Positions 1 through 64,000 of a DNA stretch of 64,000 nucleotides are shown one piece after another. The notes below the pieces were generated by a model that saw nothing but the letters and a program-made list of their open reading frames with translations, did not search any database and was not told where the DNA came from. The position numbers and the translations under genes are program-made. The DNA is from Candidatus Nanopelagicales bacterium (GTDB taxonomy: Bacteria; Actinomycetota; Actinomycetes; S36-B12), in assembly GCA_028825115.1 (NCBI GenBank), contig JAPKAV010000001.1, forward strand, positions 144,355-208,354, read 5' to 3'. Position 1 is the first letter of the stretch, and each line of letters opens with the position of its first letter.

Positions 1-3
1 TCT

Positions 4-1104
4 TTAAGTCCTTGGAGATGACTCTGCCTTCCGGGCTAGAACCCGTATGTCACCCTCACCAAACTTTTCCACTCCCCAAGGGTCGCTAAGAATCACATCA
101 GCGTCAAAGTCTGTGGCGTAGCCACCGGTAAGGCGTTGAAATTCATCAAACCCGTAACTTTGGAGTCTTTCAACAAATTCGTCGTAGCCGGTGTGGCGGT
201 AGACAGCATTTAGACTGTCGCCAAGATGGTACCTCTTGCCAGTGGAAAGATTCATTGTGTCCAGATAGCGCATGACTGTACTCGGTTCGATATCTCTCAA
301 AATTCTCGAGCAAGTGTCTTGAATGTCCCCCGCAATATGATCCTGGCCATCAGTGTAAATCCACATCCACCCTCCGGGACGCAGGACTCGGATGGCCTCC
401 GCATAGGCCATGTCCTCATCTTCAAGGTGATGGAACACTCCATTCTGGACCGCAAAGTCAAAGTGATCAGAAGGAGTGCGGGTGGCATAAACCGAACCCT
501 CAACAAACTCCAGGCCGGTTGAACCCAGCCGATCAGCCGCTGCTGCAGCGAACGCAACATTGTCTTGCCCAAAATCCAGCCCCAAGACGCTGGCCGCTTC
601 CGCGTTCCGCAATGCGTGGGCAAAGTTCCCATGGCCACAACCGAAATCTATGCAACGGCTACCCTTCAAGAAGCCATTATTTAGACCATTTACGTTCAAT
701 CGATGGTCGTAACGACTAATTCTCTCTAGGTAATCCGCTTCCGAAAACTCCACCCAAAGTTGTTGGAACAAATCCTTGTGACCAGCCTCAAGCGTGAGGG
801 ATAGATTTCCGGCATAAAGCTGTGATGATCTTTCCGCAAAGGTGACTTGCTTCCAAGAAAGCAGTTGCTGATTTGCGTCTCGGATCAGCGATTCGACCGA
901 TTCGAATGGGTGATTCGGCAGCGCTCGATCCACCATGAGGAGCTCCCACCGCATAATCAGAACTGCTAAAATGGTGGTCTTACCCATAACCGCCATCGGC
1001 GTATTTGGGATGTTAGCTGCATCGAATTCCAACTGGTTTAGTCGCTTCCGATAACCAGATCGGTCTATTTCTTTCAGATTTTGATTGCCTTTTTCTGGAC
1101 ACAT
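4..1104 (-). CDS. SAM-dependent class I methyltransferase
   Basis: ORF 366 aa with CIDFGCGHGNFAHAL (motif I) and VLRPGGWMWIYTDG downstream; gene may begin before the cluster operon. Confidence 0.8.
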   Translation of the reverse strand: MCPEKGNQNLKEIDRSGYRKRLNQLEFDAANIPNTPMAVMGKTTILAVLIMRWELLMVDRALPNHPFESVESLIRDANQQLLSWKQVTFAERSSQLYAGNLSLTLEAGHKDLFQQLWVEFSEADYLERISRYDHRLNVNGLNNGFLKGSRCIDFGCGHGNFAHALRNAEAASVLGLDFGQDNVAFAAAAADRLGSTGLEFVEGSVYATRTPSDHFDFAVQNGVFHHLEDEDMAYAEAIRVLRPGGWMWIYTDGQDHIAGDIQDTCSRILRDIEPSTVMRYLDTMNLSTGKRYHLGDSLNAVYRHTGYDEFVERLQSYGFDEFQRLTGGYATDFDADVILSDPWGVEKFGEGDIRVLARKAESSPRT

Positions 1105-1208
1105 TAGCTACTACCCCTTAACATTAAGCATATCGTTTAGTAACAAATCAGAGCTGTAGATATGACAAGCGCAGCTATGGTTACGCTCCCTAAGATTAGA
1201 TGAAACGC

Positions 1209-1598
1209 TCACGGATCCATCCCCAGGCCACCCACTGCGGGCATTCCCGAGAGTGTCTCGAAGTCATCGATCCACAGGACTAACTCCTGCCGCTCAATGA
1301 GCATGTACGCCATCCACTCATCCTCCCTGCCTTCCTGGACAAGGACCACGAAACAATGCCGAGTATCTTTATTTCGCATTACAGCAGCGCGCCAACCGAA
1401 CGCCCTTAATCGACCTCCGAGAGAAGGGGTCGCGTAGTATCCCCAGCTCTTTCGGCACACGTCATACTCAAGTTTCTCGTCCGTGACGAACGTTACCATC
1501 TCGTCAGACTCAAGATCAATGTCAGCGACATGGCTTAGTTGTGTGTGAGCGATCCCGACGGGAAAGATCCGGGGATCACTCTTGACCTTAACCTTCAT
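1209..1598 (-). CDS. Small hypothetical protein of the glycan operon
   Basis: 129 aa ORF whose ATG overlaps the stop of the upstream methyltransferase (TAATG arrangement at 1596-1600); no motif recognised. Confidence 0.6.
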   Translation of the reverse strand: MKVKVKSDPRIFPVGIAHTQLSHVADIDLESDEMVTFVTDEKLEYDVCRKSWGYYATPSLGGRLRAFGWRAAVMRNKDTRHCFVVLVQEGREDEWMAYMLIERQELVLWIDDFETLSGMPAVGGLGMDP

Positions 1599-2443
1599 TA
1601 TTTGTTCCCTGCTTGTGACGAAAGGGGGTGCGACGCGGCGAAACTCACCAGTGTGTACTTCCCACTCGGCTCCCGTAGGCGCTCAATGCTGATAGGCCTC
1701 AGCCCCGAACGCTCCAGCGCCAATCCCAGTGAGGCGACGCTGAAAACGTGATGATGCTCAATGAAAAACTCCTCGCGGTCGGGTCCTTCAACAGCCGCCA
1801 TATCCCCATCGGGAACTTCCACGTAAACAAACCCACGAGAAGATGTTACGAAAGACGCCTTTCTGAGCATCTCGCACGGCTCTTCAACGTGCTCGATCAC
1901 TTTATTGAGGGTCACAACATCGAACGATCCGAGCGCGAGTGGATCAACCTCAAGGAAATCTGCTGCGATAGATGCAACCCCAGCCTTGGCGGCGATGTGC
2001 TCGCAGGCGAGTGGGTCCGGGTCGAGTGCCGTGCAAGACCATCCCGCCAATCGCATTGCATAAGGAAAAACCCCGAGGCCGGATCCAACATCTAGAAGAG
2101 TGATTTCTGGTGATGTACCTAGCCAGTGGCGGGCAAATTCGACGAGACGATTACGACGACCAGCGTTGTCAGAATTTTCCGGTGGCAGGCCGACAATCCG
2201 ATCAAACACAGTTCCCATCCGGTCTCCATACGTTGCGGAGGCGTAGTCACCGGCATACAGACCAGTCAAGTCAAGATTGTGTCTGCCAAACCAGTGGAGA
2301 CACAACGAGCAACGCTCGTAGGAGCGTTGATATCCCTGACCCGCGAGGTCAAATTTTGTCTCTCCTAGCGGGGCCTCCTCGTAAGTGAAATCCGGGGAAA
2401 GGAAAGACCCGTCGCAGGGGCATTCTAAAGAGGGCCTCAACAT
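1598..2443 (-). CDS. SAM-dependent class I methyltransferase with N-terminal Cys-rich segment
   Basis: 281 aa; LLDVGSGLGVFPYAM motif I, N-terminal CxxC-type pairs, FDVVTLNKVIEHV. Confidence 0.8.
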   Translation of the reverse strand: MLRPSLECPCDGSFLSPDFTYEEAPLGETKFDLAGQGYQRSYERCSLCLHWFGRHNLDLTGLYAGDYASATYGDRMGTVFDRIVGLPPENSDNAGRRNRLVEFARHWLGTSPEITLLDVGSGLGVFPYAMRLAGWSCTALDPDPLACEHIAAKAGVASIAADFLEVDPLALGSFDVVTLNKVIEHVEEPCEMLRKASFVTSSRGFVYVEVPDGDMAAVEGPDREEFFIEHHHVFSVASLGLALERSGLRPISIERLREPSGKYTLVSFAASHPLSSQAGNK

Positions 2444-2456
2444 ATATCTTCTCCAC

Positions 2457-3581
2457 TCATGACCATTGCCATTCGCTTATCAGGAATCCTGGGATTTCCC
2501 AAATGCCGTCAGGTCTGCGGTCCCAGACTTCCTCGCTGCGAAATGTTTCGGCGATACTTAAGAGCCACTCAACCGAAACTCCAGCGAATGATGACAACAT
2601 CTGCAGATCCTCCCACGGTGTCTCGTCGCCACGCTGTCGCAGAGTTTCGACTGCCTCATCTCGGGTCATACGCCCATTACGGATCTCGAGTGACAGATTG
2701 TCATAAGTCCGCGTAAAACCGAACTTGTACCATTTCATCCAATGATGCAACGAGATAAAATCATCATCTATATCCGCGTAGTCGAACAGTCCAGTGCGGG
2801 GGCCGCTACTGTCAATTTCAAAACCACTTTTAATTGCGGCATCTCGCGTTGTTTGAGGGTCCCATGGGAAATAGTGCCCAAGGAACACGGATTTTATACC
2901 CGCGGATTCCAGTGTATGCGAAGAAGGGGGGCTGTAAGCCAACAGATCCCGAGCCGTAAGTTCGGTATCCGTCCAGTCAGCCGCGACGGTGCCCTGTGTA
3001 ACCCCATAGCGCTGAACCCAATTCGAGTCCAATAATTCACTACGCGCATCCTCATCTCTACCTCCGTACTCGGATGCCGAGTTTTCCCCGTACACCACAA
3101 GGGGAATGTTAAAAGCTGATGCGATCCGCAGCGGTATCGAGAAGATCGCAAGATGCATTGGTATTGCCGTCGATCCCGCCTTCTCAAAGGTGCGCAGCAT
3201 GAAGGCTCGCTCAATATCAGGGTTAATCGAGTAGTCGATGTGATCGACACCAAGGCTGATCAGGTTATCCAAATTTCGCTGGCCAATCGCTGTCCGTCCG
3301 GGTGATCTCCATGTCACTGCCAATGGTTTGAGTCCCTGCTCCAGGCACATGGCGACCTGCCAGGTGCTGTCCTTGCCGCCGCTGACAGGAATAACGCAGT
3401 CGTAGTCACGATCGCGTGAACGAACCTCTTCACATAACTTGAGGAACTGAATTTTCCTACCAGTCCAATCGATACTCGGCTTCTGGTTGTGACGTCGACA
3501 TGCTGAACAAACACCCTCAGCATCCAATTTAAGGTGGGGTCTTGAATCGGGAAGCACGCACCACTTGCAATAACGGATCAT
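2457..3581 (-). CDS. N-acetyl sugar amidotransferase (WbpG/PseA-like, PP-loop)
   Basis: 374 aa; N-terminal YCKWCVLPDSRP...CSACR, PP-loop PVSGGKDSTWQ; 4-nt overlap with asnB. Confidence 0.85.
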   Translation of the reverse strand: MIRYCKWCVLPDSRPHLKLDAEGVCSACRRHNQKPSIDWTGRKIQFLKLCEEVRSRDRDYDCVIPVSGGKDSTWQVAMCLEQGLKPLAVTWRSPGRTAIGQRNLDNLISLGVDHIDYSINPDIERAFMLRTFEKAGSTAIPMHLAIFSIPLRIASAFNIPLVVYGENSASEYGGRDEDARSELLDSNWVQRYGVTQGTVAADWTDTELTARDLLAYSPPSSHTLESAGIKSVFLGHYFPWDPQTTRDAAIKSGFEIDSSGPRTGLFDYADIDDDFISLHHWMKWYKFGFTRTYDNLSLEIRNGRMTRDEAVETLRQRGDETPWEDLQMLSSFAGVSVEWLLSIAETFRSEEVWDRRPDGIWEIPGFLISEWQWS

Positions 3582-5401
3582 GAGAATTCATCCAAGAAAA
3601 TCTTTGTTCCTAAAAAAGAGAACAAGAACTTGCTCTCACTGTTGCGTAGTTCTCTGTTACCGAGAAGTTCTTCCACTGCTGATCGCCGCACCAGATCAAA
3701 TACCGGCGAATCTTCTAGTAATTCTGCTCGGACACCCGGATCCTCAAGGTCGAGCAAATCCGAGATGGGTGCGTTGAAGCCGACTTTGCGTGGATTGTCC
3801 AGGATTGCGTCAGGAGCAATACCCCGGACCGATTCCCTCAAGACAGCCTTGGCGATGCCATTCTTAACCAGCAGTGACGACGGAATGCTGGACGTGAATT
3901 CCATCAAGTTTCGGTCCAAATATGGGGAGCGGTTTTCGATTGAGAAGGACATTGCATTGATGTCCTCCTCGTGCATTATCACTGGAACGCTTTCGTGAAA
4001 AAGTTCATTTAGCATTCGGTTTCTCAGTGGCACTGGGTGGTAGTCGATCTCTTTGAAGGGTTCGGCAAAGGATCTTGCAAGGTAACTGGCGAAGCGGTCA
4101 GACTCAAGATAGATATGATCCCGAAATTCGGGCATCGCGACGAACCGTTCAGGATCCTGGAGAAATGGGTTACGCACGAAGGACTTCAGTTGACGGGTCC
4201 AGTTGTTAATGGCGGCCTGACGTTCCGCCGGCTCAAGTGCTGCGATGTAAAAAAGATGGTGATCGTAGTAGCCACTGAATATCTCGTCTGCGCCCGCCCC
4301 GCCCACCACAACTCGGTAATCCTCGCGCGCGACCTCCTGCATGAGTAGCCACTGCACGTAATAGGTGATCGTATAAATCGGCGCCGAACGGTGTCTGATC
4401 ATGTCCTTCAACCTCGGAAGGAAGTCGTGTGTGTCCAGTTCGATACTCGTGTGGCGGATCCCCAATTCCTTGACAACTAGGTCAACCAGAGCCCGCTCTT
4501 CATAGCGCGGATCAGAGTTCATGATCGTGAAGCCGTGGACATCGGCCCCGAGCTCACGGCGAGCGATGCTGGCAAGGGCAACGGAGTCAACCCCACCACT
4601 TAGGCTGAAGGCTAGGGGTACATCTGACCTGAGGCGTAGTTCGAGTGAGCGGCGGAGTCGCTCACTCGCTCCATCAACTGCGCCGTCGAAGTCGAGCATT
4701 GGGTCCACCGCAAGTGCGGGTCTCCAGTAATTTTCCTGAGTGACTGACCCGTCGTCATCAAAGTGCACGAGTGTTCGTGCAGGGATTTCTTCGACACCTT
4801 CGAAGAAAGTCTCGCTGGTCTTGTAAAGAGACTTGTATCCGTTGACTAGGAAACGGGCCAGGTGATTGCGATTTGGCTTGAGCGCTTGACCGGAAAGCGC
4901 CTCCAGGAAGGGAATCTCCGACCCGAAGAAGATTCCTTCTACCGTGCGAAGGATGCTCAACGGCTTCTCCCCGAACCTGTCCCGGCAAAGGGACAAGCGT
5001 CCGGATTGGGAGTTGTAGAGGGCGAAGGCCCACATTCCCTCGAGCAGATCCAAGACCGCCCAACCCATGACCCGGATTCCCTCAAGGAGCACCTCAGTGT
5101 CAGACGTTGTGCGAAACATGACGCCCTTGCCCTCTAATGTGGCTCGCACCTCGCGATAGTTATAGATCTCGCCGTTGAAGGCCAACCAAAGCCCGTGACT
5201 CTCCATCGGCTGGTTGGCTCGTGGGTCTAGGTCGATAATCTTCAGCCGCGAATGAAGGAGTGTCGTATGCCGACCTTGGTTGCCAGAAAAGTTTCTAAAC
5301 TGATGGTCATCAGGCCCGCGATGCCGCATCATCGATAAGCATTTATTTACGCGATTCACATCAAATATCTGGGTACCCCACACACCCGCGATACCGCACA
5401 C
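3578..5401 (-). CDS. asnB: Asparagine synthase (glutamine-hydrolysing)
   Basis: 607 aa; MCGIAGVWG N-terminal nucleophile glutaminase domain, RHRGPDD, SLSGGVDSVALA synthase PP-loop. Confidence 0.92.
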   Translation of the reverse strand: MCGIAGVWGTQIFDVNRVNKCLSMMRHRGPDDHQFRNFSGNQGRHTTLLHSRLKIIDLDPRANQPMESHGLWLAFNGEIYNYREVRATLEGKGVMFRTTSDTEVLLEGIRVMGWAVLDLLEGMWAFALYNSQSGRLSLCRDRFGEKPLSILRTVEGIFFGSEIPFLEALSGQALKPNRNHLARFLVNGYKSLYKTSETFFEGVEEIPARTLVHFDDDGSVTQENYWRPALAVDPMLDFDGAVDGASERLRRSLELRLRSDVPLAFSLSGGVDSVALASIARRELGADVHGFTIMNSDPRYEERALVDLVVKELGIRHTSIELDTHDFLPRLKDMIRHRSAPIYTITYYVQWLLMQEVAREDYRVVVGGAGADEIFSGYYDHHLFYIAALEPAERQAAINNWTRQLKSFVRNPFLQDPERFVAMPEFRDHIYLESDRFASYLARSFAEPFKEIDYHPVPLRNRMLNELFHESVPVIMHEEDINAMSFSIENRSPYLDRNLMEFTSSIPSSLLVKNGIAKAVLRESVRGIAPDAILDNPRKVGFNAPISDLLDLEDPGVRAELLEDSPVFDLVRRSAVEELLGNRELRNSESKFLFSFLGTKIFLDEFS

Positions 5402-5517
5402 TCTCTCCCACTTTCTTAAAGATCAGGTGTAAAAAGATACCAGAGAAACCAGAGATACCTTGGGCGAGCTGAGTTTAACGTGCCACCAATTTCCGAGCGC
5501 ATCAACTTCCCTTTAAC

Positions 5518-6531
5518 TTAATTCAAGTTGGTTTCGTCGAGAGCTTGACCCTTAATAATGTCACGCGTTGCTCTTCGGCCGATCACTGAGTCTAAGTTTA
5601 TTGGTGGGATACCGGAGCCCGGCCTCATACACAGAAGGTCGTCTCGCTGGATCACGTGACCTTTGGTCATGTCAATTGCTGCACTAACTGAGCGGCGTAT
5701 GCTGATGCGGCTCTTAATCTCTGCGGGTGCCGGAATTTTTTCTCCGCTGCCCAGCAGTTCTACCACGTCATTCATCCGGTTTTTCAATTCCCGCAAATCC
5801 TGTGGATCCGCGGATAAGGCGTGATCTCGAAAGTTGGAATAATTCTTGTCCACCGTGAAGTGCTTCTCGATCATGACAGCTCCTGCGGCCACAGCAGTGA
5901 CAGCGACATCGATTCCGATTGTGTGATCGGAGAAACCAACGAACGCTCCGGGAAACCGCGACTTAAGGGTGTGCATGGCGCGCAGATTCACGGATGCAGG
6001 CTCGGTCGGATATGCCGAAACGCAATGTAATAGAGCCAAATCAGGCCGTAAATCGTGAGCACTCCACACGTCCAAGACGCGGCCTACTGCGGACTCGACT
6101 TCGGTCAGATACGAAGCACCCGTCGAGAGAATAGTGTCTTTGCCCAGTTTTGCCACGGAGTCAAGCAGCCCTGTAAAAGTTAGGTCACCCGAGCTGATCT
6201 TGAAGGTGCTTGCTACCTCGCCAAGTGACTCCGCACTCACGAGGTCCAAAGGTGTAGAGAATACGTGGATACCAGACGCCTCAGCCTCCTTGATCAACCG
6301 CTGAGTCTCGTCCAATGTAAGGGCAAAGCGCCGCATGCGCTCCAGGCGCTCGGGCTCCCCTTGTGAGATAAACAACTCTGGCACGAGCGTCTGCAACTTG
6401 ACTGCATCGGCACCAGCCTCATGAGCTAGCCCGATAAGTTCCTCCGCTAGGGCCACCGAGCCCTCATGGTTGTTCCCTATTTCGGCGATCAGCGCCACAC
6501 CTGTTGTGCAGTCGACGTTACCAATTCTCAA
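5518..6531 (-). CDS. N-acetylneuraminate/nonulosonate synthase family (NeuB/SpsE/PseI/LegI)
   Basis: 337 aa; AEIGNNHEGS, KLQT, FKISSGDLT, GFSDHTIG, EKHFTVDK, C-terminal SAF-like region. Confidence 0.92.
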   Translation of the reverse strand: MRIGNVDCTTGVALIAEIGNNHEGSVALAEELIGLAHEAGADAVKLQTLVPELFISQGEPERLERMRRFALTLDETQRLIKEAEASGIHVFSTPLDLVSAESLGEVASTFKISSGDLTFTGLLDSVAKLGKDTILSTGASYLTEVESAVGRVLDVWSAHDLRPDLALLHCVSAYPTEPASVNLRAMHTLKSRFPGAFVGFSDHTIGIDVAVTAVAAGAVMIEKHFTVDKNYSNFRDHALSADPQDLRELKNRMNDVVELLGSGEKIPAPAEIKSRISIRRSVSAAIDMTKGHVIQRDDLLCMRPGSGIPPINLDSVIGRRATRDIIKGQALDETNLN

Positions 6532-7307
6532 CCTGCCTGCTCCCTTTGATCGTGCGCATGGAGTACCTGCGTGGCTCCCGTGTAGCGAAATCCAAGCGTT
6601 TCGTACAAGCGCACCGAATGCACATTCGCCGCCTGGGTACCTACAGTGACCACACGTTCTACGCGAGCCGCATCGTTGAGAAGACGCCTGACCAACGATT
6701 TCCCCACACCGTTGCGATGCGCGTCAGGATCAACACCTACAAGATCGATAACAAAGGAACTTACACCGATGTCGCACTTTGAAAATCCCAGAAACCCCAC
6801 AACCTGCCCATTTCGGACGGCAACGAGGCACCCGTCACCTCTGGCGCGAAGTGCCAGATTACGCGCCCACTCTGTTTTAATACGACGGGCTTGCGCATTA
6901 GGGAAATCGGGATCAAGGTGAAACCTTGATACAACGAAAGCCCGCCCGGCCAAGATGGCAACTGCATTGCCATCTTCGGCTTCCACCTCTCGCACGTGAA
7001 AGGGATGCAATGACTGTTGAGGGCGCTCCACGCTAGAAGCGCCAACGATCCGGGCAGGATTCCACTCGAATGAGATTGCGGTATCCACGACTACGAAACC
7101 ACGACGGATGAGAGATGAAATACGCTCCACGTGGGCTACCGGCACTTTTGCAGTGACGAAGATTCTCCGTCCTGGCGCAGAGTTTAACTCTGAACTGTCA
7201 CTTGCAACCCCCTCCGTGGCGATCAAGGCTGTCATTCCCGTCAAATCGGAGATCCAGTCGTCATTTTTTAGGCTCAGACCTCTAAAATCAGTTCCCTTAC
7301 TACTCAT
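6528..7307 (-). CDS. GNAT N-acetyltransferase
   Basis: 259 aa; VAVRNGQVVGFLGF...VDLVGVDPDAHRNGVGKSLVRRLL acetyl-CoA motif; 4-nt overlap with neuB-like gene. Confidence 0.85.
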   Translation of the reverse strand: MSSKGTDFRGLSLKNDDWISDLTGMTALIATEGVASDSSELNSAPGRRIFVTAKVPVAHVERISSLIRRGFVVVDTAISFEWNPARIVGASSVERPQQSLHPFHVREVEAEDGNAVAILAGRAFVVSRFHLDPDFPNAQARRIKTEWARNLALRARGDGCLVAVRNGQVVGFLGFSKCDIGVSSFVIDLVGVDPDAHRNGVGKSLVRRLLNDAARVERVVTVGTQAANVHSVRLYETLGFRYTGATQVLHAHDQREQAG

Positions 7308-8376
7308 TCGACTGTGGCTCGATCCCTTTCAAGGCACTTGAATCAAATCTTTCGAAGAGTTGCCGATACCAAGAGATGTATTTCGGGAAACCCGCACTAA
7401 TGGGGAAACTCGGTTCATATCCCAACAAGGATTTCGCTTTCGAGACCTCCAAGGTCCCCCGCTCCGGGACCAGGGAGTTTCTCGGTTCATGCCGGACACT
7501 GATCTCGGGAAACTCAGACTGGACAATGTCAGCCACGGTCTGCAATGCCTCGCCCTGGCCGTACGTGATGTTGAAGATCTCTCCCTTTGATTTCTCCTCA
7601 CGAATTACGAGTGCAATACCCTCGACAAAGTCCTGGATGTAGGTGAAATCGATCTTCTCTAATCCGTCTCCCTGGATTACAAGATCTTTGCCACGGAGGG
7701 AATTTTCGATGAAGATCTGCCCAACCCTTCGGCTGATGCAGCGCTCACCGTAAAGCGCGGACGGACGCACAATTGTGTAGGGCAAGTCGAAAACTTGCCC
7801 ATAGGCAATAACAAGTTTTTCTCCACCTAGTTTAACTGCCCCATAGATACCGAGTGGATTACAAGGTGCGAGCTCGTCTACACTATCGGTCACAAAGTCG
7901 CCGTAGACCATGCTGGATGAAAGAAAGATGAAGTGCTCAACATTACCCCGCGCGTTGTCTAATGCATTCTCCAGCGAACGGAAACTATGGTCAAGTGTGC
8001 GCATCGGATCTTTGTTGGCCCGGCTTGCATGGGACACCGCCGCGAGCAGGACGACAGTATCCGGATCGAACATTGAGAAGTGTTTGGAAAGTCGGTGATA
8101 ATCTCGAGCGTCATCGACGAAGATGGGGATCCCAGCGGCCTTGAGTAGTGCGAGGCGTTCGTTGACCATGAGTGAATACAAGTCCCGCTCAGCAGGCGCT
8201 GATTCGTCATGTAGTGACAACAGGTTGTTGACGTGGAGGCTGTCAACTATGCCAACTTCGGCCCCACGGCCATGTAGCTCGAGAGCGAGGTTGTGACCGA
8301 TGAAACCTGCCCCACCAACTAGAAGTATCCGTTTGCCAACTAAATCCCGTGCCGAAGGGGGGGGCTGAGGTGTCAT
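7300..8376 (-). CDS. NAD(P)-dependent epimerase/dehydratase (extended SDR)
   Basis: 358 aa; ILLVGGAGFIGHNLA Rossmann motif, SSSMVYGD and YGAVKLGGEKL (YxxxK). Confidence 0.9.
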   Translation of the reverse strand: MTPQPPPSARDLVGKRILLVGGAGFIGHNLALELHGRGAEVGIVDSLHVNNLLSLHDESAPAERDLYSLMVNERLALLKAAGIPIFVDDARDYHRLSKHFSMFDPDTVVLLAAVSHASRANKDPMRTLDHSFRSLENALDNARGNVEHFIFLSSSMVYGDFVTDSVDELAPCNPLGIYGAVKLGGEKLVIAYGQVFDLPYTIVRPSALYGERCISRRVGQIFIENSLRGKDLVIQGDGLEKIDFTYIQDFVEGIALVIREEKSKGEIFNITYGQGEALQTVADIVQSEFPEISVRHEPRNSLVPERGTLEVSKAKSLLGYEPSFPISAGFPKYISWYRQLFERFDSSALKGIEPQSNE

Positions 8377-9542
8377 GTGACTTCCTTTACTGAGATCGAC
8401 AAGGACTCTACAACGATCAACATGTCTTCTCTCGAGAGGTGCGGGCCGATCGGGAGGGCAATTGATCCCTCACTAATGCGTTGAGCGTTCGAGAATGCAT
8501 CTGGATCGGGCGAATACCGGTCTTTATAATAGGCGGATAGTGGAAGGGGAATGGGGTAGTAAACGCTCGTTCCCACCCCCATTTCCTTCATCCGCAGGAC
8601 GATACTATTTCTATGCTGGACCAAGCCGGGATCAAGAACGGCGACCAGACAATAGTTAGCATGCTGACGACGAGCATCTCCATCGGGCAGAAGTCGAACT
8701 CCCTCGACACCCGCAAGGCCATCTCTGAGTGCCCGGGAATTAGCTTCTCGCTGCAGAGCGAACCCGTCGATCCGTCCCAATTGAACCACCCCAATTGCCG
8801 CAGCCATCTCACTCATCCGGTAGTTGATACCTAAACGGGCGATGTCATATATGCCCGGGATCGACCGAGCGGCAGCCGAACGGTCGTACCCGAAAGCTTT
8901 GAGGCTGGCAATTGACGCGATCTTGTCTGGATCCCGGCTGACAACCATGCCCCCCTCGCCGGTAGTCATGTGCTTTACCGGATAAAAGGAGAAGCTGCCG
9001 AGATCTCCGAGAAGTCCGCACGAAACATTGTCAAGACTGGCTCCAATAGCTAGAGCGCAATCCTCAACCACAGCCAAACCTTTGTGGCTTGCGATGGCTG
9101 ATACGACATCCATGACAACTGGCAAGCCCGGATAATGAACTACGCAAATCGCTTTGGTCCGATCGGTGACGTGGTCGGCGATTCGTGTTACGTCAATATT
9201 TCCGGACTCATCACAGTCAACGAACACCGGCCTTGCTCCAGTTACCTCCACCGCATGCGCAGTGGCGACGTGCGTCTGGGCGGGGACGATGACTTCGTCA
9301 CCCTGGCCAACTCCCAGGTGCAGGTAACTCAAATGCAAGCCAGCGGTGCAGGATGACACACTGGTCGCATAGGCGTCAGGTCCAAGCATGGCCGCGAATG
9401 CATTCTCGAATTCATGGATTCTTGGGCCATGTACTAGCTGAGGAGAGGACATGGCTTGCATAACGGCGTCTGTTTCAGCTTCACTGATCATCGGCCGACC
9501 GAAAGGGATCTCTTTAATGACACTCGATTCTGAGCCCATCAC
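8373..9542 (-). CDS. DegT/DnrJ/EryC1/StrS-family sugar aminotransferase
   Basis: 389 aa; GRPMISEAETDAV, SSCTAGLHLSYL, VVEDCALAIGA, SFYPVKHMTTGEGG (PLP lysine). Confidence 0.9.
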   Translation of the reverse strand: MMGSESSVIKEIPFGRPMISEAETDAVMQAMSSPQLVHGPRIHEFENAFAAMLGPDAYATSVSSCTAGLHLSYLHLGVGQGDEVIVPAQTHVATAHAVEVTGARPVFVDCDESGNIDVTRIADHVTDRTKAICVVHYPGLPVVMDVVSAIASHKGLAVVEDCALAIGASLDNVSCGLLGDLGSFSFYPVKHMTTGEGGMVVSRDPDKIASIASLKAFGYDRSAAARSIPGIYDIARLGINYRMSEMAAAIGVVQLGRIDGFALQREANSRALRDGLAGVEGVRLLPDGDARRQHANYCLVAVLDPGLVQHRNSIVLRMKEMGVGTSVYYPIPLPLSAYYKDRYSPDPDAFSNAQRISEGSIALPIGPHLSREDMLIVVESLSISVKEVT

Positions 9543-9570
9543 TCAAGCCTCCTCGCATGTATTGGTTGGC

Positions 9571-10656
9571 CTACCGCTGTAACATTTGACGATATTCTAT
9601 GTCCCTTGGTTCGGCGCTTTTTACCGAAGCGTCGATTGCGAGGCACACAGCCAAAACGTCCATCGCATCCTGTTCGCTAATCTCTAACTTTGCGGTCCCG
9701 GACAGTACCTCATTAAAGTTGGCAATCAAGGTACCCTTGGGCGTCGCCGGGTACGCTAAGTTTATAGCAGTGGGTGGCTCCGTTGCCTCGCGACTATGGA
9801 ATACGAAGGCAGACGACCATTCTCCTTCCAGTGACTCGTTGTTGGCAATCGCCGAACTGACCGGAACGTGGATGTAAGTTCCCAGACTTCCAAAAACGTC
9901 GATTCGGTGGAAGTGTGGTAGGACGCAGGCATAATTGGCGGAAACCTTGGCGGTCATTCCCGATGGGAACTCAAGTAGGGCAATCCTAAAGTCATCACCG
10001 TTGAAAGAAGAATCCGCTGAGTAGGTGCTATCACGCAGACCCTTGCCACTACCTAAGGCGTGCACCCGGTGGGGCCGCTCTCCGGTGAGCCAAATGAGTA
10101 AATCCACTACATGCACTGCACCACCAAGTGTCACAGAGTAGGTGGGATCTTCTCCACGCCACCCGGTCGACAACTTCTCAAGCCGGCCATACAAGTAGTC
10201 CCCCTCCAGGTGGAAGATGCTACCCAATTCGCCGGCCGCTATCATCTGTTTGAGCGCTAAAAATCGGGGTGACCGGCGCAGCAGGGTGTTACTCGTTAAA
10301 CGGACGCGTGGATTCCGCTCCAAAGCGTTCGCGGTGGCAATGTACTGTCCAGATGTGGTCGCTAGGGGCTTTTCGGCGAAAACGTTGATCCCTTGATTGA
10401 GAGCCCGCTCAATCGTTGGACCATGCTCTGAGTCATAAGACGCGACAACAAGAGCGTCTAACTGCACTTCTTCGAACATGCCCCCCTCATCGGGGAAAGC
10501 TGGCACGAATGGAAATTCTAAGAGCCACTTTTCACGCTGTTCTGACTGTCGATCGCACACCGCCACGAGTTGCGCATTTTCGGCCTCCATGATCGCGAGG
10601 GCATGCTGGTACCCAATGCCCAGCCCGATCACCCCCCAACGAATTGGTCTACTCAT
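9571..10656 (-). CDS. Gfo/Idh/MocA-family oxidoreductase
   Basis: Start set to MSRPIRWGVIGLGIG (ATG at 10656) rather than the longer ORF; ATGA overlap with the upstream cytidylyltransferase stop; FAEKPLATT motif. Confidence 0.88.
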   Translation of the reverse strand: MSRPIRWGVIGLGIGYQHALAIMEAENAQLVAVCDRQSEQREKWLLEFPFVPAFPDEGGMFEEVQLDALVVASYDSEHGPTIERALNQGINVFAEKPLATTSGQYIATANALERNPRVRLTSNTLLRRSPRFLALKQMIAAGELGSIFHLEGDYLYGRLEKLSTGWRGEDPTYSVTLGGAVHVVDLLIWLTGERPHRVHALGSGKGLRDSTYSADSSFNGDDFRIALLEFPSGMTAKVSANYACVLPHFHRIDVFGSLGTYIHVPVSSAIANNESLEGEWSSAFVFHSREATEPPTAINLAYPATPKGTLIANFNEVLSGTAKLEISEQDAMDVLAVCLAIDASVKSAEPRDIEYRQMLQR

Positions 10657-11384
10657 GACAGGCCCTTCATTTCCATCGCAATCTGACAACACGCCAGCCA
10701 TCCGGCATCCCAAGGGCGAATCGGTCCTAATGCTCGAATGACGTACTCGCACCGAGCGAGGTCGATCGGAGCGTCTACGGCAAGATGAACCCTTTCGACA
10801 CCCCACGGCATATTGTTCAATCCCACGAGTTCCGCAACTTCGAAGTTGCGGATATCAAAGCGCTCCGGATATTGGTAGAAAACCTGGGTCACGTGCTCCT
10901 CCTCGAAGGCAGTGAGGCCACCAGAGTAGGCCGCGGCCAGAGATGCAGTGCGGACCACTTCCACGGACTGACCAGCGGGAAACGTCCGCGGGAAGACATT
11001 AGTGACCACGTCGTAATCGTGGGCCCGAAAAACTTCAACCGCGTAATCGATCAATCGAGGATCAATCAAGGGACTGTCCCCACTAACGCGAACGAAAGCG
11101 CGCGCCGTGTACTCCTGCGCGGATTCAAGAACCCGCTCAGCAACATTCTCCAGCGACCCCCTCGTTACGGCCAACCCTCGAAAGCGGCACCAATCCACAA
11201 TCTTGTTGTCGCTACGATCGGTTGAAGTTACCACGACGATCTTGGAAATATTGGCACACTGCTTAATGGCATTAGTTACGTGCCCGAGTAAGACATCGTC
11301 GCCGAGTGGGGTAAGTGACTTTGCTGGAAGACGAGCGGAAGACATGCGAGCGACTACCAAAGCGATGGGAGCTCCTGAGTCCAT
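10653..11384 (-). CDS. SpsF-like cytidylyltransferase
   Basis: 243 aa; ALVVARMSSARLPAKSLTPLG, VRVSGDSPLIDPRLID. Confidence 0.85.
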   Translation of the reverse strand: MDSGAPIALVVARMSSARLPAKSLTPLGDDVLLGHVTNAIKQCANISKIVVVTSTDRSDNKIVDWCRFRGLAVTRGSLENVAERVLESAQEYTARAFVRVSGDSPLIDPRLIDYAVEVFRAHDYDVVTNVFPRTFPAGQSVEVVRTASLAAAYSGGLTAFEEEHVTQVFYQYPERFDIRNFEVAELVGLNNMPWGVERVHLAVDAPIDLARCEYVIRALGPIRPWDAGWLACCQIAMEMKGLS

Positions 11385-11385
11385 C

Positions 11386-12687
11386 TCAGAGTCTGTTCAC
11401 GGATGGCCCAGACAGGACCCCGCGGGTGTCGAGAACGAGAGATTCTGAGGATGACAGCAAGGCAAGGTCGTAGGAACGGTGGGCTTGAAGAAGAACCGTG
11501 ATGTCAGCAGAGTGCAACGCGCCCTCAACGTCACCATGTCTGGAGACCAGCGAGCCACCGATGCTCCAGTTACTCACGAAAGGATCTTGGTAACTCACTA
11601 AGGCGCCAAGGTTCATCAATGCCTCAGCAACCTGCACCGCAGGGGACTCTCTCTGGTCTGAGATGTCCGGCTTATACGTCACGCCGAGTAGTGCAACCTT
11701 GGAACCTTTGACGGGCTTCCCAATTCCATTTAGTAGATCTTGGATTCGACGAACAACGTATAAAGGCATTCCCGCATTAATTTCCTGCGCAAGTTCAACG
11801 AATCGGAAGGGTTGCCCCAAATGTGTTTTTACACGATGGGACAAGTAGTTGGGGTCAATTGGAATGCAATGACCGCCAACCCCTGGGCCTGGTAAAAATG
11901 CCTGGAAACCAAAGGGCTTAGTACTAGCGCATCTGATTGAATCCCAAAGATCAATGTTGAGTTCGTGACAGAACTGCGCCATTTCATTTACCAGCGCAAT
12001 ATTCACGTGCCGGTATGTGTTCTCCAGTAACTTTGTCATTTCAGCCTCGCGCACTCCCTTTGCTACGACCACGTCTTCTACAAAGTGCGCGTAAAACTCA
12101 CTAACACGCTGGCTGCACTCTGGCGTCAGTCCCCCAACCACTTTCGGGGTATTACGCACACCGAACTGTTCGTTGCCCGGATCGATGCGTTCGGGGCTGA
12201 AAGCAACATTAAAGTCACGTCCTGCAGTCAAACCTGACGTCTCAAGAATCGGTACTAAAACCTCCTCCGTCGTGCCCGGGTAGGTCGTAGATTCCAACAC
12301 CACGAGTTGGCCAGAAACGAGATGCTCAGCTATTACGCGCGCTGCCGCTCTAACAGCTGACAGATCAGGTCCTCCCTCAGTGGAAAGCGGTGTAGGAACA
12401 CAGATCGCAATGACGTCCCCACGAGACAGAACCGCTGAGTCGGTGGTGGCGCGAAATCCAGCATCCAGCATCCTCTGCACGGCTGTGTCAGCCACATCAT
12501 CCACATGCGAATGCCCAGAATTGATTTGATCCGTGACATCCGGTGAATTATCGAAACCAACGCATTCCAGACCCGCGAAGACCGCCTCGAACGCCAAAGG
12601 AAGCCCCACATAGCCCAAGCCGATGACAACGACTTTCGGTGCAGCATGCGCCATTATGTGTCCTTCCTCACCTGCACCTTGATCCAT
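11386..12687 (-). CDS. Nucleotide-sugar dehydrogenase (UDP-HexNAc/UDP-glucose dehydrogenase family, TviB/WbpA-like)
   Basis: 433 aa; VVVIGLGYVGLPLA, STTYPGTTEEV, GPGVGGHCIPIDP (catalytic Cys), LGVTYKPDISDQRESPA. Confidence 0.92.
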   Translation of the reverse strand: MDQGAGEEGHIMAHAAPKVVVIGLGYVGLPLAFEAVFAGLECVGFDNSPDVTDQINSGHSHVDDVADTAVQRMLDAGFRATTDSAVLSRGDVIAICVPTPLSTEGGPDLSAVRAAARVIAEHLVSGQLVVLESTTYPGTTEEVLVPILETSGLTAGRDFNVAFSPERIDPGNEQFGVRNTPKVVGGLTPECSQRVSEFYAHFVEDVVVAKGVREAEMTKLLENTYRHVNIALVNEMAQFCHELNIDLWDSIRCASTKPFGFQAFLPGPGVGGHCIPIDPNYLSHRVKTHLGQPFRFVELAQEINAGMPLYVVRRIQDLLNGIGKPVKGSKVALLGVTYKPDISDQRESPAVQVAEALMNLGALVSYQDPFVSNWSIGGSLVSRHGDVEGALHSADITVLLQAHRSYDLALLSSSESLVLDTRGVLSGPSVNRL

Positions 12688-13241
12688 TCCTACAAGGCTA
12701 GCACCCGTTCGTTTTCGACGCTTTTGGTCAACCTAAGTGATACCAGTAATGATACGGCACTAAAAGTCGACCATGCCCGAGTCATGCAGGGTCGAGGAAT
12801 AATCTAGCCTTTCGAGAACGAGGTTTCTGTAACACCGAGTTAAGAGGTGGAGGCGCATGACCGGAGTCATTATCCAGCGCGATGTCCCCCTCATCACAGG
12901 AGATCATTTGATTCCACCAGCAGACCTGGTGTCTTGGGCTACACCACCCTAGCGACCTGGAAACCGCGAAACGGACTTAATAAATATTGACGCCCCGTGT
13001 GGGATCTTTTGAGCAAAACAGAACCTTGGTAGGGATTCCCTCAGGCCGGAAGTTCTGCTTTGAATGAAAGGAAGTTCTGCAACCTCGTGGTGAGACCTTG
13101 ATCATTGCGTAATAGAGCACATCACGGATAGTTGATAGCGAATCAACGTCGCATTTAAGCTTCTTGCCGGTCATTTCTTTAGCCTTCAATGCCGCCAAGT
13201 TGTCACTCCTACATGATAAATCCTTGAGGTTGACAGGCGTT

Positions 13242-15068
13242 TTAGCTAGAAATGGAACTAGACATCCACTCAAGGACAGCGTCGGTCCGACTACTCACGG
13301 GAGGTGGTAGGTAACCATCCACCCCTGATAGTAAGGACTCCTCCCGATGTCTGGCAAGCAAAGCCGTGATCTCGACATCAAGCTCACCGATGGACCTTGC
13401 AACTCCCACCCAATAGTCAGGGATTCCATCGAGTGTGACTTCCATGCAACTAGGAAGATCACCGAATGACCACATCAAAACCGGCTTGCTGCCCGAGAGC
13501 GACTGCCAACCGATTGAGGAGTCACGCGCTATTACAATATTGGATTTGTCAGCAAGAATTTGCCAAGGAATAGATGTCGTAAACATGGCTGATCGGCCCA
13601 CGAACTTGTCCTGCAAGTAGCGTTTTACTTCATGATCTCGCGTGGAGGCAAGAACGCGGTAGCCCAGCACCAGCAATTCATCGACGACCTGTACAAGTTG
13701 CATCAGGGTTACACTCATGCATTCGCTTCCAGGCATCCCATGTTCGATAAAAAAGAAAAATCCATCACACGACAACATGACCGTCACGCCTTTTTCACTA
13801 TCGGGCAGTCCTCGAAAGCAAGCGTTCAACAGGCTGGACTCGACCGATAGTCGGCGTTTAGTCGTGGGATGGTCTCCTCCAAAATAACCCGACACGCTTA
13901 TACTGCTGTCAGGAGTTCCTGCGCGAAGCCAATATTCCTTCTGTGCTTCATCCAGCACAAAACGCATGACGCGTGGGTTGTCATGAAACAGAGCACGTCC
14001 AAATCTCTCTTGAAACCCCACATATGAAATTGCCCCTTCTGGCACTATGGCGACCCTCTTGCCAGCCTCGATGCCACGATCTATCAAGGAACGGACCTGA
14101 GGATGGTGTTGGGCATCGGTCACGAGGGTCGACCAGTTACCGCGAAGGAGGTGATCAATCGATTCTTGAGAGTCTCTCGAGTATTCCACTAGCGACTGAA
14201 AGTAATTCAGCAATACGCTCTGCGCGCTTTGGGACGGAGATAAAATCTCGAATGGTTTTTGTCCATTTTTGGGAGAAACAATCTTTTCGAATTGGCTGTA
14301 ACTCAAGTAACCCATTCGAACACCTGGTGATCGATATCTTAAAATTGATCTCACTTTGCGCAACTGGGCGATCACCAAAACATTCTGAACTTGATTGCTA
14401 CGACTTCTGCCAAAAGCCCCGAGCAAGCGCCCCCGCCAAGTGAGTCTGGTTCTGAAATCTGTAAATTTTAAAGGGAGGCTTTTAACTAAAAAGAACTTTC
14501 TCGCCTTATCGATCACCTGCGCCGTGAATCCAACAAAGTTCTGCACAAAGGACGAGAATGTTATTGTTAAATTCTGTGTCGAGAGTCTTCCTTCCCCTTC
14601 AGTGAAGTAGTCACGATCTGTCTGCCGCGTCTCTTCCTCCAACACTTTGTAGAGAACCAGTTCAAAAATATCACTCTGGGGAGATGTGGCAAAATCATCA
14701 TTTATGCACCGTTCGGGTAGCAAGATTTTGCTTGGGCCCAATGCTTGTATCGTGTAGCGGACGAGCCATCGCCAAAGAATCAGGCTTGAGAACAATACTG
14801 AAAATTTATATTCGTGGTCTAAAATGGAATGTCCTGTTGATTCAGCTTCTGCGGAGCGCCATAATTTGTTCAGCTCGTCCTGTAAACTTTGATGGACGTC
14901 TGATGTAACAAAGCTCGTGGGGGTAAACAACACAGTCGATGGTGGCAGAGGAGCTACACTCAGGCGCGGAGTCATGGGTACCCAGACGGCGTCCACGCTA
15001 GGAAAATTTCGCGGATCTGGGGCTGAATAAACGCCAAATATGACCAAGGGTCCAGAGGATTGATTCAT
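13242..15068 (-). CDS. Large surface-polysaccharide biosynthesis-like protein (GT-B/capsule-like, function unknown)
   Basis: 608 aa; C-terminal IVIARDSSIGWQSLSGSKPVLMWSFGD resembles GT-B/capsule-type C-terminal motifs; long open frame. Confidence 0.55.
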   Translation of the reverse strand: MNQSSGPLVIFGVYSAPDPRNFPSVDAVWVPMTPRLSVAPLPPSTVLFTPTSFVTSDVHQSLQDELNKLWRSAEAESTGHSILDHEYKFSVLFSSLILWRWLVRYTIQALGPSKILLPERCINDDFATSPQSDIFELVLYKVLEEETRQTDRDYFTEGEGRLSTQNLTITFSSFVQNFVGFTAQVIDKARKFFLVKSLPLKFTDFRTRLTWRGRLLGAFGRSRSNQVQNVLVIAQLRKVRSILRYRSPGVRMGYLSYSQFEKIVSPKNGQKPFEILSPSQSAQSVLLNYFQSLVEYSRDSQESIDHLLRGNWSTLVTDAQHHPQVRSLIDRGIEAGKRVAIVPEGAISYVGFQERFGRALFHDNPRVMRFVLDEAQKEYWLRAGTPDSSISVSGYFGGDHPTTKRRLSVESSLLNACFRGLPDSEKGVTVMLSCDGFFFFIEHGMPGSECMSVTLMQLVQVVDELLVLGYRVLASTRDHEVKRYLQDKFVGRSAMFTTSIPWQILADKSNIVIARDSSIGWQSLSGSKPVLMWSFGDLPSCMEVTLDGIPDYWVGVARSIGELDVEITALLARHREESLLSGVDGYLPPPVSSRTDAVLEWMSSSISS

Positions 15069-15823
15069 TTTTTTCTCCTTGTGTCTACTCAGGTGGAGAG
15101 GTTTTAATCATAGTTTACGCTCACTTCGGGTCGCACTGAAGTGTATTGGCTCTCGGCGCTTCTTGAGGTGCGTGACATTGCCGGTTGGGCTGTCCTTGAG
15201 GCCGGGCTGGACCACGACACTTGAAGAGAGTGTGGCTTCGCTGGATAAGTAGCGGCCCCCGTTCGCTTATGGTCTGTGCATAGATTTTTTGGTAACAAGC
15301 CCTACATGGAACTCGGATGGATCAAACGAGAAGTCCTCATCAGAGTACAGCTTTGCGTAGCAAAGGTCTTTCTAGACAAATGTTGGCGCCAGATCAAAAT
15401 ACGTACCTTTTCTGGCGTATTTGTCAGTCTTCTCATGCGCTTCCGGCTCTTTAAGTGAGTGAGGAGTTAGACCTCCACCGGCAGACGGCGATTCGCGCGT
15501 GGGCATTCAAGGTTACCTGTTCCTTTCATTATCAGGAATTGTTGATGTCTTAGCTAGTCTTTTAACCTAAATTACGTCACGAATACCGGCGCCCACTGAG
15601 CTCAATGCTTGTCGAATCCCCGAAAACATAAATTGATAGGGGGAGTGGGCCCAAAAACCACAGAGTCAAATAAACTTCGCACGTCCATGGACAATCGGTA
15701 GCCATCTGAAAATCCCCGAGCAGGATGTCGAAATCAAAGAGGGCCCACCTTGATGGCCCCCAGATCAAGTCAAGGCGCTAGTGTTTGGTGCGGCCAACGA
15801 TTTCGCTTAGTTAAGGATCCGCA

Positions 15824-16990
15824 ATGGATACACCGCCGCTTTACCGCAAGGGAGAAAGCCTTCAGTCTTTAGTTGGACGGTCCCCGAATCGCCTTCGCGA
15901 GCTGGGTGGTGCGCGAAGCAGGCTTGACGCGCTAGAAGTCAAAATCGCAAGTCTGGGCCTGCCCTCAACGATGCTCGGTGTACTCAATCGTGCGCTGAGT
16001 GATCTTAAAGTGTCTCAGGGGGAGCGTAGCCCCAGCACTTTTTTTTTGCGTCCCCATGTTTTTGAAGAGATCGAGCGGCTAGACGACAAAGATCTGCCCC
16101 GTTACCTTTACCACAGGTATCGCTACGACGTATTCCCCACAACGAAAGAACTGGATGGCTATCCCCCATGCGTACAGATTGAGCCGACATCCATTTGTAA
16201 CTTTCGATGTGTGTTCTGTTTTCAGACGGATCCACTTCTGACGCTTCGCAAGCACGGGCACGCGGGTCAGATGTCACTTGAATTGTTTAAGGCGATCGTG
16301 GACCAGATCGAAGGCCACGTCGAGTTCGTCACAATGGCTTCCAGAGGTGAACCATTGTTAACCAAAAACATTGAGCAAATGCTGGCCTACGCGTCTGGAA
16401 AGTTTTTAGGATTAAAGATGAACACGAACGCAACCTTTCTTGATGAAAAGAAGGCGCACGCAATCCTGCAAGCTGAGCTCAACACACTTGTATTCTCGGC
16501 TGACGCAGCGGATGCTGAAACGTACGCCCAATTGCGTATTAACGGTGACTTCGACAAAGTCATGGCTAACATTAAGCGTTTCAAACAGATAAAGGAGCGC
16601 GACTACCCAAATTCACGGTTGATCACGCGGGTTTCAGGTGTCGCTTTCGATCGCGAGCGGCAAGATCACCAGGCGATCGAGGCATTCTGGGGGGAGTATG
16701 TCGATCAAGTTGCATTCGTCGACTACAACCCGTGGGAAAACGCGTATAGCAATACCCCAAATGGTATTGATGAAGCGTGTTCGGATTTGTGGCGTCGTTG
16801 CTTTGTCTGGTGGGATGGGAAGATGAATCCATGCGACGTTGACTATCGTTCGTTTCTTTGCCCAGGGAATGTTGAGGATGAGCCACTAAGTGAGATTTGG
16901 ACAGGAAAAGGTTATGCGACCTTGCGTAAAAACCACCTTGAGGTCCAACGACAGTCCTTAACACCCTGCCAAGGATGCGTTTCAGTGTGA
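15824..16990 (+). CDS. Radical SAM protein with SPASM-like C-terminus
   Basis: 388 aa; EPTSICNFRCVFCFQ (CxxxCxxC), C-terminal CFVWWDGKMNPCDVDY...GNVEDEPLSEIWTG...CQGC. Confidence 0.9.
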   Translation: MDTPPLYRKGESLQSLVGRSPNRLRELGGARSRLDALEVKIASLGLPSTMLGVLNRALSDLKVSQGERSPSTFFLRPHVFEEIERLDDKDLPRYLYHRYRYDVFPTTKELDGYPPCVQIEPTSICNFRCVFCFQTDPLLTLRKHGHAGQMSLELFKAIVDQIEGHVEFVTMASRGEPLLTKNIEQMLAYASGKFLGLKMNTNATFLDEKKAHAILQAELNTLVFSADAADAETYAQLRINGDFDKVMANIKRFKQIKERDYPNSRLITRVSGVAFDRERQDHQAIEAFWGEYVDQVAFVDYNPWENAYSNTPNGIDEACSDLWRRCFVWWDGKMNPCDVDYRSFLCPGNVEDEPLSEIWTGKGYATLRKNHLEVQRQSLTPCQGCVSV

Positions 16991-17889
16991 AGAGTCAGAC
17001 GAAACCCGAGAGGATTCTTGTAACGGGGGGTAGTGGCTTCCTTGGAAGCCACGTTGCCGACGAGCTCGTAAAGCAAGGCCAAGAAGTTGTAGTGCTCGAT
17101 CTGGAACCTCCAGCGTCAGGGGATCGCCGATTTATCCTCGCGGATATCCGTGACGCCCAAGCTGTAAACGAAGCCATGATGGGATGCCACGCAGTATTTC
17201 ATTGTGCGGCAATTGCCGATCTAGACAAAGCGCGAGAGTTTCCACGGTTGGCTCTGGAGGTCAACGTTCTAGGAACCCTCACAGCGTTGGAAGCTGCGGG
17301 AGCTGCCGGAGTTCAACGTTTTATGTTTGCGAGTAGCGTCTACGTATTTTCGAAGGGCGGATCCGTGTATCGGACGACAAAGCAGACAGCGGAGAGACTC
17401 GTGGAGGACCTTTCCCCGCAGTTAGGTCTGAGATCCACGATCCTTCGCTTTGGTTCTCTATATGGCCCTAGGGCTGACCCGCAGAATGCAATACTTCGGC
17501 TGGTTACGCAGGCGGTAAATGAGCGTAAAATTGACTTCTGGGGTGACGGAACGGAGATCCGGGAGTATGTGCACATCACTGATGCCGCATCGTTGGCAGT
17601 TACTGCCTTGGATCCGAAGTATGCAGAGAAGTCCTTACATATTACCGGTCGTGAACGAATTTCTACGCTTGAATTGTTACAGATGATTGACGAGATCCTC
17701 GGAGGAGATATCGAGATTAAGTTGTGCAATGAGCCATTCGAGGGGCGATACAGACTCACTCCGTATTCCTTCACCTCCAACCATGGACGCCGTCTTGTTG
17801 GCGACACTTATGTCGATCTGGGACTTGGGCTTGTAGAAGCGATCAAGGCAAGCAGCGACCATAACCCGATTGAGAACTTTTCGTCATGA
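16975..17889 (+). CDS. NAD-dependent epimerase/dehydratase (extended SDR)
   Basis: 304 aa; ILVTGGSGFLGSHVADEL; 16-nt overlap with radical SAM gene. Confidence 0.88.
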   Translation: MRFSVKSQTKPERILVTGGSGFLGSHVADELVKQGQEVVVLDLEPPASGDRRFILADIRDAQAVNEAMMGCHAVFHCAAIADLDKAREFPRLALEVNVLGTLTALEAAGAAGVQRFMFASSVYVFSKGGSVYRTTKQTAERLVEDLSPQLGLRSTILRFGSLYGPRADPQNAILRLVTQAVNERKIDFWGDGTEIREYVHITDAASLAVTALDPKYAEKSLHITGRERISTLELLQMIDEILGGDIEIKLCNEPFEGRYRLTPYSFTSNHGRRLVGDTYVDLGLGLVEAIKASSDHNPIENFSS

Positions 17890-18614
17890 TCGTAGCAATT
17901 CTTATTGGCCGTAAAGGGTCCACGGGATTTCCCGGCAAGAACACAACCGAAATCGCTGGGCACCCCATGGCTTGGTGGCCCCTTGAGGCGGCCAGGCAAA
18001 CTCTCGAAATAGATATTACCTACGTGTCCACAGATGATCCCGCCTTGGCTGAAATCGGCATTGAGCTGGGGGCACATCTAATTGAACGTCCACCTTACCT
18101 AGCCAGCAACATGGCATTGGGCGAAGACGCTTTTGTCCACGCACACCAAGTAATCAATCAGGAGCTGAAGGCTGCGGGAACCCCACCTGAACTTTATGTG
18201 CTGCTCATGGCCAACGCTGTCACGATCTCGCCTGCGCAAATAAGGGAAGGAATCTCCCAGATGCGGAGCAGATCAGATCTTGATTCGGCAGTCACGGTCT
18301 CCTGTTACAACATGTGGAGTCCGCTGCGTGCCCGTAAAATCAGCGATGACGGACTTCTTCAACCATTTGTCCCCTTCGATGTTTTCGGTGACCCTGCCAC
18401 ATTGAACTGCGATCGGGACTCCCAGGGAGATGTTTGGTTTGCAGACATGGGTGTCTCGATTGTGCGACCACGAAACCTCGATGCTCTTGGCTCGGGTCTC
18501 TTGCCGCAAAAATGGATGGGTCAACGCATATACCCCATCAAGAATGTGGCTGGGCTTGACGTTGACTATCGATTCCAAATGCCACAGGCCCAGTGGTGGT
18601 TAGAGAACTCTTAG
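17886..18614 (+). CDS. CMP-sugar cytidylyltransferase (NeuA/PseF/LegF-like)
   Basis: 242 aa; MIVAILIGRKGSTGFPGKNTTEIAGHPM; 4-nt overlap with epimerase. Confidence 0.85.
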   Translation: MIVAILIGRKGSTGFPGKNTTEIAGHPMAWWPLEAARQTLEIDITYVSTDDPALAEIGIELGAHLIERPPYLASNMALGEDAFVHAHQVINQELKAAGTPPELYVLLMANAVTISPAQIREGISQMRSRSDLDSAVTVSCYNMWSPLRARKISDDGLLQPFVPFDVFGDPATLNCDRDSQGDVWFADMGVSIVRPRNLDALGSGLLPQKWMGQRIYPIKNVAGLDVDYRFQMPQAQWWLENS

Positions 18615-18616
18615 GA

Positions 18617-19609
18617 TTAGCCTCGAAACAGTTGTTGGGATAGGTACTCATCTTCAGGAACGAGGTTTTGTAGGTCAAGCCCTCGCAGAAATCGCACGAC
18701 CTCCTCAGTGGCTTCTATCTCCATTCGAGAGCGGCAGTCAATTGACATGGACCCCATGTGACAAGTGAGCAGGCACCTGTCTATCTCACCTAAAGGTCCC
18801 ACATAAGGCTCATCTTGGAATACGTCGATCGCCGCACCCCCAAGATGCCCTTCACTCAATACCTGATAGAGGTCGGACTCGTTAATGATTCCTCCGCGGG
18901 AGGTATTGATGATGAGCGCATCTGGCTTCATCTGGCGCAATTGTTGTAGCCCTATCATGTTACGTGTCTGCTTTGTAAATGGCACGTGGACGCTAATTAC
19001 GTCCGCCTCTCGATAAATCGTATCCTTGCTGACCCACTCTAATTTCGACTCGGGGACCAATTTATGTTCTGGATTCAAATCATTAACGAGGGTTCGAGGG
19101 GTGCCAAAAACTGGGATTCGCCGAAGCACCCGACTGCCGATACGGCCGGTTCCGATGATCCCGATCGTGACTTCCGATATCCGCCGACCCATGTGGCGAT
19201 CCCACTCGCCCCGATGCATCTTTAGATTAGCAAGGTGTGTGTGGCGCAAGAGCGACAATATCAACCCGATGGTCAATTCAGCCACCGCCGGAGCGGGTGC
19301 TTCGGGGGTATAGGAGACGGCTATCCCGCGCTCACGAGCCGCATGCAAGTCCACGTTGTCCAGACCAATGCCTACTCGAGAAATAAGCTTAAGATTAGTA
19401 GCAGCATCCATTACCGTCGCAGTGATTGGTTCTGTTCCGGCGATAATAATTTCAGTATCGACAGCCATCTGCGCCAACTCTGCTTCCTTGAGTCGGCGGC
19501 CAAGAGGATTGACTGAGTACCCGGCATCTGTTGAGGCCAACAACTCAAGCGGGAGATTGTTGTGCGCGCCGAACGGAACCGTCGTTATAAGAACACGTGC
19601 CACGGACAC
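18617..19609 (-). CDS. D-isomer-specific 2-hydroxyacid dehydrogenase (SerA-like)
   Basis: 330 aa; IGIIGTGRIGSRVLRR, INTSRGGIINESDLYQ, AAIDVFQDEPY. Confidence 0.9.
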   Translation of the reverse strand: MSVARVLITTVPFGAHNNLPLELLASTDAGYSVNPLGRRLKEAELAQMAVDTEIIIAGTEPITATVMDAATNLKLISRVGIGLDNVDLHAARERGIAVSYTPEAPAPAVAELTIGLILSLLRHTHLANLKMHRGEWDRHMGRRISEVTIGIIGTGRIGSRVLRRIPVFGTPRTLVNDLNPEHKLVPESKLEWVSKDTIYREADVISVHVPFTKQTRNMIGLQQLRQMKPDALIINTSRGGIINESDLYQVLSEGHLGGAAIDVFQDEPYVGPLGEIDRCLLTCHMGSMSIDCRSRMEIEATEEVVRFLRGLDLQNLVPEDEYLSQQLFRG

Positions 19610-19657
19610 TTGCCTCCAGTCGTTGCAGATCGAATTTGAACCATAAGCCCCTTGAGT

Positions 19658-20314
19658 CTATTGCGGAGGGTTCGTCATTACTAGGCGGTTCGCATTGGAC
19701 AGATCATGCAAATTATCGATCACGGCACTAGATTCAATAAATTTCGATGCGCTGCACGAACATACCTGGATGAATTGCACACCAGTGATGGTGGCCGCCT
19801 GCAGGTCCTCAAAACTATCCCTGACAAGGATGCATGATGTGGGGATACGGCCTTGAGCCGTAATTACTTCTTGAATTGATAACCCCTTATCTGGAGGCCT
19901 TCCTAAAATACATCTGCAGTACTGAGTGAGGTCCCGCTTGTCAAAAATACTTCGTAACTCATCGGTCGGTGTTGCTGAGACGGCGTACAAAGTTGACTCC
20001 TCGAACCACTCAGCGACGGCAGCGCCCGCTCCAGGAATTTCCGGAGCCTCCATCACTCCTTGAACTACGGCTACGGAAAAGCACGTGATGCGATCTGCAA
20101 GCTCCCGTTCCGTGGGTGCCCGGCCAACAATCATGAGATGGAGCGCTGCGATTTTTTCATTCCTATTTACTCCACCATGCGCACGGTGAAAGGAAACTAC
20201 TTCGTCATGGGCATCAGGATAATCGCTGAAGGCATCTCCCTTTATTGTCAGCGAGTCAATGAGAACAACATCTACGTCGGGAAAAACAGCTTCTGGATAA
20301 CTGAGTTTGGACAT
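19658..20314 (-). CDS. HAD-superfamily hydrolase, degenerate paralogue (copy A)
   Basis: 218 aa; alignable end-to-end with 27524-28189; motif I PDVDVVLIDS (Gly to Val) and motif IV VRDSFED (Gly to Arg); 4-residue deletion relative to copy B. Confidence 0.8.
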   Translation of the reverse strand: MSKLSYPEAVFPDVDVVLIDSLTIKGDAFSDYPDAHDEVVSFHRAHGGVNRNEKIAALHLMIVGRAPTERELADRITCFSVAVVQGVMEAPEIPGAGAAVAEWFEESTLYAVSATPTDELRSIFDKRDLTQYCRCILGRPPDKGLSIQEVITAQGRIPTSCILVRDSFEDLQAATITGVQFIQVCSCSASKFIESSAVIDNLHDLSNANRLVMTNPPQ

Positions 20315-20316
20315 AA

Positions 20317-21042
20317 CTATTCACCACCTGAGATGGCGTTCACCTGACCTGTTACATAGGTATTTTGCTCCGACCCAAGCCAAAACAGATAGTCGACTAT
20401 TTCGGAGACGTCAGCTGCCCTATTGATTGGGATGAGAGACTTCCGCTCCTGAAGATTCCGACTCGAGAACGCGGAGTGCATCTTGGTGTCTGTTACGCCG
20501 ATGCGAACAACGTTGGAAAGAACGTTGTTCGCAGCCCAGTCGCGGGCAAGTCGTGGGATGAACTCGCACGCGTGGTTGGCTAAGGCATAGGCGAAGGAAT
20601 CCACTCCTCCCCCAAATTTCACACCGATGCTCGAACCGATGACAATCCGTCCCCAGCCTCGTTTGGCCATCTTGGGCCCAAGAGCGCTCAGCAAAACATA
20701 GTTTGCCAAGGCACCAACGTTCATTGTTTGATGAAGAAGATCAATATCTATTGACTCGAGACTCATTGGCGCAGCGAAGGCTGCCAAGCACACGAGGGCA
20801 TCGCAGTTGGTAATAGCGGGGTCTTGAGCCGCCGACTGTACACTGTTGAGATCACTGAGATCAAGTTCTATGAGATCCAAGCCGGGGTGTGAGAGTGAAA
20901 GGGATCGAAGGGCTTCTGGATTACGGTGAAAGTGTCCCGTTACGCGGAATCCGGCGTCAAGGTACTTCCGAGTCATAGCCAGTCCGATGTCCGAACTTGC
21001 GCCTAATATTAGCGCCTTGCGTTCTCCGTGGCTCTCACTCAT
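20317..21042 (-). CDS. Short-chain dehydrogenase/reductase (copy A, full length, YxxxN instead of YxxxK)
   Basis: 241 aa; ALILGASSDIGLAMTRKYL; active-site region SSIGVKFGGGVDSFAYALANHACEF. Confidence 0.85.
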   Translation of the reverse strand: MSESHGERKALILGASSDIGLAMTRKYLDAGFRVTGHFHRNPEALRSLSLSHPGLDLIELDLSDLNSVQSAAQDPAITNCDALVCLAAFAAPMSLESIDIDLLHQTMNVGALANYVLLSALGPKMAKRGWGRIVIGSSIGVKFGGGVDSFAYALANHACEFIPRLARDWAANNVLSNVVRIGVTDTKMHSAFSSRNLQERKSLIPINRAADVSEIVDYLFWLGSEQNTYVTGQVNAISGGE

Positions 21043-21144
21043 GTCATTAGTCTAGACCACTGATTTAGTGCAACAGTGAGAAGTTGCATGCATGGGAAGG
21101 TAGAGAGCTCAACTTAAATCGACTGCCTATCCCATAGGGACAAG

Positions 21145-21351
21145 TCATGGTGAATCGATCAATGCACGCGACTTAGTTAGGCCACTATCCAGGTACATTG
21201 CGTAGGTCTGGTCCATGGATCTTGCCCTGGCGTCAAAGTTGAGTTTTCCATGAGCAGCAGCCAGGCCACGCAAGGCCATAATCGCTACATCCGATTCATT
21301 AAAGTTGGAGGCGACTAGTAGAGAGACCTGAACTAATTGTGTTGGTGTCAA
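21145..21351 (-). pseudogene. Chimeric remnant: HAD C-terminus joined to C-terminus of the 647-aa surface-carbohydrate protein
   Basis: N-half QLVQVSLLVASNFNESDVAIMALRGLAAA aligns with HAD copy B FIQVSPLASSKFDESDVVISDLLGITAA; C-half HGKLNFDARARSMDQTYAMYLDSGLTKSRAL aligns with LGKIEFGAGARSTEQPYAMYLDGGLTKWYAL of 28672-30615. Confidence 0.75.
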
Positions 21352-21636
21352 CCCAAAAAGTAAACCCAGAGGGAGACGTGGTTCTTGGTGGCCACTGCAG
21401 CGAGATTGTTGCTGAAAGCAGGGAGGTCTACTTTTAGGTGCTCGTTAAAAAGGGTTGCACCTTAGACACAATAACTGCATGTAAGTCCCCAAAACTGCGG
21501 GCCTTAAAACCCATGCCGCGGTGTCTTGATCGAACTAGTAGACTGGGCCGCGTGGTAATTGGTAGGAGTTTTTAAGGGATATTTTCTTGGAGCAATTTCA
21601 TCCGTCTTTGGAGCTGGCGGCTCTGAGCAACTTGTC

Positions 21637-22542
21637 TCAATTCTCAGGATCGGGTTGGGGTATTGCGGCGTACACCTGGTCGGGTGGCCCTGGCAACCTG
21701 CTTTCAAAGGCGTTCAGAAGGCCGGTGCTCATAAAGTCCACCCACTCTCCTGTCCCTCCCTTACGAAGTGTACTTTTTTTTGCTCGAGATCTTGAACGAA
21801 GACGGGTTTCAAGGTCGGTTTGAGCTGCTTCAATCCGAGTTCGTTCAATTGAGTCTGCAATAATGGGGGCATCTTTGACGAATTGCAGGCCTAGATGAGT
21901 GAGTATTCCCTGAATAGTCGGGACAGGGTCACCTTCAAATACCTCATACTGAACCCAGTGAATCCGAGGGTCTTGACTCGCTACCTCGCCCCAGTCATTG
22001 ATCCAGTTGTAGTAGTACTCAATAGGAACTTCCGTTTGACCACTCGTGAGGGCTGTGAGTGATTTGAGGAAGCCATCCTTTCGAGGAAGGTCGGCTATCA
22101 AATTATGTTGCCAGTGGGATTTATCAGCGAGCACATGGAAATATCTGCTGATCATCATGTCACGCAAATCTCTGGATGTCACTAGTAAACCAGTTCCGAG
22201 TTCCAAAGCAAGCTCGACAGTGGACTCTACGTAATGCGAATGAGTCTTGATGAAAGTGTACCTGTGTGAGGATTGAGATCGTACAAAACGAGGAGACAAG
22301 TCATGGTCGTGATGCAACTCCCGCCGTCGACGACGCCTTAGCAATGAACGGCTGGCGTCAACGTACGGAAGTTGTCGAAAAAGTTGCTCGATACGTGTAG
22401 TACCTGACTTGGGTAACCCAGCACACCACACGAGGTTGTGTGGCAGGTCAAAGTTCCTTGACTGCAAGTCAAGTCTCAAGTCGTGCGTTACCTCGCCAAG
22501 TATTTGAGGGAGGTCACGCACCGACGGCAAAGAATGCATCAT
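21637..22542 (-). CDS. Sulfotransferase-like protein (PAPS-dependent family)
   Basis: 301 aa; GLPKSGTTRIEQLF (5'-phosphosulfate loop), VTSRDLRDMMISRYFH (3'-phosphate loop), LRKGGTGEWVDFMS. Confidence 0.82.
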   Translation of the reverse strand: MMHSLPSVRDLPQILGEVTHDLRLDLQSRNFDLPHNLVWCAGLPKSGTTRIEQLFRQLPYVDASRSLLRRRRRRELHHDHDLSPRFVRSQSSHRYTFIKTHSHYVESTVELALELGTGLLVTSRDLRDMMISRYFHVLADKSHWQHNLIADLPRKDGFLKSLTALTSGQTEVPIEYYYNWINDWGEVASQDPRIHWVQYEVFEGDPVPTIQGILTHLGLQFVKDAPIIADSIERTRIEAAQTDLETRLRSRSRAKKSTLRKGGTGEWVDFMSTGLLNAFESRLPGPPDQVYAAIPQPDPEN

Positions 22543-22725
22543 TTTTCCATACTAGTACTCCGGTACGGCAATCGAGGCTTTGCAGTTAAAATAGGCTGGG
22601 ACGCCGCATTTAACTCATAAAAAGAACTTTCCCCATGACCACGGGAATAGGGCATCAGATGCGGCTCGTAGACGCTGATTCTGTGCTGTTCCCGCGATCC
22701 ATAGACAGACGACAATGGCCCCCAC

Positions 22726-23391
22726 TTAATCCTTCACTTCACGAAGCAACTCGTCGATAACTTCCTTAATCCCCATGAGGTTTGTCACGGTACGAGATGC
22801 CCCGGCAAGAGCAAGGGCGGGAGTTTCCCCGACTTGGACGAAAAGAATGCGATTCTCCATCGCTGCAACAGCATCATGTTCGCTGTCTCCAATAAAGAGG
22901 CATTGCGTGGCGCTGTACCCGTGCTTGTGAATCAGAGTGCGAACGGCAGTGGCCTTCGATTGCGGCACTCCATTAACCAACCGGAAGTAGTCGATCATCA
23001 CCACGGTGACGCAAGATTTGTTTGAGTCCAAGATCAGGTGTGGCCGAGACATTGTGCATAAGGAACCTTGCGTGCGTGGATGCGAGAGCAACGGATGCCC
23101 CTAGAATTTCTGGCTCTCCCATCACTTTTTGCAGAAAAAAGCACAGAAAACGCATCAGTCAGTTCCAAGGCTCACTGCTCGCTCAAAATGACACCAAATA
23201 ACTGCTCGTAGATCATTTCAAATTTACGCAACCGATTTACCCCGCCATTTGCACGGTGCAGTTCGAGGATCGCCTCACTGTGTTTGGGAGATCCGAACAA
23301 AGGGTCAACGAACGTCTGTCCTTTTGCGGCGATAGAGTCAAGGAGCACCCCGTCGACATCAAGAAATACAACGTCTTTTCATCACACAAGA
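22726..23391 (-). pseudogene. HAD-superfamily hydrolase pseudogene (third copy)
   Basis: Pieces in different frames: VVFLDVDGVLLDSIAAKGQTFV...ELHRANGGVNRLRKF...(stop); EILGASVAL...MHNVSATPDLGLKQILRHRGD; LVNGVPQSKATAVRTLIHKHGYSATQCLFIGDSEHDAVAAMEN. Confidence 0.8.
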
Positions 23392-23406
23392 ATAAAGCTT
23401 CCACGG

Positions 23407-24363
23407 CTATCTGTGCTTCGCATACTCTAATATTTCAGAACTGCACTGAGACCAGAACTGCCTCATGAGATTAGAAGGACCTGCAGTTATGCGTACAAAG
23501 TTTTCTAAAGGATAATCTGAAAGTGGTCCACGAATGGCGTAACCGGACGCTCGAGCGGAGGCCACCAATTGCACCGCTGATTTGCGTGACGCGCGCTCAA
23601 GTAATACGAAGTTGGCGTGGGAGGTAGATGTGATCAGACCAGATTCGAAAAACTTATTCATGAGATATTCTCTTCCAGCAACGACATCAGAAACACGGGC
23701 CAAAGCCCAGTCGAGATGATCAAGAATATAGTGTCCGGCTAAAAGGGCAATGGAATTAGACTTTGTCACGCCGCGGAACTTTTCTACCTCAGATATTCGC
23801 TCTGCTGGTCCAACGCAAAAACCCAGTCTGAGCCCCGCGAGCCCGCGGGCCTTCGAGAACGTTTGAGCGACAATGACATTCGGATAATCCGTGATCAAAT
23901 TCAGTGCTGACTCTGGCGTAAACAACCAGTATGCCTCGTCAACAAGCAAAATGGCGCCAGCATCGAGTGCAGCATTCGCGATTATACCAAGTTCCGCCGA
24001 GCGCATCAAGGTACCTGTGGGTTGGTTTGGATTTGCAAGCACTATCAAACGTGGTTGCTCTTTGACAATGACGTTAATCAAACTTTCCAGGTCCACGTTC
24101 AAATTAGAGTCGAATGGGAACCCAATAAGCCTCGCTCCGCACTTCGCGGCAAATACCTCGTAAAGGGAATAAGAAGGGCTCAATACAAGAACATCGGTCC
24201 CCTCGTCCACGTACGCTTCGAATACCATCCCCAAGGCCTCGGAGGACCCAGCCGTGACGGTCAGGTTTGTTGGGAGCAAACCAAGCCAATCAGCAATGCG
24301 TCTTTCAAGGCGCTCTGAGTCGTGGTAGGCCGCCAGATCATTAGATCTTATTCGCCCCAACAT
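23407..24363 (-). CDS. PLP-dependent aminotransferase class I/II (HisC-like), probably 5'-truncated by an amber codon
   Basis: 318 aa; LANPNQPTGTLM, LLVDEAYW, VAQTFSKARGLAGLRLG; upstream in-frame MDRNEDVIG-TAG-DEEILAAM. Confidence 0.8.
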   Translation of the reverse strand: MLGRIRSNDLAAYHDSERLERRIADWLGLLPTNLTVTAGSSEALGMVFEAYVDEGTDVLVLSPSYSLYEVFAAKCGARLIGFPFDSNLNVDLESLINVIVKEQPRLIVLANPNQPTGTLMRSAELGIIANAALDAGAILLVDEAYWLFTPESALNLITDYPNVIVAQTFSKARGLAGLRLGFCVGPAERISEVEKFRGVTKSNSIALLAGHYILDHLDWALARVSDVVAGREYLMNKFFESGLITSTSHANFVLLERASRKSAVQLVASARASGYAIRGPLSDYPLENFVRITAGPSNLMRQFWSQCSSEILEYAKHR

Positions 24364-25147
24364 TGCAGCTAAAATTTCCTCATCCTAGCCGATGACATCC
24401 TCATTTCGATCCATCCGGACCAGTTCAGAGCGATCTTCGAAAGGTATTGTCACGCGATTTATCCGCGCACTGCGTTCGCTGATCGGAGGGGTGAATTTCG
24501 GTTGCATCAGGAAGTCACATACCCAACTGGGAAGCCGAGTTCCACTTTTGGAGTTCGGAATAGGAGTCAAGCGGCGTAGAATTACGGTGGGTAGTCTCCA
24601 TAGGAAGTTGACCCACATAGGCCTCAAAAATTGGGTTGGTGTTGTCGGGGATGGCAAATTGCACATGGTAGAAGTCAAGGAAAGCAACCGTCTGAGCGCG
24701 GTCATCATAGCCTGCTTGTGTTGATTCAGACTGCGTGATTGAGTGACTCATTTCCTCTGTTTCCTTTAATGTGTGCGCAGCCTAAGCTACTTTTTCACAA
24801 TTCTGATTAAAGCAGAGCTAGGTATTTTTACCAGCAGTAGTACCGTGGAGGGAAAAAATGGTTTGTGATTTTGCACTCCAAGATTCATTGCAATCGAAGT
24901 AGGGCGAGAAGAACTTACCTGGTCTTCATTATAACGAAGCTAGGGTTACCAGATGCAATAGTAAAAAATTGACATCTGGCCTAGTTAATGGCCTGACCAT
25001 TGCCCGACTTAATGATTGAATCTACATGACTGAGCGTTTTATGAACCGCAACGACTCGGTCTTTTGGGTTTGCCGATTTTGTTATTCATTTCCTGGAGCG
25101 GCACCCGGAAGTGAATCAACCCGTTAACGGTTTGATTCATTGTTCTA

Positions 25148-26056
25148 GTGTTTCGTGTGTATGATAAAACTGTGAAAGCATTGCTAAAATCATTATTTCT
25201 CGCTCCAGTTGGCTGGACATCGGTGTACTTGAAGATTCTTGGCAAGATGCGGCCCCAGTGGAGTTCAATTCTGAATGACCAGATGTATGAAGAGAGCATT
25301 GCCAGAACTAGTTCTATCAGACACGAAAGATCTGGCGAGGGTTCCGAAATAAATTTGCGTATCCATGCTCCAAACGCGACGTGTCGATTTAGGGCAGACT
25401 CCTTTTCCACCAAAGAGCCGGAAACTCTGGAGTGGATCGAGCAGTGGGGGGGAAATGGAGCTTTTTTCGATGTTGGAGCAAATATCGGGTTGTATAGCCT
25501 CTACTTTGCCAAGTTATTTAGTGACCAAGTATACGCATTCGAACCATCCGCGTTAAACCTTGGACTACTCGCTAAGAACATCGCACTAAACGAATTGAGT
25601 GATCAAATTGTGGTTATGCCAATTCCGCTGACTGCGAGTAATGTCACAGATAGCCTCACCTTGTCCCAGACTAATGAGGGTGGAGCGCAGTCCACATTTG
25701 GAGCCACATACGGTCATGATGGGCTTTCCCTCATAAAAAAGATGACTTATCGAATGCCCGGATGTAGTTTGGACTTTCTTATTGCGAGTGGGGTTGTTCC
25801 CGAATTACCGTCGTTACTCAAGATTGATGTGGATGGGATAGAACACTTGGTCCTTGAAGGGGCGCAGGCTGTCTTGCGCTCAGCATCCCTGCGTTCGATA
25901 CTTATTGAGGTAAATGATGAGTTTGTGGAACTCGCATCAGGAGTCAATCGCCAACTACTTAATTCGGGGTTTAAACTGGATTCTAAGCGTCATGGCGACA
26001 TGTTCCAAGAAACTAAATTCTTACATACATTCAATCAAATCTGGGTGAGAAATTGA
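25148..26056 (+). CDS. FkbM-family methyltransferase
   Basis: 302 aa; AFFDVGANIGLYSLYFAKLF, VYAFEPSALN, LLKIDVDGIEHLVLEGA. Confidence 0.88.
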   Translation: MFRVYDKTVKALLKSLFLAPVGWTSVYLKILGKMRPQWSSILNDQMYEESIARTSSIRHERSGEGSEINLRIHAPNATCRFRADSFSTKEPETLEWIEQWGGNGAFFDVGANIGLYSLYFAKLFSDQVYAFEPSALNLGLLAKNIALNELSDQIVVMPIPLTASNVTDSLTLSQTNEGGAQSTFGATYGHDGLSLIKKMTYRMPGCSLDFLIASGVVPELPSLLKIDVDGIEHLVLEGAQAVLRSASLRSILIEVNDEFVELASGVNRQLLNSGFKLDSKRHGDMFQETKFLHTFNQIWVRN

Positions 26057-26247
26057 TTATCACTAACTTACGATGAGCAAAGGAACCATCTGAGAAAAAT
26101 AAAGTCGGTTTCTATCTGGACAATTATTCTTCCACGCAATTAACGCGGGCTTGTAAAACTTGATTTGCTCCTCCGAAAATAGGGAGTGAAGACAACTTAT
26201 CTGCGTCGAGACAGTTAATGTTTTTACCTCTTTATCTCTTTAGCACT

Positions 26248-27087
26248 TTAAGGCTGAGGGACATTGGTCCTAGATGAGCGCGCTTCCTCTTTTTTAGTTT
26301 GGATGCTTCTCACCTGCTCGACAAGTGATGGCGGCGAATGCACTAAGAACTTCGTGTGCTGGTTTCCGCCTAACCCTTTTCGCAAAACTGCCGCCGCAAA
26401 TATACATTCTTTAACCGAGGTTTGTGCAGTTTCTGAAGGGCTGCCCCAGTAACCAAAAACATCGACCTGAGTAGCACCCAAAGACTTGGCAAATTGAACT
26501 GCTTTGGGAACCGATACAATTATAGAAGGTGCGATCTCACTTCCCCCTCCTGAGATCGGAGTCGTGGATTGAAATGAATCGCTAATATTTTCTAGTCAAA
26601 TGCGCGGATGAAGCCGCATGATCATGAGTAGTACACCGCCGTCTGCAACAAAATTCCATGCGGCCCGGATATTTTCGCGAATCTACTCGTTCCAATCCAC
26701 AGCACTCAGGGACACGACAAGGTTGAATGTTTGAGCCGGCTCCAGCAGCGCCACGCCTTCCAATCCATCACCGGCGATGACACGCCCACCGAAACCTTCA
26801 ACTAGACGACCACCAAGTTCAGCCGCGTGGGCATGGATCTCAAGACCAGTGTATTGCCAACAACCAAACTGTTCATTGAGCGCGAGACCAAGTCCACCAC
26901 AAGCGCACCCAATGTCGAGGATCGTCGTCGTGGGTCCAGGGGCTACTAAATCCAGCGCAAGCCGTTCGGATGGATAAAAGTGGCTATATTTGAACCGATT
27001 ATGCGAGTAGTAATCCGAGAGCCCCGGACTGTTGTAACTAATGTTCATGTACTTTCCAGCCTCGCCAAGAATAAAGCCATGAAGCAC
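26248..27087 (-). pseudogene. SAM-dependent methyltransferase with two in-frame stop codons
   Basis: One continuous frame: ILDIGCACGGLGLAL ... SAVDWNE-TAG(26683-26685)-IRENIRAAWNFVADGGVLLMIMRLHPRI-TGA(26596-26598)-LENISDSFQSTTPISGGG...VDVFGYWGSPSETAQTSVKE. Confidence 0.8.
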
Positions 27088-27090
27088 AAC

Positions 27091-27503
27091 CTACTCCTCA
27101 CCAAAACGAATCAGTGACGCGAGTAAAGCCTTCCATTTCGTTGCGCCACCTTCAAGGTGCATTGGATATATTCCTTCTACTGACCTTGACATCACGACAA
27201 AGTTAGGGCTCCAAAGAGAAGCATCAACATCCGTTGCGTTGCTCACATGTTGCATTACTGGTCCATTTTTTTTGGGAGGTTCCCATTGAATTGGCGGCCA
27301 CCCCTAAACATCGGGAGCGGAACCGCTTGCAAATTTTCATCAAGTGCAGTGGAACTGACATTGCTACAAAGCACCGCACGGCACCTGGCTAAGTCCTCTT
27401 CCACCGTATGCGCTTCTGAGCGTGAAACCCCAAAGAGTGGCGGTCGTGGGCAGCGAAGGGTATGGATGTTGTGAAAATATTCGTCATTCTCAACCTTCTC
27501 CAA
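27091..27503 (-). pseudogene. C-terminal fragment of a second copy of the 647-aa surface-carbohydrate protein, frameshifted at an A8 run
   Basis: SEAHTVEEDLARCRAVLCSNVSSTALDENLQAVPLPMFRGGRQFNGN matches TREALAECDVTLCSNVSSASLDAIFEGIPTLMLRDGRVLNGS; after the frameshift ...YPMHLEGGATKWKALLASL matches YAMYLDGGLTKWYALLASL. Confidence 0.8.
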
Positions 27504-27523
27504 CGTCTCACGACCACACCACC

Positions 27524-28189
27524 CTACAAGCGAAGTCCCATTTTTACTTTTACCGCAGCAGTGATTCCCAGCAAGTCACTTATCACTACGTCAGATTCAT
27601 CGAACTTGGATGAGGCTAAGGGGGAGACCTGGATAAATTGCACGTTAGTGGCGATAGCCGCATGCAAATCCTCGCGGCTGTCACCCACCAGAATGCATGC
27701 GGAGGAGCGATAGCCACGCATTGCGATAACTTCTCGAACCGTGGACTCCTTCTCCGGAGGCCACCCGTGAACGGATGTGAAGAATTTGGCGATATTTCTC
27801 CGGTCTAGGATGCGCCTCAGCTCATCGGTCGGTGTGGCCGAGACGGCGTGAAGTGGAGCCTTTTCAGACCACTCCTTGAGTGCGGCGTGCGCCCCTGGGA
27901 TCTCTGGAGCTGCCACAACCCCTTCAAAAACCGATGCGGAGAACTGGCTAATGCGGTCAGAGACCTCTCGAGTCGATGGTTCACGACCGACGATTAAGCG
28001 GAAAAGACGGGTAATTTTTTCACTCCTCGTCACTCCCCCAAGTGAAAGGTGAAAGGCGATAATCTCTTCCCGCGCCTCTGGATAGTCGCTAAAGGCGCTG
28101 CTAAAGGCTTCCCCCTTTATGGCAAGCGAGTCAATAAGCACGCCATCGACGTCAAAAAAGATAGCTTCAGGTTGATTGAGTATGGGCAT
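27524..28189 (-). CDS. HAD-superfamily hydrolase (copy B, intact motifs)
   Basis: 221 aa; AIFFDVDGVLIDSLAIKGEAF, VSATPTDELR, ACILVGDSREDLHAA. Confidence 0.88.
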   Translation of the reverse strand: MPILNQPEAIFFDVDGVLIDSLAIKGEAFSSAFSDYPEAREEIIAFHLSLGGVTRSEKITRLFRLIVGREPSTREVSDRISQFSASVFEGVVAAPEIPGAHAALKEWSEKAPLHAVSATPTDELRRILDRRNIAKFFTSVHGWPPEKESTVREVIAMRGYRSSACILVGDSREDLHAAIATNVQFIQVSPLASSKFDESDVVISDLLGITAAVKVKMGLRL

Positions 28190-28191
28190 AG

Positions 28192-28569
28192 CTACTCGTC
28201 ACCTGAGATGGTGGTCGCCCGCCCGGTTACGTAGGTGCTCTGTTTAGACCCAAGCCAGAAGATGCAGTCAGCTATTTTGCGGCGATCCGCTGGTTGTTGT
28301 TCAGGCATGGAGATTGCTCGTCCAATTAAATTTCGGTTAGAAAATGTTGAGTTCCCCTTCGTGTTTGTGACTCCAATGCGAACGACGTTGGTAAGTACGT
28401 TGCTCGTAGCCCAGTCACAGGTAAGTCGCGGGATAAACTCGCACGCGTGGTTGACTATAAAGCGTAGGCGAAGGAATCCATCGTTAAGGTACTTTTGATT
28501 CAGGGCAAGACCAATGTCTGAACTTGCACCCGGTAATAAAACTCTACGTTTATGTTCTTCTTCACTCAC
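28192..28569 (-). pseudogene. Internally deleted SDR (copy B, 125 aa, frame retained)
   Basis: MSEEEHKRRVLLPGASSDIGLALNQKYLNDGF joined to VNHACEFIPRLTCDWATSNVLTNVVRIGVTNTK; 116 residues shorter than copy A. Confidence 0.85.
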
Positions 28570-28671
28570 GATTTTAGTTTAGGGCACTCCATGTGTGTGA
28601 TCGCGAGAAGTCGTGTGTTTGGGAGGTAGAGCACGTAACCTTGAGCGACGGCCCACTCCCGTGGTGCCGTG

Positions 28672-30615
28672 TCACAGTGAAGCGAGCAACGCATACCACT
28701 TAGTTAAGCCACCATCCAGGTACATTGCGTAGGGCTGTTCCGTGGATCTTGCCCCCGCGCCAAACTCAATTTTTCCAAGAGCAGCAGCCACTTCGGCCGC
28801 GTCATTCACGTACATGACAGTTGGCCCAGCCCTCAATGGAGACCCATTGAGCACACGGCCGTCCCTAAGCATTAGAGTCGGAATTCCCTCAAAAATTGCA
28901 TCTAGCGATGCAGAACTTACGTTGCTGCAGAGCGTCACGTCGCATTCGGCTAGGGCTTCTCTGGTTGTCTGTACTTCCGAAAGTGATACCCCGCTTGGAA
29001 GGCTTTCCTTCAAAAATGGCTTTGCAGGGTGTGGTCGAAACGTAAAGGTCCACTTATCACCAGCGAAAGGAACCAGTTCTTCAAGGATCTGGAGTTGTTT
29101 TGCACACATCGAAACGTCATATTCACCGAAAACAAGAAGCGTTCGGCTATTGAATGCACGGGTTCGATTTTTTGACGAGTCTGCATTAGTTGAATGGCGG
29201 GACCAGAATCGTAATGCCTCAACTTTGCGGATCTTCGAGGGTTCCCGTCCGTTGGCAATCATGATGGCTTCACTTTTTGGATCGATAACGGCAACATCGG
29301 AGGGAGCGGGCAGTGTTCGACTGTTCTCAGCACTAGACCCGGAAAATCCAATCGCATATCGAAGATCCCAAGTGCGTACAGGCACATGCGCCACTCCAAT
29401 GTTTGGGCCTGCATCTCGAGCCATCCGTGCCCAAAGGAGCGCCATTTCCCAAGGCTGGTTCTCCATTAAGTAGATACATGAACCCTGGCCTTGCTGAAAG
29501 GGGAGCGCCTCACCAAAAAGTGAAAGCCACAGTGCGTTCCTGGCCGCTCCTAAGCCCTGAAAATCTGAATTCAAGCGAGAACGGACTAGTGGCGAAACGT
29601 CTAACCCACTCACGGAATCTGCCCAAGGAATTCGAGTTGCGAGCTGTTTTGTGATTTTGCGTATCCGTAAATATTGCACAACGGATTTAAATGCAACTGG
29701 CAGAGTCAAGTAGTCATGAAGAAGGAAGTGGCGCGAAGAAGCGTGGTGTCGATTCAGACCCCGGAGTGCGGCTCGCGCTGAGCGTACATTGGGGAGCGCT
29801 GCACTTCTTACGTCGATGTGGATCCAGTTAACCGTTGTCCGCAGTCGGGGAAGGATCTGGGTAAGTGGGCCCCAGTAGTTGGATGTGAAAGTACCGTCCC
29901 GCGCGGCTGTCGAATCAATATTGGTGAAGTAGTCAACGACGGTGAGTGCAGGATCCTCAGCGGTATCAGGAGAGAGTTTATGGCGATGCCAAGTGAAGTA
30001 GCGGAGATACTGCAGGGCTAGGTAACCAATCCCATTAATAAGATGAGGAATTTTTCTTTCAAGGAGTGAGCAAGTGGTGTGGACGTGCGATTCATCGATA
30101 TCCATCCTGTGTCCGTGAACGAATGTGATTTTACGTTCAGTTTCGATGCACCATAGTGTGAGAATCTTCTCGAACTCCGCGTCAGCGTCGTGCACTTGCA
30201 GTTCTCCCACATGGTTGGCATCTGAGATCTGGACCAGGGCCCAGAGGCGCAGAGTTGCATAGGCGATGGATGTTGGGTTGAACGAATAATCCGAAGGAAT
30301 TGTCATCCACCAGTAACTAAGCCCAGGCCGCACGAGGAGAGCATCAACGACTGTCGTTGCGCCGAAGGAATTTTTCCCGACGGTTTCGAGCCACGACAAG
30401 TATCTGAGCTTCCAGTAGCTTGCGTTCTCGTTGAGCAGCTCCGGAAGCGAAATATTGCCTGCCTTGCTCTTTTGCTCAGAAATGTATTGCGCCCAATAGA
30501 CCGAGAAGTGTCCGGGCGGTGGTGTGCCCTCCGGAGAGCACCACAACAGTAACTTCTTCATCGCCTCCTTATGATACTTGAATAAAGGGAGATAAGAACC
30601 GCAGCGACATGACAC
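28672..30615 (-). CDS. Surface-carbohydrate biosynthesis protein, large GT-like (resembles LIC13510/LIC12162-type families)
   Basis: 647 aa; YWWMTIPSDYSFNPTSIAYATLRLWAL in the N-half, CDVTLCSNVSSASLDAIFEGIPTLML in the C-half; family assignment from memory only. Confidence 0.6.
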   Translation of the reverse strand: MSCRCGSYLPLFKYHKEAMKKLLLWCSPEGTPPPGHFSVYWAQYISEQKSKAGNISLPELLNENASYWKLRYLSWLETVGKNSFGATTVVDALLVRPGLSYWWMTIPSDYSFNPTSIAYATLRLWALVQISDANHVGELQVHDADAEFEKILTLWCIETERKITFVHGHRMDIDESHVHTTCSLLERKIPHLINGIGYLALQYLRYFTWHRHKLSPDTAEDPALTVVDYFTNIDSTAARDGTFTSNYWGPLTQILPRLRTTVNWIHIDVRSAALPNVRSARAALRGLNRHHASSRHFLLHDYLTLPVAFKSVVQYLRIRKITKQLATRIPWADSVSGLDVSPLVRSRLNSDFQGLGAARNALWLSLFGEALPFQQGQGSCIYLMENQPWEMALLWARMARDAGPNIGVAHVPVRTWDLRYAIGFSGSSAENSRTLPAPSDVAVIDPKSEAIMIANGREPSKIRKVEALRFWSRHSTNADSSKNRTRAFNSRTLLVFGEYDVSMCAKQLQILEELVPFAGDKWTFTFRPHPAKPFLKESLPSGVSLSEVQTTREALAECDVTLCSNVSSASLDAIFEGIPTLMLRDGRVLNGSPLRAGPTVMYVNDAAEVAAALGKIEFGAGARSTEQPYAMYLDGGLTKWYALLASL

Positions 30616-30639
30616 GGCGCACCAATGTAGCCTTGGGCT

Positions 30640-31542
30640 ATGCGAGTGTTGATTTCTGGAGCCAACGGACTGTTAGGTCAGCATTTGGTCCAGAGCCGAA
30701 GTCAAGAATTCGAGATTCTCGGAATTATTCGCTCCAAGAATTTAACCGGGATTCGAGTTGAGTGCGAAACACGCGAATTAGATTTGACACAATTTTCCGA
30801 AGTCATTCAAGTCCTTGACACATTTGCACCTGAGGTAATTATTCACACGGCTGCTGAGGGGCGTGTGGATGCAGTTCAGGAGCGGATCGATGAATTTAGG
30901 ACGCTGAATGTAAAACTACCTTCGCTTCTCAGCAAGTATGCCAAAAATTCAGGCGCACAAATAGTGCATCTGTCTTCCAACGCGGTGTTTGGAGGCAGGG
31001 CCGAAAGCTACTCTGACTACAGCGGACTGGACCCGATCAATGATTATGGAGTTCTCAAGGCGGAAGCCGAACGATCAGTCATTGAGCAGAATCCCGGTGC
31101 ATTAATAATTAGACCGATACTTATGTATGGATGGCCACAGCCGTCCGGAAGACAAAACCCAGTCACTTCGTGGATTGCTAACTTGCGGGAAGGTAAAAAG
31201 ATACGCGTGGTCGATGACGTCTGGACAGAACCATTAGCAGCCTGGGATTGCGCAGAGGCAATTTGGTGCGCTCTGGATACAGATATGTCGGGTCCTTTAA
31301 ATGTGAGTGGTGGTGTGAAGATGTCATTACTTGAGTTTGCACACAAGGTAGCGTCTGTTTTTGAGTTGGATTCGTCCCTAATCGAGCCTGCGTCAAGTGG
31401 AGATTTTCCGACCCTTGCTCCAAGGCCAGGTAGCACCTCCTTTGATCTGAAGCGACTCACAGAAGAGCTGCGCTTTCATCCGCTCTCTCCTCTGGAAGGA
31501 CTTGAGAAGCTAAAACATGACGAGCCTGCGATGGGGCGCTAA
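30640..31542 (+). CDS. dTDP-4-dehydrorhamnose reductase-like (RmlD) sugar-nucleotide reductase
   Basis: 300 aa; MRVLISGANGLLGQHLV, HLSSNAVFGG, YGVLKAEAER. Confidence 0.85.
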   Translation: MRVLISGANGLLGQHLVQSRSQEFEILGIIRSKNLTGIRVECETRELDLTQFSEVIQVLDTFAPEVIIHTAAEGRVDAVQERIDEFRTLNVKLPSLLSKYAKNSGAQIVHLSSNAVFGGRAESYSDYSGLDPINDYGVLKAEAERSVIEQNPGALIIRPILMYGWPQPSGRQNPVTSWIANLREGKKIRVVDDVWTEPLAAWDCAEAIWCALDTDMSGPLNVSGGVKMSLLEFAHKVASVFELDSSLIEPASSGDFPTLAPRPGSTSFDLKRLTEELRFHPLSPLEGLEKLKHDEPAMGR

Positions 31543-32395
31543 AACAATGGAATCAGTTTCTCGCCCCCTAGTTTCTGTGATAATTCCCACTTACAATATG
31601 GAGCAGCACATCGCGGAAACACTGAATTCCGTTCAGAGCCAAACCCTTGAATCGTGGGAAGCGATCGTGGTTGATGATTGTTCGACGGATTTAACAGCCC
31701 AAATCGTGAATAACTTTGTGGAGCAAGACCCACGGATACGATATTGTCGTCTGCCGAAGAACAGCAACTTGCCTGCAGTACCCAGAAATTATGGAATCCA
31801 ACAGGCTCATGGAAAATATGTCGCTCTACTAGATCACGATGATGCATGGAACCCACAAAAGCTACAGCGACAAGTCCAAGTCCTCGAGGAAGATGAGGAC
31901 CTAGCAATGGTCCACTCTCAGCTGTGGGTTGTCAGAGATGGGCGGAGATTTTGGGGAATTTTCTATCTGCGATCACCACGGCAGTGCATTGCTGTTGAAT
32001 CAAGTTTGAAATGGCGTAATGTAATTCAGTGTTCTGCTGTCATGGTCCGAAAGGTTGTCATCCAAGACTTGGGTGGTTTTGATGAATCACTCGAATTAAG
32101 AGCGGTCGAGGACTATCATCTTTGGTACCGTATAAGTCAGCAGCACAGAATTGCATTCATAAGTGAAATTCACGGGGTGTACCGCCACGATAAATCGAGC
32201 ACCTCGTCCATCGAAAACATGGTACACCGGCTGCAGAAAGTGGATCAGGCCCTCGGAACGCTAACCTCGGCGACCAAACAAAATTTTTTGCGAAAAATTA
32301 TGGCGAAAGCACTGAACTTCCCCAGTGTGCTCTATTTTCTCATCCTCGAAGGTCGTTACCGACAGTATGTTGGTTCTTCACCAAGATGTTGGTAA
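31517..32395 (+). CDS. Glycosyltransferase family 2
   Basis: PLVSVIIPTYNMEQHIAETLNSV, VVDDCSTDLTAQIV, ALLDHDDAWNPQKL; real start may be 31547. Confidence 0.9.
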   Translation: MTSLRWGAKTMESVSRPLVSVIIPTYNMEQHIAETLNSVQSQTLESWEAIVVDDCSTDLTAQIVNNFVEQDPRIRYCRLPKNSNLPAVPRNYGIQQAHGKYVALLDHDDAWNPQKLQRQVQVLEEDEDLAMVHSQLWVVRDGRRFWGIFYLRSPRQCIAVESSLKWRNVIQCSAVMVRKVVIQDLGGFDESLELRAVEDYHLWYRISQQHRIAFISEIHGVYRHDKSSTSSIENMVHRLQKVDQALGTLTSATKQNFLRKIMAKALNFPSVLYFLILEGRYRQYVGSSPRCW

Positions 32396-33525
32396 AAGTC
32401 CAAAATCTTGTGCCAGAGAAAATTTCGACCATAGAACTCAACAACTTGTTGTCGCGCGGCATCTCCCAGAACTCTCAGTTCAATCCCACCTTTCATGATC
32501 TCATTCATGGTCGAGAAAAGTATCGAGGAGTTCTTTATTGGAATAAGGAACCCATTTACTCCCTCGATTATGACCTCATTGCATCCATTAATGTCAGTTA
32601 CGATCGAGGGTAATGACATTGCTCCCGCTTCAATAACGGAGTTGGGTAGCCCTTCGCGGTAACTTGGGAGGACAAAGACATTGGCTGCCGCGAGGTAAGG
32701 TCTCACGTCAAAATGCCATCCGATTGCATGGATCCTGTCTGAACAAGCCATCTTTTCTCGAGTTCTGATTGGGAGTGGGGTTAGTTTTTCTTCTTGTTCG
32801 CCAACTAGTAGTAGGTCTACATCGAAATGGGAATCGGCAAGTTCAACGAATGCCTCGATCAACTCGATTATTCCCTTGTCGGGCACCAATCTACCGACAT
32901 AGACGAAAACAGTATTCTGGTCGGAAATACCCAGACTAGTGCGAACATTGTCATTGTCATTGTCATTGTCATTGTCATTGGCAAGGCTGTAATGGTTGAT
33001 GTCCACTCCATTGATCGAACCGTTGCCTATAACCGTAACGATCTTCTTAGTAAGACGAGCATGGACAAAGTCTCTGAGCCCGAAACTATTGGATGTTAAG
33101 GCAGTCGCATTAAAGTAAGTGAATTGCTCGGCAAGTTTCATGAGTGAGCGCCGAATCCCTTGAGCTTCCATCAAGGGCATCCCCACTATTCCGTGAACTC
33201 GCCGAGGAACCCGGGCCAGACGGCCCGCGATCATGGTCACGAGTCCGGCCTTTGGGGTGTATGACTGAATTATGTCGGGTCGATGTTTCCGCAAGAGCCT
33301 GAACATACGCCAGATCGAAAGCAAATCGTGTAACGGTGCAATGGTGCGTCTCATTTCAACCGCTTTCCAGCAGACACCTTCTCTCTCGGCCACGTTGGCG
33401 ATTCTGTCGGAGGGTGAGCTCACGATCGTGACGTCGAAGTACTGGTTAAGAAATCCCGGTTGCCCTTCAAGCAACGAGTCAAGCGAATCAACAACCGTAG
33501 TGAGAATCCAGAGTTTTTGCTTCAA
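32356..33525 (-). CDS. Glycosyltransferase family 4 / GT-B
   Basis: 389 aa; FVYVGRLVPDKGIIELIEAF, VFVLPSYREGLPNSVIEAGAM; contains an Asn-Asp repeat encoded by a hexanucleotide array. Confidence 0.9.
   Translation of the reverse strand: MKQKLWILTTVVDSLDSLLEGQPGFLNQYFDVTIVSSPSDRIANVAEREGVCWKAVEMRRTIAPLHDLLSIWRMFRLLRKHRPDIIQSYTPKAGLVTMIAGRLARVPRRVHGIVGMPLMEAQGIRRSLMKLAEQFTYFNATALTSNSFGLRDFVHARLTKKIVTVIGNGSINGVDINHYSLANDNDNDNDNDNVRTSLGISDQNTVFVYVGRLVPDKGIIELIEAFVELADSHFDVDLLLVGEQEEKLTPLPIRTREKMACSDRIHAIGWHFDVRPYLAAANVFVLPSYREGLPNSVIEAGAMSLPSIVTDINGCNEVIIEGVNGFLIPIKNSSILFSTMNEIMKGGIELRVLGDAARQQVVEFYGRNFLWHKILDFYQHLGEEPTYCR
32947..32980. repeat. In-frame hexanucleotide array (ATTGTC) x 5.67
   Basis: Direct read: attgtc repeated five times plus attg; encodes NDNDNDNDNDN on the minus strand. 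Confidence 0.97.
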
Positions 33526-34499
33526 GACCGTACCTGAGTACTCAAGTACATCAACGGGTCGAGAAATTTCTCGACATCAATGAACTGCGCAAGCCGTTCA
33601 GTATTGGCTATACACGCCTCCACTTCATCACGAGTGACGTGTTCAAGTTCCACTTCGATTTCGTTGCTACGAAGCACGTCAATAAGTTCTGTTACGCAGA
33701 TCCCTTTTCCCCTGCCGATATTTATGACTCCTGGATTCGCACCCACAGTCAATTCCAGATAGGTCTTGGCAGCATCTGTCACGTGAGTGAAGTCACGAAG
33801 AGAAGCACCTAAATTTATCACCCGAAATGGCGACGATGATTTCGCTGCTTGCTTCAACCTATGGATTACTGAGAATCGATCTTTGCCCCCATAAAGGTTG
33901 AAGGGTCGAACGATGGTGTAGTCAATGCCGTATGCCTGTGCGAAACTGGTAACTAATTGTTCGGCCGCAACCTTGAATGCACCGTGTATTCCATGTGTCT
34001 GAACCGCGTCGCGCTCTTTGCAATTCGCATTATCACCATATACAACAGCACTACTAGTGTAGATCATTCTTGAGCATTGTGAAGATTTCGCCCATTCCAA
34101 GGTCCGCGCAAGGACCCCTAATGACTGATTCAGATACTCGACCGGGTCTGAAAAGTCCGACAACTGATTCGCAGGTTGAAACGCATTTACAATCACAGGC
34201 AAATTCTTGGGCATTAATATTGAGGCATCAGGGTTTAATATTTCTCTCGAAGAGATGACGGTGGCGTTTGAATGATTCGCGATAGTGTGCGTTAAATTAC
34301 TTCGAGCACCAATAATCACTAACTTTTGACGTTTATCCTCGGTTGCTCCCACAGAGTGAAGCCTAAGGGATCTAGGTCTTTGAGCGGCCAACGCCCAAAT
34401 GTCACTGTACCGCAACCTCCGATCTTTATGGCTGATTTTTCTTGAGGGGGGCATGAGCAACGTGAGAGGGATCAAAAATAATTCTGGATTTCTAACCAA
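33522..34499 (-). CDS. NAD-dependent epimerase/dehydratase
   Basis: 325 aa ORF; VIIGARSNLTHTIA, YTSSAVVYGDN, FKVAAEQLVTSF; likely starts downstream of the ORF start. Confidence 0.82.
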   Translation of the reverse strand: MVRNPELFLIPLTLLMPPSRKISHKDRRLRYSDIWALAAQRPRSLRLHSVGATEDKRQKLVIIGARSNLTHTIANHSNATVISSREILNPDASILMPKNLPVIVNAFQPANQLSDFSDPVEYLNQSLGVLARTLEWAKSSQCSRMIYTSSAVVYGDNANCKERDAVQTHGIHGAFKVAAEQLVTSFAQAYGIDYTIVRPFNLYGGKDRFSVIHRLKQAAKSSSPFRVINLGASLRDFTHVTDAAKTYLELTVGANPGVINIGRGKGICVTELIDVLRSNEIEVELEHVTRDEVEACIANTERLAQFIDVEKFLDPLMYLSTQVRS

Positions 34500-36244
34500 T
34501 TTGTTTCGTGGATACTGGATGGACCGGGAAGTGACAACTGGCTGACTCGTGAACTGGTGATTAACTCGTGAGAGGTTTTCTTAGGTTCTTCTGTTGACGA
34601 CACCAAGACCTCATGAGCCTTTTCACCAGGGCGAAGCCCAGTAAATTCAACCGAGATGTTTCGGCCTGATCTATTGATCATGTGTTGAGCAAGGTCAGCA
34701 ATTTTGAGGGGTAAACCCATATCAAGGATTAGGGTCTCGCCGTGGTTGCCGATTACTGCGGCTTGGAGAACTAAGTGAACAGCTTCGCGTATTGTCATGA
34801 AGAAGCGCGTGACGGCCTCATCCGTGACTGTGACGGGTCCACCGTTTTCAATTTGAAATCTGAAGGTCTCGATTACTGAACCTCTTGACCCGAGAACATT
34901 TCCAAATCGAACGGACACAAACGATCGTTTGGCGTCTTCGGGGACTCCTGCGGTGAGTTGTTCGGTAAGGAGTTTTGATTTACCGAGAATGCTCGTTGGG
35001 TCGGCGGCTTTGTCGGTGGAAATGTTGACGAAGTGAGTCACTCCGTGGTCCATTGACGCTTGTAGCATGCTAGCGGTACCACGGACGTTGGTCTTGAAGG
35101 CCTCCTCGGGGTGGCGTTCAAGGAGGGGAAGATGTTTCAGCGCGGCCGAGTGAAAAACAATTTCAGGCTGGGTCTCCGTGAGGATTTCGTCGATCCTCGC
35201 AGCGTCTCGAATATCAGCTAGGATCAAGTGCGGAGACATTAGGTGGCCTGTTCCATCAAGGGTGAGCTGAACTCGGTGAAGGGCGGATTCATCCCGATCC
35301 AAGAGAAACAGCGCAGTTGGACGGTAGCGTGAAATCTGCCGAACTAATTCAGAACCAATGGATCCTCCCGCGCCTGTGACAAGGACTCTTTTACCTCGAA
35401 TGAATGCTGTAATTTCGGCCTCATCCGTGTTAATGGGGCGCCGCCCCATGAGGTCCTCTTCAGTGACATCGGAAATGTCACCTAACTTAACCGCCCCGCC
35501 AACAATTTCAGAGGCTGTCGGGATGATCGTTACCGACACTCCGAGGGGTCGCATACGTTGATCAAGGTCAAGAAGTTCCGCTGCTTGAATCCCCGCGATG
35601 GCAATAAGTAAAACTTCCGTCTCAGTCTGAGAACATATTTCCTCAATTTGGGATGAAGTGCCCAGCACTTTGATACCGGATCTTCGAAGGTGATGCTTCC
35701 TCGGATTATCATCAATGAATCCAACCGGTTGATATTCATTGTCACGATCGTTGAGCATCAGAGTGACGATCTGCGATCCAGCATCTCCTGCGCCAAAGAT
35801 AAGGGTTTTCTTCCCTTCACGGCTGAGCAATCGTTGCTGGCGCGCTCCACGCAAAATGAAGCGGGCACCAAGCATGCTTGCCGCCGCGATCCCAACAGCG
35901 ATAACAAACGTGGAGCGTGGCAACTCGCTCCCGGGAATGATTAGTAGTACGAATGTTCCCAAGGCGCCCACAAATACGCACGTAACAACAAGACCGAGAA
36001 CCTCATCAAAAGAACCAACAACATATCGACCCTGATAAAGATGGAATGCAGAGCCGGCTGCGATATGGATCAGCGCTGCGATTACGCCACTGACAAGAGC
36101 TACAAGCAGTCGCGAGCCGCTGACATCGAAGTCATATCGAAATAGCAGAGCCAGCGGAACTGCCATAATCCATGAGAGAGCGTCCCAAGCTACCTGAGCC
36201 AATCGTCTTTGGAACCATTGTCTTTGGGTCATTGAACTTCCCAA
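34472..36244 (-). CDS. UDP-GlcNAc 4,6-dehydratase / polysaccharide biosynthesis protein (CapD/WbpM/PglF family)
   Basis: 590 aa; N-terminal TM segments, LIFGAGDAGSQIV, VLVTGAGGSIGSELVRQI, GRRPI, STDKAADPTSILGKSK. Confidence 0.92.
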   Translation of the reverse strand: MGSSMTQRQWFQRRLAQVAWDALSWIMAVPLALLFRYDFDVSGSRLLVALVSGVIAALIHIAAGSAFHLYQGRYVVGSFDEVLGLVVTCVFVGALGTFVLLIIPGSELPRSTFVIAVGIAAASMLGARFILRGARQQRLLSREGKKTLIFGAGDAGSQIVTLMLNDRDNEYQPVGFIDDNPRKHHLRRSGIKVLGTSSQIEEICSQTETEVLLIAIAGIQAAELLDLDQRMRPLGVSVTIIPTASEIVGGAVKLGDISDVTEEDLMGRRPINTDEAEITAFIRGKRVLVTGAGGSIGSELVRQISRYRPTALFLLDRDESALHRVQLTLDGTGHLMSPHLILADIRDAARIDEILTETQPEIVFHSAALKHLPLLERHPEEAFKTNVRGTASMLQASMDHGVTHFVNISTDKAADPTSILGKSKLLTEQLTAGVPEDAKRSFVSVRFGNVLGSRGSVIETFRFQIENGGPVTVTDEAVTRFFMTIREAVHLVLQAAVIGNHGETLILDMGLPLKIADLAQHMINRSGRNISVEFTGLRPGEKAHEVLVSSTEEPKKTSHELITSSRVSQLSLPGPSSIHETNWLEIQNYF

Positions 36245-36268
36245 CGATAAATCAATGTGTTCAGGAAC

Positions 36269-36916
36269 CTACAAGTATGGATCATGGGCTTTCCTGTCTT
36301 TGAGAAATGTTGCGGGCGCGCCGACCGCAACAGTAAGAGGTGGGATCGATTTGTGTGCGTACGATGCGGCGCCTAGCACGGAGTCGTGACCAATTTGCAA
36401 ACCATGACGTGCCGTGGAGTTAATTGCTAACACAGCTCGCTCACCTATCGTCACGTTACCGCCGGTTCGGGCCCCTGGGCCAAGTGAAGCAAAGTCGCCC
36501 ATAACACAGTCGTGTTCGATACTTGAGGTTGTATTGAGGGTGCAAAAAATTCCTACTTGAGAGGAAGTTCCAACTACAGAGTTCTGGTGAACCGTGGATC
36601 CTTGCCCGATTTCGGAATCTTTTGCAATAGATGCTGTGGGATGAATTAAAGGAGGGAACATTGAGATGGGGTAAGTTTTATTGAGTTCAAGCCATACTTC
36701 CTGACGTGTGAAATTATCTCCGATTCCGATCGCAATGACCGCATTTTTTGGTGCAAGGCCCTCGGGGAGATCCGGATAGGCGTTAAAACCCAAGAAGTTT
36801 TGGTAATCCGAATTCGGAGAAATGAAGGCCTGAATCTGGAAGCCAGACGCCGTGGCAATCTCGGCCAAGCTCTTCGCGTGTCCTCCGGTCCCCCAGACGT
36901 AAAGTTTCTTACTCAC
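36269..36916 (-). CDS. Sugar O/N-acetyltransferase (NeuD/PglD family, left-handed beta-helix)
   Basis: 215 aa; VWGTGGHAKSLAEIA, hexapeptide repeats IAKDSEIGQGSTVHQNSVVGTSSQVG. Confidence 0.9.
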   Translation of the reverse strand: MSKKLYVWGTGGHAKSLAEIATASGFQIQAFISPNSDYQNFLGFNAYPDLPEGLAPKNAVIAIGIGDNFTRQEVWLELNKTYPISMFPPLIHPTASIAKDSEIGQGSTVHQNSVVGTSSQVGIFCTLNTTSSIEHDCVMGDFASLGPGARTGGNVTIGERAVLAINSTARHGLQIGHDSVLGAASYAHKSIPPLTVAVGAPATFLKDRKAHDPYL

Positions 36917-37092
36917 GAGTCGCCCTGTTCCAGAGTTTCACTACTTTCTTTTCGCCCGCCAGAGGGGTTCGTTCAAAAGACCCATATTTGGTGCTGCCAA
37001 AATGATGTAGATCCTCATGGAAATCCGATAGCACCATAGCGACACTCTAGTTGGTGGTCTGGCTGGAAATGATTAGAGATTAGGCTGTACCA

Positions 37093-38235
37093 GTGGATCA
37101 AGTTAGGGGAAGGCGTTATCTGTCTGCTCCAGTGGCTACCCCTAGAGATATCCACCGGGTTCAGGAGTCCTTGATTTCGGGCTGGGTTGCTCCGGCAGGG
37201 CCCGAGTTGTCTGCCTTTGAGTCGCAAATTGCGTCCTATGTAGGGGTATCTGAGGCGGTTGGACTGAGCTCCGGCACGGCAGCGCTGCATTTGGCCTTAA
37301 AATATTTAGGGGTAGGGCCCGGCGATAAAGTGTTGGTCCCCACACTGACGTTTGGGGCAACAGCTTTTGCGGTTACATACTTGGGGGCTGAGCCGGTCTT
37401 TGTCGACGTTGACGACTCGTGGAATATGGATCCAGATCACACCCGGCTGGCCCTGAAGACCTTGAAAAGTGACGGTATTCAGGTTGGGGCCGCGCTCCCC
37501 GTCGACCTGTACGGTTCCCCTGCGAATTACGGGGCGCTGATGCCTTTGTTCTCCGAGTTCGGCGTCCCGGTTTTTGAGGATGCTGCTGAGGGTCTGGGCG
37601 GTGATTTCGACGGCAAGAAATTGGGAGGCTTCGGAGTGGGCGGGGCACTTTCCTTTAATGGAAACAAGATCCTGACTACCTCGGGGGGCGGCATGTTACT
37701 GACGAACGATGGCGAGTTTGCATCCAAGGTGCGTTTTTGGGCTACACAGTCACGTGAGGATTTCCCCTGGTATGAACATGAAGAGATTGGTTACAACTAC
37801 CGGTTGAGTAATATTTTGGCCGCCTTAGGCCGATCGCAATTGGAGCGAATTGACCAAACGGTGACTCACCACCGAGAGCTCCGTGAGTTGTATCGGGAGG
37901 GTCTCGCCCCATTAGAGGGTGTCCTGGTTCAGGCAGATCCATCGTGGGGTCGATCAAATTCCTGGTTGTCTGTTGTGACTTTTGATCCCGGGTTATATCC
38001 CGACGGTCCGACGCAGATTCGATTGGCGTTGGAGGAAAGAGACATTGAGTCTCGTCCAATCTGGAAACCCATGCACCAGCAGCCTGTATTTCGAGGTGCT
38101 CGCTCCTTTCTCAGCGGCAAGGCAGACTCCGTCTACTCTTCGGGATTGTGCTTGCCCTCGGGTCCAAGGATCACTGATCTAGATGTTGAAGAGGTGTGTT
38201 CGGTGATCTCGAGGACCCTCGGCCCGCGAGCATGA
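37093..38235 (+). CDS. DegT/DnrJ/EryC1/StrS aminotransferase (PglE-like)
   Basis: 380 aa; VGLSSGTAALHLALKYLGVGPGDKV, VFEDAAEGLGG, SFNGNKILTTSGGG. Confidence 0.92.
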   Translation: MDQVRGRRYLSAPVATPRDIHRVQESLISGWVAPAGPELSAFESQIASYVGVSEAVGLSSGTAALHLALKYLGVGPGDKVLVPTLTFGATAFAVTYLGAEPVFVDVDDSWNMDPDHTRLALKTLKSDGIQVGAALPVDLYGSPANYGALMPLFSEFGVPVFEDAAEGLGGDFDGKKLGGFGVGGALSFNGNKILTTSGGGMLLTNDGEFASKVRFWATQSREDFPWYEHEEIGYNYRLSNILAALGRSQLERIDQTVTHHRELRELYREGLAPLEGVLVQADPSWGRSNSWLSVVTFDPGLYPDGPTQIRLALEERDIESRPIWKPMHQQPVFRGARSFLSGKADSVYSSGLCLPSGPRITDLDVEEVCSVISRTLGPRA

Positions 38236-38822
38236 GACGTCTCGCAGATTTCATGATTGCTGGATGTGGGATAATCCTGCTATCCCCACTTATCGGACTT
38301 CTTTCGCTACTGGTGCGTGTATTTCTGGGTTCGCCAGTGCTCTTTCGACAGACCCGGCCAGGGCTCAGTGGGGAATCCTTTGAGCTAGTGAAATTTCGAA
38401 CCATGACCGACCGTTGCGATCAAAATGGAGATTTGTTGCCGGACGCGGAGCGTCTAACAAGTTTCGGAACTTTTTTACGCTCGACGAGTCTGGATGAGCT
38501 TCCCGAATTGTGGAATGTGGTTCGTGCAGAGATGAGCCTGGTGGGTCCCAGGCCGCTATTGGTGGAATACTTACCTTTGTATTCGCCGGTCCAGGCTCGC
38601 AGGCATGAGGTTCGACCAGGTGTAACGGGATTGGCGCAAGTGCGCGGGCGCAACGAGTTGAGTTGGGAAGAAAAGTTTAAGTTAGATGTTTGGTACGTTG
38701 ATCATAGATCTTTTCGCCTTGACGGCGCGATCTTGTTTTGGACAGTGAGATCCGTGTTACATCGGGAAGGTATTTCTGCCGAAGGCAACGTGACGATGCC
38801 CCCCTTTGTTGGCGATCACTAG
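38196..38822 (+). CDS. Sugar transferase (PglC/WcaJ-type phosphoglycosyltransferase)
   Basis: 208 aa; LVKFRTMTDR, TSLDELPELWNVVRAEMSLVGPRPL, RHEVRPGVTGLAQVRGRN. Confidence 0.93.
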   Translation: MFGDLEDPRPASMRRLADFMIAGCGIILLSPLIGLLSLLVRVFLGSPVLFRQTRPGLSGESFELVKFRTMTDRCDQNGDLLPDAERLTSFGTFLRSTSLDELPELWNVVRAEMSLVGPRPLLVEYLPLYSPVQARRHEVRPGVTGLAQVRGRNELSWEEKFKLDVWYVDHRSFRLDGAILFWTVRSVLHREGISAEGNVTMPPFVGDH

Positions 38823-38851
38823 ATTTTTCTCTGCGAGATCGTGATCGTGTA

Positions 38852-40600
38852 TTAACGTGCAAGACAAAATAACGCACCGTCTTGGATCGTTGGCCAATCA
38901 AAGTCAAAACAGCTTAGTGGGCCCAGTTGGTTTCCGTTGGGGAGCGCATGGGCGTACTGCTGGAGTCGTTCTATGTCGGGGCCGTAGAGCGCAAAAACGG
39001 TGGGCTGGATTTCCTTGATTCTTTTAAAGTCCTCGGGCCGAAGTTCCCTTGTGACCGAGATTCTGTTTTCTCCCCAGAACTGCATTCCTGCGGCGACATA
39101 GAGATCGCGGTCTCCTGCGAGCCAGTCACCATCAACGTAGGTAAGGATTTGGTCTTGTGGTGTCGTATTTGCAATCAACCATTCTTGTGCATTTAGGCTG
39201 TTGGCAAGTTTGAGTTTGATGGGATTGCTGTGGAAGGCCCACGCAAAAGGACTGGAGTAGAAAACCCCGATTTGACCACGTGAGTTTTGAATGAGCTGGG
39301 CAGATGCCAGAAAACCAACAAATGCAACGAGTAACAGTTTCCCATTTTTGAAGGCGATCAGGAAAGCCGTTGTTACAACCGCAATGGCCGCTGCAACATA
39401 GCCATTGAAGTGAATCGCTTGGAATCCGACACCGACCACAATCGTAAGGGCGATTGGGGTGATCCAGACTGGCGCGGGGAACTGGCGTGAAAAAGTAAGG
39501 GCGATTGCAAGGGACATAGGGATCCACAACATCGCCGTATAAAAAGTGGCTTGCAGGGTTATGCCGGCCATTGCAGGAAGAAAAGAAAAGGATACCCCGA
39601 GAGTTGTGAGGGCAATTGTGAGCGCTGCTTGCGTTTGGGGGGTTTTGTGTTTCCACCAGCTGAATGCAACAACTATGAACGCGCAAACTGGCACCAATAG
39701 CGACGGGTCTGATAGCCACACAGGTGATTGACTTGAAAAATTTGAGTAGTCGACTTTCGCGTTCCACGCCAAATAGGTCTGGAACCACTTCATGCCCGGG
39801 AAGAGTTGTGCTCCAATAAGGAGAAATGCACCGAAGGTGGCAAGAGCTGCGAGAGCTGCGAGCGCGCACTGTGTGATCAAATGGGAAATTCCTTGAGATG
39901 CTTTGTTAGCCAAGGATCGTTGCAGTGATGTAGCCAACCAGAGTGAACCGGCTAAGAGCGCTGCATAGGGGTTGGTCATTGCCAGCCACCCGAGCGCCGC
40001 ACCAGCCACCAGAGCCGCTGTCTTTCCCCGAAAAAGTGCGCTGCAAATGGAGATAGATATGGCAGCAAGGGAGGTCGCTGTGACATAGGGATTGCTGAGG
40101 TAACTCAGAATCACGGTACTTGCGGTGAGAGTGCCGGTGAGCATTGCTGCTTGCGATCTTGGTGCATGGAATTTTCTTGCGGCAATGTAAAACGCGGTGA
40201 TAATAATTGCCAGGAGTGTCAGTCGCCATAGAAAGTAGCCGAGCCACGGCCCAAATAGGTGGGTAAAAGCATAGGTTGGTCCGATTACTCCGAGGCGGGT
40301 CCAATAATAGGAGTCGATGGGTGCTCGGTCGGTGATTTGACTGCCAAAGTTGGCAAGGGAAAAGTAGAAACTAGAGTCGGGGGTATCGAGCCCGGCCCAC
40401 TGTTGCGAGATCAATCCAATAGTGAGTGTTATTGCGGCGATAATGGCCGTATCGGGTGCGAACCTGCGAATCATGCCAGGTCGACTTTCGTTTTCCTCAA
40501 CAAAGTTGTTCCCCACTGACTCATGTTTACCACAGATCTGGTCCCCTAACATCATGATTGCAGTTGGCAATCCCCAACTGTCGGGGATTGCGACCGTCAA
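38852..40600 (-). CDS. Polytopic membrane protein, probable GT-C-like
   Basis: Multiple hydrophobic segments; likely start at MIRRFAPDT (40474). Confidence 0.65.
   Translation of the reverse strand: MTVAIPDSWGLPTAIMMLGDQICGKHESVGNNFVEENESRPGMIRRFAPDTAIIAAITLTIGLISQQWAGLDTPDSSFYFSLANFGSQITDRAPIDSYYWTRLGVIGPTYAFTHLFGPWLGYFLWRLTLLAIIITAFYIAARKFHAPRSQAAMLTGTLTASTVILSYLSNPYVTATSLAAISISICSALFRGKTAALVAGAALGWLAMTNPYAALLAGSLWLATSLQRSLANKASQGISHLITQCALAALAALATFGAFLLIGAQLFPGMKWFQTYLAWNAKVDYSNFSSQSPVWLSDPSLLVPVCAFIVVAFSWWKHKTPQTQAALTIALTTLGVSFSFLPAMAGITLQATFYTAMLWIPMSLAIALTFSRQFPAPVWITPIALTIVVGVGFQAIHFNGYVAAAIAVVTTAFLIAFKNGKLLLVAFVGFLASAQLIQNSRGQIGVFYSSPFAWAFHSNPIKLKLANSLNAQEWLIANTTPQDQILTYVDGDWLAGDRDLYVAAGMQFWGENRISVTRELRPEDFKRIKEIQPTVFALYGPDIERLQQYAHALPNGNQLGPLSCFDFDWPTIQDGALFCLAR
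40567..40591. other. Perfect 9-bp inverted repeat with 7-nt loop
   Basis: GCAATCCCC-aactgtc-GGGGATTGC; lies upstream of the probable start of the minus-strand membrane protein. Confidence 0.5.
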
Positions 40601-41246
40601 TGCCGAGGTGATCGCTTCTGTTGCTGCAGCGATGCTCAGCGCGATTCCCGGTTTGTGTTGCGATGACTAGTCATTAATGATCCAGTGATTAACGGAATCA
40701 GGAAAATCAATCGGTAGTCTTACCAAGGACCTAGCGGATGAGCAAAGAGTGTCCAGCGTTGGACCGGGATTTCGACATAAAGCTCAAAGGGTCGGCCGCA
40801 GGGATCGCACTTCTTAATTAGTAACTGGGCAGCAAGACGCTCCCCAGTGGCGGTGATATTGGCCAGGTCACCGAAGGAAACAGTCGAAGAATTTTTGGCT
40901 GGCACGGCTTCAATGCCCGAAGCAGTTCAGCTGTTCGTTCTGGTCACAGTTGTTGTCACGATTGCGAAGCAAGCGGGCGCGATGAGGGTGCTCACTAGTT
41001 CGCAGGGGAATACACATCATCAGAGCAGTAAAAGGTGGAGTTTTCTAGGGATCGATGTGCTTCACGGTGCAGTGAGCACAATGCTGGAGCATGACGAGAA
41101 AGTGGCCCTTAGCGAGAGACCGAAACAATTATCTGAGTTATGGGATTTGAATAGAAGTCGCCGATCCCCAGATTCACAAGTCTCGAGCACTGAAAAGGTA
41201 GAGGAAGATGATAATTCAATTATGTCGCGGCCATTAAGATGGGCCT

Positions 41247-42707
41247 GTGCGACGAATCATAGAGCGGGTCCCAGTTGCTACACCTGGTTTGGGCCTTTAC
41301 GGCCTCCTGTGGCTGCTTGTTTTTACGCAACTTGACTACTCCACCAATACAAAAAATTCGATAGATTCCTTATGGCAAAGTTTGGGAATCGAATACCTGA
41401 CGACGGACCCGTTGGGCAGTCTGTCGGTTCTTCACATTCAACCCTGGGGTGTAAATGCCCTGTACGCCCTTGACCTAGCTGTCACACCCACTTCACATAT
41501 ATTGCTCTTAATCGTGTATTTACTTGCCGGCGCTGCTTCAATTTTTCTGCTCGGTGCCACTTTGCAGCAGGTTGGGCTGCCCCGGGCATGGGCGATGGTT
41601 ACTTGTCTCATCTTTGCGTTCCTCCCTGGAACGGTGCTTTACGTCTTTTGGCCCTATAACGTCACTCTGAGCGGCTTCCTCGGTATCTTGGCGGCATTTG
41701 GTCTTTCACTCATCCGCTCTCGTCCAGTGATTGGGTCTTGCGTTAGTGCTCTCGCGGTACTGGGTCTTCAACTCACGCGCGCCTCTTTTGTATGGGTATT
41801 TGTGATGTTGTGGTGTGTGTTTTTACTGGCGCTGCTTTTTAGGCGCTTCTCCGGACGACAGTTGATGCTGGCGACTCTCCCGGTCTTTGTTGTGATCGGT
41901 ATAAGTGCGGCATCGCAGGGTTATTACTGGGCAAACTTTCGCTTGCCGGCCATGAGTTCGTGGAGCGGACAAAACATCGCTAAGGCGTTGATGACTTCGG
42001 GTAAATTAAATGTGACGGAATCTGCACGGCAGAAAATCAACCAGGACGCGTGTCTGACTTCCTTATTGACCGCGTATGAGACCCGGTCTTTAAATGTCTG
42101 GGACCCCGGCGGATTGATGCAGTTGCCCGGTTGCGAGCAACTGCTCGTCAAAGATGCCAACGCGATCCCTGCTTGGGATCAGGACTACCGCGACAGCGGT
42201 GAACTTAATTACAACTCGCGAGTGGGACTTGCCGCCTCTGGGGAATGGAATCGCATGATGACGATCATCGTGCTCAACGATCCGGTGCAGCTTGTTCGCA
42301 TGGCTCTCACAACTAATACGGGACCTCGGTCCTCAGGAATTGGACTCTATTTGGACCCCTCTGACGAATTCCCATGGATTGATGAGCAACGATCCTTACT
42401 TCCATTGGGTTCAGTCTCCGGTTTGTTGAGCCTAGTTTTTGCACCGGCGCTGATTGTTCTCATTCTCTTGGGTATTGGGCACGCTCTGTTGGTTCGGGGC
42501 TCGTACTTACGCATGAATGTTGTCTACTGGGGCGTGTTAGGCATTGTCACTTTTCACACATTGGTCAGTACCTTGGCCGAATACGCAGAGAACATGCGTT
42601 TTCGAGCAGAGATCGACCCGTTGTTATTGCTGGCGGGAGTCATGGCGCTGTATGCAATTTCGCGGGGCACCCAAGAGCGCACGGATGATTCGATTAGTGT
42701 GACCTAG
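41247..42707 (+). CDS. Polytopic membrane protein
   Basis: 486 aa, many TM segments, directly followed by the next gene (TAGTG overlap). Confidence 0.65.
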   Translation: MRRIIERVPVATPGLGLYGLLWLLVFTQLDYSTNTKNSIDSLWQSLGIEYLTTDPLGSLSVLHIQPWGVNALYALDLAVTPTSHILLLIVYLLAGAASIFLLGATLQQVGLPRAWAMVTCLIFAFLPGTVLYVFWPYNVTLSGFLGILAAFGLSLIRSRPVIGSCVSALAVLGLQLTRASFVWVFVMLWCVFLLALLFRRFSGRQLMLATLPVFVVIGISAASQGYYWANFRLPAMSSWSGQNIAKALMTSGKLNVTESARQKINQDACLTSLLTAYETRSLNVWDPGGLMQLPGCEQLLVKDANAIPAWDQDYRDSGELNYNSRVGLAASGEWNRMMTIIVLNDPVQLVRMALTTNTGPRSSGIGLYLDPSDEFPWIDEQRSLLPLGSVSGLLSLVFAPALIVLILLGIGHALLVRGSYLRMNVVYWGVLGIVTFHTLVSTLAEYAENMRFRAEIDPLLLLAGVMALYAISRGTQERTDDSISVT

Positions 42708-44389
42708 TGCTTGGATTATTCACGTGGTTCGGTTTGTTTGCCATCATTTTGGTTTATGGCGCCCCTATTGGGTTATTACTGACTCGTGATCTGCGCCCCA
42801 CAACGATTCGGATCGCAATGTGGTCAGGATTATTGCTTTTGGTCACACTCAGTACTTTCAGCAATCTGTTCATTCCTTTGAAATCTGCAGCCGCAATTGT
42901 GGTGGTGTTAGTTGTAGCCGTATTAACGGTGGCACTTGCTTTCGTGTTGAGTCGCAGGCGTTCAATTCCGATTCTTCCACCTTTAGTGGGGTGGACTGCA
43001 CTTTCCAAGGCGAGTTGGTTCCTCGTTGGCGTGTTAGCAGTAGTGAGTATTTGGTGGTTGGTGGCTGCAACTCGTGCACCTACCAACTACGACTCTGGTC
43101 TTTATCACCTTCAATCAATCTGGTACGCGGCTGATTTCAAAACAATTCCAGGACTTGCAAACCTTTATGCGAGTCTTGGATTCGGGAATTCCTTAATGCC
43201 TCTGACCGCAATCACTACCAATGGCCCAATGGGGCTTGAGGCCTACCGAGTGATTAATGGGTTCTTTTTCTTATTGCTGTTCGTAGAGGTGCTTCTTAGA
43301 CTTTCGAGCAGCCGCCGTAACTCGGTGGGAACCAAAACCTTATTAATTGGCCTTGGCGTTTTCGTTGCTCCCATGATTTGGATGGCTGACTATTGGGTAA
43401 TCAGTCCCACTTTTGACACACCGGTAGCTATTTTGACTCTGGTAAGTGTCGCTGCGCTAGCAGATGCGTTGACTTCCGGTCGCATGAGAAGCGTTGATGT
43501 TGTCGGTGTAATTGTTCCTATTGCTTTGGCAGCAAGCATGCGTCAGCACTATTGGTTCCTTTTTGCATTTTTTGCACTGATCATCTTGTGGGTTGCACTA
43601 GGCCGAAAAACTCAAGGAGTGTTGACAGCATTCTGGTTGTCGGTGGGTGCCTCGAGTGTTCTCCTTGTCGTGATGCTTGTCCGTGATTTTGTTTTGAGTG
43701 GTTGGGTGCTTTACCCGTACAAGATTTTCTCCTTCAATGTGGATTGGGTCGCACCGGATCCGACGGGGCTCATTAATTCAACGAAACTGTGGGCTCGGTC
43801 CCCAACGCCGGCCTACCAACAGATGGGTGACGGCTGGGCATGGGTCAGACCATGGCTGGGAGCCAACTTGATCACGTGGGTATTTCTAGCAATCCTAGGC
43901 TGTCTCATCCTTACGGTTATTGCGTTCTTTTTCGCTCGAAAGATTTGGCGACCGCGCGCCCTGCTAGTTGTTATGGCCCCGTTGTTCCTGTACTTGATCA
44001 CGTGGTTCTTTGTGGGCGCTCCTCATGTTCGCTATTCGTGGGCCCCTTTGTTACTCATGGGAGCCGTACCTCTTGCTTGGGTGTGGCAGGCCATTGAGGT
44101 ACATCACGGTGGTCGTTTTCAGCTGATGAACCTGGCTCAATTTTTGGTTGGGATTGAGTTGATTGTGGTTGTAGTAGTCGCTGCCACGGTGGCCTTGACT
44201 CGACTTGCCACCGAAATGCCGATGATTGCGGTTGACAAAGTGCCACTTAATTCAACGGTGGACCTTCTCGTTCCACAGGGAACTGATCAGTGTTGGAGTC
44301 ACTTCCCGGTTTGCTCAGGGATGCCTGCTGCTGGACTAGCTTTGAGAGGCAACACCGTTGTGGAGGGATTTAAGCGCATTACTGGTTAA
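42707..44389 (+). CDS. Polytopic membrane protein, GT-C-like
   Basis: 560 aa, GTG start overlapping the previous stop; many TM segments and RAPTNYDSGLYHLQ loop. Confidence 0.65.
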   Translation: MLGLFTWFGLFAIILVYGAPIGLLLTRDLRPTTIRIAMWSGLLLLVTLSTFSNLFIPLKSAAAIVVVLVVAVLTVALAFVLSRRRSIPILPPLVGWTALSKASWFLVGVLAVVSIWWLVAATRAPTNYDSGLYHLQSIWYAADFKTIPGLANLYASLGFGNSLMPLTAITTNGPMGLEAYRVINGFFFLLLFVEVLLRLSSSRRNSVGTKTLLIGLGVFVAPMIWMADYWVISPTFDTPVAILTLVSVAALADALTSGRMRSVDVVGVIVPIALAASMRQHYWFLFAFFALIILWVALGRKTQGVLTAFWLSVGASSVLLVVMLVRDFVLSGWVLYPYKIFSFNVDWVAPDPTGLINSTKLWARSPTPAYQQMGDGWAWVRPWLGANLITWVFLAILGCLILTVIAFFFARKIWRPRALLVVMAPLFLYLITWFFVGAPHVRYSWAPLLLMGAVPLAWVWQAIEVHHGGRFQLMNLAQFLVGIELIVVVVVAATVALTRLATEMPMIAVDKVPLNSTVDLLVPQGTDQCWSHFPVCSGMPAAGLALRGNTVVEGFKRITG

Positions 44390-44412
44390 TCAGGACCAAT
44401 AGTTACCCTGAC

Positions 44413-45435
44413 TTAGATTGTGCCGTTTTTGATCGCTTCTTCGATCCAAGGAATCACTTCGTCGAGCATCACGTTAAGGCTTGTCGTGGCTTCAAAGCCC
44501 AAGACCTGTTTTGCCTTGGTGACGTCGGGGATTCGTTTTTGCACGTCGTATTCGAACGGGGTGTCACAGGTGTAATTAAAGGGAACTCCTGGCTTGACTT
44601 TGTTCCAGATCACTTCGGCGAGTTCAAGGACGCTGTTGCCTTGGGCGGTGGAAAGGTTGAAGTCGTTATTGGTGGCTTCGGGGCAAAGCATTGCCGCGAC
44701 GATTCCCTTGGCGAGGTCACCTCCGTAGGTGTAATGGCGGACCTGTTGACCATCCCCGAGAAGGTGAAGTGGATCTTGACCCTTAACAATTTTCTGCACA
44801 AGGTCAGGGACCACATGGCTCATGGCGAGTTCTACATTTCCAGACATCACTTCAATGTCACCCAATGCTTTGCGTTCGCCAATTCCAACACAGTTAAAGG
44901 GACGGCAAATTGTGTAGGGGACCTCGTACTGGTCCCAGGCTGCACGGGCAAAATACTCTACTGCGAGTTTCTGAAAACCATAACTCGACAGTGGCGGGGG
45001 AACGATTAGTTCGTCACCTTCTTTGGAAGGCCAACGTTCTGTCGACTCGAAAACCATGGAACTTGAGAGGTAAGTGACCTTTTTCAAAGGCCCACCGTTT
45101 TTAATTGTTTGAATTGCTGCATCGCAGGTTGAAGCGATAATGCGCTCGTTTTGGGCGAGTAGGTCATAGGCATAAGTGTGGAAGTAGGAGATTCCGCCAA
45201 TGAGTGCGGCGCCAGCTATCACATGATCAACGTCAGCCATTAATTCAACCATTAGTTTTGTTTCTTCGACATCACCGCGCACGAAGTGGTACTTCGCATT
45301 CGCGTCAAATGATCGGGTCACTTCACCGTATTTCGTGAGGTTATCAATACCGACAACTTCGATTCCCTGGTCGAGCAGCTCCTGAACAATGTAACCGCCA
45401 ATAAAGCCAGCACTACCGGTAACGAGAACCTTCAC
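44413..45435 (-). CDS. NAD-dependent epimerase/dehydratase (extended SDR)
   Basis: Start reset to GTG at 45435 (VKVLVTGSAGFIGGYIVQEL), 4-nt GTGA overlap with upstream GT2; YGFQKLAVEYF. Confidence 0.88.
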   Translation of the reverse strand: MKVLVTGSAGFIGGYIVQELLDQGIEVVGIDNLTKYGEVTRSFDANAKYHFVRGDVEETKLMVELMADVDHVIAGAALIGGISYFHTYAYDLLAQNERIIASTCDAAIQTIKNGGPLKKVTYLSSSMVFESTERWPSKEGDELIVPPPLSSYGFQKLAVEYFARAAWDQYEVPYTICRPFNCVGIGERKALGDIEVMSGNVELAMSHVVPDLVQKIVKGQDPLHLLGDGQQVRHYTYGGDLAKGIVAAMLCPEATNNDFNLSTAQGNSVLELAEVIWNKVKPGVPFNYTCDTPFEYDVQKRIPDVTKAKQVLGFEATTSLNVMLDEVIPWIEEAIKNGTI

Positions 45436-46202
45436 TCTTTTCCTTCTTTCTGCTTTGACTTTAATTGATCTATTGTTAGTGCTGGTCCGTAGGCGAACCG
45501 ATACCACTTTAAATATTTTGGAATCCACTTTTTCAACATGAAGCGTGAGTCTCCAGCGTCTCGATCCAACCAGATTGTGGGGACTTCCGCGATCGGGCGA
45601 CGCAATCGGCGAGCTTTTGCCACTAATTCAATGGCGATTTCAAAGCCAGAATCACTTTCAATACCGACTTCTTCAACGAATAAGCGGTTATAGGCCTTGT
45701 AGGAGTTAGTTGCGTCCGATGTGGTCACTCCCGCAAATATCTTGAGTGATTTGCCCGCTGAACGTGAAAGGAATGCTTTGAATCTTGGCCCACCGATTTG
45801 TTGTCCGCCGGGCATGTAACGGGAAGCGGCAGCTATCACGCAACCGCGACCTACCAGTTCCACCAGGGTGTCAATGGATGCGGGGTCGTCCGACCCGTCA
45901 GCCATTGTCACAATCACTACGGGAGCGATTGCTTGGGAAAATCCGTATTTAATTGCTCCAGCTGGACCGCGGGATTTTTGAATTTCGATCCTGACTTGAG
46001 GTATCTCTATCTGGATTTTTTGGATCACCGGGATCGTGGTGTCCTCCACCGAGTCAACCACCACGATTACTTCAAATGGCAGACTGACACTTCGTGCAAT
46101 TCGTGCAATCGAGGCATGGATTGTTTCTGACTCGTTGTAAGCCGGAATAATGATGCTGACCGCGGGAGTCTGGGTCATTGAGCTAGGCCTACTATTTTCC
46201 AA
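45432..46202 (-). CDS. Glycosyltransferase family 2 (DPM-like)
   Basis: 256 aa; VSIIIPAYNESETI, VVDSVEDTT, VTMADGSDDP. Confidence 0.88.
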   Translation of the reverse strand: MENSRPSSMTQTPAVSIIIPAYNESETIHASIARIARSVSLPFEVIVVVDSVEDTTIPVIQKIQIEIPQVRIEIQKSRGPAGAIKYGFSQAIAPVVIVTMADGSDDPASIDTLVELVGRGCVIAAASRYMPGGQQIGGPRFKAFLSRSAGKSLKIFAGVTTSDATNSYKAYNRLFVEEVGIESDSGFEIAIELVAKARRLRRPIAEVPTIWLDRDAGDSRFMLKKWIPKYLKWYRFAYGPALTIDQLKSKQKEGKE

Positions 46203-47350
46203 ATGTCGAAAAGTGGTTGAGTGATTTCTAAGTTTTTGTAGGCCGTGTGTGGGGCGCCAATGACAACAATGTCACACCTCTGAAGAAGTTCCTCTTGAGA
46301 AACAAAGCTCAGGTCGTCAAACATGTGCGGATCCGCGCAGAGAACTTCTTGGGCGCGGAATCGCAGGATTCGGCGAAGCTTGTAACTTAAACTAGAACGC
46401 GGGTCGTCTGAGTCTCCTTTAAATGCCATACCGAGAATTCCCACGGTGAGAGTGGAGAGATCGTGTTCTTTTTCCATTTGCTCTACTAGGAAAAGCGGCA
46501 GGCCTTCATTTACCAACATCGCGCTGTGACCTAGGTGGAAGGCGTTGTTACTAAAAGCCGCTAACTGCATGGTGTCTTTGAGAAGGCAAGGACCGGCTGC
46601 AAAACCTGCTCTAGGGAGATCTTTGGCGCGCGGGTAATTGTGGGTGATCGCGTGGCGGACGTTTTCGTAGTCGACGCCGGCATTTGTAGCCATCACGTAA
46701 AACTGATTCGCGATTGCAAATTTGATGTAACGCCACGAATTAGTGAACAGTTTTGCCAGTTCGGCTTCCTCGGGGGTGACTCGAACAGGCTCAGCGCCGA
46801 GTTGAGTAAAAAGTTCTTCTGACCGAAAGAAGGCGGATTCTGTTCGGGCACCAACCACCTGGGGCAGACTGGAAAGCTCCTCAAGAGCGAAACCCTCAGC
46901 AATGCGCTCTGGACAGAACGACAGGTCAAGCTTCTTACCTGACTTAGCCAAGTGATTTTCAATCTTTTTGGTCACTCCGGGGAAAATGGTGCTGCGCAGA
47001 ATCATGAGTTGACCATCACGCATGAAAGGCAAGCAGTCATCAATTGCGTGAACAACCGCGTCGGGTTCTGGGTTGAGGTGTTCGTCAACCGGCGTACCAA
47101 TTACGACAATGATCGTGTCAGCTTCAGTGATACTGGTGGGATCTGTTGTTGCTGCAAACGAGCCGGCTGCCAGGACCGCGGTCAAGAGTTCGGTGGTATC
47201 TGGTTCAAGAAATGGCATTTCGCCCGACATAACTCGCCTCACCTTGGCGGCGTCAAGGTCGAGTGCAGTTGTTTGTACTCCGGCGTTGGCCAAAGCAAGA
47301 CCTAGTGGAAGTCCAACATGGCCACAGCCACCGACAATAACGACAGTCAT
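46175..47350 (-). CDS. Nucleotide-sugar dehydrogenase (second copy of function)
   Basis: Start reset to MTVVIVGGCGHVGLPLGLAL; RSTIFPGVTKKIE, GFAAGPCLLKDTMQL, MAFKGDSDDPRSS. Confidence 0.9.
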   Translation of the reverse strand: MTVVIVGGCGHVGLPLGLALANAGVQTTALDLDAAKVRRVMSGEMPFLEPDTTELLTAVLAAGSFAATTDPTSITEADTIIVVIGTPVDEHLNPEPDAVVHAIDDCLPFMRDGQLMILRSTIFPGVTKKIENHLAKSGKKLDLSFCPERIAEGFALEELSSLPQVVGARTESAFFRSEELFTQLGAEPVRVTPEEAELAKLFTNSWRYIKFAIANQFYVMATNAGVDYENVRHAITHNYPRAKDLPRAGFAAGPCLLKDTMQLAAFSNNAFHLGHSAMLVNEGLPLFLVEQMEKEHDLSTLTVGILGMAFKGDSDDPRSSLSYKLRRILRFRAQEVLCADPHMFDDLSFVSQEELLQRCDIVVIGAPHTAYKNLEITQPLFDIWKIVGLAQ

Positions 47351-47687
47351 ATGACCCTCCAACATCAGTAAAGTGGATTGGAGCCTAATACAAGAGCCAA
47401 TACGCAAAAGTGCTGGCACTCGTTTAACCGACTACTCCTTGGGTGCCTGCGGTCATTGATGCTCTGATGGATTCGACTCCGAATTCTTATGCAGACTGTC
47501 TCGGAGAGGCAATGATCAGCATTTGTTTTCCAAAAAAACACCACAACCACCGATTCCGCAGATAAATTCGCATAATAATCAAGGGAGGGTCGATCCTCCG
47601 GTGCTTAACGGTGTAGGGCAAGAATTGAGGGAAGACTTCGATTTTAACTAATCCCGTTAAGTATTCCGACCAAAGACGACTAACGAT

Positions 47688-49751
47688 TCAGGGTTTTGGC
47701 TCACGAGAGAGTAAATACTTGGCACTGCTGCCACGGCGATCAGAACTAGTACCGCGGAGAAGTAGTAGTGAGGCTTGGTTGATAATGCGATGAGTAATGA
47801 CGATTGACCCGTCAATGTTGACATGGTTTGAGTCGGCGTAACTTACGATCCCGTCACTTAACATGGAGCATTCTGTTTCGTCGCAAAACACGTCACTCGT
47901 TTGAACGAAGACCGATCCCGGGACAGAAGTCACGGCTGCTTTGATTTGAGGGGCATATTGATTGAGGGCGTCATCAAATTCTTGTCGAGGTATCGTGCAT
48001 TTCGGGTCAAGAAGCAGGGTTGTTTTGTATTTACATCGATACGGTTCGAAGGGGAAGCTGGGAATACCGTCTGTAATGATTGGGGTTTTCCCATTTGCGA
48101 CCAAGGACCTTAGAGTTTCGGCTATTCCTTCACCATTAGTTCCTCGGAGTTCCCAAAATGCACTGAGAACTACTGACCTAATACTGGGCTGAGATCTTAT
48201 GTAGCTAAAAATTGGGGTGATTTTGTCGTTGGATGTATCCGGAGTTCCCTTGGCATCAAGCCACGCAACGTTTAGGTCGGGGAGTTCAGTTATGAGACCG
48301 GGGTAAAGAACGTAAGCGTGACTGTCACCGACAACTACAAGGTCGATTGCTGCGTTTTCTTTGGATTGGGTGCATGTAATTTGTTCATCTGCTCTACCTG
48401 GGAATTTCGGTGGATCAAAACCGACGCAGGGGTAGTCGAATTTTGCCCGGACTGCTTCTATGGATTTGAAGCTGATATCCCCAGGGTAAATCTCCACCGT
48501 TGAGTTTCGCTGAAAATTGGGAATCCACTGGTGGGTCAGGGAGGCAAGCACTAGTGCGCTGATCGCGATGGGTATAGCAAAAATAATGGAAACGGTTGTG
48601 GCCAGGCCATTGGTATTGGCGGAACCAGTGGATCGGAGTTTTTGTTCTACCGTGTAATAACTGACAATTGCTGGAATGGCAGATAAAAGGGCTGCTGCTA
48701 CGGGAGCGATCCAGTTCTCAGGCCAAATGAGGATGGCAAAGACGATAAAAGGCCAATGCCATAAATAGAATGAGTATGACCAGTCCCCAATCTTCACCAT
48801 GGGTTTCGTGGAGATACCTTCGCTGATTCGGTTGGGGGATGTTCCGGCAACAATTAGGCACAGAGCCCCCACAACGGGCAATAGAGTCCATGGTCCAGGG
48901 AATGGTGTGCTGGAACTAATGCTGAAAAAGCCCACGATTATGAGGGCTGCACCTGCAATGGCGAGTGGAGCAGCATGTAATCGCGATATGCCGCGGCGAT
49001 CGATTCCCCTGATGGTTACTCCTGTTAGGGCGACAAGTGCGCCAACTCCGAACTCCCAGATTCGCGTGGCCGGACTGTAAAACTCGATGAGCCAGTCGTT
49101 GCCGCCGAGTAGATATCCGTAGCCGCGTGAACCAATTAATGCGAGTCCGAATGAAAACAGCGAAATCAGTGCAACCAGGAGCGTAGCTGCGTGTTTTGAT
49201 GAACGTAATCGGGCGATCGACCACACGGCAACGAGAAGTGCTGGGAAAATAAAGTAGAACTGCTCCTCAACCGAGAGCGACCAGGTATGCAGGAGCGGAT
49301 TGCTTTCAGATGGAGCGTCAAAATAGTTTCCTGTTGTATAGGCAATGACAATATTGGCTGCAAACAACATTGCGCCCAGACCAGTTTGAGCAGCAATCTG
49401 CTGGGGACCCTGTGTTGAGAGTAGTAGTGAACTCGCTAAGACGGTGAACGTCACCATGACCGCTAAGGCTGGCATCAGTCGTCTGAATCGACGGACGTAG
49501 AACTTTTTCAGTGAGATTCGTGTGCCAGCTTTGCGCTCCCTAAGAAGCATCTCGGTAATCACGAATCCGGAGATCACGAAGAAAATGTCAACACCGGTGA
49601 ATCCGCCGGGAATGGGTAGGCCAGCGTGGTAGGCGATCACGGCTAGGACAGCGATTGCGCGAAGTCCCTGAATGTCAGCGCGGCGCCGCGAAATTGGGAT
49701 TTTTGTCTCAGATGCGTTGGCTAACACCCCAAGACCCCCCCCTGCTATCAC
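47688..49751 (-). CDS. Acyltransferase 3 with C-terminal SGNH domain (OafA/YrhL family)
   Basis: 687 aa; RADIQGLRAIAVLAVIAYHA, GVDIFFVISGFVIT, HTWSLSVEEQFYFIFP, VVGDSHAYVLYP. Confidence 0.93.
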   Translation of the reverse strand: MIAGGGLGVLANASETKIPISRRRADIQGLRAIAVLAVIAYHAGLPIPGGFTGVDIFFVISGFVITEMLLRERKAGTRISLKKFYVRRFRRLMPALAVMVTFTVLASSLLLSTQGPQQIAAQTGLGAMLFAANIVIAYTTGNYFDAPSESNPLLHTWSLSVEEQFYFIFPALLVAVWSIARLRSSKHAATLLVALISLFSFGLALIGSRGYGYLLGGNDWLIEFYSPATRIWEFGVGALVALTGVTIRGIDRRGISRLHAAPLAIAGAALIIVGFFSISSSTPFPGPWTLLPVVGALCLIVAGTSPNRISEGISTKPMVKIGDWSYSFYLWHWPFIVFAILIWPENWIAPVAAALLSAIPAIVSYYTVEQKLRSTGSANTNGLATTVSIIFAIPIAISALVLASLTHQWIPNFQRNSTVEIYPGDISFKSIEAVRAKFDYPCVGFDPPKFPGRADEQITCTQSKENAAIDLVVVGDSHAYVLYPGLITELPDLNVAWLDAKGTPDTSNDKITPIFSYIRSQPSIRSVVLSAFWELRGTNGEGIAETLRSLVANGKTPIITDGIPSFPFEPYRCKYKTTLLLDPKCTIPRQEFDDALNQYAPQIKAAVTSVPGSVFVQTSDVFCDETECSMLSDGIVSYADSNHVNIDGSIVITHRIINQASLLLLRGTSSDRRGSSAKYLLSREPKP

Positions 49752-49814
49752 GTGCCGACGAATTTTGCGGTGAGAAAATCGATTCGTGTGTCATAAGATC
49801 TTAACGCACAACGA

Positions 49815-51110
49815 TCATGTGGTCTTTGAAGGTGCACTTGGTGAAGCATGTGCGGCTTGTTTGCCTACTTGGGCCGTTGCAACAGGAATTGTTAGACCAG
49901 CCAGTATTGCGAAAAGGAACCATGGTGCTTGGTGTCGAGCAAGTTCGATTCCGTCGCTGGCCCACGTGAAGTAGATCAGAACCGCGAAACTCCCGGTCAT
50001 AACGACCGTAGAAATGACAGTTAGTGATGAAGGTCTGCTGCGGAGACCTGTGAGAAGAGCCAGGCCCACCCCAATCAGCCAGGCGGCAATTAGCCAAATC
50101 CATGCAGGGACATCCGGTAAGAGCAGTGAGCTAACCTCGTCGGGGACGGCCGTCATTGGGCTGTAGGGGGAAATGATCATCTCCGACATGGATGAAGTCA
50201 TGGCACTGAGTGACTCGGCGGGAAATTGGATAGTCCAATTGATCACACTGACCGGGCCGTTTTTCAGCCAAAGAAATGATTCGGGGCAGAGACCGATCAA
50301 CTGGTCTCGAATAGCCGTCATGTCGGTCCACGGAGAAGGGCCATTCATGGCAGCGGTTAACGGCTCACACGCTGGCATGTTGTCATTGGCATAGGCCCGA
50401 AATGTTGATGCTTTATCAACATAGTTATGCATTGTGTAGATGTAGGAGTAGCCCTTGTCACCCATAAGGCTCAGCAACCGCCATACCGAAAAGGCGACAG
50501 CGGGAATAACCCCGGCGACTGCGCAAGCGAACACTGCGAGTGATCGATTTCGTCGTGCCATCGCAGAGGCAAGCAGCAATGAAGCCGGGAGCACCAGAAC
50601 AACAAATTGCGGTCTCACCAATAGGAGCAATGTGGCGCTTAAAGTGAGAGCGGTGATCACAATCCCTGGACTTCGTTGACTATTAAAGGAAGAGATAACG
50701 GCAGCTAACCAAAATACCGAGAGACTAAGGGTTAACCCTTCGGTTGCAAGCAGGGTTTGCCACGACCAGAAAGGTGCGGTCATAGAAACGAGAAGAACTA
50801 GTGTGGTCACGATTATTCCGACCGATCGCCATTTGGTCGTAATGAGAACAGCCCAGCTGAGTAACACAAATGCGCCAGTTGCGAACACAACTTGAATGAG
50901 AGTTATTAATCGCGGGTCTTGCACACTTTGATACAGAAAACTTGTGGTGATGCCGGGGTTTTGGGCATCAAAAATTAGAAAACCGAAGTAACGGTAGGTG
51001 TCACCCATTTCGGTGGCTTCGGAGACATACCAGGCAATCAAATTCCACAGCGAATAAAGAACACCGACTGTCGTTGCGACGCTTGCTTGAAGCGGACTAG
51101 TACGAATCAC
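49815..51110 (-). CDS. Polytopic membrane protein
   Basis: 431 aa with multiple TM segments; overlaps start region of downstream GT2 partner. Confidence 0.6.
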   Translation of the reverse strand: MIRTSPLQASVATTVGVLYSLWNLIAWYVSEATEMGDTYRYFGFLIFDAQNPGITTSFLYQSVQDPRLITLIQVVFATGAFVLLSWAVLITTKWRSVGIIVTTLVLLVSMTAPFWSWQTLLATEGLTLSLSVFWLAAVISSFNSQRSPGIVITALTLSATLLLLVRPQFVVLVLPASLLLASAMARRNRSLAVFACAVAGVIPAVAFSVWRLLSLMGDKGYSYIYTMHNYVDKASTFRAYANDNMPACEPLTAAMNGPSPWTDMTAIRDQLIGLCPESFLWLKNGPVSVINWTIQFPAESLSAMTSSMSEMIISPYSPMTAVPDEVSSLLLPDVPAWIWLIAAWLIGVGLALLTGLRSRPSSLTVISTVVMTGSFAVLIYFTWASDGIELARHQAPWFLFAILAGLTIPVATAQVGKQAAHASPSAPSKTT

Positions 51111-51822
51111 GATTTTTCTGAAATGAGTACTTGATGAGGCACCGCATAGCTGAGACCCCGTCTTTCCAATTGATCTTCTTACCTTCTTCGTAGGTGCGGC
51201 CTGAGTAGGAGATACCGACTTCGTAGATTCTCACTTTACGTTTTGCGAGCTTTACTGTGATTTCTGGTTCGAAACCAAACCGGTTTTCCTCGATAGGGAT
51301 CGATTGGATCAATTCGCGCCGGAAGACTTTGTAGCACGTTTCCATGTCGGTGAGATTGATATTGGTGAGCATGTTGGAAGCCAAGGTGAGGGCTCGATTT
51401 CCCACGCTATGCCAGTAGTAAAGGACTCGGTGGTAGTCACTAGTGAGGAATCGGCTGCCATAAACAGCGTCGGCGAGACCAGCTTGTAGAGGGGTGAGCA
51501 GTCGTTGCAAGTCGGCGGGGTCGTATTCAAGGTCAGCGTCTTGGATCCCGACGTAGGGAGCCGTTGCTGCCTGGATGCCGGTGCGAATTGCTGCTCCTTT
51601 GCCTTGGTTCACTTCGTGGCGCATCACCGTGACCCTTGGATCGTTGATCGAATCAAGTATCTCTTGTGATGCATCGGTAGAAGCGTCATTGACCGCAATT
51701 ACCTCGGTAACAAATGGTTGAGCGAGAACTCGATCGAGGGATTCACGCAAGGTATTTGCTTCATTGAACACGGGCATCACGAGGGAGAGGCAGCGTTCTG
51801 GTTGGCTCCCGGCTTGCGTCAT
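51097..51822 (-). CDS. Glycosyltransferase family 2 (dolichol/decaprenyl-phosphate mannosyltransferase-like)
   Basis: LSLVMPVFNEANTLRESLDRVL, AVNDASTDASQEI, QDADLEYDPADL; start reset to MTQAGSQ. Confidence 0.9.
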   Translation of the reverse strand: MTQAGSQPERCLSLVMPVFNEANTLRESLDRVLAQPFVTEVIAVNDASTDASQEILDSINDPRVTVMRHEVNQGKGAAIRTGIQAATAPYVGIQDADLEYDPADLQRLLTPLQAGLADAVYGSRFLTSDYHRVLYYWHSVGNRALTLASNMLTNINLTDMETCYKVFRRELIQSIPIEENRFGFEPEITVKLAKRKVRIYEVGISYSGRTYEEGKKINWKDGVSAMRCLIKYSFQKNRDSY

Positions 51823-51992
51823 GGCCACTACCTTAGAGGGACGCCGACTGGATTTGCCCCGTTGACTACCGCGTTCATGCAAATTTCGCCACCATTTTTG
51901 GTCAACCGGTGTTTCCACGGCTCCATGGCATCAACTACGAGAATTGAGTCTGTTCGCAGTGTGAAGTGATTCGAATCAAGGTGAGGTAGTTG

Positions 51993-52645
51993 ATGCGCAG
52001 TTTTCGTTCGGGGATTCCAGAGACACTTCCTTTTACTGTTGACATGTATGAATTTGCGGTCGCGAAATGGGACATGGTTCCTTCTAAAAAGAAGTTCAAG
52101 GCTCTCGTCAGTACTCGCGCCCCTATTTGCCTTGATCTCGGGGGCGCAGAGTCAGGAAGCGGTGAATGGACGACCGTGGACATGACCAAGGAATGCGATA
52201 TTTTCTGGGACCTACGGAACCCCATCCCTTTGCCCGCCAACTCAGTCTCAAAATCTACTCGTCACACCTCTTCGAACATCTCACTTACCAGCAGGGCCAA
52301 AAACTGTCGCAGGAAAGTCTGCGTTTACTCACGCCAGGTGGAACATTTTTGATCTGTGTTCCCAATGCTCGAATGTATATAGAGAGTTATTTGGGTTTGC
52401 GCGACCTGCCCGAGGATTGCTTCGGGTATTTACCTGCATTTAATAACACCACTCCAATTGATACCATCAATTATGTCGCATACATGAGTGGTGAGCACAA
52501 GTACATGTTTGATCAGGAGAACTTGCTTCACCTTCTCAGGAGTGCAGGTCTCACCGACGTCTCGGAACGTCCGTTTGATCCCACATGCGACCGGGCGGAG
52601 CGAGATTTCGAATCGCTATACGCGAAAGATACTAAAACCCTTTAA
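51993..52645 (+). pseudogene. SAM-dependent methyltransferase interrupted by a single-base frameshift
   Basis: Frame 1 ICLDLGGAESGSGEWTTVDMTK...PLPANSVSK; frame 2 IYSSHLFEHLTYQQGQKLSQESLRLLTPGGTFLICVPNARMYIESYLG; one extra A in the AAAA at 52250-52253 restores a continuous frame. Confidence 0.82.
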
Positions 52646-52742
52646 TTGAGTAGTCATGCTGAAAATATTTAGGTATCCGAGTCAACCTGTCTCCATGGTC
52701 GATGTTGTTGACTGTGGATTTGTGCCACACTTCTGCTAAAGG

Positions 52743-54284
52743 TTGAATCGGCCTAGACTCGTGCTCATGACTGCCGGCAAAGAGAAGGTTGCTTTCTGGG
52801 CGCCGGCCATAGCTGTCTTTGTTGGTCTCTTTCTCTGGTCCCTTCACGCGTATCTGACGGTCCGGTTTAACAGCGACATTATTGTTGAGGCAATCGGTGT
52901 TCAGGACCTCATGCGGGATCTGTCGTGGGTGTGGTCCTACCCCGGGCAGTTACACGGTGGGGTCGTTGAGTACCCGATCATAGCCTTGGGTGAATTGATT
53001 GCTCCGGGGAACCCGTACGGCTTTACTTTTATTCGGATTTTTTATGTCCCGGTGACGGGTGTGTTGCTGGCGGTGAGTGTGCGGCGGGCTTTCCCCTCGG
53101 TGAACCTGTGGTGGTTTGCAGCGGCCGCAGCCGCTGGCCCCGCGCTATTGCACGACTTCCGGGCGATCAGTGACATTTACCCTTTCGGTTGGTTACTCGC
53201 GGCGATCGGGGTTTATCTGGTTGCCGGAAAGCGGTTCCTCTTCATTGGTGGAGTGTTCCTAGGTTTGGGTGTTTACGAGCACGCATCTGCTGCTCTGATG
53301 GCCCTGCCGTTGGTATTGGCCATAGCGGTTCGGTTCGTCTTTGAGATTCGCCGTTGGGTTCGCATTGCACTCGGCATTGTTATTGGGTTGATTCCCATGG
53401 CCCTGGCGCAATTCACACAAGGAGACAAAATCGTGGTGTGGTCTCCGGCGAAACTAGAGTTCCCACGAGCCATTGGCCTTTTAGGTCTGAGCGATTCAGG
53501 GGCTGGCTGGCCCACATCCATGTTGCCGGGGGCTTGGGGGATTCAGGACGGTGGAACAGCATTTCTTGGGGTAGGTATCGGCGTTCAGTTTTATCTCAAT
53601 CTCGCATTAATTGTTGGTCTCTTGGTTTTCGTTGTTGTCGGAGTTGTTTTGATCCTTCGTGGGCGGTCCTCGTGGAAATCACCATTGGGGTTCCTGGTCA
53701 TCACATGGATTAGCGGTCTGGCGCTGGCGTTGGGTCTTTCGGCGGTGGTGCAAACGGTATGGTTCTACGGGCTGAGTTTAGGCTTCTTGGTGTGGGTGAC
53801 CGCAGCCCTTGGCGGTCGATTGGTCGCGATCCCAATTGTTGCGGTGATGGGTGCAATGAGTATTTACTCGGTATCGGTTATCGGGGGTGTGGTTGATTCA
53901 ATTTCGTTGAAGTGGGATCAACAACAGGAAATTTCTGGGGTTGCCCAGTCGTTGATTGACAACAATGTGACAGTTATTTTTGGGGACTACTGGGAGATTT
54001 TGCCGGTAGCCTACGCGTCGGCGGGTGAAGTTCACCCGATCACCGCAAGTTTTAACCGTTTGCCACTGCCGATTGAAGTTGTTGAATCACCCGATGTGCT
54101 GGTGGGAGTTTCCTCGGGCACGATCGCGTTGCCCAGTGGGCGAGAGAGTTGGGATAGTTCGACCGCGGTGAGTGGATTAGTGTCGAAATCGTGCAGATTC
54201 ATTTCACCTTTGCCGGGTAACTATTCAGATCTGGTTTCGCTGTATCAATGCCCAAGGGATATTTTGGTGAAAGGTATTGGTTAA
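52743..54284 (+). CDS. Polytopic membrane protein
   Basis: 513 aa, many TM segments. Confidence 0.65.
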   Translation: MNRPRLVLMTAGKEKVAFWAPAIAVFVGLFLWSLHAYLTVRFNSDIIVEAIGVQDLMRDLSWVWSYPGQLHGGVVEYPIIALGELIAPGNPYGFTFIRIFYVPVTGVLLAVSVRRAFPSVNLWWFAAAAAAGPALLHDFRAISDIYPFGWLLAAIGVYLVAGKRFLFIGGVFLGLGVYEHASAALMALPLVLAIAVRFVFEIRRWVRIALGIVIGLIPMALAQFTQGDKIVVWSPAKLEFPRAIGLLGLSDSGAGWPTSMLPGAWGIQDGGTAFLGVGIGVQFYLNLALIVGLLVFVVVGVVLILRGRSSWKSPLGFLVITWISGLALALGLSAVVQTVWFYGLSLGFLVWVTAALGGRLVAIPIVAVMGAMSIYSVSVIGGVVDSISLKWDQQQEISGVAQSLIDNNVTVIFGDYWEILPVAYASAGEVHPITASFNRLPLPIEVVESPDVLVGVSSGTIALPSGRESWDSSTAVSGLVSKSCRFISPLPGNYSDLVSLYQCPRDILVKGIG

Positions 54285-54751
54285 TGGGCTCGATTAATTT
54301 GTTGCGCCCATGGCAGATTCCCCTCTTGCTGGGATTTTTGGCCGCACTCGTTGGTCTAGTGAAATACGGGATTGGGGTGTTCCCGGTCTGGATATATATC
54401 CATGACCTGTCGGTGAACTGGGCGTATCCCTCACTCTCACCGCTCATGGTTGCCCCTGCCAACTACCTGCAATCCAATTTTGTTGATGAATGGTTGGCGG
54501 AGTTGTTCGGTTTCACCCCGGTGGTTTCCCATTTCACTTTTCATGTGGTGCTGGCAATTTTTGTGATCGCGCTGCCTAATTTACTTCAAGGAGATCCAAC
54601 TGTATACGTGTGGCGCAATCATGGTGTGGTTGCAGCGGATGCACCAATCCGGATCGTATGGTCAGGGTCATTGCTGTACGGAGAATGGGAAAGTTTTTTT
54701 ACATTAGATAATGTTTTGTTGCCACCCGAAAAATATGCGGTGTTGGGTTAA
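54284..54751 (+). CDS. Small membrane-associated hypothetical protein
   Basis: Start at MGSINLLRPWQIP; overlaps flanking genes; two or three TM segments. Confidence 0.55.
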   Translation: MGSINLLRPWQIPLLLGFLAALVGLVKYGIGVFPVWIYIHDLSVNWAYPSLSPLMVAPANYLQSNFVDEWLAELFGFTPVVSHFTFHVVLAIFVIALPNLLQGDPTVYVWRNHGVVAADAPIRIVWSGSLLYGEWESFFTLDNVLLPPEKYAVLG

Positions 54752-56583
54752 TGTTGACGAGAAATTTCTCGGCTCGCACCGCTGGTTTTGTTGTGGTGGT
54801 GATTGCATTTACGGTGAACGTCGCCGCACTGTTGATTTGGGATGCACGCGGACTCTACGGCTTAAGTGGAGACGAACCACACTATTTGGTGATCTCAGAT
54901 TCCTTGTGGAGTTTTCGCAGTTTTGATGTGAGTGCGGCGTACCTCAAAGAAGCGTTGATCCCCGACCTCTACCCCTTGGGACTACTGCCGGTTGACTTTG
55001 CGGGAACTCTGGGTAGTGACTGGTCGTGGGCGCACTACGTGCAAAGCTCGAACGGAATCTTCAGTTGGCACGGGGTTCTGATCGGTTGGATGCTCGCAGT
55101 TCCCTTTGGACTCTGTGGAATTCTTGGCGCAAAAATTTACATGGTCGCTCTCGGCGCCGGGATCGTGTGGGTGGTGTACCTGCTATCTGGGTTGATTTTC
55201 GATTCGGTGCGGGCCAGGTTCACGGTTTCACTCGTGTTGGCCTTAACCTATCCGTTACTTCTTGCATCAAATCAAATCTTTCCTGACCTGCCGGCGGGTG
55301 GTTTGGCGCTACTGGGTGTGTATTGGTTGGTCTGGGAAGTTAATGCGCGCTCTGCTGGCTCAATAAAGCCGCGACCAATTGTTACCCTTGTTGTTGCTTT
55401 TCTGGTGGCTCTGCTCCCGTGGGTCGGAATCAAGTACGCACCGATTGCCGCTGTTATTTTGATTGCACTGTTGATTGTTTCCCGTTCCAAGGTGTCGGTC
55501 GTGGTAGCAACTGCGATAAGTGCACTGCTACTTATGGCATTTCAGCGCTATGCCTACGATTCACCCTTTGGCGCATTCGCAGATGGCGTTGTTGAATACG
55601 GCTCGGAGTTTTGGGTGCGATTCTTTGGTTTGGTGCTCGACCAAAATCAAGGCTTCCTGTTTTATTCGCCGTTGCTGTGGTTGGGACTTGTAGGAATCGT
55701 TCCGTTGTTTCGCTTCTCGCGCCTTGTCGCAGTGGTGTGGCTACTCTGTGTGTTGCTGTTGTTAGTTCCTGGTGCCGCACACCCAGGTTCCTACGGTGGT
55801 GGAAGTTTCGTTGGCCGCTACGGCTGGGTCGCGGCGCTGCTGTTCTTTGTGCCAACCATGTTTGTGCTCGCGGGTTTGTCGCGACGCTGGCTAATTGGGG
55901 TATTGAGTGCGAGCCTGTTGTTCTCCGCATGGATTTTTGTGACCCAAGTATTTATTGGCGGAAGTTTCCCCGGTGGTCCGGTGGCACTGGATTTGTACAC
56001 GAAGGAAACAAATACGTGGTTGGAGTCGTATTCGATTTTCGTTTTCCCACTCCAAAAACTTTTCCCTGCACTCTACGACCCGGCATGGGCATGGACTTAT
56101 TGGGTGAACTGGATGTGGGTGGCAGTGTTAGTCGGAGTTATCGCAATTTCATGTGTTGCTGTAAGTAATCGAGTGCTGATGATTGTTTCGGGAATTGTTG
56201 TCGCCGCCATGATGGTGGCGGCTGTTGTGTCTTCCCCAGGAAATGATCGTGTCGTTGTCGAACAAAAAATTAGTGCCCAGGTGCCAGGGGTTGTAGCCGG
56301 CGGACCGACTTGGAATATGCGTGAGGGCGACTACACGTGGAGTATTGATTACCGCTGGGTCGGTGACGAGTCGGTGGGGGCTGTGGGGAAGTGGGAGTTG
56401 TTGGAAACCGCGGGAGGAACAACAGTGGCGGCCGGTGAGCTGCCGGCTACCACTGGTGAGCTCTCGAGTGTTTCGCAGGTAATCCCCTATCGCAGTTTCC
56501 AGCCCCGGGGTTTCACCCTGCGGGTGAGTTGGTACGGGGAGGGCGCTTTCGAGGTTGTGTCTACTTCGGTTTCGCGTTCCTAA
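54751..56583 (+). CDS. Polytopic membrane protein (GT-C-like)
   Basis: 610 aa; YGLSGDEPHYLVISDSLW early acidic loop, many TM segments. Confidence 0.7.
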   Translation: MLTRNFSARTAGFVVVVIAFTVNVAALLIWDARGLYGLSGDEPHYLVISDSLWSFRSFDVSAAYLKEALIPDLYPLGLLPVDFAGTLGSDWSWAHYVQSSNGIFSWHGVLIGWMLAVPFGLCGILGAKIYMVALGAGIVWVVYLLSGLIFDSVRARFTVSLVLALTYPLLLASNQIFPDLPAGGLALLGVYWLVWEVNARSAGSIKPRPIVTLVVAFLVALLPWVGIKYAPIAAVILIALLIVSRSKVSVVVATAISALLLMAFQRYAYDSPFGAFADGVVEYGSEFWVRFFGLVLDQNQGFLFYSPLLWLGLVGIVPLFRFSRLVAVVWLLCVLLLLVPGAAHPGSYGGGSFVGRYGWVAALLFFVPTMFVLAGLSRRWLIGVLSASLLFSAWIFVTQVFIGGSFPGGPVALDLYTKETNTWLESYSIFVFPLQKLFPALYDPAWAWTYWVNWMWVAVLVGVIAISCVAVSNRVLMIVSGIVVAAMMVAAVVSSPGNDRVVVEQKISAQVPGVVAGGPTWNMREGDYTWSIDYRWVGDESVGAVGKWELLETAGGTTVAAGELPATTGELSSVSQVIPYRSFQPRGFTLRVSWYGEGAFEVVSTSVSRS

Positions 56584-56605
56584 TCCTTCCCGGGTTTTTT
56601 GGTTT

Positions 56606-57874
56606 TTATGCGGGAACAACCTTCACTTCTTTGGTTGCAGCTGCTACGTACTCGGTACCGTTGTCGGTGTAGCCCGTGGGCGCGGGGTTGGTTGTGACCC
56701 ACTGGGTTCCATTGTCGGTGTAGCCGGTTGGTGGATCGTTTTCAACCTGTTCGCTCTTGGTGTAGTTACTGCCGTTGTCTGTGAATCCGGCTGGTGCAGC
56801 GTCTTTTACCTGAGCGGTTGGGGCCAGACCGTGGAGCCGGCACCACTTATCGTTAACCCCGTAGTCTTCGAGGTTGTAACCGCTCGGGCAGACGTTCTGG
56901 GTTTCAAAGGAGGCAATGATCGGCATTGGTCCGGTGGTTTCTGTGCGATACGTGTAAGTGCGATTGGTCACTTCGGTGCGGTAGGTGTACGGCGTGTAGG
57001 TGTAGGTGTAGGTGTAGGTGTAGGTGTACGGCAGGGTTTTGGTGCAATTACTTCCCGTTTCAGCAAAGCCACTCGGGCATACATAAATAGTTTTGGTTCC
57101 CGATTGGTGTGTTGGCGCCGGTTGGGATGTTGGTGTTAATTCGGTAGGGGGTGTCTCGGTAACTTTTAGCAAACTCAATGGTTCCTCTTCCTCGACCATG
57201 AGGGATCGCAGTGTTACCGACATGGTTGCGGTAGTTGACAGACCTGGACCCATGGCGTTGAGGGGAGTTGCGGTAAATGTGTAGAGCAGATCAGGATTTA
57301 TTCCGGAGACAATAATTGCCGTGCTTGTTGTCTCGGCATCGATCGTGGCACTGTTCATGTTCTCGGGGCTCATGTTCCCGGGGTTCACGCTCCCAGTTTC
57401 GGGCTTTGCGGTGACGCGGTAGCTCAGGTTGCTGCCACCGGTGGCTTTGGTGCCTGTGTGTTTCCAACTTAGGGCAACCGATTCGGCCAGGATGGTGGTT
57501 CGCACGGTCAGGTCAGTTATTAGGGCGACAGTATTTAGTACCGTAACTTTCGTTGACTGACCGAGTGAATTGAGCGTGTACTTCTTTCCTTCGATAAGGT
57601 TAGTAAAGACGGCAATGCCTGCATTGTTTGCCTTTTTTGATTGCTTTACCCCTTTGGCGGTGAGTTTCACGCGAGCTCTCGATTGAGTGATCGCTGTGAT
57701 CTGGCCAGGCTTAGTGGGGGCTGCGCTGAGTGTGATTTTCTGGACCTGAGCACGGGTCCCTTGGGCAATTACAATCCCTCCGGGGATTGGCTCGGCAGCT
57801 GTGGCGCCACCGATTTTCAGAGCGGAAAGTGTGAGAAGGGCAATGGCTGCGGCGGTAAAAAGTTTGGTTTTCAT
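56606..57874 (-). CDS. Secreted Fn3-like protein with C-terminal short repeats
   Basis: 422 aa; N-terminal signal MKTKLFTAAAIALLTLSALKIGGATAAEP, C-terminal repeats APAGFTDNGSNYT / PPTGYTDNGTQWV / APTGYTDNGTEYV and YTYTYTYTYTYT tract. Confidence 0.75.
   Translation of the reverse strand: MKTKLFTAAAIALLTLSALKIGGATAAEPIPGGIVIAQGTRAQVQKITLSAAPTKPGQITAITQSRARVKLTAKGVKQSKKANNAGIAVFTNLIEGKKYTLNSLGQSTKVTVLNTVALITDLTVRTTILAESVALSWKHTGTKATGGSNLSYRVTAKPETGSVNPGNMSPENMNSATIDAETTSTAIIVSGINPDLLYTFTATPLNAMGPGLSTTATMSVTLRSLMVEEEEPLSLLKVTETPPTELTPTSQPAPTHQSGTKTIYVCPSGFAETGSNCTKTLPYTYTYTYTYTYTPYTYRTEVTNRTYTYRTETTGPMPIIASFETQNVCPSGYNLEDYGVNDKWCRLHGLAPTAQVKDAAPAGFTDNGSNYTKSEQVENDPPTGYTDNGTQWVTTNPAPTGYTDNGTEYVAAATKEVKVVPA
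56994..57029. repeat. In-frame hexanucleotide array (GTGTAG) x 5 plus one variant unit GTGTAC
   Basis: Direct read; encodes the Tyr-Thr dipeptide tract on the minus strand. Confidence 0.97.
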
Positions 57875-57971
57875 GTCGATTCCTCGGTATTCCTAGTTGA
57901 TATTTTCTTAACCAAGGCTTACCCAGTTTCACCGAGATGGAAACGAGAGAAATATTCCTGTGGATAACTTT

Positions 57972-60188
57972 CTAGCGTGCGCTTAAATTTGTCACTTGCA
58001 CAAATCGCTCCAAGAAACGACTTTTTGGAACGCAGCCGGGCAACTCCGAACTGATCTCAATAGTGATTGGGCTTATTGAGTCTGTTTCCAGCGTGAAAGT
58101 TCCGGGGGCGGTGAGTCGCACTTGTTCATTAGGGGATCGTGACCCTTGGCTAATGGAGACGGTGACAGGGGTTGTGCTTTCTTGGGCGCACTCGGGGATG
58201 TCGATTGACCCCGTGATCGCGCTAATGGGAACGGAGGGATCCAATTGGGTTAGTTGGAAACTTCCCGTGGGCTTGGTGGTCCACCACCAGTAGTCTGAGC
58301 CTGTTGACCCTCGCGGCGAGATTGAGTCCGGGTCCGGTGTGAGTACGGGGGCATAGAAAGAGTTTTTATGCTCCAGATCCCATTGTGAAGGCTGCATTAG
58401 TTGGGCGCCGGGATTAATGGTGAAAAAAGCCCAGTACGGTTTGCCATCAGGGTTAGAAGTGAGAATCGGAGAACCGAATCGCTCGGTGAGTTCTGTGAGG
58501 ACTCGAACTTGTGCAGGGCGAACAAAAGCACGCAGGTCAACGTGAATTCCACAGAAGCCCGATCGGGCAAGTACGTCGGTGGTTGCAGAGTCAGGGATTT
58601 CGGGCAGCGAGTTGTACCAGGCGGTAGCCGCAGTATTTTTCACCGCACCGTAGGTCCACGACTTTGTTGGGTTGTTTAGCGCGACCCAAAAATGTTCGTA
58701 GTCATTCATCTGCAACATCGTGCCGTTTTCTGGGTACTTGATTGCGGGTAGTTGCAGTACACCACAGTTCTGTTCATTCACGTTATCGATCAAGCCGCCG
58801 TATTTGCTCGCATCCTGAGTTGTCTGCGCGGCTGCGTCGGTGGCTTCCCGATAGATGCTGGTAAAAGGCATGATTTGAGTGACTATAGTTATACAAATAA
58901 TTGCAGTAGCGATGACTCAACTTACTATTTTATGTTTCACCTGTTGCGACCAGTTTGCCAAGATTGTCGCAGCGAGCAGCAACACGATCAGCAAAATAAG
59001 TGGAAGAAACCTGTTCTAAGCGCGAATTTGCGGAGAAAGCATTGCCGCGAAAAGGTAGCTGGCGCTTCACGGGATAAAAAAAAGATGGAGGCTGCAAGCA
59101 TTAACGAGAGTAAGCCAAGGTTGCGTCGAAGCGGAGTGAAGACTGCCAGAGCGATCGTGATCAACGCGATCAAGGTAATAACGGTCCCAAAGTTTGCGAC
59201 CTCGGTGTTCTCCAAATTGGGTGCTGCGGCAAAAGCTTCGAGGATGTTGGAGTTTTATAAATTGAAAGAACCGATAGGGGCAGGGAGGATCCCGGCAGCC
59301 AGATTTCCTGCCAAAATCACCGACTCATATGGCAAACGAACCGCCAAGGGTGCGAAGGGCGGGTCTGCGAGTCTCGCAATTAATGATGGAATGTAGGCGA
59401 GCACAACCAGCAACGCAGTTGCGACGATAGGAACCGCGTTGCGCAGCAGGGATGTACCGCGTTGCGCAGCAGGGATGTACCGCGTTGACCTTGCGCAAGG
59501 TTCCATAGCCACGCGACTCCCATGAGTATTAAGAAAAATACTGCGAAGTAGATCCCAGACCAGGCTGTGACCAGCACGAGTGCCACCAGAGCCATACATT
59601 TGCTTACCGTGTTTCTTCGGCTGCGCATACGATCGCGCGTGAGCCATTTGTTGACCCGACCGCTACCAATCAATTGCACCAGGATGACGGCTGTAAAGGC
59701 ACTGTAGAGAACCCCCCCAGATAAATGTGTCCAATTCCGCGGGAGAAATGAAATGGGATCATGGTGAATGAAATAGCAAGTGCTATCGCTAGAGGCCCAC
59801 GTAAACCGGTTAAGCGGATCGAGATGTAGGTCAGGCCTCCAACAAGGGGAAAACTCAACACCAGTAGCAAGTTGATCCCAAGATACGGGTTTGCGAAAAT
59901 CATGTTCACGAGTTGGGCGAATGAGTTTTGGGTCATATCGATACTGGGGAAGAGGTTTAAGTTCATGCCTAATGGGTAACCAAATTCCTTGGTCTTACTA
60001 AACCCAAAACCGTTCCATTGGTTAGCGTTTACGTAGGAACTGAGCATGTCTCCGGCGCCCCATGCGGATGTGATGTTGCGTAAGGCGGGAGCGAGGGCGA
60101 TCAAACTGAGAAAAAAAGCAAGGAAGGCTGTGTTAGCAGCTTCCCACCACAATGAGTTCCTCGCACGAGTGGACGTTGAATTCGTCAA
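57972..60188 (-). pseudogene. Large polytopic membrane protein (GT-C-like) pseudogene with several frameshifts and stops
   Basis: Fragments MTNSTSTRARNSLWW...GHIYLGG / VLYSAFTAVILVQLIGSGRVNKW...LAQGQRGTSLLRNAV / PIVATALLVVLAYIPS...FNL-TAA-NSNILEAFAAAPNLENTEVANF... / PLILLIVLLLAATILANWSQQVKHKIVS-TGA-VIATAI...MPFTSIYREATDAAAQ. Confidence 0.82.
59434..59479. repeat. 23-bp tandem duplication causing a frameshift
   Basis: ccgcgttgcgcagcagggatgta twice in direct tandem, followed by ccgcgttg; removing one unit restores the coding frame. Confidence 0.95.
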
Positions 60189-60820
60189 GGCGCCATTCGA
60201 GTAACTGTGAGGTTGCCGGTGGCAAATGTGACGCTGCTACTGAACACGGTAGTGGAAAGTGTGTCGTTGAGATTCTGCGCGGTCATTTTTGATTTCACTT
60301 TGAATGTCATGCCAGTGAAGACCGAGGTACGGATTGAATCACTACTCAGAAACTCACGCGACTCAATAGATTCGATCAGGAACATGGTGTCGTTAAACCC
60401 CGTGTTTAGCTTGCAATCGATTAAGCGTGCACGGGTGTCAATTGTGGGAATGAAACAACTCAGCGACTCGCGGGTTTTAATGTTGGTGAACTTGAATCCG
60501 CCGGCTGTGGCGTTAGCGGTCCTCGTTTTAGCAACAATCGGAAGTGAAATTCGAGTAGTTGCTGTGGTCACCGAAGTAGTGCGAGTTCCAGGGGAAATCG
60601 CTTCAAATGTGATTCCGGCAGACGTGAGTGCGGGCAAGATTCCTGGGCCAGTTGTCATGGCGAACGAGCCGGTTGAGTCTTGGGTTTTGGGGTTGTCGTA
60701 AGTGAAATCCGCAGCACCTGCTGGTAAAATTACGGCTCCGCAGATTCCAAGTAAAGTAATTGCGAGCAGGCCAATTGTTGCCAAGCGGGCCTTATGGTCA
60801 AAGATCGCCGTGGGTACCAC
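60185..60820 (-). CDS. Exported hypothetical protein
   Basis: 211 aa with N-terminal hydrophobic segment ATIGLLAITLLGICGAVILPAGAADF; 4-nt overlap with the membrane-protein pseudogene start. Confidence 0.6.
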   Translation of the reverse strand: MVPTAIFDHKARLATIGLLAITLLGICGAVILPAGAADFTYDNPKTQDSTGSFAMTTGPGILPALTSAGITFEAISPGTRTTSVTTATTRISLPIVAKTRTANATAGGFKFTNIKTRESLSCFIPTIDTRARLIDCKLNTGFNDTMFLIESIESREFLSSDSIRTSVFTGMTFKVKSKMTAQNLNDTLSTTVFSSSVTFATGNLTVTRMAP

Positions 60821-61567
60821 GTGAAACCTCCAATGCTCATTGAAGTGGACGTATTTCGTTTCGCACAGGATAACCCGAACTCGGCTATTTGCAGTAGGCC
60901 TGGGTCGTGGGAGCCTAGGAAATTGGCACTGGCAGTTCCATCACGTCGGGTAATGGAGGATAATGGAAGTGTGTTAACCAAAGACGTGTCTCGCTTTCTC
61001 ACACCGGTGCCCGGAAAATCATTCACCATGGCCCGGACCTTCGAGGGCACAAAATAGGTCAATGTGACCAGAACAGGTGCGCAGACGTGTGATTTGTTGG
61101 GAAATGCGTGCGATCCAACGTTACATAACTGTGTTGGCGTGGGGAAGTTTTCGATTCGGGTCCCATGAGCGCGACGGACTTCATCGAAAATATTCACGAT
61201 GATGAAATTATCGACCGGGCCAGGATCGATTGCGTCAAGCGAGTCACCGGGACGGCGGCTCGATTTGATTTAGGGTTTCTCTTGTCTGTCTTATCTTTCT
61301 CGTTGCTCGAGGTTCGTGGTGAATTAAATAGTGATTCCCGTGATGCCACAGACCGAGAGAAAATGTGGTTCTTGCGTGATCGGGTAACCTAGCGTCGGGC
61401 GGCTGAGTCAGCAGGTATTGTTGACATACTTGTTGCGCGTGCTCCCTAGTGCGAGTTAAGTCAGGCCTGCGCCGCTCTTGGTGGACTACTTCAACGACCA
61501 AGCTCCCGGAGATTTCCTGCTAATATTGGGGAACGCAGCTGAACAAAAGATTTCGACACCATAAGGA

Positions 61568-62956
61568 ATGGAAGTCAAGATGAGAGCGGCACTGCTTCTC
61601 GGGAAAGATCTGTGGGTGCCGCGGTGGCAATACGAAGCGTTGGAAGTTGCGATTAAGTCTGGCTTGGTGGTTTCCTTAACCGCTCACTGTCAGAATGACA
61701 AGAGAAGCAAACTCAGAATTCGACACTCGCTTTACTACTTTGTCGCAGGGCTCGGCCGGAGGAATATGTCTGCCTTGCGACGAATGGATCTGAAGAAATT
61801 GATCTCAGATAGCACCTGCTCCATCGGGTTTAACTCAGAATGGAGTGGGATTTGGCAAGAAATCCCCGACGGGGCGGCGGTTGAACTTAGCGACGTCGAC
61901 GTTGTCATTCGCTTTGGAATGAACCTGATTAAGAATCCGGAAAGTGTAAAAGCACGTCTAGGAATCCTGTCTTACCACCACGGGGAAATTTCTCGATTTC
62001 GAGGCAGGCCCTCGGGGTTTTATGAATTATTATCCAAAGAAAACGTCATGGGAGTGACGATTCAAGAATTGAACCACAAACTTGACGCCGGAAAAGTCCG
62101 CGCCAGTGCTTTTTCTCGGATTGTCCCTTTCTCCTATGCCAAAACGCTGAATTTGGCTTTGATGTCGGGAGTTCCTCTACTTGCTCGAGCTCTCTACCAG
62201 AACGAGGCTGCACCCAGCAAAGCCAGTGAGGCGCTGGGGCCCCTCACGTTTTTGCCAAACAATCGCAAAATGATCAAATTCATTTATCTGATATTTCGGG
62301 CGAGAGCAGAACGTATTTTTTATGGCCTTTTTATTTACAAAAAATGGTGCATAGCTCATCTAAGTAAATCCTTAAATTTTTCCGACGATATATGCCTAGA
62401 TGCTGGTGACTTATCTGCGCTTCCGGTGCCCAGTAACTGGGTGTTCGTGGCAGATCCCGCCGGCCAATTTGATGGCTCTCTGCTATGTGAAGGCGTTGTT
62501 AAGGGTAATAACAATGGTCAAATAGTCAGGTTCAAAAATGGGTCATGGTCAATCTTGGAACTCGGACTAAAAGGCGTGCATGCCTCATATCCGCAAATCG
62601 TCCGCGACAATGATGAAACATATTTGTTTCCAGAAATAGCGCAAGGGTATCCACCAACCTTGATCTCTTTGGACTCAGAATTCGGAGTCTCTGCAAAGAT
62701 GAGACTGGAAGGACTTGAAAAACATCGTTTGGTTGATGCCACATTATTTAAGCATGACAACGCATGGTTTCTCTTTGGATCCCTGTGTGAATCCGCACAG
62801 GATCAACTAGATTTATGGACGGCCCCTAATATTTTTGGGCCATGGACGCAGCACTCTGAAAGTCCAATCGCCATAGACCCACGAGGATCCAGAATGGGTG
62901 GCCCAATCGTCATCCAAGATGGGTCTCTCTATCGATTTACGAAATCACTGAGTTGA
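61568..62956 (+). CDS. Formyltransferase-like protein with C-terminal beta-propeller-like region, C-terminally truncated
   Basis: 462 aa; LGILSYHHGEISRFRGRPSGFYELL formyltransferase-like; C-half VFVADPAGQFDG...LFPEIAQGYPP...GPWTQHSESPI. Confidence 0.65.
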   Translation: MEVKMRAALLLGKDLWVPRWQYEALEVAIKSGLVVSLTAHCQNDKRSKLRIRHSLYYFVAGLGRRNMSALRRMDLKKLISDSTCSIGFNSEWSGIWQEIPDGAAVELSDVDVVIRFGMNLIKNPESVKARLGILSYHHGEISRFRGRPSGFYELLSKENVMGVTIQELNHKLDAGKVRASAFSRIVPFSYAKTLNLALMSGVPLLARALYQNEAAPSKASEALGPLTFLPNNRKMIKFIYLIFRARAERIFYGLFIYKKWCIAHLSKSLNFSDDICLDAGDLSALPVPSNWVFVADPAGQFDGSLLCEGVVKGNNNGQIVRFKNGSWSILELGLKGVHASYPQIVRDNDETYLFPEIAQGYPPTLISLDSEFGVSAKMRLEGLEKHRLVDATLFKHDNAWFLFGSLCESAQDQLDLWTAPNIFGPWTQHSESPIAIDPRGSRMGGPIVIQDGSLYRFTKSLS

Positions 62957-63141
62957 GTGGTAGGCGTTACGCAGAAAAGTATGTCGGAAAAATTACAATC
63001 GGAGGTCTTTTTGGACCTCATACCTTGTTGTTGGCTGAAGCCGGCGGGGCCTACATCGATTACTATTCAGAGGTGTTTTCGCTCCTCGCGTGGTGGTACA
63101 GAGTACCTCAGCGAATCAAAAATCTTTTGAAAGTTGGGTAA
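62953..63141 (+). pseudogene. Out-of-frame C-terminal remnant of the preceding formyltransferase/propeller gene
   Basis: Next frame reads YAEKYVGKITIGGLFGPHTLLLAEAGGAYIDYYSEVFSLLAWWYRVPQRI, resembling the expected C-terminus of such proteins. Confidence 0.6.
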
Positions 63142-63365
63142 CGAACAGCAAGATTCTCTCTGCCTTATCACGAGCGTATTTTCTTCGATCTTGCGTGAGG
63201 TTAAAAGAGCCCTGGGACAAGGCATCTGGTCAGGTGCCGAGTGGGTAGTCTCCGATCACTGTGCAAAAGCCCTCACGGTCTCGGCGGCGCAGTCAGTATG
63301 GCGGGGTATAAGCTCAGTTCCAGAAACGGTTCAGGTAAATTGTTGTTGTTTTCTCACTAGTCGTT

Positions 63366-63380
63366 AAAGCGTTACGCTTT
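63366..63380. promoter_or_regulatory. 15-bp palindrome AAAGCG-TTA-CGCTTT just upstream of an ATG
   Basis: Direct read; 4 nt before the start of the FAD-oxidase gene; possible operator. Confidence 0.3.
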
Positions 63381-63384
63381 CACC

Positions 63385-64000
63385 ATGGAATTGACTCGGA
63401 AACAGGTGCTGGTCAACACGCTCTCTAGCCTCCTTGGGCCTCAGCGGTTTTTAGCTTCGGCCGACACGATGGCTGGGTATTTGGTCGATTGGACCGGGAA
63501 TTTTCGCGGTGACGCTCTTGCAGTCGTTCGACCCTCGAGTACCGGGGAGGTCTGTCTGATTATGGACCTGTGCACCGATCACCAGGTTTCTCTTACGGTG
63601 CAGGGTGGCAATACCGGCTTGGTGGGTGGGTCGGTGCCGCGGCTATCAGGGTCAGAAGCACATTCGAAGGACCAAGTTACGTCATCAACGGAATCGGACT
63701 CGGTTGACATATTGCTCTCCACTACCTATCTATGTTCCTTCGAGGACTTCGACCCGATCAGCGGTCACGTCACCGTGGGCGCGGGAGTGACGCTGGTGCA
63801 GTTGCATGAGTTCGCGCGGACCCACGATCTGGAGTTCGGGGTGGATCTGGCCGCACGAGACTCGGCAACTGTTGGTGGCATGACGGCAACAAATGCCGGT
63901 GGGATTCATGTGGTTGCTCACGGCATGATGCGCAAGCAGGTTGTAGGGGTTGAAGCGGTGCTACCAAGCGGTGAAGTGATCTCAACCTTGCGCGGTCTGG
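63385..64000 (+). CDS. FAD-linked oxidase / glycolate-oxidase GlcD-like, 3' end outside window
   Basis: Translation from ATG 63385: MELTRKQVLVNTLSSLLGPQ...AVVRPSSTGEVCLIMDLC...VQGGNTGLVGGSVP...GAGVTLVQLHEFA...DSATVGGMTATNAGG; open to window edge, so missing from the ORF track. Confidence 0.88.
   Translation, partial: MELTRKQVLVNTLSSLLGPQRFLASADTMAGYLVDWTGNFRGDALAVVRPSSTGEVCLIMDLCTDHQVSLTVQGGNTGLVGGSVPRLSGSEAHSKDQVTSSTESDSVDILLSTTYLCSFEDFDPISGHVTVGAGVTLVQLHEFARTHDLEFGVDLAARDSATVGGMTATNAGGIHVVAHGMMRKQVVGVEAVLPSGEVISTLRGL

Follow-up and report, generated by a model that had tools for sequence, protein, structure and literature searches.

The window, the whole stretch of 64,000 nucleotides analysed here, comes from a Candidatus Nanopelagicales bacterium and carries three overlapping genes on its plus strand:

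15824 to 16990, plus strand: radical SAM protein of predicted Twitch type, 388 aa, from the cytidylyltransferase-linked clade, with C125xxxC129xxC132 and C319, C337, C382 and C385 (Pfam; 77-row alignment; BtrN best by profile and by fold)
16975 to 17889, plus strand: extended SDR of the NAD-dependent epimerase/dehydratase type, 304 aa, with the YxxxK motif kept (GTG at 16987 as a possible alternative start)
17886 to 18614, plus strand: putative CMP-ulosonate-synthetase-like cytidylyltransferase of a discrete subfamily, 242 aa (Pfam; fold search; bit-score gap to the paralogue)

The open reading frames and Pfam assignments bear out the trio described in an earlier sequence-only reading, together with its overlaps of 16 and 4 nt. 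The SDR and cytidylyltransferase genes share 4 nt at an ATGA junction, and the 16 nt shared by the radical SAM and SDR genes hinge on the ATG start at 16975, the overlap being 4 nt (GTGA) with the alternative GTG start. Scores above the curated Pfam cut-offs were obtained for Radical_SAM (62.5 bits) and SPASM (42.2 bits) in the first protein, Epimerase (152 bits) in the second and CTP_transf_3 (41.2 bits) in the third, and none of the three reached an NCBIfam equivalog cut-off. The SDR is generic, its profile lying far nearer to NDP-sugar epimerases than to sugar-phosphate dehydrogenases; its catalytic residues Y132 and K136 are invariant in the family alignment.

The following genes lie downstream of the trio:

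18617 to 19609, minus strand: D-2-hydroxyacid dehydrogenase, convergent with the trio across a 2-nt gap; R238, E267 and H284 intact
19658 to 20314, minus strand: HAD-like protein, probably decaying, without Pfam match; V16 and R165 replace near-invariant glycines (compared with 23 family HADs)
20317 to 21042, minus strand: FabG-like SDR2, full-length; Asn156 replaces the YxxxK lysine (Lys in 22 of 22 relatives)
22732 to 23402, minus strand: HAD remnant paired with AT1, frameshifted over three frames (detected by tblastn, the intact copy of contig C140 serving as query)
23407 to 24618, minus strand: HisC-like aminotransferase (AT1) with an in-frame stop; intact on C140
25148 to 26056, plus strand: FkbM-family methyltransferase
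26284 to 27087, minus strand: class I methyltransferase of the MT39 type, tied to AT1 loci, with two in-frame stops; intact on C140
27524 to 28189, minus strand: HAD phosphatase-like protein, intact, with the DVDGV motif
28672 to 30615, minus strand: TIGR04326 surface-carbohydrate biosynthesis protein, candidate glycosyltransferase (291.2 bits against a cut-off of 250)

The family-invariant catalytic residues are kept in the trio and the hydroxyacid dehydrogenase, and both alternative downstream modules, AT1 and SDR2, look damaged in this genome as judged from their sequences. Contig C140 of the same assembly (completeness 77.5%, contamination 3.36%) carries a syntenic, 82–85% identical version of most of the region between 17.0 and 38.7 kb (17007–38701; L061/L065), in which the decay is reciprocal: AT1, MT39 and HAD are intact, SDR2 is broken and only an 80-residue fragment of the radical SAM gene survives. 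C140 may belong to a related strain or represent a second locus in the same cell, and the cassette may be decaying or rearranging in this genome, though the family is conserved elsewhere. Three further proteins of the window may be noted. A 608-aa protein at 13242–15068 matches neither Pfam nor NCBIfam, and a short stretch at its C-terminal end matches another protein of the same genome (L063); a glycosyltransferase-like protein at 32356–33525 contains an Asn-Asp repeat (NDNDNDNDND) missing in the C140 counterpart; and a secreted-looking protein at 56606–57874 contains a Tyr-Thr simple repeat (TYTYTYTYT).

The radical SAM protein was previously read as SPASM-type, of which the radical SAM assignment stands and the SPASM assignment gives way to Twitch. 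The complete SPASM motif, CX9-15GX4C-gap-CX2CX5CX3C-gap-C, contains seven cysteines (PMC6231123) and corresponds to two auxiliary clusters. Only its first part fits the window protein, in which the auxiliary region consists of C319-X12-G-X4-C337 and C382-X2-C385 alone. C125, C129, C132 and these four auxiliary cysteines are invariant in 77 of 77 alignment rows, the chain ends 2–5 residues past the last auxiliary cysteine, and a further cysteine after C385 is absent in 75 of the 77 rows. At the sequence level, the protein thus has the BtrN-type arrangement of CX3CX2C plus a four-cysteine auxiliary cluster, and is of the Twitch type with one predicted auxiliary cluster.

BtrN is also the best profile match (E = 2e-18), with the spacing of its C187, C232 and C235 equal to that of C337, C382 and C385 in the profile alignment; C319 presumably corresponds to BtrN C169. 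An AlphaFold2 model (mean pLDDT 94.5) gave as its top fold match BtrN with AdoMet and 2-DOIA (PDB 4m7t, E = 3e-12), DesII and BlsE being also among the matches. BtrN catalyses the two-electron oxidation of 2-deoxy-scyllo-inosamine, a cyclitol alcohol, to a ketone, its auxiliary cluster being the likely electron acceptor (PMC9012708). By analogy, we infer that the window enzyme would oxidise a hydroxyl to a ketone in a BtrN-like two-electron reaction. The assignment is provisional because sequence networks in this radical SAM subfamily are poor at predicting function (PMC6231123). Epimerisation, dehydration or a C-C bond change had been proposed in the sequence-only reading; the closest model is instead dehydrogenation.

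The model of the cytidylyltransferase (pLDDT 88.8, residues 176–180 forming a loop of low confidence) gave CMP-sialate, Pse, Kdn and Kdo synthetases as all of its first 46 fold matches. With this fold go the nucleotide-binding and metal residues of CMP-ulosonate synthetases, R9, S12, K18, N19, D225 and D227 being kept in 53–54 of 54 rows, and the modelled protein is a putative CMP-ulosonate-synthetase-like enzyme that would transfer CMP to an ulosonic acid. The sugar-binding half carries invariant motifs of its own, SxYNMWSPxRAR, CDRDSxG and LPQxWMG. Family members score 390–449 bits against 150 for the paralogue in the same genome set, and the window protein is not assigned to PseF (TIGR03584), with 55.7 bits against an equivalog cut-off of 205.7. 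Across the 2.18 Mb assembly, 77.5% complete, nine CTP_transf_3 genes score over the cut-off (C4, C71, C92, C140). A row of genes for a DegT-type aminotransferase, an iron-type alcohol dehydrogenase and a cytidylyltransferase (L062:6095-9146) recalls by eye the 8-amino-Kdo (KdnA/KdnB) set.

Relatives of the radical SAM protein were collected with a probe alignment of the window protein and five scrambled copies keeping only the motifs expected to be conserved, a search device and not data. The search of the genome collection returned 124 stretches. Confirmation left 113, and the best 80 of these, with 36–57% identity, form the set used here, which is biased to proteins with LWRx[CM][FY]VW[WF] or NPCDxDY[RK]S. 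An orthologous cytidylyltransferase was present in 54 of these 80 loci (the best 80 of 113), hereafter CMP+ loci, in every case on the strand of the radical SAM gene and mostly adjacent to it (median gap 150 bp). This association is far beyond chance and extends over at least eight phyla, SAR11, Nitrospinota, Omnitrophota and Cyanobacteriota being among the groups represented. A reverse search with the cytidylyltransferase alignment identified full-family matches in 15 genomes of three genome groups; a radical SAM gene was nearby in 14 of the 15, though 11 had already been found via that gene and so are not independent. In the four new genomes, a radical SAM gene lay within 6 kb in three and none was detected within about 7 kb in one. 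The finding named beforehand as evidence against a sugar role, radical SAM homologues accompanying peptides and lacking cytidylyltransferases, is the opposite of this pattern, and the gene context supports the proposal that radical chemistry on an acidic sugar, itself putative, would be coupled to CMP activation.

A peptide (RiPP) substrate was rejected on context, no equivalog cut-off being reached and the neighbours being glycan genes. More broadly, the radical SAM gene might be an unrelated passenger of a glycan island, as a peptide maturase or otherwise, in keeping with weak matches to some NCBIfam peptide-maturase models and with the poor predictive value of similarity in this subfamily (PMC6231123). 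Such a passenger would hardly be linked so strictly, and on the same strand, to a single cytidylyltransferase subfamily in that many phyla, and we regard this explanation as very improbable.

In samples of the host order and phylum, only distant SPASM/Twitch proteins were found (about 25–39% identity over partial alignments). The cassette was likely acquired laterally by the host, because its own genome is the only one in the phylum sample with the cytidylyltransferase family. No viral relatives were detected, either in a scan of viral sequences with the single protein or in a motif search of viral contigs.

The cytidylyltransferase is absent from 26 of the 80 loci, and in 21 loci, most of which belong to a separate clade, a Gfo/Idh/MocA gene stands beside the radical SAM gene. 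In this sister clade (L211, L213, L215–L219, L223–L226, L228–L237), which includes thaumarchaea (Nitrosopumilus, Nitrosopelagicus), the Gfo/Idh/MocA oxidoreductase adjoins, often in NeuB-containing loci, and may form with the radical SAM enzyme another oxidise-then-reduce pair. In Azospirillum thermophilum (L067), a cytidylyltransferase gene adjoins a radical SAM gene, a likeness set aside because the 496-aa radical SAM protein appears by eye to be of another type. A Brachyspira hyodysenteriae plasmid (L071) carries several radical SAM/SPASM genes, distant relatives only, in a block with a glucose-1-phosphate cytidylyltransferase.

The companions in the 54 CMP+ loci include SDR (45), HAD (24), D-2-hydroxyacid dehydrogenase (21), FabG-like SDR2 (23), HisC-like AT1 (17), FkbM methyltransferase (19), 6-phosphogluconolactonase (9) and TIM-barrel isomerase (9), where the hydroxyacid dehydrogenase, HAD and lactonase each occur in less than half of the loci and many contigs are short. 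In three loci (L169, L174 and L177), the genes follow on one strand in the order lactonase, hydroxyacid dehydrogenase, SDR, HAD, cytidylyltransferase, radical SAM and AT1. Planktothricoides sp. SR001 (L160) also has a complete cassette. The earlier suggestion that the neighbouring 2-hydroxyacid dehydrogenase, HAD and SDR could extend the system is supported for the family (21, 24 and 23 of 54 loci, respectively), with the reservation that the HAD and SDR copies in the window look damaged.

AT1 and SDR2 are never found together (0 of 54 CMP+ loci; Fisher p = 1e-5), and their states switch at least 10 times on the radical SAM tree; a stricter independent-pairs test of the exclusion leaned in the same direction, with no concordant pair, and was not significant (median p 0.25), the pairs being too few. 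The MT39 methyltransferase is present in 5 of 17 AT1 loci and in 0 of 23 SDR2 loci (p = 0.009). Usually AT1 or SDR2 is the very next gene after the radical SAM gene, with median gaps of 37 and 18 bp, respectively. This arrangement bears on the view that the radical SAM enzyme epimerises or dehydrates a CMP-sugar, with AT1 and SDR2 acting on another carbon or on an earlier intermediate. DesII and BlsE, which have nucleotide-linked sugar substrates, are among the fold matches in agreement with that view, but two mutually replacing enzymes that both use a carbonyl and directly follow the radical SAM gene argue against it, leaving it unlikely in our judgement. For the ketone-forming reaction preferred here, the swap of AT1 for SDR2 suggests a simple one-gene way to alter glycan chemistry.

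As to the source of the acidic sugar, a probable separate nonulosonic acid block lies upstream of the trio:

2457 to 12687: WbuX amidotransferase (318.8 bits, over its cut-off), AsnB-like protein, NeuB, GNAT, LegB-like SDR, LegC/PseC-like aminotransferase, MocA, second cytidylyltransferase and NDP-sugar dehydrogenase

Its NeuB-type synthase (5518–6531) is 10 kb from the trio. The trio could belong to a classical nonulosonic pathway, in which the ulosonate made by this synthase is activated with CMP and tailored by the radical SAM enzyme in a late step. The NeuB, amidotransferase, LegC-like aminotransferase and GNAT genes at 2–12 kb of the window and the NeuB gene in 7 of the 54 CMP+ loci are in line with such a pathway. 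Against it, NeuB occurs less often in CMP+ loci than in those without the cytidylyltransferase (7/54 vs 15/26, p = 8.5e-5), and the upstream block has its own cytidylyltransferase (10653–11384, Pfam), so that we consider this pathway rather improbable. A phosphonate route, suggested by SAR11 and by the combination of cytidylyltransferase and dehydrogenase, was rejected: the neighbourhoods contain no PEP mutase cluster, and the single PEP mutase match of the host genome is on another contig.

The lactonase of the cassette loci scores 154.6 bits against the 6-phosphogluconolactonase equivalog cut-off of 124.45, and their TIM barrel is nearest to 5-keto-L-gluconate epimerase, below the cut-off. 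For the hydroxyacid dehydrogenase, the closest profiles are those of phosphoglycerate dehydrogenase and glyoxylate reductase, with a 2-ketogluconate reductase also among the matches. Taken together, these matches suggest keto-aldonate chemistry. The lactonase is absent from the locus in the window, one PF01182 gene being present on another contig of the same genome. The 2-keto acid would arise, we infer, from oxidation rather than from a NeuB-type condensation with PEP.

We propose, at about even chances, that the trio forms the centre of a cassette spread by horizontal transfer, which supplies a surface glycan with a CMP-activated ulosonic acid, with the 2-keto acid formed by oxidation and a ketone formed by radical chemistry. 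An aldose phosphate would be oxidised first, perhaps by the SDR, a role that is only a guess, NDP-sugar epimerases being nearer to this generic SDR. The lactone would be opened by the 6-phosphogluconolactonase, the D-2-hydroxyacid dehydrogenase would produce the 2-keto acid from an aldonate phosphate, the phosphate would be removed by the HAD and the cytidylyltransferase would couple the 2-keto acid to CMP. Before or after this coupling, the radical SAM enzyme would abstract hydrogen from a carbon bearing a hydroxyl group, with the second electron passing to its auxiliary 4Fe-4S cluster, as in BtrN, giving a ketone. This ketone may then be aminated by AT1, with the MT39 methyltransferase acting next in some cases, or alternatively be reduced by SDR2 with possible inversion.

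A wider proposal, which we advance tentatively and hold to be somewhat more doubtful than the cassette itself, is that these genes define a new route to CMP-ulosonic acids free of PEP condensation, in which an aldose phosphate would undergo oxidation at C1 and C2, lose its phosphate and be joined to CMP, and in which the ketone formed by the Twitch dehydrogenase is passed to interchangeable aminotransferase and reductase modules that diversify the glycans of SAR11, Nitrospinota, Omnitrophota and others. In abundant ocean bacteria, O-chain clusters are diverse within populations (PMC11898729). A literature search for the combination of radical SAM enzyme and cytidylyltransferase, in which subscription journals were thinly covered, returned no matching description; the cassette is apparently undescribed, its component kinds of protein being already known. 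If the proposal is true, surface-glycan biosynthesis, abundant ocean bacteria included, would gain an acidic nucleotide sugar and a step of radical dehydrogenation, and one radical SAM family and one cytidylyltransferase family, both as yet unassigned, would each receive a testable function.

Among known systems, BtrN shares with the window enzyme the Twitch domain, the C-x44-C-x2-C auxiliary spacing and the best profile and fold match, and in both settings an aminotransferase can come after the oxidation. The two proteins differ in that identity is about 17% over the fold alignment and the 388-aa window protein has an N-terminal extension of about 110 aa; BtrN belongs to an antibiotic (butirosin) cluster, whereas the window enzyme belongs to surface-glycan loci with a cytidylyltransferase. 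NeuA, PseF and KdsB share with the cytidylyltransferase the fold, the nucleotide-binding stretch of R9, K18 and N19 and the DxD metal-type motif of D225 and D227, but identity is about 20%, the sugar-binding half differs and all NCBIfam equivalog cut-offs are missed. The neu, pse and leg clusters resemble the cassette in their surface-glycan setting and, as gene content suggests, in the CMP activation of an acidic sugar. In contrast to these clusters, the cassette is mostly without NeuB and contains instead the D-2-hydroxyacid dehydrogenase, lactonase, HAD and radical SAM genes.
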